Positions 1 through 29,022 of a stretch of DNA of 29,022 bases are shown here, piece after piece. The stretch comes from an uncultured Lachnospiraceae bacterium (GTDB lineage Bacteria > Bacillota > Clostridia > Lachnospirales > Lachnospiraceae): assembly GCA_902783305.1 (NCBI GenBank), contig CACZQU010000502.1:1-29022 (forward strand), written 5' to 3'. Every line of letters starts with the position of its first letter. The first letter of the stretch is position 1. Under the pieces are notes generated by a model. The model was not told where the DNA came from and did no database searches. It saw only the letters and a list, made by a program, of their open reading frames with translations. The position numbers were made by a program, and so were the translations under genes.

Positions 1-376
1 AAAAGGCATCCACAATCGCCTTGGCCATTTCCACGCCTACAATCCTGGCTCCCATGGAGATGATCTGGGCATTATTATGCTTCGTCGCCAGACCGGCAGA
101 TACCGGCTCGCTGCAGACAGCCGCCCGGATCCCTGTGACCTTGTTTGCCGCCAGGGAAATACCGATACCGGTACCGCAGACCAGTACGCCTTTCTCCACT
201 TCCTTGTCCATAATCGCGCGGGCTACCCGTTCTCCGGGAACCGGATAATCCACCTTGCCGCCTGCCGCGTCATAAGCGCCGTAATCCACGCACTCATAAC
301 CTTTTTCCTTCATATAATCCATCAATGCCTGCTTCAGCTCAATCCCGGTATGGTCGCAGCCAAATCCCACCTTCAT
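1..376 (-). CDS. rpiB: Ribose-5-phosphate isomerase B (partial, C-terminus off window)
   Basis: Interconverts ribose 5-phosphate and ribulose 5-phosphate in the cytoplasmic non-oxidative pentose phosphate pathway. The visible 125 residues begin MKVGFGCDHTGIELK, which carries the RpiB/LacAB N-terminal GCDHxG motif. They continue with VDYPVPGERVA, VLVCGTGIGISLAANK (the catalytic Cys and anion-binding GTGIG stretch) and the conserved AKHNNAQ-like segment, here ATKHNNAQIISMGAR. This spans most of a protein usually about 145-150 residues long. The reading frame runs off the left edge. The start at 376 is supported by an AGGAGG about 7 nt upstream. LacA/LacB (galactose-6-phosphate isomerase) is the close alternative, but a lone gene with this Cys-containing motif fits RpiB better. 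Confidence 0.9.
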   Translation of the reverse strand, partial: MKVGFGCDHTGIELKQALMDYMKEKGYECVDYGAYDAAGGKVDYPVPGERVARAIMDKEVEKGVLVCGTGIGISLAANKVTGIRAAVCSEPVSAGLATKHNNAQIISMGARIVGVEMAKAIVDAF

Positions 377-468
377 CTTCTCTTCCTCCTTTTGTGTAAG
401 TAATCCTCTGCCGGGGTTTGCGGATAATGTGCTTATCCTGGCTTCAGACAATATCCGATATCCGGCCC

Positions 469-1383
469 TCACAGCATTCTGGATATGATATACCTCGGCC
501 TTCCCTGAACCTCCTGATAAATCCTCGCAATATAATACCCGATAATTCCCATGCTGATCATGATGATACTTCCGATCAGAAGAATCAGGAGAATGACTGT
601 CGTAAACCCCTCCACCGCCGTTCCTGTGCAGTAATGAATCAGCGTATTGATCCCCAGAATCAGAGCCAGTACAAATACCAGGATCCCGGCTCCAGTCACG
701 ATCTGCATCGGAAGCGTGGAAAACCCGGTGATGTTGGATATCGCATAGCGGATCAGACCCAGTGTGGACCACTTGGACTGACCCGCCTCGCGCTCCTGCA
801 CGTCGAATTCCACACTGGCCTGACGATATCCGATCCAGGAAGACAGAGCCCGGAAAAAGACATTCTTCTCCGGCATGGAAATCAAGGTATCCACTGCCCG
901 CCGGTCAAGAAGCTTGAAATCAGAAGCCCGCTCCATATCTATCTGGGTAACAGAGCTCATGATCGAGTAAAACATTCCCGCGCTGGCTCTGTGGAACATG
1001 CTCTCCTCTCCGCGGGTACGCTTCACCGCCTCGACAACCTCATAGCCCTGTTCCCAGAGACGAAACATTTCAACCAGCGTCCCCGGGGGATGCTGCAGGT
1101 CGCAGTCCATCACAGCGACGCAATCTCCCCTGGAGCAGGCAAGCCCGGCAAAAATCGCCGCTTCCTTTCCGAAATTTCTGGAAAAATGGACGCCATGCAC
1201 ACGGCTGTCCCGCCGTGCTTCCTCCTCAATTCTCTGCCAGGTGGCATCCTTCGAACCGTCATCCACAAAAACCAGCTCAAAATCAATATTCTCTTTTTCA
1301 AGCAGCTGTGTCAGAACGCTGGCTGTCTTAGGAAGCATCAGTTCCTCATTATAAGCCGGAATAGCCACTGATAATTTTCCCAT
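469..1383 (-). CDS. Family 2 glycosyltransferase, DPM1/GtrB-like, membrane-anchored
   Basis: About 304 residues. The N-terminal GT-A domain opens with LSVAIPAYNEE and has FVDDGSKD, SRNFGKEAA and VMDCDLQHPP (the DxD-like metal/nucleotide-sugar site), then SDFKLLDRRAV and REAGQSKW. Two hydrophobic helices follow at the C-terminus, around residues 205-235 and 245-275. This layout is typical of enzymes that move a sugar from a UDP- or GDP-sugar onto polyprenyl phosphate at the inner face of the membrane, for surface glycan decoration. The donor sugar cannot be told from sequence. The frame stays open to 1470, but the ATG at 1383 begins the family-like MGKLSVAIPAYN. The longer form would begin with an atypical basic stretch and run into the repeat at 1459-1519, so I rejected it. 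No flippase or GtrC partner lies next to it. Confidence 0.85.
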   Translation of the reverse strand: MGKLSVAIPAYNEELMLPKTASVLTQLLEKENIDFELVFVDDGSKDATWQRIEEEARRDSRVHGVHFSRNFGKEAAIFAGLACSRGDCVAVMDCDLQHPPGTLVEMFRLWEQGYEVVEAVKRTRGEESMFHRASAGMFYSIMSSVTQIDMERASDFKLLDRRAVDTLISMPEKNVFFRALSSWIGYRQASVEFDVQEREAGQSKWSTLGLIRYAISNITGFSTLPMQIVTGAGILVFVLALILGINTLIHYCTGTAVEGFTTVILLILLIGSIIMISMGIIGYYIARIYQEVQGRPRYIISRML

Positions 1384-1458
1384 ATCTGTTACCTGTATCC
1401 TTTCAGATTTAATGATACTTCCTTTCCTGCGTTTTGTCAAACTGTTGTACCTGTCCAT

Positions 1459-1519
1459 GTTACTATTCACGGATTAACCGTAAAGCCACGTGCGGGGAAG
1501 GTCAGACCTGAATAGTAAC
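1459..1519. repeat. Palindrome-ended dispersed repeat, copy A (61 bp)
   Basis: This element begins GTTACTATTCACGG and ends CCTGAATAGTAAC, so its ends form an 11-bp perfect inverted repeat (GTTACTATTCA) plus GG. The interior carries a small hairpin (ACGG-ATTAA-CCGT) and a G-rich segment, CACGTGCGGGGAAGG. A second copy lies in the opposite orientation at 21431-21492. After reverse-complementing, the two align over their full length with six substitutions and one gap by my hand alignment. Copy A fills most of the gap between the bioY stop codon (2 bp away) and the glycosyltransferase start. It has no coding potential of its own. It could be a small non-autonomous mobile element (MITE-like) or a REP-like structural repeat. 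Confidence 0.8.
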
Positions 1520-1521
1520 TG

Positions 1522-2097
1522 TTACATTTCTCCTGTGAAAGCAGAAAGCCGCAGGATCCGGGGAGCGGTCACACAGGCAAGCGCGATCTTGACCAGATCC
1601 GGGATAAGGAAAGGAAGCACACACCAGCCCAGTGCCGTTCCGATCCCCACCGGCCTGTTTGCTCTTGAATAGACGACAACAAACCATATCGTCCCGAAGG
1701 TATAACAGAGAAAAAGGCCAAAAATCATGGAAGCAATTCTGGCGATATTTCCTTTACCGAAAGCCGTCTCCACCATCCACATTTCCAGTGCCGCAATCAG
1801 AAAGCCGACAATATAGCCTCCTGTCGTCCCAAGCAGTATTCCCAGCCCTCCGGTAAAGCCGGCAAATACCGGCACACCGACGGCACCCAGAAGAATATAT
1901 ACCAGTACCGCCAGAAATCCTTTCCTGCCGCCCAGAATCTGTACAGCCAGAAAAACACCATAAGTCTGCATGGTAAACGGGACTGTCCAGGGAATGGAAA
2001 TCCAGGAGCAAATCGCGATGATGACAGCAAATATCCCGATTTTTACAATATCCAAGGTTGTCAGCTTCCTGCCGCTTATGTTTTCCTGTTTTTTCAT
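1522..2097 (-). CDS. bioY: Biotin transporter S-component BioY
   Basis: The 191-residue integral membrane protein is the biotin-capturing S subunit of an ECF-type importer. It would work with the shared EcfA/A'/T module, which is not in this window. Recognisable BioY features are the first helix around residues 14-33, the PFTMQTYGVFLAVQILGGRKG segment (residues about 40-60), a glycine-rich stretch containing GVPVFAGFTGGLGILLGTTG (about 73-95) and later hydrophobic helices. Length matches the family. The start at 2097 has AAAGGAG about 8 nt upstream. It sits downstream of metNIQ on the same strand but is separated from it by an intrinsic terminator. I see no BirA-type operator, so its expression control is unclear. 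Confidence 0.92.
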   Translation of the reverse strand: MKKQENISGRKLTTLDIVKIGIFAVIIAICSWISIPWTVPFTMQTYGVFLAVQILGGRKGFLAVLVYILLGAVGVPVFAGFTGGLGILLGTTGGYIVGFLIAALEMWMVETAFGKGNIARIASMIFGLFLCYTFGTIWFVVVYSRANRPVGIGTALGWCVLPFLIPDLVKIALACVTAPRILRLSAFTGEM

Positions 2098-2131
2098 ATC
2101 ATCATTCTCCTTTTTCTGGTTGCTCAGCCGT

Positions 2132-2168
2132 AAAAAGGGCTGTGAAAACCCGGATGGTCTTCACAGCC
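2132..2168 (-). terminator. Intrinsic terminator downstream of metQ
   Basis: On the minus strand a perfect 9-bp stem GGCTGTGAA / TTCACAGCC encloses a 13-nt loop and is followed directly by CTTTTT. It lies 35 bp after the metQ stop codon and 34 bp before the bioY start. It should end the metNIQ transcript, or act as a partial attenuator for read-through into bioY. Confidence 0.85.
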
Positions 2169-2203
2169 GCTTTCATTCCTCTGTTCTTATCCCCGCGCCG
2201 TCT

Positions 2204-3025
2204 TTACTCTGCGTCCTCCACAAAAGGAACAACAGCGCCGTCATAGGTCTCATTGATATAGCTTACGATTTCTTCAGACTTAAGTACATCCACCAGAGCC
2301 TTGATTTTTTCGTCTTCTTCCCTGCCTTCGTAAACCGCAATGACATTCACATAGGTCTTTGCCGCTTCAGAATCGCTGGACTCATACGCCAGCGCATCCT
2401 TTGCCACGGAGAAGCCGGCCTCGAGCGCGTAATTCCCATTCAGGACAACGTACGCCGCATCATCGACAACCCGGGCTACCTGAGCCGCTTCCAGCTCGAC
2501 GATTTCAAGCTTCAGAGGATTCTCCTCAATATCGGCGATTGTGGCGGTAAGACCCGCGCCTTCCGTCAGGGTCAGAAGCCCGTTGTCCTGAAGCAGAAGA
2601 AGGGCTCTCGCCTCATTGGTCGTATCGTTGGGAACCGCGATCTCATCCCCTTCTGCAATGTCGTCCAGGCTGTCCTTGGTTCCGGGATAGATGCCGAAGG
2701 GCTCGTAGTGAATTCCGCCGGCATTGACCAGATGAGTTCCTTTCTCTTCATTGAAGCTGTCCAGATAGGGAATATGCTGGAAATAGTTTGCGTCAAATTC
2801 TCCGCTCTCCACCACCTCGTTCGGAAGTACATAGTCTTCAAACACCGTCACGTCAAGCTTGTAACCCTGTTCTTCAAGAATCGGCTCTGCCTTCTCCAGA
2901 ATCTCTGCATGAGGTGTCGCGGAAGCGGCGACCTTAATCACATTGTCATCCTTGGCGCATACGCCCGACGCCGCCAGTCCGAGTACGACTGTTCCGGCCA
3001 GAACAGCTGTCAATGTTTTTTTCAT
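2204..3025 (-). CDS. metQ: Methionine ABC transporter substrate-binding protein MetQ
   Basis: About 273 residues; it captures extracellular methionine (NlpA family) for the MetNI importer. Family signatures include KVAASATPHAEILE near the mature N-terminus, FEDYVLPNEVVESGEFDANY, FQHIPYLDSF, YPGTKDSLDD, VPNDTTNEARALLLLQ and the C-terminal YVNVIAV. A Sec signal peptide, MKKTLTAVLAGTVVLGLAAS, precedes GVCAKDD. The cysteine sits in SGVC, a poor lipobox because Val occupies -1, so signal peptidase I cleavage after VCA is possible. I chose the start at 3025, which has AGGAGG about 9 nt upstream and begins a normal signal peptide; the frame stays open to a GTG at 3118. A 271-bp gap separates it from metI with nothing I recognise inside apart from weak inverted repeats. 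Confidence 0.93.
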   Translation of the reverse strand: MKKTLTAVLAGTVVLGLAASGVCAKDDNVIKVAASATPHAEILEKAEPILEEQGYKLDVTVFEDYVLPNEVVESGEFDANYFQHIPYLDSFNEEKGTHLVNAGGIHYEPFGIYPGTKDSLDDIAEGDEIAVPNDTTNEARALLLLQDNGLLTLTEGAGLTATIADIEENPLKLEIVELEAAQVARVVDDAAYVVLNGNYALEAGFSVAKDALAYESSDSEAAKTYVNVIAVYEGREEDEKIKALVDVLKSEEIVSYINETYDGAVVPFVEDAE

Positions 3026-3296
3026 TGTGAATCTCCTCCTTTGTGTAAATAACTGAAACTGTGTGTAAAGCAACATGTATGTGAGATAACTGCCCATGGG
3101 CCGTTTCTCCGATAACACTGCGGCAAGATACGGATAACAGACTGCTTATGCAGATATACAGGATCAATTCTCACTGACTGCGGCGCGGCAGATGAGGATT
3201 CAGACCGGCAGGATGCATGTGCAGCTGATAAACGTGCCTGACTACAGCGCTGTTGCCTGCTGTACCTGTAACTGTCCAGTCAAGCTGAACCGTTAC

Positions 3297-3959
3297 CTAT
3301 ACCTTCCTTTTGTCCAGGTGGTTGGCCAGAAATGTCCCGATGTTCTGAAACAGCTGAACCAGAAGGACCAGAAGGACTACAGTGATGATCATGACATCGG
3401 ACTGATACCGGTAATATCCATATTGAATGGCGATATTGCCAAGTCCGCCGCCTCCCACCGTTCCCGCCATGGCGGAATAACCGAGGATGGTTCCGACGGC
3501 AAGCGTCGCTCCGGCAATCAGGGAGGTTCTGGCTTCCACCAGCAGAACCCTGAATACAATGCGCCAGTTTCCCGCCCCCATCGACCTGGCGGCCTCCACA
3601 ACCCCCGGATCAACCTCCTTAAGGGAATTTTCGACCATTCTCCCGATGAAAGGAATCGCGGCAATCGTCAGCGGGACAATCGTAGCCGTAGTGCCATAGC
3701 TTTTCCCCACGAGAAACCTGGTCAGCGGGATCAGAACGATCAGCAGGATCAGGAAGGGAATACTTCGGAAAATATTAACGATCACATCCAGAATTTTATA
3801 AATCAAGACATTCGGCTTCAGCCCGCTCTTGTCCGTCATGCACAGACAGATTCCCAGCGGAAGACCAAACAGATATCCAAACGCGGTGGAGACCAGTGTC
3901 ATATATACGGTCTCCCAGACACCGTTGATGATCATAGATACAATTTTCTCTGACAGCAT
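3297..3959 (-). CDS. metI: Methionine ABC transporter permease MetI
   Basis: The 220-residue inner-membrane permease of the D/L-methionine importer. It has about five hydrophobic helices and the ABC permease EAA loop VVEAARSMGAGNWRIVFRVL (residues about 130-150), through which it docks onto MetN. Other MetI-typical pieces are RSIPFLILLIVLIPLTR and GTVGGGGLGNIAI. Length equals the family norm. The start at 3959 lies 1 bp after the metN stop region, which indicates translational coupling within a metN-metI-metQ operon read on the minus strand. Confidence 0.95.
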   Translation of the reverse strand: MLSEKIVSMIINGVWETVYMTLVSTAFGYLFGLPLGICLCMTDKSGLKPNVLIYKILDVIVNIFRSIPFLILLIVLIPLTRFLVGKSYGTTATIVPLTIAAIPFIGRMVENSLKEVDPGVVEAARSMGAGNWRIVFRVLLVEARTSLIAGATLAVGTILGYSAMAGTVGGGGLGNIAIQYGYYRYQSDVMIITVVLLVLLVQLFQNIGTFLANHLDKRKV

Positions 3960-3960
3960 C

Positions 3961-4983
3961 CTATTCGCCCTCCCCGACGCTCAGTCCATGTTCGATGAGA
4001 TATTCCTTCATCAAAGGCGCTTTCTGGCTTCCTTTCATAAACTGGAGAATCATCTCTCCCTTCGCCACACCTCCGACATTGCGGGTATCCGCCTTGAGAA
4101 TGTTCACCGGCTCGTGGAAGGTCAGGACCATATTGGAAATCACAGGTTCGAACGAAGAATTCTCAGAAAAGACAATACGGATTTTTTCTCCGCTGGTGAT
4201 CTCAGACTGCGGGCCTGTTCTCTTATCATCCTCATCTGTTCCGCGGTCGGAAAGGATCAGTTCCCTTGCCACATCAGATTTCGGATTGGTGAAAATATCG
4301 GTCACCAGTCCCTGCTCCCGGAGAACCCCTTCCTTCAGAATCGCCACATGCCGGCAGATTTCCCTCACCACAGACATCTGATGGGTGATAATCACAATGG
4401 TAATCCCGAACTTCTGGTTGATCTCCCGGAGAAGCTGAAGAATGGAGGATGTCGTCTGGGGATCGAGCGCGCTTGTCGCTTCATCGCAGAGCAGGATGCG
4501 GGGATCCGAAGCCAGCGCTCTCGCGATTGCCACTCTCTGCTTCTGACCACCGGAAAGCTGGGCGGGAAACGCGCTCAGCTTGTCCGCCAGGCCTACCAGC
4601 TCCAGCAGCTCCTTTGCCCTCTCATGAGCCTGTGCCTTCTTCTGTCTCTTGATATATAAAGGAAAGCATACATTTTCCAGCACATTTTTCTGCATCAGAA
4701 GATTAAAGTGCTGGAAGATCATCCCGATCTTTTCCCGCTGATTCCGGAGCTCTTTCGGTGAAAAAGACTTCAGGGATTTCCCGTCGATGAGAACCTCGCC
4801 CTCTGACGGAACCTCCAGAAAATTGATGCAGCGGACCAATGTGCTCTTTCCCGCGCCGGACATCCCGATAATCCCGAAAATATCCCCTTCCTCTACCTGA
4901 ATATTGATGTTTTTGAGCGCCTCCACAGATCCGTCTTTGGTCGTGAAGGTTTTGCTCACGTTCCGAATCTCAATTTTTGACAT
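3961..4983 (-). CDS. metN: Methionine ABC transporter ATP-binding protein MetN
   Basis: The 340-residue ATPase powers methionine import with MetI and MetQ. In order it shows Walker A (GMSGAGKST, residues about 39-47), the Q-loop in GMIFQHFNLL, the ABC signature LSGGQKQRVAIARAL, Walker B ILLCDEATSALD and the H-loop IITHQM. A C-terminal NIL (ACT-like) domain of about 75 residues starts near EKIRIVF; in this family it binds methionine and trans-inhibits transport. The ATG at 4983 begins MSKIEIRNVSKTF and has GAGAGGA upstream. The frame is open to 5088, but that extension looks unlike any MetN N-terminus. It is the first gene of the metNIQ operon. Confidence 0.95.
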   Translation of the reverse strand: MSKIEIRNVSKTFTTKDGSVEALKNINIQVEEGDIFGIIGMSGAGKSTLVRCINFLEVPSEGEVLIDGKSLKSFSPKELRNQREKIGMIFQHFNLLMQKNVLENVCFPLYIKRQKKAQAHERAKELLELVGLADKLSAFPAQLSGGQKQRVAIARALASDPRILLCDEATSALDPQTTSSILQLLREINQKFGITIVIITHQMSVVREICRHVAILKEGVLREQGLVTDIFTNPKSDVARELILSDRGTDEDDKRTGPQSEITSGEKIRIVFSENSSFEPVISNMVLTFHEPVNILKADTRNVGGVAKGEMILQFMKGSQKAPLMKEYLIEHGLSVGEGE

Positions 4984-5294
4984 AGTATTCCTCTCATCTG
5001 CCAGAGCAGGTTTATCTCTGACCTGGAACCGTTTAAGATGCCGGTTCCGTAAACCGCGCTCTGCGGCTTCAGACAGCACCCGGCTCATCCGAAAACGCAG
5101 ATACGGGATCAGGCAGCAATTACCGGATCATCCGGCCGGCTGCCAATTTCCTGCAAATTCCGGATTGTATTGGTCAAAACCATATGTTAGTATATATACG
5201 TTTATGAATCTGCATCTGTCCGTTCTGTCCGGACAGCGGCAAAGTTTTTCAGCAATCATAAATACAATGACCAGATTTTAATGGAGATATTTTC
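4984..5294. other. Divergent intergenic region between metN and degV
   Basis: This 311-bp stretch carries the promoters for the metNIQ operon (minus) and degV (plus). I checked for a SAM (S-box) riboswitch and a Met T-box in the metN leader and saw neither the S-box core nor a T-box TGG-ACC-GCG sequence. The A+T-rich centre (around 5180-5205, including TATATATA-like sequence) is the likeliest promoter zone. On the plus strand TTGGTC, then 17 bp, then TATATA is a possible but weak degV promoter. A palindrome cluster is listed separately at 5216-5236. Confidence 0.5.
5216..5236. promoter_or_regulatory. Operator-like palindrome CTGTCCGGACAG with a half-site
   Basis: The 12-bp perfect palindrome CTGTCCGGACAG (5225-5236) is preceded by a direct half-site CTGTCCG (5216-5222), so the region can also form a 7-bp stem with a 7-nt loop. 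It lies about 60 bp upstream of the degV start, downstream of the A+T-rich promoter zone. Binding by a dimeric repressor is an inference; no matching regulator is encoded nearby. Confidence 0.35.
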
Positions 5295-6170
5295 ATGCGT
5301 ACAGCTATTATGACCGATACCAACAGCGGTATCACCATCAAAGAAGGTCGGGAAATGGGTATTTTCGTCCTCCCAATGCCCGTGATTGTCGATGAAAAAG
5401 ACTATCTCGAGTGTGTTGACATCTCTCATTCACAGCTCTACACCATGATCGTGGACGGCAAAGAGGTTTCCACCTCCCAGCCCTCGCCGGGAAGCCTTCT
5501 CGATATGTGGAATTCGATTCTTGAGAATGGATATGATGAGCTTGTCTATATCCCCATGTCCAGCGGCCTCAGCAGCACCTGTTCCACCGCTTCCGCCCTG
5601 GCAGAGGACTTTGGCGGAAAAGTCCATGTCGCAGATAACCACCGTATTTCCGTTACGCTGAGGGATTCCATCCTTGACGCGCAGCAAATGGCTCAGGAAG
5701 GGGTTACCGGCGCAGCCATCAAAGAATATCTGGAAAAAGAGGGTGGGCGTTCCAGCATCTATATTGCCGTAAATTCCCTTGATCTTCTCCGGAAAAGCGG
5801 CCGGGTAACCGCCTCTGCCGCAGCGATTGCCACTGTCATGCACATCAAACCCATCCTGACGATCCAGGGAGGGAAGCTTGACTCCTTTTCAAAGGCCAGG
5901 GGAATGAAGCACTGTGAGGCACGTATCCTGGAAGCCGTCGCAGACGATATCCGGATCCGTTTCCCGGATATTCCCGTCTCACAGCTCAGCATCGGAGCCG
6001 CGGGAACCTTCCGGAACCAGGAGGATGAGCTTGGCTGGTTCAATGCCGTGAAAAAAGCCTTTCCCTCTCATCCCACCTTCTACAACAAATTATCCTGCAG
6101 CATTGCCTGCCATGTCGGTGTCGATGCCATCGGGATCGGGATCAGCGTCATCCGAAAGCCAGCCCTGTAA
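5295..6170 (+). CDS. DegV family fatty-acid-binding protein
   Basis: The 291-residue cytoplasmic protein belongs to the DegV (EDD fold) family, whose members bind long-chain fatty acids. In Firmicutes some serve as FakB partners that present fatty acids to the kinase FakA. Signatures are the N-terminal MTDTNSGI, the TSQPSPG motif (residues about 59-66), the SSGLSSTCSTA helix-cap binding loop and the RKSGRVTASAAAIATVMHIKPIL segment typical of the C-terminal domain. The start has GGAG about 9 nt upstream. It is a single-gene plus-strand unit ended by the terminator at 6236. No fakA gene is present here, so the FakB role is only a family-level possibility. Confidence 0.9.
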   Translation: MRTAIMTDTNSGITIKEGREMGIFVLPMPVIVDEKDYLECVDISHSQLYTMIVDGKEVSTSQPSPGSLLDMWNSILENGYDELVYIPMSSGLSSTCSTASALAEDFGGKVHVADNHRISVTLRDSILDAQQMAQEGVTGAAIKEYLEKEGGRSSIYIAVNSLDLLRKSGRVTASAAAIATVMHIKPILTIQGGKLDSFSKARGMKHCEARILEAVADDIRIRFPDIPVSQLSIGAAGTFRNQEDELGWFNAVKKAFPSHPTFYNKLSCSIACHVGVDAIGIGISVIRKPAL

Positions 6171-6235
6171 ACAGCTCCGTCCGATATCTTCCGCAGGAAG
6201 CATAAACACCCAGGACGTAAGCACAAACCATAGGA

Positions 6236-6277
6236 AGCCGTGAGACAACCTGCTGCAGGATGCCTCACGGCTTTTTC
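6236..6277 (+). terminator. Intrinsic terminator downstream of degV
   Basis: A 9-bp stem AGCCGTGAG / CTCACGGCT with a G+C-rich loop that can itself pair (CTGCTGCAG) is followed by TTTTT. It lies about 65 bp after the degV stop and points the same way as degV. Confidence 0.9.
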
Positions 6278-6382
6278 ATTATTGAGCATTATGAAAATGC
6301 CTTCCTGCCCATGTCCGGGCATCTGCCCTATGCGCACAGATCCTGAGTATGGCATCTGTGCCCTCATGGCTCACTACTTCTT

Positions 6383-7393
6383 TTATTCTTCGTCTTCTTC
6401 CTCAGGATCTTCTTCCATTTCTGCCTGCTCCAGCCTCTTTTCCTCCCTTTTCTGTCTGGAAGCCTTTTTCCTCGCCTGCGCCCGCTTTTCCTCCAGCCTT
6501 CTGAGCTTCTCCCTCTTCCGCCGGCCGGTACTGATAAACATGATGATCACCAGGATAATAATCATCGGCGTCGCGATAAAGGGGGCAATATAGGCCGGTT
6601 CAATCTGGAGTGCATCCGCAACCACCATGGCAGGACCATTGATATTGTCAATCCGGTGGGCCCGGACCAGAAGCCGGTGCGTATTGATACCATAAGGTGT
6701 ACAGGTCACCAGGGTAAAGTAATCCTTTCCCTCCTTAATCTGCAGATCAGACAGATTTGTGGGCTCAACGATCCTCACCTGATCCACTTCATACGTCACG
6801 GTATAGTTCAGGACCGTCATGGTGAAGATGTCTGTCTCAACCAGCTTGTCCAGATCCGTAAAAAGTCTGGCGGAGGGAAGTCCCCTGTGCCCGGAAACCA
6901 CACAGTGAGCGCTTTCACCGCCTACCGGAAGGCTGGAACCCTCGATATGGCCGATCGCCACCTGCAGAACGTCGTCTCCGATCCCGTGATACACCGGAAG
7001 CTTGATATTGATTTTGGGAATGCTCAGATATCCCATAATCCCGCTGCCGTCCACATCCAGCTCTTTTTCGTACTTTTTCAGCTGCTCAGGCGACATCGTC
7101 CAGTGAATGCCTTCTTCCGCAAGCTCTGCGTTATATTCCAGCGCGGAATCAATAATTTTCTGATATTCTGCCTCGTCCATATCGGAAACGGCTTCAACGT
7201 AGGAGGCTACAGCCCGCGCCTGATGAAAAGAATTCCACCAGTCCGCGAAGGTAGGGTAAGCGATCAGACCCAGTCCGACAGCCACAATGCAAAGCAATAC
7301 CACAGTGGACCAATTTCGGGCGAACCAGGATTTCTTTTTATGGGAAGCTTTTTTCCCTTGTCTGATTGGTTGCTTGACGTTAACTTTTGCCAT
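6383..7393 (-). CDS. Class C sortase (pilus-type transpeptidase)
   Basis: Cysteine transpeptidase, about 336 residues, anchored outside the membrane; class C enzymes polymerise pilins by joining LPXTG-like sorting signals. It has a basic N-terminus, a first membrane helix (about 30-46), the YPTFADWWNS stretch seen at this point in class C enzymes, the core IPKINIKLPVYHG, catalytic His169 in VSGHRGLP, Cys231 in TLVTCTPYG and Arg240 in NTHRLLVRAHR. A second membrane helix (about 268-290) precedes a long charged tail ending in acidic residues; the C-terminal helix is also a class C trait. I chose the ATG at 7393 (AGAGG upstream) over in-frame ATGs at 7432 and 7456. No LPXTG pilin or adhesin gene lies beside it, which is unusual. 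Confidence 0.9.
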   Translation of the reverse strand: MAKVNVKQPIRQGKKASHKKKSWFARNWSTVVLLCIVAVGLGLIAYPTFADWWNSFHQARAVASYVEAVSDMDEAEYQKIIDSALEYNAELAEEGIHWTMSPEQLKKYEKELDVDGSGIMGYLSIPKINIKLPVYHGIGDDVLQVAIGHIEGSSLPVGGESAHCVVSGHRGLPSARLFTDLDKLVETDIFTMTVLNYTVTYEVDQVRIVEPTNLSDLQIKEGKDYFTLVTCTPYGINTHRLLVRAHRIDNINGPAMVVADALQIEPAYIAPFIATPMIIILVIIMFISTGRRKREKLRRLEEKRAQARKKASRQKREEKRLEQAEMEEDPEEEDEE

Positions 7394-7541
7394 CTGGTCA
7401 TGCCTCTTTTCTGATAATCTACGGAAGAGCATACCATGATTTGCCTTTTTTTTCAACAGATACGGGAGATTTCCGTTGTGATGACTCCGGAAGGGCTGCT
7501 ATTCACAACCCGGCAGAGCTGCAGTTCACAGCTTCCCGATA

Positions 7542-8243
7542 TCAGGATTTCTTCTGATCCAGGCGGCTGTAGGGATCCGTCATCCGCGCGGCTTCATAGA
7601 TCAGCGCATTTATGACGGCAACCGCGGCTGAGGTTCCTCCCTTCCTTCCCCTTCCCACGATATAAGGAATATGATATGTACGGCAGCAGCGGAGGATTTC
7701 TTCTTTTGCTTCCGTGACATTGACAAAGCCTACAGGGATCCCGATGACCAGGGATGGCGTATAGCCCTGCCTGATCTGTTCCGCCAGCTCCACGAGTGCC
7801 GTAGGCGCGTTTCCGATGACAAAAACCGCTTCCGGCAGAAGACCGGCTGCCTTCCTGACGGCGAAAGCCGCCCTGGTTTTTCCGGTTTCCCTGGCCTGAT
7901 TTTCCACCTCCGGGTCGGTCATGTAGCAGTAAACACCGGCTCCAAGCTTTTTCAGTCCGCTCTGGCTGATCCCGGCCCGGGCCATATTGGTATCTGTACA
8001 TACAGGCCTTCCCTGCTGCAAGGCCTTCACTCCTTCAGAGACTGCCTGTGGGGAAAAGACCAGATTCTGTGCATAATCAAAATCCGCTGTCGCGTGAATC
8101 ACTCTCTTCAACACCATCATCTCATCCGGAGGGAGAACCGTTTTTCTGAGATTCAGTTCTTTTTCAATGATCTGTAAGCTTGCAGCTTCAATCCCGGCCG
8201 GATGAGTCAGCCATATCCGCTCTTCTCTTTCTTTTTTCTCCAT
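7542..8243 (-). CDS. cbiC: Cobalt-precorrin-8 methylmutase CbiC
   Basis: Moves the methyl group from C-11 to C-12 of the corrin ring to give cobyrinate in anaerobic cobalamin synthesis. The 233-residue protein has the family signature VIHATADFDYA, with the catalytic His at residue 50, followed by TDTNMARAGIS and the C-terminal GNAPTALVEL, IGIPVGFVNVTEAKE and GRGRKGGTSAAVA motifs. Some CbiC proteins are about 210 residues; the extra length here is the charged N-terminus. GAGAGG lies 6 nt before the start. It is the last gene of the operon, 9 bp after cbiP. I saw no clear terminator behind it before the sortase. Confidence 0.95.
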   Translation of the reverse strand: MEKKEREERIWLTHPAGIEAASLQIIEKELNLRKTVLPPDEMMVLKRVIHATADFDYAQNLVFSPQAVSEGVKALQQGRPVCTDTNMARAGISQSGLKKLGAGVYCYMTDPEVENQARETGKTRAAFAVRKAAGLLPEAVFVIGNAPTALVELAEQIRQGYTPSLVIGIPVGFVNVTEAKEEILRCCRTYHIPYIVGRGRKGGTSAAVAVINALIYEAARMTDPYSRLDQKKS

Positions 8244-8252
8244 TTTTTCCTC

Positions 8253-9719
8253 TCAGGACCGGTCCATCGCTGTTTTCCGGATCATTTCCATATCCAAAGC
8301 CTGGCGGACCGCGTCCGCCAGCAGATCCAGCTGACGTTCCTGCCAGGCTTCATGGTCGAAGGTATCTTCCTGAAGGGCCGGCATTCCCTTCCTTTCCAGC
8401 AGCCATCCGGCCAGGCGGTTCACCACGGTTCCTGAATCAAAAAGCCCATGCAGGTATGTTCCATACACTGTGCCTTCCGTCGTCCCTTCCTCCCGGTTTT
8501 CCCCGGGAAGGGCAAACGGGGTTCCCCGGTGTCTTGTCGTCTGTCCCATATGAATCTCGTACCCCTGTGCGCTGCATCCTGCAAAGGGTTCCGGGAGAAG
8601 CAAGGCATTCACACGGGCAAGTCTTTTTTCCCGGGTAAAGACGGTTTCGCATCCCAAAAGACCCATGCCTTTAAGCTCTCCGCCGTTCTCCACTCCTTCC
8701 GGATCGGAAATTCTTTCCCCAAGCATCTGATAACCGCCGCAGATTCCCATGACAGGTGTACCGCCCGCAGCTTTTCGGCAGACAGCCTCCTCCAGTCCGG
8801 TTTCCCGCAGCCAGATCAGATCCTTCATCGTATTTTTTGTTCCCGGCAATATGATCAGGTCCGGGTCTTTGAGCTCCCTTGCATGCTTCACCGGCCGCAC
8901 ATCAAGGGCGCTGTGCCGGGAAAGCGGCGCGAAATCCGTCTCATTGGAGATTCTGGGAAGACGGATCAGCGCGATGTCAATCGGTTTTGACGCCCTTCGA
9001 TCCCTCCTCTGGGTCAGAGAATCCTCCTCGTCGATATCCACATCCAGGTAAGGGATCACGCCGATGACCGGAATCCCGGTTTTCTCCTTCAGCATGGCCA
9101 GTCCTGGCTCAAGAATTGCGGCGTCTCCCCGGAATTTATTGATGATCAATCCTTTGATCCTCTGCCGGTCCCGGGGCAGCAGAGCAACCGTCCCATACAG
9201 CTGCGCAAAAACCCCGCCTCTGTCAATGTCTCCGACCAGCAGCACCGGAGCGTCCACCATCCGGGCCAGTCCCATGTTTACGATATCTCCTTCCATGAGA
9301 TTGATCTCCGCAGGGCTGCCCGCGCCTTCGATGACAATAACGTCATATTTTTCTTCCAGCCGGCGGTAAGCTGCCATAATTTCGGGAATCAGGCTCTTTT
9401 TCATTCGGAAATAGTCAGCTGCCCGGTAATGTCCCCATGCTTTCCCGTTGACAATCAGCTGGCTTTGCGTATCTCCGGACGGCTTTAACAAAACCGGGTT
9501 CATATCCGCGTCCGGAAGGAGTCCCGCGGCCTGCGCCTGCACCGCCTGTGCTCTTCCCATCTCCCGTCCGTCCGGTGTCACGCAGCTGTTCAGGGACATG
9601 TTCTGGCTCTTGCACGGAGCCACACACAAGCCGTCCTGATGAAGGATCCGGCACAAAGCCGCCGCAACCAGGCTTTTTCCCGCTCCGGACATGGTCCCCT
9701 GAATCATGATGTTTCCCAC
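8253..9719 (-). CDS. cbiP: Cobyric acid synthase CbiP
   Basis: Glutamine- and ATP-dependent amidation of the b, d, e and g side chains of adenosyl-cobyrinate a,c-diamide. About 488 residues with an N-terminal dethiobiotin-synthetase-like domain (MIQGTMSGAGKS P-loop, CKSQNMSLNS, EGAGSPAEINL, VGDIDRGGVFA) and a C-terminal class I amidotransferase domain (Cys327 in MGICGGYQMLG, His424 in YGTYLHGLFD). I chose a GTG start at 9719: it gives MGNIMIQGT, matching family N-termini, and has GGAGG 7 nt upstream. The internal ATG at 9707 is a fallback, and the frame is open to 9791. The start overlaps the end of cobD by 16 bp. Confidence 0.95.
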   Translation of the reverse strand: MGNIMIQGTMSGAGKSLVAAALCRILHQDGLCVAPCKSQNMSLNSCVTPDGREMGRAQAVQAQAAGLLPDADMNPVLLKPSGDTQSQLIVNGKAWGHYRAADYFRMKKSLIPEIMAAYRRLEEKYDVIVIEGAGSPAEINLMEGDIVNMGLARMVDAPVLLVGDIDRGGVFAQLYGTVALLPRDRQRIKGLIINKFRGDAAILEPGLAMLKEKTGIPVIGVIPYLDVDIDEEDSLTQRRDRRASKPIDIALIRLPRISNETDFAPLSRHSALDVRPVKHARELKDPDLIILPGTKNTMKDLIWLRETGLEEAVCRKAAGGTPVMGICGGYQMLGERISDPEGVENGGELKGMGLLGCETVFTREKRLARVNALLLPEPFAGCSAQGYEIHMGQTTRHRGTPFALPGENREEGTTEGTVYGTYLHGLFDSGTVVNRLAGWLLERKGMPALQEDTFDHEAWQERQLDLLADAVRQALDMEMIRKTAMDRS

Positions 9720-10804
9720 CGGTGTACCTCCTTCATCGCCTGAATCAGCCTGCGGTTTTCCGCAGGCCGGCGGACCGCGGCCCGGTACCACCCCTGACCC
9801 AGGCCGGAAAACCCGCTGCAGTCCCGGATCTCAATTCCCTGCCGGGCAAGACCCTCAGTCAGTCCTCTTACCGGGTCATAAAACAGCAGATAATTGGCTT
9901 CCCCGGAAATCACGCGGCAGCCAAGGGTCTTAAGCTCCCGGATCAGCTTTTCCCTTTCTGCCCGGATCAGGCGGCGCAGCCGCTTAGCATACCGCAGATC
10001 CCCGGCTGCGCCCTCTCCCGCCGCCTGGGCAGGAAGAGATACCGGCCAGGGCTGTCCTGCCGCCTTCATCCTCCCAAGCAGCTCCACATCCGCCGAAGCG
10101 CACCAGCCAAGCCTCAGACCCGCCATCCCGTGAAATTTCGTGAATCCCCGCAGAACGACCACCGGGTAATCACAAAGGCTCCCCAGCATCGTATGCTTTT
10201 CCGGCTCATCCAGGAAATCAGCAAAGCATTCGTCGACAAGCAGCAGGATATTTTTTCTGCGGCATTCCTCCGCAATTCTTTTGAGCAGCTCCGGCCTGGT
10301 GGTCAGGCCTGTAGGATTGTTCGGCTCACAAAGAACCAGAAGCTCCAGATCCTCCGAAATCTGATCCGGCAGATCCTCCCCGACTCTGAAATCCGACTTT
10401 TCGCTCAGCGGATATTCCCTGACCACGGCTCCGGCTCTTTCCAGGGAGCGGCGGTATTCTCCGTATGCCGGAGCCATAATCATGGCCGCTGCCGGGCGGA
10501 CAGCCAGTGCCAGGCGGTCAATCAGATCCCCCGCCCCGTTCCCGCAAAGGATCCATTCCTTCTTTATTCCATAAATCTCAGCCAGCTTCTCCCTGAGACT
10601 GTCACATCCCGGGTCCGGGTATCTTCCGGCCTGACCCAGGCTGCGGGCCGCAGCCCTTTTCGCCCTCCGGCTCATGCCCAGAGGACTGACACTGGCAGAG
10701 AAATCCAGAGGTTCTCTCCCGTATCGATCCATGAAGCTTTTCCAGTCCCCGCCATGCTCTGCCAGGGAACGGTTTTCCGGCTTTACCGGAGCGTCCAAAG
10801 CCAT
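9704..10804 (-). CDS. cobD: L-threonine-O-3-phosphate decarboxylase CobD
   Basis: PLP enzyme of the aspartate-aminotransferase fold that makes (R)-1-amino-2-propanol O-phosphate, the linker CbiB attaches to cobyric acid. About 366 residues. Visible features are DFSASVSPLG near residue 34 (substrate loop), CGNGAGDLIDRLA, CEPNNPTGL, the PLP aspartate in LLVDECFADF, and the PLP lysine K223 in RGFTKFHGMAGLRLG. It begins at the ATG at 10804, with GGAGGG 5 nt upstream. It overlaps cbiB by 22 bp and cbiP by 16 bp. The CobC name is used for the same family in aerobic organisms. No kinase PduX is seen here to supply threonine phosphate. Confidence 0.92.
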   Translation of the reverse strand: MALDAPVKPENRSLAEHGGDWKSFMDRYGREPLDFSASVSPLGMSRRAKRAAARSLGQAGRYPDPGCDSLREKLAEIYGIKKEWILCGNGAGDLIDRLALAVRPAAAMIMAPAYGEYRRSLERAGAVVREYPLSEKSDFRVGEDLPDQISEDLELLVLCEPNNPTGLTTRPELLKRIAEECRRKNILLLVDECFADFLDEPEKHTMLGSLCDYPVVVLRGFTKFHGMAGLRLGWCASADVELLGRMKAAGQPWPVSLPAQAAGEGAAGDLRYAKRLRRLIRAEREKLIRELKTLGCRVISGEANYLLFYDPVRGLTEGLARQGIEIRDCSGFSGLGQGWYRAAVRRPAENRRLIQAMKEVHRWETS

Positions 10805-11757
10805 ATCATCCCTCCGCGTACCACACACAACGCAGTCAGTCCCAATACGCTTGCCAGAACCGTCAGATGGCAGGCTCTGGGAATATCCTCAGCCCGGGCC
10901 TCCCTGCCCGGCATACCCAGAACAGGATGCATATGGGCAGCCCCTCCATAAAAGACCATTCCCCCCAGACAGATTCCGAGCGCGCCAGCCATCGCCGCCT
11001 CCGTCTGGGCGGAATTCGGACTGTCATGCTTTCTCCGGTCTCTTTTCCAGACCTCCAAAGCCCTGTGAGGATTCTCCCCGCCCATAAACGCGGCAGCCAC
11101 AATCAGCAGGGCGGCTGTTCTGGAGGGCAGGAAATTCGCCAGGTCATCCACTCTGGCAGCAGCCCGTCCGAAATACAGATACCGCTGATTCCGGTATCCG
11201 ATCATGCTGTCCATGGTATTCACCGCTTTATAGCAAAGAGCCAGAGGAGCTCCTCCCAGCATCAGGAAGCATAGCGGAGCAAACACCCCGTCAGTGAAGT
11301 TTTCTGCCACCGACTCCACTGCAGCCCGGGCCACCTCCTGCGCGGTAAGATTCTCTGTATCTCTCCCCACTATCCTTGCGACAGCGCTCCTCGCATCGGT
11401 CAGCGTCCCCGTCTGCAGCTTCCGGAAAACATTCTCTCCTTCACTGATCAGTCCGCGCAAAGCCAGGCATTGCCAGCCCCACATCAGGGCAATGGCAGTC
11501 CGAAGCAGCGGATGGATCCGGCCGGCAAGCAAAAGCGTCCCCAACGCCCCGAGCCAGGTTCCCCCCGTCATGAGCGCGGCAAGACAGATTCCTGCTGCCT
11601 TCTCCCCTGCATCGGTCCTGGGAAAAATCCCGCGCAGCAAAGGCTCCAGGAAAGTGATGACTCGTCCCATAAGGACAACAGGATGGGGAAATTCCGCAGG
11701 ATCCCCGATAAAGGCATCCAGCCCGAAAGCGGCCAGAGCGAGTGCGATGGTCTTCAT
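10783..11757 (-). CDS. cbiB: Adenosylcobinamide-phosphate synthase CbiB
   Basis: Membrane enzyme joining aminopropanol phosphate to adenosylcobyric acid. About 324 residues with several hydrophobic helices. Family motifs are the N-terminal FGLDAFIGDPAEFPHPVVLMG, GRDTENLTAQEVARAAVES, VAENFTDGVFAPLCF and the YKAVNTMDSMIGYRN segment, then RVDDLANFLPSR and the PNSAQTEAAMAGALGI motif. The ATG at 11757 has GGAGG 9 nt upstream and overlaps the stop of the short CobU-like gene as ATGA, a strong sign of translational coupling. A longer basic N-terminus in the open frame (up to 11907) is not family-like. Confidence 0.95.
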   Translation of the reverse strand: MKTIALALAAFGLDAFIGDPAEFPHPVVLMGRVITFLEPLLRGIFPRTDAGEKAAGICLAALMTGGTWLGALGTLLLAGRIHPLLRTAIALMWGWQCLALRGLISEGENVFRKLQTGTLTDARSAVARIVGRDTENLTAQEVARAAVESVAENFTDGVFAPLCFLMLGGAPLALCYKAVNTMDSMIGYRNQRYLYFGRAAARVDDLANFLPSRTAALLIVAAAFMGGENPHRALEVWKRDRRKHDSPNSAQTEAAMAGALGICLGGMVFYGGAAHMHPVLGMPGREARAEDIPRACHLTVLASVLGLTALCVVRGGMIWLWTLR

Positions 11758-12161
11758 CTGCCGCTTCCTCCGTCTGTTCTGCAGGCTCCCCCTGCTTCCG
11801 GCACATCCCGTATTCCGCTTCCGTCCGCCGGGAGAGTTCCTTTGAGCACCTGTGCTATTCCGCAGCACACTCTCACCACGGTTTGGGCCCTTTGTGCGAG
11901 CAGACAAGCCAGTTTTCCTGCCCTCTCCCTGAAAAGACGTTCCCCTGGATCCGCCGGAACGATGCCGCCTCCCACCTCCTGTGCAATCACCACAGGATGG
12001 GCTGACAGCATCAAGGCCAGCTCCTCCAGATCCTCATGCTCTGCCGCCATCTTCTGCACATCCCATACGGCCGATCTCTCAAAGCACTCTTCGTCCCATC
12101 CCATCCAGGAGCAGACCCATTCCTTCTTTCCCGAAAACGCCGGTCCGGTCACAAAAACCAT
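11754..12161 (-). CDS. Short CobU-like protein (cobinamide kinase-type P-loop)
   Basis: The 135-residue protein starts with a P-loop, FVTGPAFSGKKEW, and has the CobU/CobP C-terminal signature IAQEVGGGIVPADPGERLFRERAGKL, ending with CCGIAQVLKG. It lacks the middle segment of normal CobU (about 175-185 residues), including the RHxxR region. In the Salmonella enzyme the guanylylated His lies in that region. A complete CobU is encoded two genes upstream at 12983-13498. The likely role is phosphorylation or another partial step in nucleotide-loop assembly, but activity is uncertain and it may be a diverging duplicate. GGAGG precedes the start, which overlaps cobS by 13 bp; the stop overlaps cbiB by 4 bp. 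The intact frame and good signals argue against a pseudogene. Confidence 0.7.
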   Translation of the reverse strand: MVFVTGPAFSGKKEWVCSWMGWDEECFERSAVWDVQKMAAEHEDLEELALMLSAHPVVIAQEVGGGIVPADPGERLFRERAGKLACLLAQRAQTVVRVCCGIAQVLKGTLPADGSGIRDVPEAGGACRTDGGSGR

Positions 12162-12928
12162 CCATTTCCTCCCATTCTGCCGATCTCCTCAGACAGCACC
12201 ATCGCAGCCAGCATCCACAGCTCCGACATCTGCACAAACCATCCGGCCAGATCTCCGGAAATTCCGCCAAAGCCGGGAACCAGACAATACCGGTACCAGA
12301 CGAAGACCAGCACCGCAGCACTCACCATCAACAGCTCTCCCGAAAGAACCATAGCAAGAGCCGAGGCGGCTGCCGCCGTTAAGCAGATTCCCAGAACCAT
12401 TTTCTTCTCCGCGCTCTCCGCAAACATTCTCACCAGTCCGCTTCCCCTGGCAACGGGAAAAGAAGCGACAGCGATTGCTGACAGGCTCCTGCTGAGCACA
12501 TATCCCCCAAGCACAGGGGCCGCCCGGTATTCCTCCAGGACCGTCCAGAAGACAAATTCCTCGAGAAGCATCGCCGCCATTTTCCATGCGGCAAAGGATC
12601 CGATATGAGGATCGTTCAGAATTTCTCTCTTTTTCTCCGGACTTCCATGACTGGCCAGCGCGTCCCAGGTATCGCAGCATCCGTCCAGATGAATCCCGCC
12701 CGTGACAAAGAGCGGGATCAGACACAGGCCAAGGGCACGCAGCATCGGCGGCGCCTGTATCCATCCGCATCCAAAGACCCAGACCCCGCTCAGGCACCCG
12801 ATCACCACGCCCACCAAGGGAAACGCGGCAAGCATCCCCTTCAAGGCGGAACGATCCCAGTCAGGCTGAGGAACAGGAATCACGGAAAACATGGAAAACG
12901 CAGCAAAAACAGACTGAAGCACCTTCAT
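12149..12928 (-). CDS. cobS: Adenosylcobinamide-GDP ribazoletransferase CobS
   Basis: Final step of nucleotide-loop assembly: joins alpha-ribazole (phosphate) to AdoCbi-GDP in the membrane. About 259 residues with multiple hydrophobic helices. Motifs are GGIHLDGCCDTWDAL (residues about 77-91, the Asp-rich metal site), the following ILNDPHIGSFA, and the C-terminal GGISGDLAGWFVQMSEL. The ATG at 12928 has AAGGAG 8 nt upstream; an in-frame GTG 9 bp earlier is too close to that site. It lies 54 bp after cobU and overlaps the short CobU-like gene. Confidence 0.94.
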   Translation of the reverse strand: MKVLQSVFAAFSMFSVIPVPQPDWDRSALKGMLAAFPLVGVVIGCLSGVWVFGCGWIQAPPMLRALGLCLIPLFVTGGIHLDGCCDTWDALASHGSPEKKREILNDPHIGSFAAWKMAAMLLEEFVFWTVLEEYRAAPVLGGYVLSRSLSAIAVASFPVARGSGLVRMFAESAEKKMVLGICLTAAAASALAMVLSGELLMVSAAVLVFVWYRYCLVPGFGGISGDLAGWFVQMSELWMLAAMVLSEEIGRMGGNGWFL

Positions 12929-12982
12929 CACGCACACTCCTTGCAGCCCGGCCAGGGCTGTAACGCTGCCTGGCTGATCTTT

Positions 12983-13498
12983 TCAGTTCCCGGGAGCTTT
13001 TTTCAGCCAGTTTACCAGCCCGCAGACCACCTCCGCAACCTGATCCGCTTCCCTTGCCATCTCCCGGTTCAGCATTGCCAGCTCCTTCATATATTCCAGT
13101 GTCAAAGCGCTGTAAGCGAATCCGGAGGAGAACACCTCGTTGGTCACGATGGTCAGATGCAAAGCATTCTGCTTCAGGTGTCGTACGGCTTCCCTTACAG
13201 CCTGTACGCCTCCTCCGTCCTCCCTGAATTTCTCGTTTGCCAGCAGATTTCCCATGCACTCCAGAAGGACGTTGCTGCCGGCAGGAAGGGAAAGCTCCGC
13301 GCCATGGCAATAGCACTCGATGGTCTCAAAGCCTTTCCCGGATCTCATCTGCTGATGCCTGGCGATCCGGCGCCGGCTCTCCTCACCCCATGGCTCCATT
13401 GTCGCAATATAGATCCGCTTTCCCTCCAGCAGGCAGACCAGCTGCTCCGCAAAAGCGCTCTTGCCGCTGGCAGAGCCTCCGTAGACCAAGGTAAACAT
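12983..13498 (-). CDS. cobU: Adenosylcobinamide kinase / guanylyltransferase CobU
   Basis: Phosphorylates adenosylcobinamide and transfers GMP to it. About 171 residues, normal length. Features are the N-terminal P-loop VYGGSASGKSAFAE, YIATMEPWGEE, and RIARHQQMR with the RHxxR motif and His48, the candidate guanylylation site. Next come LLECMGNLLANE and VTNEVFSSG, with the C-terminal MAREADQVAEVVCGL. The canonical NEVGxGIVP is altered here to NEVFSSGFAYS, while the short paralogue keeps the GIVP form, so the two proteins have complementary deviations. The start could also be an in-frame GTG at 13507, closer to an AAAGGG; I prefer the ATG since MFTLVYGGS matches the family. Confidence 0.88.
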   Translation of the reverse strand: MFTLVYGGSASGKSAFAEQLVCLLEGKRIYIATMEPWGEESRRRIARHQQMRSGKGFETIECYCHGAELSLPAGSNVLLECMGNLLANEKFREDGGGVQAVREAVRHLKQNALHLTIVTNEVFSSGFAYSALTLEYMKELAMLNREMAREADQVAEVVCGLVNWLKKAPGN

Positions 13499-13529
13499 CC
13501 CTGTCACCGTACCCTTTCAGGCAGCACAG

Positions 13530-14603
13530 TTACTGCCATTTGTGATAAGCCTCGATTCCCAGATGCTCAAAGGTATGACCGCTGTGGTAGACGCTCAGCG
13601 CAAGATCCAGAAACGCCAGACCTGCCAGGGCACCCGTCCCTTCTCCCAGCCGTAACCCGGCCTTCAGCGGTGCCTCCAGCTCCAGCTCCTTCAGGAGTCT
13701 GGCCGCGGCAGGCTCGGCAGACTGATGGCTGCCCAGAAGGGCAAAACGGCAGCCGGGACAAAGCCTTACCGCGCACAGGGCAGCCGCCGCCGTAATCAGT
13801 CCGTCCAGCAGGACAGGAACCCGGTAATAAGCGCCGCCCAGACAGATCCCGCAAAGCCCTGCCAGATCCAGCCCTCCGACCTTTGCCAGCACATCCACCG
13901 GGTCGGAAGCATCCGGCCGGTTCACGCGGATTCCCTCTTCGATCGCCTTTATTTTCCTGATCAGACCCTCGCTGGAAAGACCGGCTCCCGGCCCTGCCAA
14001 TGCAGACGGAGCTTCGCCCAGCAGTACGCTTGCCACCGCGGCAGAGGTAGTCGTATTGCCGATCCCCATCTCCCCGGCCAGCACAATGGATACCTTTGCC
14101 TTCTTTCTTTCCCTGACCAGCCCGATCCCCGTCAGAATCGCCTGAAGGCAGGCCTGGCGGCTCATTGCCGCCCGGAGGGTAAAATCAGCTGTTCCTTCCT
14201 GTACACTTCTGTCAGCTACTCCCGTCAGCGGTGGATGAGCCTCCATTCCGATATCCACGGGAATCACCCTGCAGCTGACCGCCCGTGCCATATGGCAGGC
14301 TGTACTGGTTCCCTGACCAAGCGCGGCCGCCACAGCCCGCGTCACACCAGCGTCCGACTGACTGACTCCCTGCGCCGTTACGCCGTTGTCTGCGCACAAT
14401 ACAAGGAGCTCTCTGCGGCTCAGCTCTACCTGAGGGGTTCCCTGGATACCGGCGATACGGATTACTGCCCTTTCCAGCATCCCCAGGCTTCCCAGCGGCT
14501 TGGCCAGGCTGTCCCACCTGCAGGCAGCTTTTTTCATCGCCTCCTCATCCGCCGGCTTCATATCATCAATGAATTTCTCCAGTCTCAACCTTTCCTGGAC
14601 CAT
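13530..14603 (-). CDS. cobT: Nicotinate-nucleotide--dimethylbenzimidazole phosphoribosyltransferase CobT
   Basis: Activates the lower-ligand base as its alpha-riboside 5'-phosphate. About 357 residues, standard length. Motifs are DSLAKPLGSLGMLE, LCADNGVTAQGVSQ, the GEMGIGNTTTSAAV phosphate-binding loop (about 178-191), GLDLAGLCG, GSHQSAEPAA and the LRLGEGTGALAG motif with the predicted catalytic Glu321. The ATG at 14603 is chosen; the upstream ATG at 14615 directly abuts a GGAGG, too close to use it. The start overlaps the end of cbiA by 19 bp. No base-biosynthesis genes (bza/bluB) are visible, so the lower ligand cannot be predicted. Confidence 0.94.
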   Translation of the reverse strand: MVQERLRLEKFIDDMKPADEEAMKKAACRWDSLAKPLGSLGMLERAVIRIAGIQGTPQVELSRRELLVLCADNGVTAQGVSQSDAGVTRAVAAALGQGTSTACHMARAVSCRVIPVDIGMEAHPPLTGVADRSVQEGTADFTLRAAMSRQACLQAILTGIGLVRERKKAKVSIVLAGEMGIGNTTTSAAVASVLLGEAPSALAGPGAGLSSEGLIRKIKAIEEGIRVNRPDASDPVDVLAKVGGLDLAGLCGICLGGAYYRVPVLLDGLITAAAALCAVRLCPGCRFALLGSHQSAEPAAARLLKELELEAPLKAGLRLGEGTGALAGLAFLDLALSVYHSGHTFEHLGIEAYHKWQ

Positions 14604-15994
14604 CTGTCCGCCCATCCTCCTGCCGCTTCGACAAAGCGCTTTGCCAAAGGCAGTTCCCCGTCCAGATACAGATGGGGAAACCCGGCATACAGCCTGTCAT
14701 TCACAAAACCACACCTCCAGCTGCGTCCATCTTCCTTCACCGACAGCAGATCTGTTCCGGGAGCCGTACTGTCCCAGTAATGGAATTCATGAACCGGGAT
14801 CCTTTCTCCCTTCTTAAGCAGCATGCTGTCTCCGTCCGCTTCCAGCCAGGAATAGCCAAAGCGGACCAGATGACCGGTTCGAAATCCCTTCCCTGGCAGC
14901 ACTCCTGTCATCTCCCAGGTCCCGCCCTCTTCATCCTGAAGGGATTGCTGCAGATACAGAAATCCACCACATTCCGCAATCGTGGGCAGCCCCGACCTCA
15001 CGGCCTCATGAACCGAACGGAGCATCGGGCGGTTCTGCGCCAGCTTACGGGCGTACAATTCGGGATATCCTCCTCCGAGATACAAGCCGTTGGCCGCAGG
15101 AATTTCCCTGTCGCGAAGAGGGCTGAAATAAACCAGCTCCGCCCCGCACTCTTCAAGCTTTTCCAGACTTCTATGATAATAAAAGCAAAACGCCTCATCC
15201 ATAGCCACGGCAATCCGGATCCTGCCGGCTCTCCGGTGGTCAGAAGCACCGGAGAGCTTCTCCCCGTCCTTCGGATATCCACTTTTCCTTGTCTTTTTTA
15301 TCGGTTCCCCGGAAGGCCTGGCGCCATCTTCCATCCATTCCAGCAGCCAGTCCAGATCCGTTGTTTTCTGCAGCTCATCAGAAACCCGGCGGATCCGCTC
15401 CTCAAATGCCCGGACCTCCTGCGCTGTCACAAGCCCCAGATGCCGGCTTTCCAGCTTTGCTTCCTCCATCTCCGGGAGAAAGCCAGCCACCCGGATTCCG
15501 GTTTCCTTCTCCAGAAGAGGCTTCAGGTACGCATATAACGACGGACGGCACCGGGTCAGAAATACAGCCCCGATCTGATCCGGCTTGCGGAATTCCCGCA
15601 TCCCGCGGATCTGGGCAGCCAGGGTCAGACTGCTCCCACCGGGCTTCACGGCCAGCAGCACAGGAAGCTTTTCCCGGACGGCCAGCTCAAAAGCGCTCGC
15701 CCTGGTAGTCGTTCCTCTCCCGTCATAATAGCCCATCGCGCCCTCCACCACGGCGACATCTGCCTTTTGCCCGGCCAGCAGACGGTGAGGTCCGTCCTCT
15801 CCCTGAAGAAAAGGATCCAGATTATCCCCTGAAGCCCCCAAAGCGCGCCGGTGAAACATGGGATCAATGTAATCCGGCCCGCATTTGAAGCTTTGCACAC
15901 TATACCCTTTCTGCCGCAGGGCATCCATCAGAGCACACGAAAGGATGGTTTTCCCGGCTCCGCTCTCCATCGCCGTAATCAGAATCCGTTTCAT
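14585..15994 (-). CDS. cbiA: Cobyrinate a,c-diamide synthase CbiA
   Basis: Glutamine-dependent amidation of the a and c carboxylates of cobyrinate. 469 residues with an N-terminal ATPase domain (P-loop AMESGAGKTILS, CGPDYIDPMFH, VEGAMGYYDG, KPGGSSLTLAAQIRG) and a C-terminal amidotransferase domain (YLGGGYPELYA, Cys342 in IAECGGFLYL, VHEFHYWDS with the catalytic-type His). A poorly conserved charged linker of about 40 residues around 225-258 joins the two halves. The start at 15994 begins MKRILITAMES, as in other CbiA proteins. An AAAGGA lies rather far upstream, so the ribosome site is weak. It follows cbiET after 39 bp. Confidence 0.95.
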   Translation of the reverse strand: MKRILITAMESGAGKTILSCALMDALRQKGYSVQSFKCGPDYIDPMFHRRALGASGDNLDPFLQGEDGPHRLLAGQKADVAVVEGAMGYYDGRGTTTRASAFELAVREKLPVLLAVKPGGSSLTLAAQIRGMREFRKPDQIGAVFLTRCRPSLYAYLKPLLEKETGIRVAGFLPEMEEAKLESRHLGLVTAQEVRAFEERIRRVSDELQKTTDLDWLLEWMEDGARPSGEPIKKTRKSGYPKDGEKLSGASDHRRAGRIRIAVAMDEAFCFYYHRSLEKLEECGAELVYFSPLRDREIPAANGLYLGGGYPELYARKLAQNRPMLRSVHEAVRSGLPTIAECGGFLYLQQSLQDEEGGTWEMTGVLPGKGFRTGHLVRFGYSWLEADGDSMLLKKGERIPVHEFHYWDSTAPGTDLLSVKEDGRSWRCGFVNDRLYAGFPHLYLDGELPLAKRFVEAAGGWADRWSRKG

Positions 15995-16033
15995 TTCCGT
16001 GATGATGTCCTTTCGTAAAGAAGCAAGTCCTTT

Positions 16034-17242
16034 TCACCATGAAATCAGAAAGACCGGATTATTCGCCAGGAGAAGATGAAGCTCCCCGGCCTGCCGGGTC
16101 TTAGAGACCGCAATCTGGCAGATCTGCGGGGTTTTCCTTTGTTTCTGCGCCCATGTAAGCGCCGCATGTACCGTTTCCAGGGCGATGGCGCTGACCACTA
16201 CTCTCGCTTCGGGTGCAGCAGCCCGGACGGCATCAAGGATTTCCTCCAGCTTTCCTCCGCTTCCTCCGACAAACACGGCATCCGGCACCGGCAGCTCTTT
16301 CAGCCGGCATGGTGCCTCCCCCTGCACGATGTGCAGATTCCAGGCGCCGAAATGCTCCCGGTTTTTCCGGATCAGCTCACAGGCTTCCGGCTTTCTTTCC
16401 ACCGCCCAGGCCTCCCTTGCCCATAATGCCATTTCCACCGCTACGCTTCCTGTCCCTGCGCCGATATCCCAGCATATGTCCTCCTGCTTCAGGGACAGCT
16501 TCGACAGAACCGCTGCCCGGATCTCCTGCTTGGTCATCGGGATATCTCCCCGGATCCATTCTTCATCCGGGATGCCCGGTGTCCGGTTCCTGGGAAGCAT
16601 ATCTGCCTCAGCTTCAATCAATAAAACATTCAGGGGGGCAAACGCTTCTTTGGCCATCTCCCGGGCTTTACCCTCACGGATTCTTTCCTCAGGACCGGAA
16701 AGAAGCTCGCCGGCTGTCACCCTGCAGTCTCCCAGTCCTGCGTCACTCAGATTCCGGCAGATCTGCGCTGCTTCCTCTCCTCCTCCGGTCAGCATGAAAA
16801 CCGGCTTTCCTGCCGACAAGGCCTTAAGCAGATCGCATTTCCTGCCATGGGCAGAGAGCAGCGTCCAGTCCTGCCAGGATTTTCCCAGTCTCGCGGCAAA
16901 AAGCTGAAGGCTGGAAATTCCGGGAATCACCTCCAGCTGTACCGGCTTCCCGAAACCAGGATCCGGCTCCTTCAAGGCCGCAAGCAGTCCAGCCGCTCCG
17001 GAATAAAAGCCCGTATCCCCGCTGAACAGAACGACAGCGCTTGTACAGCCGGAAGCGTTCAGCTTCTCCTTAATCCGTAAAGGATCGACAAGCACACATT
17101 TCTCTGCCTGACAATCTGTGGGCAGACCCTCCAGAAGCCTTTGGGAACCGATCACCAGCCCGGCATGCTTTACCGCCTCTATGGCACGAGGCACCATCAT
17201 TTCTGTTTCTCCCGGTCCCATCCCGGCCAGTGTAATCTTCAT
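16034..17242 (-). CDS. cbiET: Fused cobalt-precorrin-7 C5-methyltransferase / precorrin-6B C15-methyltransferase-decarboxylase (CbiET)
   Basis: Fusion of the CbiE and CbiT activities, 402 residues. Residues about 1-205 are a tetrapyrrole (class III) methyltransferase: LAGMGPGETEMMVPRA, VLFSGDTGFYSGA, VIPGISSLQLFAARLG. From about 220 the CbiT part begins near GIPDEEWIRGDIPMTKQEIR and contains the SAM site WDIGAGTGSVAVE, then AVFVGGSGGKLEEIL. Together they methylate C-5 and C-15 and decarboxylate the acetate at C-12. This fused order equals CobL of aerobic organisms. The start overlaps the stop of the NEAT-like gene as ATGA, so the unusual secreted protein gene and this pathway enzyme are translationally coupled. 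Confidence 0.95.
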   Translation of the reverse strand: MKITLAGMGPGETEMMVPRAIEAVKHAGLVIGSQRLLEGLPTDCQAEKCVLVDPLRIKEKLNASGCTSAVVLFSGDTGFYSGAAGLLAALKEPDPGFGKPVQLEVIPGISSLQLFAARLGKSWQDWTLLSAHGRKCDLLKALSAGKPVFMLTGGGEEAAQICRNLSDAGLGDCRVTAGELLSGPEERIREGKAREMAKEAFAPLNVLLIEAEADMLPRNRTPGIPDEEWIRGDIPMTKQEIRAAVLSKLSLKQEDICWDIGAGTGSVAVEMALWAREAWAVERKPEACELIRKNREHFGAWNLHIVQGEAPCRLKELPVPDAVFVGGSGGKLEEILDAVRAAAPEARVVVSAIALETVHAALTWAQKQRKTPQICQIAVSKTRQAGELHLLLANNPVFLISW

Positions 17243-19335
17243 GCTTCTCCCTTCACCTTATGGAGAAATACCATTTCTCTTTCCTGCTCTTTTCCGGTAA
17301 ACACTGCTCTCATGTCCAGAACCATATCCGCAATCCCGGCAGCCTGCTGAAACAGATTTTTTCCCACACACCAGACGTTTCCTTCCTTTACCGCCTTAAA
17401 CCGGGAAAGAAGCGGGTTCTTTCCGGTCAGATCGTCAATGGTATGAATCTCACCGTCAATGGTGCTGTTGTAAATCAGAATGTCGGCATCCCTGGCAGCT
17501 TGATAAAAGCTTTCCATTTCCATGCTCATCAGAGAGCCTGTCGTCCCGTCCTCTTTTTCCTCTTCCAGAAAATACGTTCCTCCCGCCATGCGGACCATTT
17601 TCGCGACATAATCGCTTCCGCTTCTCACCTCAGCGTACCCATTCGGACTGAGATAAAAAACCGCAGCTGTTTTTCCCGTGGGCTCTGCCTCCTCCAGGGA
17701 GGATAATTCAGAGACCTTCTTTGAAAAAAAATCTTCTGCCTCCTCCTCTTTTCCGGCAAGCAGTCCATACAGCCGGATCCACTCCAGCCTTCCAAGAGGA
17801 TCCGGCTCGTAGCTGGATCTCTCCACGAGGACCGGAATACCCAATGCTTCGAGACGTTCTCTGGTCTTCGGGCTGTGGTAAATCATCGTGGATTCGATCA
17901 CGAGATCGGGTTTTTCGGTAAGAATCCGTTCATAATCCGGGGTATTGTATTTTCCCACATAGGTAAGGCTCCCTTCCTCAAGCGCCTCTTTTACCGGCTC
18001 GAGGCTCCAGTCTTCGGCCTTGGTACTGGTCATTTTCACCAGATCCAGCGCGTCCAGATTCCGGAAAAAATCCATGGCGGAGGAGGCGGCAAGGTAAATG
18101 CTGCCGACCGGCTGTTGAAGCACCACGACGTCTTCTTCCAGACCGGCAGGAGGCTGAGCTCCTTCAGGCAGGAGAAGATAGCGGTCTGTCTCACCGATCG
18201 TGATCCAGCATAAACCATCCTCCTCTTTCTCCATCTGAAACTGCGTCGCATAGAGCAGGTTCACCCTGTCTGCCTGGTCATTTTGTTTAGGGAAGCAGGA
18301 AGACTCTTCCACAGCCTTCTCCCTGCTGCCATCTGAGGATTGAGCGCTTTGGTCATTTTTCTGAGCGGGATTCTCCTCCTGCCCATTTTCTTCAGAGCCG
18401 GGATCCTCTGCGAAATTATCCTCTGCAGAATCCTTTTCCGGAGCAACGGAAAATTCCCCCTCCTGTTGAAGGGAGGAGGAATCAAAATACAGGGTGTATT
18501 CTATTTCGTGAGGAACGCTCATTGCCGTCGTATCCGCCAGCACCGAAAGCGGGCAGTCAAATCCGCTTACCGGAATCAGAAACGTGGAATTTCCGTCCTG
18601 ATTCACCGGATCGAAGCGGGTGCCGTCCACCTTCATGTAATCATAACGTGAACTGCTCCATTCTATGCGGGCAAAAGCCTTCCCGTCCTTTACCGTCAGG
18701 CTGGCCGGAGTCGCGACGCCGGCTCTCCCGGAGCCTCCCTCCAGTGAAACCTCGACACGGTAATCCCCGTCTGCCAGTCCCAGGCTTTGTACCGTAACGA
18801 CCTTCTTTTCCCGGAAAGCCCCGGCAGGCAGGGACGAGGAGCGGAAAACCAGGAGACGGTCATACCACATCTCCTTCCTGCGGCTGTATGCCGCACAGGA
18901 AACCGCCTGGTCCAGCGCCTCCACCGGAATCCGGAAAATGCCGTTGCCCTCCGGACTTTTCTCCGGGCTGATCCACTCCGATCCGGAAGCATGAGCCGCT
19001 TCCTCACCGGTTCCCATAAACAGATACGCGAAGGAATCGCTCCCCATCCTCAGCTCAGCCTGCATCGTTCCGTTTTCCACAGTCAGCGTACAACCGTCTA
19101 TCCGGAACATCGAAGAATTGCTGTCAACCGTAATCTCATAGCTTCCTTCCTGCAGATCCTCAGCTTTGACCGGTAAAAGTCCCTCCAGATCCAGCTCGAC
19201 GCCCGGTGCCATGTCAGAAGCCTCTGCCACCCTGGAGGACGCCTCCTTTTCCCCTGCAGAGGTGTATCCTGCTTCCGTCAGGAGCGCACCAGTCAGTACT
19301 GCGGCTGCAAGGCAAAGCGTCAATCGGTTTCTCAT
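17239..19335 (-). CDS. Secreted protein with two NEAT-like domains and a metal/porphyrinoid-type substrate-binding domain
   Basis: About 698 residues. A signal peptide MRNRLTLCLAAAVLTGALLT leads to two related beta-rich domains, about 60-170 and 178-288. Each has the NEAT-type pattern: xGSYEITV or DGDYRVEVSL, then LTVKDGKAFARI, a KVDG turn, an FRIPVEALD or FLIPVSGFD strand, and a closing YDRLLVF or EYTLYFDSSSL. An acidic Gln/Asn/Glu/Ser linker follows (about 290-358). A helical-backbone periplasmic-binding domain (about 359-680) contains DLVIESTMIYHSPKTRERLE, GIPVLVERSSYEPDPLGRLEWI and the C-terminal GKNPLLSRFKAVKEGNVW. That is the BtuF/FhuD/FepB type, which binds cobalamin, haem or siderophores. 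There is no lipobox, LPXTG or C-terminal helix, so it may be released. The start at 19335 has GGAGG 6 nt upstream. No ABC permease or ATPase lies beside it. The ligand is inferred only. Confidence 0.8.
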   Translation of the reverse strand: MRNRLTLCLAAAVLTGALLTEAGYTSAGEKEASSRVAEASDMAPGVELDLEGLLPVKAEDLQEGSYEITVDSNSSMFRIDGCTLTVENGTMQAELRMGSDSFAYLFMGTGEEAAHASGSEWISPEKSPEGNGIFRIPVEALDQAVSCAAYSRRKEMWYDRLLVFRSSSLPAGAFREKKVVTVQSLGLADGDYRVEVSLEGGSGRAGVATPASLTVKDGKAFARIEWSSSRYDYMKVDGTRFDPVNQDGNSTFLIPVSGFDCPLSVLADTTAMSVPHEIEYTLYFDSSSLQQEGEFSVAPEKDSAEDNFAEDPGSEENGQEENPAQKNDQSAQSSDGSREKAVEESSCFPKQNDQADRVNLLYATQFQMEKEEDGLCWITIGETDRYLLLPEGAQPPAGLEEDVVVLQQPVGSIYLAASSAMDFFRNLDALDLVKMTSTKAEDWSLEPVKEALEEGSLTYVGKYNTPDYERILTEKPDLVIESTMIYHSPKTRERLEALGIPVLVERSSYEPDPLGRLEWIRLYGLLAGKEEEAEDFFSKKVSELSSLEEAEPTGKTAAVFYLSPNGYAEVRSGSDYVAKMVRMAGGTYFLEEEKEDGTTGSLMSMEMESFYQAARDADILIYNSTIDGEIHTIDDLTGKNPLLSRFKAVKEGNVWCVGKNLFQQAAGIADMVLDMRAVFTGKEQEREMVFLHKVKGEA

Positions 19336-19367
19336 CCTTCTCCTCCCATCGTCCATACCTTTCCGTA

Positions 19368-20309
19368 TCATTCCGCCAGACTGTCAATTGCCGCCTGCGC
19401 ATGCTCCACATAGAGCTTCCGGACCGGCTCCATCTCTCCCAGCCCTTTCAGCACCGGAATCACTTCATAGCCCTCCGCCTCAAATATGCTCTTCCAGGAG
19501 TCTTCATCCTCTCCCGCCATATCATTATTGGCGTGGTCTCCGGCAACCACCATCAGCGGTTCAAGCACGACGCGGGTATATTCTCCCTCCTTCACCAACG
19601 CAAGAACATCCTCCAGGGCAGGCTCCGCTTCCACTGTGCCGATGTAATAATGCTCATATTCATCGCGGAAGAGCTCCTGGAGCTTTGCGTAAATACCATT
19701 GGAATCCGCCTGAGTTCCATGTCCCATAAACACGATCGCCGTACTGCCGTCATTATATTCCGCTGCCGCATCCGTCACCGCCTGCGCCACCCGGGCAAAA
19801 TCTTCCTCGTCCGAAAGCAGAGGTTCTCCGACAGCAACCCGTTCAAAGGCATCCGAAAACTCCGCCACCTCATCCACCAGATCATGGTATTCATATCCAT
19901 CCATCAGGTGGGTCGGCTGTACGACCAGCTGCCTTACTCCGTTGTCCGCCGCCCTCTCCAGGGCTTCCTTCACATTGTCAATAATCTCTCCATCTCTGTC
20001 CTTTACATGATCGATAATGATCTGGCTGGTAAAGGCACGCCTTATGCTCCAGTCCGCAAACGCCTCCTCCAGCTCCTCTTCGATCGCGCCGATGGTCAGA
20101 CGGCGGCTGTCATTGTAGCTTGTTCCGAAGCTGACGACCAGCAGCTCCTTCTCCCCGATTCCGTCTTCATTACGGGGATCGTCCAGAGAAGCGTCACCTG
20201 TCTCCTGGTTTTCTTCTTCCTGCGCGGCAAATGCGGGGGATGCCCCTTTCATAAATCCTGCCGCCAAAAAAACAGTCACAGCCAAAGCCCATAAACAGAT
20301 ATTTTTCAT
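19368..20309 (-). CDS. cbiK: Exported CbiK-type sirohydrochlorin cobaltochelatase
   Basis: About 313 residues of the class II anaerobic cobalt chelatase family. The mature part starts near LLVVSFGTSYNDSR (about 57-70) and has FTSQIIIDHVK, QPTHLMDGYEYHD, FMGHGTQADSN (His197) and the C-terminal VVAGDHANNDMAGEDEDSWK (His259). These are the two metal-liganding His positions of CbiK. An obvious Sec signal peptide (MKNICLWALAVTVFLAAGFM, then ASPAFA with an AxA cleavage site) means the enzyme is exported. That is odd, because sirohydrochlorin is made in the cytoplasm. Exported CbiK forms are known (CbiK-P of Desulfovibrio, reported to bind haem). The start at 20309 has AAAGGAG 8 nt upstream; the open frame extends to 20492 without family resemblance. 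It is the first gene of the operon. Confidence 0.9.
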   Translation of the reverse strand: MKNICLWALAVTVFLAAGFMKGASPAFAAQEEENQETGDASLDDPRNEDGIGEKELLVVSFGTSYNDSRRLTIGAIEEELEEAFADWSIRRAFTSQIIIDHVKDRDGEIIDNVKEALERAADNGVRQLVVQPTHLMDGYEYHDLVDEVAEFSDAFERVAVGEPLLSDEEDFARVAQAVTDAAAEYNDGSTAIVFMGHGTQADSNGIYAKLQELFRDEYEHYYIGTVEAEPALEDVLALVKEGEYTRVVLEPLMVVAGDHANNDMAGEDEDSWKSIFEAEGYEVIPVLKGLGEMEPVRKLYVEHAQAAIDSLAE

Positions 20310-20468
20310 GTCAGTCTCCTTTTCATGGTTTTTCGTTACGATGTTCAGCCCTGCGCAGCAAGTCGGAAAAGCGCGGAAAGCGCGGATTTCAAATGATGAA
20401 AGATAAAGAGCTGAATCGCAGCTGTTTTTCTCCGTCAGTCCTGGATTCAGGCAAGAAAAGCAAAAGAG

Positions 20469-20503
20469 CGGTTCTCTGACTGACAAAGTCAATCAAAGAA
20501 CCG
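20469..20503. repeat. Strong imperfect hairpin in the cbiK leader (REP-like)
   Basis: A 16-bp stem (14 Watson-Crick pairs) with a 3-nt loop: CGGTTCTCTGACTGAC / GTCAATCAAAGAACCG on the plus strand. The two mismatches become G-U pairs on the minus strand, so the RNA of the cbiK leader would fold better. The flanking GGGACGGTTCTTTGATTG resembles intergenic palindromes I remember from other Clostridia, but I cannot verify that here. It has no proper T-run, so it is not a clean terminator. It lies about 160 nt upstream of the cbiK start and within the transcript predicted from 20563-20591. Other than this hairpin the 250-nt leader shows no cobalamin riboswitch core. Confidence 0.6.
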
Positions 20504-20562
20504 TCCCTTAAAATGACTATACCGTATCCTGATTAACCCTGACTGAACTATAGCCGCCAGTC

Positions 20563-20591
20563 AGTATACCACCATTTTCTCCTCAGGACAA
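20563..20591 (-). promoter_or_regulatory. Sigma-A-type promoter of the cobalamin operon
   Basis: Minus-strand TTGTCC (-35, 20586-20591), exactly 17 bp, then TATACT (-10, 20563-20568). Transcription would start near 20556, giving a leader of about 250 nt before cbiK. Just downstream, CTGACTG and CAGTCAG form a 7-bp inverted repeat with a 12-nt loop (20540-20565), which overlaps the -10 and could be an operator. Confidence 0.6.
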
Positions 20592-20596
20592 GGTTT

Positions 20597-21370
20597 CTAC
20601 AAGGAAAAATCCCTGCGTCTCTTTCCTCTTTTCCTCCGGAAATTCATCAGAAATGCCACTCCCTGCGAATCTCCTTCCCCCGTGAGATCATCCAGAATCT
20701 GGTCAAAATTGGTTTCCAGATAAGCTTCATAGGTATGTCTGGCCTCTGTGGACAGTCCGTAGGGAAACCTCAGTCTCGCGCTCACCAGAGCACCCAGAAA
20801 TCTTCTGTTTTCCTGTCCCAGAGCATAGGGAAACCGATTATCATATTCGGAAAACTGCAGTTTTCTGGACACAAAGCAGTTCCGGTACAGCAGTCCGCTC
20901 CCGTGGGTATGGGATTCGATAATCCGGGCAGGGGTATTTTCAACTCCTTCTTCATAAAACTCAGGAAACCAGAGAACCGCTGTTTCCAGTCCTGCGCGGT
21001 ATTCGACCATCAGCTCCTCCGGAACCTCCATCAGAACATCTCTGAGCCCGGAAATCTCTTCCCCCTCAAAGTCGATTCCGATTCTGCGGATCCGATGGCA
21101 GCCGGTAAAAGCGCCGGCTCCAAAATCCATAAGACCGTTCCAGAAATGAAATTCTTCCAGGGCATTGCACTGATACAGGGCGTATTTCCCCATTTTCCTT
21201 ACGGTAGACGGCAGAGAAAGGGCCGTAATCTTCGAACCGGCAAAGGCATAATCCCCGATCTGCGTTACCGCACGCCCTGCGATCGCAGAAGGTACCTCCA
21301 CCCTTCCTTCCCGGATCCCGCAGCCGGTGATCCGGAGCCCGCCATCCCGGGTTAATTCATACTCAACCAT
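20597..21370 (-). CDS. BspA-type leucine-rich-repeat protein
   Basis: About 257 residues, no signal peptide or membrane segment, so probably cytoplasmic. Residues about 25-100 carry LRR_5 (BspA/TpLRR) repeats: VPSAIAGRAVTQIGDYAFAG, then ITALSLPSTVRKMGKYALYQ, then a degenerate LEEFHFWNGLMDFGAGAFTG. The remaining 150 residues contain RKLQFSEYDNRFPYALGQE and LDDLTGEGDSQGVAFLMNF and end in a basic FRRKRGKRRRDFSL tail. I recognise no catalytic motif there. The ATG at 21370 is chosen over an in-frame start at 21442 because the latter would begin inside the repeat at 21431-21492. It lies divergent to the VWA and MoxR genes and may form a functional group with them; that is inference. Its role is unknown. 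Confidence 0.75.
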   Translation of the reverse strand: MVEYELTRDGGLRITGCGIREGRVEVPSAIAGRAVTQIGDYAFAGSKITALSLPSTVRKMGKYALYQCNALEEFHFWNGLMDFGAGAFTGCHRIRRIGIDFEGEEISGLRDVLMEVPEELMVEYRAGLETAVLWFPEFYEEGVENTPARIIESHTHGSGLLYRNCFVSRKLQFSEYDNRFPYALGQENRRFLGALVSARLRFPYGLSTEARHTYEAYLETNFDQILDDLTGEGDSQGVAFLMNFRRKRGKRRRDFSL

Positions 21371-21430
21371 TTTCCCTGTTTTTTCTCCTGTATAAGTGAA
21401 ACTTATCGTAACCGAAGTAAACAAATGCGC

Positions 21431-21492
21431 GTTATTATTCACGGTCTAACCTTCCCCGCGCGTGGCCTTACGGTTAATCCGTAAGTAGTAAC
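21431..21492. repeat. Palindrome-ended dispersed repeat, copy B (62 bp, inverted relative to copy A)
   Basis: Begins GTTATTATTCACGG and ends CCGTAAGTAGTAAC, an imperfect 14-bp terminal inverted repeat (11 of 14). The reverse complement aligns end to end with 1459-1519. Inside is TTACGG-ATTAA-CCGTAA, a perfect 6-bp stem hairpin, in the reverse orientation. ACAAATGCG occurs immediately on both sides (21421-21429 and 21491-21499, sharing the terminal AC of the element), as expected for a target-site duplication of about 7-9 bp. It sits in the divergent gap between the LRR gene and the VWA gene. Confidence 0.8.
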
Positions 21493-21552
21493 AAATGCGT
21501 AGTACTATAATGATATCTCCATTCCAAAGGCATAGCCTGAAATCACGAATTG

Positions 21553-21561
21553 TGCTATACT
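21553..21561 (+). promoter_or_regulatory. Extended -10 promoter for the VWA-MoxR pair
   Basis: TGCTATACT is an extended -10 (TGN then TATACT), about 32 bp before the start at 21593. No good -35 is visible 17 bp upstream (TAGCCT). A second TATAAT at 21506-21511 lies just outside repeat copy B and could be an alternative. Confidence 0.4.
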
Positions 21562-21592
21562 GTTTTCAGTTAAGAAACGGAGGATGAACGCC

Positions 21593-22921
21593 ATGAAAAA
21601 CGCCATTTTCCGGGAAAAGGAGCAGCGTCTGGAGCTCGAGGAGCTGGCGGGAGATATTCTTTCCCATTCCCGCAACGAGCTCTACCTGTCCCTGCGTTTC
21701 TGCGACAGGGCACTTTCCCGTCTGAGGTTTGCTCCCCATGCGGAGCTGTCTCCTGCCGGAACCGACGGGCTGTTCCTGTTCTACCGGACCGATGAGCTGA
21801 TCCGTCTTTTTTACGCGGATCCCCGGTACGTCAACCGGGTCTATCTGCATCTGATCATGCATTGCCTCTTTGAACATCTCTTCACGGATCCACCGTCCGG
21901 TGTTGACCCGGCCATCTGGAAGAGAAAATGGAACCTGGCTTGCGATATCACGTCGGAGTTTCTGCTGGACGGTTTATATCTTCCCTGCCTTCACCACAGA
22001 AAAAGCGCCCTGCGCTTAAGTTTCTTCCAGGAGCTGACAAAAACCGGCATGATCGTCACTGCCCAGAATGTCTTTGGCCGGCTTTCCGATCCTGAGGCAG
22101 ATCCGGAAAGCTTTTCGGCACTGGAGAGGGAGTTTCATGCCGACGATCACCGACTGTGGTATACCCCCTCCTCTGCGCGGCAGCAGACGCGGACACTCTG
22201 GAAGGATATCCGGGAAAGGATGCAGACCGAACTGGAAACCTTCTCCAAAGAAGCCGCGTCCCTCGCCCCGGCCTTAAGCACACAGATCCGGACAGCAAAC
22301 CGGAGGCGCTACGATTACCGCAGGTTTCTCCGGCGGTTCTGCGTCCTCCGGGAGGAAATGCAGGTCGACCCGGATTCCTTCGATTACATCTACTACCATT
22401 ATGGTCTGGAGCACTATCACAATATGCCTCTTATTGAACCTTTGGAAACGAAGGAGGTCTATCGGATCGAGGAATTCGTCCTGGTCATCGACACATCCAT
22501 GTCCTGTGACGGAAGACTGGTCAATCGTTTCCTGGAAGAGACCTGGGCTGTTCTTTCGGAATCGGAAACCTACTCCCGCAGGTTTCATATCCGGATCCTT
22601 CAATGTGATGAAAAAGTCCGGCAGGATACCCTGATCACCAGTCAGGAGGAACTGCGCTCCTATCAGAAAGCCTTTACCGTCACCGGCAGAGGCGGAACGG
22701 ACTTCCGCCCGGCCTTCGCCTATGTCAACAGTCTTGCCGCAAAAGGAGTCTTCCATCATCTGCGCGGACTGTTGTATTTCACCGACGGGTATGGGATCTA
22801 CCCTGTAAAGCGTCCTCGTTACGACACAGCCTTTATCTTCCTGAAGGAGGACTACCGGGACACGGACGTCCCGCCCTGGGCCATCAAGCTGATCCTGGAT
22901 CCGGCCAATCCATCCCTTTGA
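21593..22921 (+). CDS. DUF2201-type VWA-like putative metallopeptidase-related protein
   Basis: About 442 residues, cytoplasmic by sequence. The N-terminal half contains YVNRVYLHLIMHCLFEHLF, shaped like an HxxxEH-type zinc-site helix (HLIMHCLFEH), and a NLACDITSEFLLDG segment, as in the DUF2201 'predicted metal-dependent peptidase' group. The C-terminal half is a VWA-like fold: VLVIDTSMSCDG with a MIDAS-like DTSMS (residues about 300-304), GRGGTDFRPAFAYVN and LLYFTDGYGIYP. Such proteins pair with MoxR-type AAA+ ATPases, and one follows directly here. The start at 21593 gives GGAGG with 9-nt spacing; the earlier ATG at 21584 abuts the GGAGG. Whether it is proteolytically active is unknown. Confidence 0.82.
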   Translation: MKNAIFREKEQRLELEELAGDILSHSRNELYLSLRFCDRALSRLRFAPHAELSPAGTDGLFLFYRTDELIRLFYADPRYVNRVYLHLIMHCLFEHLFTDPPSGVDPAIWKRKWNLACDITSEFLLDGLYLPCLHHRKSALRLSFFQELTKTGMIVTAQNVFGRLSDPEADPESFSALEREFHADDHRLWYTPSSARQQTRTLWKDIRERMQTELETFSKEAASLAPALSTQIRTANRRRYDYRRFLRRFCVLREEMQVDPDSFDYIYYHYGLEHYHNMPLIEPLETKEVYRIEEFVLVIDTSMSCDGRLVNRFLEETWAVLSESETYSRRFHIRILQCDEKVRQDTLITSQEELRSYQKAFTVTGRGGTDFRPAFAYVNSLAAKGVFHHLRGLLYFTDGYGIYPVKRPRYDTAFIFLKEDYRDTDVPPWAIKLILDPANPSL

Positions 22922-22972
22922 AGGATGCGGTTTGGGCCCTATCCATCTCATCCCCTTGAAGGAGAGTACTTT

Positions 22973-24502
22973 ATGAATATCAGACAATCCAAAAACCAGA
23001 TTATCGATTCCATTGAAGCCTACCTGCTGAAGGATTCCCATGGGGAATATGTCATCCCCGTGGTTCATCAGCGCCCCATCCTTCTCCTGGGTGCCCCCGG
23101 CATCGGAAAGACGCAGATCATGGAGCAGATCGCCGCCAGATGCAGGATCGGCCTGGTTTCCTATACCATCACTCACCACACCCGACAGAGCGCGATCGGC
23201 CTTCCGTTTCTTTCCACTGAAGAATTCGGCGGAATGCAATACACCGTGACGGTATATACGATGAGCGAGATTGTCGCATCCATCTATCACAAAATGGAGC
23301 AGACCGGGCTGAAGGAGGGTATCCTTTTTATCGACGAGATCAACTGCGTCTCGGAGACCCTGGCGCCGGCCATGCTTCAGTTTCTGCAATATAAATCCTT
23401 CGGCAGCCATCAGATTCCGGAGGGCTGGATCATTATCGCCGCGGGAAATCCCCCGGAATACAACCGTTCAGTAAGGGATTTCGATGTCGTCACCCTTGAC
23501 CGGGTCAAAAAAATCGACGTAGAGCCCGATTTCACCGTATGGAAGGAATACGCGTGGGAGGTCGGAATCCATCCCTCCATCCTGTCCTATCTGGAGCTGA
23601 AGCCTGCCAGCTTTTACAAAATGGAGACGACCGTGGACGGGAAATTTTTTGCCACCCCAAGAGGATGGGAAGATCTTTCACGAATGCTCCTGGTTTATGA
23701 ACGTCTGGAAAAGAAGTTCAGCCGGGATGTCGTCATCCAGTATATTCAGCATCCGGATATCGCGAAGGATTACGCGAACTACCTGGAGCTGTATGATAAA
23801 TATCAGGAAGGATATCAGATCAACGCCATTTTCCATGGGGAAATCCCCGATATCCTCCTCAAAAAAGCGGCTCATGCCCCTTTTGATGAACGCATGAGTC
23901 TTGTCGGGCTTCTCATCGCGCGCTGCAGCAATGCCTTCCGCAGCTTTGCCGCTTTGCAGGATTACCTCAACGAGCTCTACCCTGTTCTTACCTCTCTCAG
24001 GGAAATCCTGCCGGAGAAATCTTCCGCTGATGCAGTCAGGTGCCTTGGAAGCGCTCTTGCCTCTTTTGAGAATCAGACAAGCCGGCTCAGACAGGCCGGG
24101 CTTCTCATTGCGAGGGAGGTTGCCGCCCGGCAGAAAACCGGGGATTTTCTGGAAGGCCTTCTCCCCCTTTGCAAAGGAACCGGCACAGACCCTGACGGTT
24201 CGGAAATCTTTTCCCTTATCCGCAGCCAGTACAGACAGGAAAAGGATGCCTATGACCAGGCTTACGACGATGCCGGCCAGGCCCTGGAATACGCCTTCGA
24301 TTTCCTCGAATCGGCATTCGGCTCCGGACAGGAGATCATCATGTTCATCACTCAGCTGAATTCCAACCGTCTGTGTCTTACCTTCCTGGAGCAGTATGAC
24401 TGCAAACGATATGATCAGTATAATCAGAATCTGCTGTTTGAGGATCAGGCCAGGGAAATCCGGAACCGGATCCGTCAGTCCGGAGCCATCCTTCCCCTGT
24501 GA
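22973..24502 (+). CDS. MoxR-type AAA+ ATPase
   Basis: About 509 residues. The N-terminal AAA+ domain has Walker A GAPGIGKT (40-47), Walker B GILFIDEINC (Asp121-Glu122), sensor 1 IIAAGNPPEYN (Asn159) and a downstream FATPRGWEDLSRML, a sensor-2-like position. The C-terminal 250 residues are helical and not recognised. MoxR ATPases with VWA partners act as chaperones that mature or activate protein complexes, or insert metal. The target here is unknown. The ATG at 22973 follows GGAGAG by 6-8 nt and lies 51 bp after the VWA gene, so the two should be co-transcribed. The 3' end overlaps the convergent trmL gene by 28 bp. Confidence 0.9.
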   Translation: MNIRQSKNQIIDSIEAYLLKDSHGEYVIPVVHQRPILLLGAPGIGKTQIMEQIAARCRIGLVSYTITHHTRQSAIGLPFLSTEEFGGMQYTVTVYTMSEIVASIYHKMEQTGLKEGILFIDEINCVSETLAPAMLQFLQYKSFGSHQIPEGWIIIAAGNPPEYNRSVRDFDVVTLDRVKKIDVEPDFTVWKEYAWEVGIHPSILSYLELKPASFYKMETTVDGKFFATPRGWEDLSRMLLVYERLEKKFSRDVVIQYIQHPDIAKDYANYLELYDKYQEGYQINAIFHGEIPDILLKKAAHAPFDERMSLVGLLIARCSNAFRSFAALQDYLNELYPVLTSLREILPEKSSADAVRCLGSALASFENQTSRLRQAGLLIAREVAARQKTGDFLEGLLPLCKGTGTDPDGSEIFSLIRSQYRQEKDAYDQAYDDAGQALEYAFDFLESAFGSGQEIIMFITQLNSNRLCLTFLEQYDCKRYDQYNQNLLFEDQAREIRNRIRQSGAILPL

Positions 24503-24966
24503 CGCAGGCTGTCAAACCCATGCTGCCGAAGCGCCTCATAGAGAATGATGGCAACACTGTTTGCCAGATTCAAGGACCGGATGTCCTGTGCCATGGGAAT
24601 CCGGATACAATCCTCATAATGATCGTAAAGAATCTCCTCCGGTATCCCGGCGCTTTCCTTGCCAAACATGATATAGCACCCATCCTCATAGGAAACGTCG
24701 GTGTATATCCGGGGAGCTTTCGTCGAAGCGTAATAAATCCGGGCTCCCGGGTGTTTCCGGAGGAAATCCGGATAGTCCAGATACCTCGTGACATCCAGTC
24801 TGTCCCAGTAATCCATCCCTGCTCTCCTGAGTTCTTTTTCGGACAGCTTAAACCCAAGAGGATCAATCAGGTGCAGACTGGCCTGCGCGGCCAGGCAGGA
24901 GCGCCCGATGTTTCCCGTGTTTGACGGGATCTCCGGCTCAAGGAGTACAATATGAAAATGAGCCAT
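24475..24966 (-). CDS. trmL: tRNA (cytidine/uridine-34-2'-O)-methyltransferase TrmL
   Basis: SPOUT-family enzyme methylating the wobble ribose of certain leucine tRNAs. About 163 residues. Motifs are IVLLEPEIPSNTGNIGRSC at the N-terminus, LHLIDPLGFKLSEKELRRAG, IMFGKESAGIPEEIL and the C-terminal knot RIPMAQDIRSLNLANSVAII. Length is near the family norm. The ATG at 24966 follows AGGAGGAG with about 8 nt spacing; the upstream open frame to 25062 is not conserved-looking. It is the last gene of the trxA run, 50 bp after the HypE-like gene, and its stop overlaps the moxR 3' end on the opposite strand. Confidence 0.94.
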   Translation of the reverse strand: MAHFHIVLLEPEIPSNTGNIGRSCLAAQASLHLIDPLGFKLSEKELRRAGMDYWDRLDVTRYLDYPDFLRKHPGARIYYASTKAPRIYTDVSYEDGCYIMFGKESAGIPEEILYDHYEDCIRIPMAQDIRSLNLANSVAIILYEALRQHGFDSLRHRGRMAPD

Positions 24967-25016
24967 AAAGCTCTCCTCCTTTCCTTTCGTCGTATGAACC
25001 GGCTCTCCATCTCCCC

Positions 25017-25637
25017 TCAGTCTGAAGCACTGCTTTTTCCCGGCGAGGCAGTTATCCGGCATTCAGGATCATCCGGCTCAGGGCGGTCAAGGTACCGGGT
25101 AATGCTGCCGCTTCTCAGGATTCTGCCTCGTCCCGGTACGACACTGCCGATCACCTCTGCTTCCCATCCTTCCTGCCGCACGGCGTCAGCCAGGCTGAAG
25201 GGTTCCCTTGCCCCTGCCAGATATGTCCCTTGTGACCAGAGCTTATAGGGATCCAGGTTCAGCGCTTCACAGATTTCGATCGTCTCCTGACAGACCGGAA
25301 CCTTCCTCAGATCTGCGGCAAACCCGGTGCCGGAAACCTCAGACATGACCCAGACAGCAGTAAGAAAGCCTCCGCTGCCCATTTGCATGAGAGCGGAAGC
25401 TTCCTTTTCGTACTTTTTCATCAGCGAAGACGGGATCATTCTCTCCCGGATCCGTTTAGCGGTCCGTTCCGCAAACCAGTCGGAGAACCGGCTCCTGAGC
25501 GCATCACGAGCCTCTTCAAGCAGTATGCCGGTACCGGAAAGCCCGATTTCCCCGATGACCACCAGACCGTCTCCAGGGGACAACGCTCCCCTGACTTTTC
25601 CCGCCAGTCCTTCCCTTACTGCACTTTCCGGCTTCAT
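25017..25637 (-). CDS. Half-length AIR-synthase/HypE-like protein (C-terminal domain only)
   Basis: 206 residues. The segment GDGLVVIGEIGLSGTGILLEEA, with MGSGGFLTAVWVMSEVSGTGF (about 86-106), VPVCQETIEICEALNLDPYKL, SQGTYLAGA and a closing VIGSVVPG, matches the C-terminal domain of PurM/HypE-type 'hydrogenase maturation factor' proteins. Those are usually about 330 residues with an N-terminal ATP-binding half; that half is missing here and the preceding DNA encodes a different small protein. The start at 25637 lies 3 nt after the small membrane-protein stop, with an AAGG too close to act normally, so it may depend on coupled re-initiation. No hydrogenase genes are present. Function is unknown; a truncated but maintained protein seems likelier than a pseudogene because the frame is intact. 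Confidence 0.6.
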   Translation of the reverse strand: MKPESAVREGLAGKVRGALSPGDGLVVIGEIGLSGTGILLEEARDALRSRFSDWFAERTAKRIRERMIPSSLMKKYEKEASALMQMGSGGFLTAVWVMSEVSGTGFAADLRKVPVCQETIEICEALNLDPYKLWSQGTYLAGAREPFSLADAVRQEGWEAEVIGSVVPGRGRILRSGSITRYLDRPEPDDPECRITASPGKSSASD

Positions 25638-25640
25638 CCT

Positions 25641-25754
25641 TCAGCGCAGAACCAGGGAGAGAACGGTAGGCACCACCATGGCTACAACCAGGATCAGTGC
25701 GATGATTGCCGTTATTTTTTTTCTGTTTTTTGGATCGTAAAATCCGCCAGCCAT
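25641..25754 (-). CDS. Small single-pass membrane peptide (37 aa)
   Basis: MAGGFYDPKNRKK, then one hydrophobic helix (about residues 14-35: ITAIIALILVVAMVVPTVLS), ending LVLR, then TGA. A perfect AGGAGG lies 5 nt before the ATG, and the gene fills the gap between trxA (16 bp upstream) and the HypE-like gene (3 bp downstream). The basic N-terminal half suggests the N-terminus stays inside the cell. It resembles in general form the tiny tail-anchored peptides of Firmicutes (such as Prli42), but I cannot assign a family. The strong ribosome site and tight packing support it being real. Confidence 0.75.
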   Translation of the reverse strand: MAGGFYDPKNRKKITAIIALILVVAMVVPTVLSLVLR

Positions 25755-25770
25755 ATTGCCTCCTGTCTGT

Positions 25771-26073
25771 TCATGCAAGCTCAGCCGCGAGAGTTTCCTT
25801 CGGGGTCAGCCCTACAAAACGCTTTGCTTCCTGGCCGCCCTTGAAAACAATCAGGGTCGGAATGCTCATTACATTGTATTTTCCTGCCAGCTCCGGCTGG
25901 TCATCGACATCCACCTTGCCGACCTTGTACCCCTCTTCCCCCAGCTGGGAGATCACCGGTCCCTGGCGTTTGCACGGTCCGCACCAGGTTGCCCAGAAAT
26001 CGACCAGAACCGGCTTATCGGAATTCAAGACCTCAGCTTCAAAATTGCTGTTCGTAAGCGTAAGCTCCATCAT
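25771..26073 (-). CDS. trxA: Thioredoxin
   Basis: 100-residue cytoplasmic disulfide reductant. Active site WCGPC is in VDFWATWCGPCKRQGP (residues about 24-39); the buried Asp before it (VDF) and the cis-proline loop SIPTLIVFKGGQ are present. Length is near the classical 105-110. Two ATGs are adjacent (26073 and 26070); GGAGGG upstream could serve either. It is in an operon after the trxB-like gene, with a hairpin in the 155-bp gap between them. The partner reductase lacks normal NADPH motifs, so the electron source may be ferredoxin. Confidence 0.95.
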   Translation of the reverse strand: MMELTLTNSNFEAEVLNSDKPVLVDFWATWCGPCKRQGPVISQLGEEGYKVGKVDVDDQPELAGKYNVMSIPTLIVFKGGQEAKRFVGLTPKETLAAELA

Positions 26074-26122
26074 TCATCCCTCCAAAGCGCAATTTTGCAA
26101 TAGTAAAAATCATACGCCGAAA

Positions 26123-26174
26123 TCACGGCAAAACCTGAACGGAAGGCTCGCTCACCCGTCAGATTTTACCGTGA
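26123..26174 (-). other. Long hairpin between trxB-like gene and trxA
   Basis: Arms 26123-26142 and 26155-26174 pair over about 20 bp (TCACGGTAAAA on the minus strand against TTTTGCCGTGA, continuing through CTGA-CGG). On the minus-strand RNA the two interior mismatches become G-U pairs. A short T-run (ATTTTTAC) follows about 15 nt later, so it could be a weak terminator, an RNA processing site, or a stability element setting different trxB and trxA levels. Confidence 0.55.
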
Positions 26175-26228
26175 CTGCGTTACGATACAGTCTGCCGCAG
26201 ATCTGCCGCATCCTTTATCATCATTTCC

Positions 26229-27089
26229 TCAGCCGCGGCCGCGGACATATTTTGAAGCCGCCAGGCCGGCTGCAGCACCTTCATGTACAGCTTTCGCCAC
26301 CTGAAGCAGACCTCCGGTACAATCACCGGCAGCATAAAGCCCGGGAATCGTACTTTCCATGTCTTCATTGACCTTGATATGTCCCTTCTCCGTAAGCTCT
26401 GCGCCCATCTGCCGGGCGATATCCGAGCTTCCGGCGGTACCGGCAGCGACAAAGATTCCCGCAGCCTGAACCATGCTTCCATCCGCCAGCCTGAGCCCGG
26501 TGACGGTTCCTTCCCCTTCTATGGCTTCCACCTTCTGCTTTACCACCTCGAACGACACATCCGTAAACTCCGGTTCCTTTCCATCGGTAAGGATGGTCAC
26601 CTTTGAAGCGGTATGGGAAAGAATTTCGGCCTCGTGCAGGGCATAATCACCGTGTCCAAGGATCGCCACCTCTTTTCCGCGGTAGAAAAACGCGTCACAG
26701 ATGGCACAGTAGCTGACACCCCTGCCTTCAAATTCCTTCAGTCCGGTGATTTTCGGCGCCTTACGGGCGCTCCCTGTCGCAAGAATCACGGAAACCGCTT
26801 CAAAATCTCCGGCCGTCGTCTTGATCTCAAAGGTGTCAAAGCCTTCGATTCCCAGAACCTGAGCCTCAAGGATGCGGATTCCCAGTGCCTTTGCCTGGGC
26901 TATCCCGTTTTCAAAAAGCTGCTTTCCGGGTATCGCTTCCGGAAGTCCATAATAATTTTCAATTTTTTCCGCTTTTTCCAACGCCCCGATTCCGTTGTTG
27001 ATCACCAGGGGATCAAGATTTCCTCTCTTTGCATACAAAGCGGCTGAAATTCCCGCAGGACCGGCACCAACGATCACCATCTGCTCCAT
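26229..27089 (-). CDS. Thioredoxin reductase-like flavoprotein, possibly ferredoxin-linked
   Basis: 286 residues. FAD domain: VIVGAGPAGISAALYA (5-20), ATGSARKAP and the C-terminal YAAGDCTGG (252-260). The redox-active CAIC (Cys128, Cys131) lies in YCAICDAFFYRGKE, as in TrxB. The central pyridine-nucleotide domain shows GHGDYALHEA (145-154) instead of GGGDSAxEEA. The NADPH 2'-phosphate signature HRRxxxR is replaced by TILTDGKEPEF (165-175). Loss of these residues is a mark of the pyridine-nucleotide-independent flavin ferredoxin:thioredoxin reductases described from Clostridium. The gene is in an operon with trxA, GGAGG 7 nt before the start. An NADH-using enzyme is still possible. Confidence 0.85.
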   Translation of the reverse strand: MEQMVIVGAGPAGISAALYAKRGNLDPLVINNGIGALEKAEKIENYYGLPEAIPGKQLFENGIAQAKALGIRILEAQVLGIEGFDTFEIKTTAGDFEAVSVILATGSARKAPKITGLKEFEGRGVSYCAICDAFFYRGKEVAILGHGDYALHEAEILSHTASKVTILTDGKEPEFTDVSFEVVKQKVEAIEGEGTVTGLRLADGSMVQAAGIFVAAGTAGSSDIARQMGAELTEKGHIKVNEDMESTIPGLYAAGDCTGGLLQVAKAVHEGAAAGLAASKYVRGRG

Positions 27090-27114
27090 ATTCTGTCCTC
27101 CAAAAATCCTGGTT

Positions 27115-28350
27115 TTATCCCTCCAGCGGATAGCGGTCTGTCAGTTTTTTCACCAGTTCCCGGGCATGATCCTTTTCGTTCTTCAGGAGCACCGAAGTAA
27201 TGGCTTCAGCAACCACATCCATGTCCTCTTCGTCCAGTCCTCTCGTCGTCACGGCCGGTGTACCAAGACGGACACCGCTGGTGACAAAGGCTGAACGGGG
27301 ATCATTGGGAATGGTATTTTTATTTGCGGTAATGTTGACCTCATCCAGGAGATTCTGGGCTTCTTTCCCGGAAAGAGGAGTCTCCTTCAGATCCATCAGC
27401 ATCAGATGATTGTCCGTTCCTCCGGAAACCAGCCGGATTCCGCGGTCCATCAGGCCCTTGGCAAGCGCCTTGGCATTGAGGACAATCTGTTTTCCGTACT
27501 GCTGGAATTCAGGCTGAAGAGCCTCCTGGAAGCAGACGGCTTTCGCCGCGATAACATGCATCAGCGGACCGCCCTGTGTTCCGGGAAAGATTCCCTTGTT
27601 GAAATTGAATTTCCTGGCATTTTCTTCGCTGCTGAGGATCAGACCCCCTCTTGGGCCGCGAAGGGTTTTGTGGGTCGTCGTTGTGACGACATCCGCGTAC
27701 GGAATCGGACTCGGATGCTGCCCTGTCGCCACCAGGCCGGCGATGTGAGCCATATCCACCATCAGCCAGGCCCCTACCTCATCCGCGATTTCCCGGAACC
27801 TTCTGAAATCGATAATTCTCGCGTAAGCGCTGGCTCCCGCAATGATCAGCTTCGGCCTGGCTTCCTTCGCGATGCGGAGAACCTCATCGTAATCAATCAC
27901 CCCGTCGTCATTTACCCCATAGGGAACGACATGGAAATACTTTCCGGAAAGATTAGCCGGAGAACCATGGGTAAGGTGGCCGCCATGATCCAGATTCATT
28001 CCCATCATGGTATCTCCCGGTTCAAGCATGGCAAACTGCACCGCCATATTTGCCTGAGCGCCGGAATGGGGCTGTACGTTGGCATATTCACAGCCAAAGA
28101 GCTTTTTAGCCCTTTCGATGGCCAGCGACTCCACTTCATCGACGCAGGAGCAGCCTCCGTAGAACCGTTTTCCGGGATATCCTTCCGCGTACTTATTGGT
28201 AAGGATGCTTCCCATCGCGGCCATGACCGCCTTGCTGACCCAGTTCTCCGAAGCAATCAGCTCCAGATGGGAATTCTGGCGTTCATACTCCGCCTGCAGA
28301 AGACCCGCGATCTCGGGATCAGTCCTGAGCACATCTGTGATTGAATACAT
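27115..28350 (-). CDS. glyA: Serine hydroxymethyltransferase
   Basis: PLP enzyme converting serine and tetrahydrofolate to glycine and 5,10-methylene-THF, the main one-carbon entry point. About 411 residues, normal length. Motifs are [71 protein letters not shown] and the PLP-lysine segment [14 protein letters not shown]. Near the C-terminus are [17 protein letters not shown] and [10 protein letters not shown]. The ATG at 28350 is preceded by AAGGAGG with about 10-nt spacing; a few codons upstream in frame (28371) look non-coding. It lies 44 bp after rnfB and 25 bp before the trxB-like gene on the same strand, so it is probably co-transcribed with both. Confidence 0.96.
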
Positions 28351-28394
28351 GTACGGCAACCTCCTTAACACTCATCCTTTTTATGATATCCTTT

Positions 28395-29022
28395 TCAGCC
28401 CTGCATGGTAATAATTTTTGCAGGACACTTTTCTGCGCACTTGCCGCAGCCGACGCATTTCCCATAGTCAATCTTCGCGATATTATTCGTGACCGTGACA
28501 GCGCCTGACTCACACTGCTTCACGCAGACGCCGCAGCCCCGGCAGCCCGCATCGCACTGGGTTTTGAGAACCGGGAAGCGCTCTGTGTTGGCGCACTGAA
28601 CCGTGTATCTGGCCGTCTGAGGAATCAGCTCGATCAGCTTGCGCGGACATACCGCCGCACACATTCCGCAGGAACGGCATTTTTCCCTGTCCACTTTTGC
28701 GACACCGTCAATGACATGAATGGCGTCAAACTGGCAGGCCTTCACACAGCTTCCATATCCCAGGCAGCCCTGCTCACAATATTTCTCCCCTTTCTGAGGA
28801 GTAAGATTGGCCGCCTCACAGGTACGGATCCCGACATAATTGCCTTTTCTCTTTGCCTTGTCACAGGTTCCCGCGCATTTTACAAAGGCAACCTTGCGTA
28901 CGGCATCCGGATCCCCCGCAACACCCATGATGGCTGAAATCCTGTCGGCGACGGCAGGTCCTCCCACAGGACAGGCATTGACAGGAGCTTCACCTCTGGC
29001 GATTGCTCCGGCCACCGCGTCG
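28395..29022 (-). CDS. rnfB: Rnf complex electron-transfer subunit RnfB (partial, N-terminus off window)
   Basis: The visible 209 residues start in frame at the window edge with DAVAGAIARGEAPVNACPVGG, the RnfB NACPxGG cluster motif. A Cys-rich segment follows (CAGTCDKAKRKGNYVG), then three ferredoxin-like blocks: CLGYGSCVKACQFDAI, CRSCGMCAAVCPRKLIEL and CRGCGVCVKQCESGAV. A fourth, CVGCGKCAEKCPAKI, lies at the very C-terminus. Each supplies CxxC-type ligands for [4Fe-4S] centres. RnfB accepts electrons from ferredoxin into the membrane-bound ion-pumping Rnf complex, which reduces NAD+. It is usually the last gene of rnfCDGEAB, so the rest of the complex should lie just to the right of this window. 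It implies a ferredoxin-based anaerobic metabolism. Confidence 0.93.
   Translation of the reverse strand, partial: DAVAGAIARGEAPVNACPVGGPAVADRISAIMGVAGDPDAVRKVAFVKCAGTCDKAKRKGNYVGIRTCEAANLTPQKGEKYCEQGCLGYGSCVKACQFDAIHVIDGVAKVDREKCRSCGMCAAVCPRKLIELIPQTARYTVQCANTERFPVLKTQCDAGCRGCGVCVKQCESGAVTVTNNIAKIDYGKCVGCGKCAEKCPAKIITMQG

Follow-up and report, generated by a model that had tools for sequence, protein, structure and literature searches.

A predicted exported CbiK chelatase and a NEAT/binding protein at the head of a Lachnospiraceae cobalamin operon are half of a conserved importer module linked to B12 metabolism

The cobalamin operon

The window (the whole stretch of 29,022 nucleotides that was analysed) is contig CACZQU010000502.1 of GCA_902783305.1, the metagenome-assembled genome (MAG) of an uncultured Lachnospiraceae bacterium, which amounts to 2.99 Mb in 614 contigs and is 82% complete. 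It holds a cobalamin operon that starts at 20309 and runs on the minus strand, as do all features given below for it. The initial annotation had remarked that an exported chelatase and a NEAT/binding protein head this operon, and this observation was confirmed. The first two genes, cbiK (19368..20309) and the NEAT/binding gene (17239..19335), are followed by cbiET (16034..17242; both CbiE and CbiT above cut-off), which is joined to the preceding gene by an ATGA overlap, and then by cbiA/cobB (14585..15994), cobT (13530..14615), a cobU-like gene (12983..13498; 93.7 bits, below the cut-off of 161), a cobS-like gene (12149..12937; TIGR00317, 89.5 bits, below the cut-off of 110), cbiB (frame 10783..11907, with the true start probably around 11757), a cobD-like gene for a threonine-phosphate decarboxylase (9704..10828; 274.7 bits, slightly below the cut-off of 290.55), cobQ (8253..9791; 636 bits) and cbiC (7542..8243). 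Upstream of the operon lie a leucine-rich-repeat gene and a terminator-like hairpin; this strong hairpin 5' of cbiK (20462..20508) is likely the terminator of the preceding gene. Elsewhere in the window, a membrane gene (1522-2097) gave no NCBIfam match at E <= 1e-20.

The chelatase

The product of cbiK is a CbiK-type class II chelatase of 313 amino acids. Its match to PF06180 (275.3 bits) extends over model positions 1-261 of 262, i.e. a full-length domain (19386..20150), and its score against the NCBIfam equivalog was 242.2 bits, below the cut-off of 400. Judged by eye, residues 1-28 (20226..20309) form a Sec-type signal peptide with cleavage between AFA and AQ. H134 (19908-19910) and H259 (19533-19535), which we take to be the catalytic histidines on basis of Salmonella CbiK, are kept in 74 and 75, respectively, of the 75 aligned CbiK copies of the module described below. 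A histidine at position 101 may be considered a signature of these copies, as it is found in 72 of the 75 versus none of 7 leaderless copies. FetB of Porphyromonas gingivalis, presumably the same protein as IhtB, is the second-best relative of the window's CbiK in the PDB (1.1e-46).

A leader was recovered in 72 of the 73 relatives' loci with a long CbiK match (among the best 80 of 592 relatives), of which 62 have a lipobox and 10 another hydrophobic leader, the remaining one being truncated by the end of its contig. These calls were made with simple rules of our own and no trained predictor, and the score was ambiguous at one locus (L235, genome G066). Eight second CbiK copies that were read by sequence lack such a leader; the second copies of G066, G069, G072 and G086 were judged by frame length alone. 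A false start as the origin of the leader was rejected, given that lipoboxes recur among the relatives. From its sequence, the CbiK of the module thus looks exported.

The NEAT/binding protein

The second gene encodes a predicted secreted protein of 698 amino acids, counted from the likely start at Met13 (19335), which lies behind a strong Shine-Dalgarno sequence within a longer frame that begins at 19371. By eye, a probable signal peptide without lipobox can be discerned (19255..19335, cleavage between TSA and GE). It is followed by a first, probable NEAT-type domain (residues 75-178; 18838..19149), a second NEAT domain (residues 197-302; 18466..18783), a disordered linker (residues 307-366; 18274..18453; pLDDT < 50) and a type III substrate-binding domain (residues 375-704; 17260..18249). 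The NEAT pair was folded separately, because the fold search list of the whole model was filled by the binding domain and was uninformative on the NEAT part; folded alone, the pair was recovered as a NEAT beta-sandwich. The protein scored only 12.7 bits against PF05031, below the gathering score of 32.8, and a precomputed PF05031 annotation was present on 25 of 120 homologues among the matches listed. The check by HMM and structure that the initial annotation had proposed came out well for PF06180 and for the NEAT fold but not for the Pfam NEAT model. Its statements that both proteins look exported and that both belong to families that handle tetrapyrroles, are borne out by these data.

NEAT domains classically bind porphyrins, and the haem-binding motif is an axial Tyr-x-x-x-Tyr. 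The residues of the second domain presumed to correspond are H288 and Y292; according to an alignment that was placed by eye and is not a structural residue mapping, position 288 is His in 37 and Tyr in 7 of 44 sequences, and Tyr292 is found in all 44. The binding domain has the Peripla_BP_2 fold and goes together with FecCD and ATPase partners, as in BtuF/FepB type III binding proteins. The fold resembles BtuF as well as others and does not reveal the ligand.

A conserved four-component module

The two proteins are half of a conserved module that consists of the exported CbiK, the NEAT/binding protein, a FecCD permease and an ATPase. A survey of the genome neighbourhoods, as suggested earlier, bears this out. 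Within the best 80 of 592 relatives' loci, cbiK lies directly 5' of the NEAT/binding gene in 72 of the 76 loci with room for it, the FecCD permease follows downstream in 69 of the 73 with room, an ATPase match above 150 bits was found in 70 of the 80, and genes of a corrin operon accompany the module in 37 of the 52 long loci. The pair that the initial annotation had considered a two-gene system is thus real, but it represents one half of a four-component importer. The combination of an exported CbiK homologue with an importer of the FecBCD type is also that of IhtB/FetB.

The only FecCD match in the window's own MAG resides on another small contig (C568), where it is followed by an ATPase that continues in one open frame into CbiD. 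Such a joint frame occurs at three loci: that of the own genome, that of a Faecalibacterium prausnitzii genome, where the frame measures 637 amino acids and the CbiD part scores 398.5 bits, and locus L079. The fusion of an importer ATPase with a corrin-ring methyltransferase strongly indicates a common purpose of the importer and corrin synthesis. Against the model for corrinoid ABC ATPases, the ATPase scored 166.9 bits, below the cut-off of 537. In our search of the open-licence literature, neither the NEAT-CbiK-importer module nor a connection between it and the precursor salvagers treated below was found to be described. Within that literature the module therefore appears not to be in print; it is a variant of the exported-chelatase importers and is wider than the window shows.

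Control by cobalamin

A cobalamin riboswitch (RF00174) was found upstream of cbiK in 23 of the 27 relatives' loci scanned (7/7, 6/7, 5/6 and 5/7 in the respective batches), among them all but one of the 15 stand-alone loci, a term by which we mean loci of 14 kb or more that contain at most one kind of corrin gene. Of the 27, it was absent from this position at L007, L010, L072 and L076. The CbiKs of L007 and L010 resemble that of the window (65% identity) and likewise have a plain signal peptide. The window itself yielded no cobalamin riboswitch at the gathering score, and a scan of 20200-20800 at E <= 1 returned only matches to microRNA families, which trace the hairpin. Considering the conserved operon, the riboswitch in relatives and the joint frame of ATPase and CbiD, the tie to corrin synthesis claimed earlier turns out to be strong and general.

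Pathway genes in the genomes that carry the module

To specify the metabolic background of the module, we made an inventory of 27 genomes: the window's own MAG and those of 26 relatives, which comprise the 15 genomes of the stand-alone loci and 11 picked by hand (10 with the module beside corrin genes and one with a short contig, L019). Corrin-ring genes were present in all 26 relatives' genomes, a count that has to be read with the fact that the genomes were drawn from matches to a protein of a corrin operon. CbiD was found in 25 of them, and the exception (G073) has CbiL.

HemC and CobA were both absent from the same ten of the 27 genomes, and all ten lack HemB as well. HemB was absent from 14 in total; the other four (G061, G062, G063 and G075) have HemC and CobA and were not classed as salvagers. 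By the presence of corrin-ring genes and the absence of the early genes, ten of the 27 can be considered tetrapyrrole precursor salvagers, the own genome, with its 82% completeness, being a putative one when taken by itself. The others are G067, G070, G076, G078 (F. prausnitzii ATCC 27768), G079 (GAM79, a complete genome), G080, G082, G085 and G086. CbiL was absent from nine of the ten, the exception being G086; it was counted as present in G061 (162.5 bits, cut-off 163.25) and in G072 (41.9 bits, from a fragment at the end of its contig). Corrin genes beyond CbiD were scanned with family models at L189 (G076), L025 (G078) and two genes of L187 (G079). In this way, clear CbiF, CbiG, CbiH, CbiJ-CbiE-CbiT, CbiD and CobQ were retained in G076, CbiF, CbiG, CbiJ and CbiD in G078, and CbiH and CbiJ-CbiE-CbiT in G079.

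The exported CbiK is the single CbiK in 14 of the 26 relatives' genomes and in the own MAG. A second CbiK occurred in none of the nine CbiL-less genomes versus 12 of the 18 others (Fisher p 0.0011, or 0.0022 without the own MAG, kinship being ignored and the table being compiled by hand from per-genome gene counts); that of G086 is weak (113.3 bits). The PF01903 matches coincided with the CbiK genes and left no sign of a separate CbiX across the 27 genomes. CbiM was absent from 18 of the 27 and from six of the ten salvagers.

In the full genomes the early genes and cbiK-cbiL are often adjacent, and a single deletion could therefore remove several at once. A CbiD tree was available for 25 genomes (all but G070 and G073), and on it the salvager state requires at least four changes, of which only two are forced by well-supported branches. 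With a support of 86/63, the own genome, which has 38% of the columns filled, clusters with three salvagers. For the loss of CbiL, an independent-pairs test gave three pairs on the starred branches, on average 2.3 in the same and 0.0 in the opposite direction, which are too few pairs for significance.

Functional interpretation

Gene order, export signals, the NEAT and binding folds, the riboswitch in relatives and the presence or absence of pathway genes were established by computation. The genomes point to a supply of ring or cobalt to the corrin pathway, whereas the chemistry itself, along with the substrate, the direction of the metal reaction and the transport, is what we infer. It is very probable that the module constitutes an exported importer that handles tetrapyrroles or corrinoids and serves B12 metabolism. 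That it supplies ring and/or cobalt to corrin synthesis, the best-supported reading, seems to us somewhat favoured. For the explanation taken as a whole, in which gut Clostridia would take up tetrapyrroles through a B12-linked module that feeds the corrin pathway and has the window's pair as its outer half, we consider the chances evenly balanced.

The route could be as follows. The NEAT pair, secreted or lipid-anchored, would catch a tetrapyrrole outside the membrane, after which the exported CbiK would put cobalt into the ring or swap its metal. From the binding domain the cobalt complex would go on to the FecCD permease and the ATPase, and its point of entry into the corrin pathway would be cobalt-factor II or a later stage. 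All ten salvager genomes are predicted to carry the surface chelatase, the tetrapyrrole-type capture domain and the importer. Where the later corrin enzymes are kept and all steps up to CbiL, the inner CbiK and often CbiM are absent, a cobalt-containing ring is needed from outside, and for a genome with neither hemB, hemC, cobA and cbiL nor an inner CbiK the module would be the sole route. In the cbiL-less genomes the cargo would probably be a ring already methylated at C20 (the level of cobalt-factor III), unless another enzyme does the C20 step; this requirement is the weakest point of the model. The module is not confined to salvagers, as it was also found in the 17 genomes with hemC and cobA, and in such ring-making genomes it would supplement synthesis. 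Further observations count against this explanation: no riboswitch was recognised in the window or at four of the loci scanned, four of the ten salvager genomes have CbiM, if weakly in G079, and some CbiK relatives are described as haem-binding (FetB, 9b86).

The earlier proposal, capture of haem or a corrinoid and insertion or removal of its metal outside the cell, fares better in its idea of a chelatase on the outside than in its haem target, which the B12 control of the module in relatives makes unlikely. That cobalt is loaded precisely there we regard as tentative. More speculative is an extension in which cobalt insertion for B12 would be extracellular, the surface CbiK putting the metal into an isobacteriochlorin obtained by salvage, such as sirohydrochlorin, a ring derived from siroheme or 20-methyl factor III. 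The NEAT-ABC system would import the cobalt complex and cbiL-less species would build corrinoids from it, which amounts to cross-feeding between producers and salvagers at the stage of a ring intermediate. Faecalibacterium prausnitzii would be one of these species, which are also devoid of hemB, hemC, cobA and an inner CbiK and in many cases of CbiM.

The main rival explanation is an importer of the BtuFCD kind for corrinoids (B12, cobinamide), the NEAT pair and the exported CbiK merely binding the corrinoid at the surface. It accounts for the riboswitch and fits both the partial likeness of the binding domain to BtuF and the ATPase score against the corrinoid model (166.9 bits; cut-off 537). 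The catalytic-type histidines are nevertheless kept in 74 and 75 of the 75 module CbiKs, NEAT domains are classically porphyrin binders, and corrin-ring genes occur in all 26 relatives' genomes, although such an importer would be equally useful to non-producers. Cobamide importers are reported to be common even among producers (PMC6461909, available text), and in Desulfovibrio a B12 element controls cbiK together with btuCDF (PMC545781, available text). All in all, we regard corrinoid import as unlikely, though well within consideration. Alternatively, the tetrapyrrole could be a shuttle (cobaltophore) and the gain cobalt, not the ring. The absence of CbiM from 18 of 27 genomes, the B12 control and the carriage of the module by ring-making genomes agree with this, yet it leaves unexplained why ten genomes without hemB, hemC and cobA keep CbiD, and we deem it improbable.

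Acquisition of haem iron by de-chelation at the surface, as proposed for IhtB, which is thought to strip iron from haem (PMC10913741, available text), would fit the NEAT fold and the closeness of FetB (1.1e-46). In relatives, however, the module is under the control of B12 instead of iron (23 of 27 loci), which makes ordinary haem-iron uptake unlikely; the company of corrin operons in 37 of 52 long loci and the ATPase-CbiD fusion argue in the same direction. The riboswitch and this gene company led us to reject a main role in haem uptake, and we consider the explanation quite improbable. Finally, 14 of 26 relatives' genomes and the own MAG have no CbiK but the exported one, as would be expected for an ordinary pathway enzyme with an unused leader or incidental export. 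The lipobox in 62 of 73 loci, the eight second copies without leader and the fact that the module's CbiK always adjoins exported partners make this highly improbable.

Supply of the corrin pathway bears on the question how bacteria without tetrapyrrole synthesis feed the corrin pathway that they retain. The module is a concrete candidate, regulated by B12 in relatives and found in gut genera, including one Faecalibacterium prausnitzii genome, and it may allow some gut Clostridia to build B12 from a ring imported ready-made. It would bring three puzzles into one frame: the CbiK-P of Desulfovibrio, IhtB/FetB of Porphyromonas and the exported 'cobaltochelatases' of gut Clostridia that resemble pathway enzymes. 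If true, the rating of some gut genomes as full producers of B12 is mistaken, and ring intermediates would form a pool that is shared within the gut.

Comparison with known systems

The module shares with the Isd system a NEAT fold that feeds a type III binding protein and an importer of the FecCD type. Isd is iron-regulated and comes with haem-degrading enzymes; the module differs by its B12 control in relatives, its chelatase and the residue, His or Tyr, at the position presumed to be axial. In Desulfovibrio, D. vulgaris is said to have two functional CbiKs (attributed to Lobo 2008). As far as the available text of the sources goes, a B12 element lies over cbiK-cbiL and btuCDF in Desulfovibrio (PMC545781), and cbiKP of O. 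alaskensis has a cobalamin riboswitch in its vicinity (PMC11124144). The CbiK-P/btuCDF arrangement is thus similar to the module in the B12-type control of chelatase and importer genes, and no NEAT protein is mentioned in the same texts.

The Iht system of P. gingivalis likewise has an exported protein of the CbiK family beside a binding protein, permease and ATPase. According to the portions available, it consists of the receptor IhtA, the CbiK-like lipoprotein IhtB, thought to take haem iron, and the ABC importer IhtCDE (PMC10913741, PMC13227078), while FetB is described as a chelatase that makes Mn-porphyrin (PMC13402209). It differs in belonging to a Gram-negative organism with an outer-membrane receptor and in its haem/iron or Mn-porphyrin chemistry (PMC10913741, PMC13402209), and these portions of its descriptions name no NEAT domain. 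In the available part of PMC6461909, P. gingivalis is cited as lacking the steps to precorrin-2. HmuS of gut Bacteroidota is also a chelatase-family protein, a de-chelatase that harvests metal from haem (PMC12583661, in part), but it is CobN-like, and the P. gingivalis HmuS is reported to have no similarity to CbiK (PMC13227078, in part). In Dehalobacter restrictus, transporters of the BtuCDE type and a CobN cobaltochelatase occur in a corrinoid-starvation operon (PMC4285132, in part).

Excerpts of other studies describe genomes of a comparable state. A rumen organism with corrin genes and BtuFCD, without the early genes, was classed as a cobinamide salvager (PMC12654859), precorrin-2 salvagers are put at 0.6% in a review (PMC8123684), and F. 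prausnitzii A2-165, a different strain from ATCC 27768, was the sole strain of its study that grew poorly without cobalamin (PMC7360928). Shelton et al. (2019) listed 180 species, mostly Firmicutes, as tetrapyrrole precursor salvagers and showed the use of 5-aminolevulinic acid for three species; in the part of that paper available, no uptake system or transporter is named for them (PMC6461909). The ten salvagers identified here resemble those of Shelton et al., as far as that part describes them, in lacking the early genes while having corrin-ring genes, and differ from them in that nine lack cbiL as well.

Sequence features of the exported chelatase and its gene order

Residue 101 of CbiK, encoded at positions 20007-20009 of the window, is a histidine in 72 of the 75 exported copies; among the seven leaderless copies it is never a histidine, the position being taken by Lys in five and by Ile in two. 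His101 of the exported chelatase could possibly serve as an additional metal or ring ligand.

A single open reading frame spans the ABC ATPase and CbiD at the loci L082 (2260-3534) and L079 and, in Faecalibacterium prausnitzii, at L025 (12863-14776; 637 amino acids, CbiD 398.5 bits). One open frame of 561 residues in genome G066 (contig C7, 64916-66376) matches both CbiK and CbiL and is likely a fusion of the two. At L022 (7423-9381) two tandem CbiK domains share one long frame with one lipoprotein leader and precede the NEAT/binding gene, and at L036 (5798-7678) a leaderless CbiK is followed by an extra NEAT-pair match, with the full module adjoining.

Genomic context

Four genomes (G061, G062, G063 and G075) contain HemC and CobA, which in G061, G062 and G075 lie within one frame of 802-837 amino acids, and lack HemB; this absence may reflect either porphobilinogen salvage or assembly gaps.

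Beyond the cobalamin operon, the minus strand of the window carries a MetNIQ-like ABC transporter (2204-5088; NlpA lipoprotein 274.5 bits, permease and ATPase assigned by eye) and a membrane gene (1522-2097) judged BioY/ECF-like by eye, for which an NCBIfam search at 1e-20 gave no match.

In seven same-genus relatives (G001, G002, G006, G010, G013, G014 and G022), very long frames of around 870-1490 amino acids with several NEAT-like matches lie near the binding-protein gene, and possibly represent multi-NEAT surface receptors.
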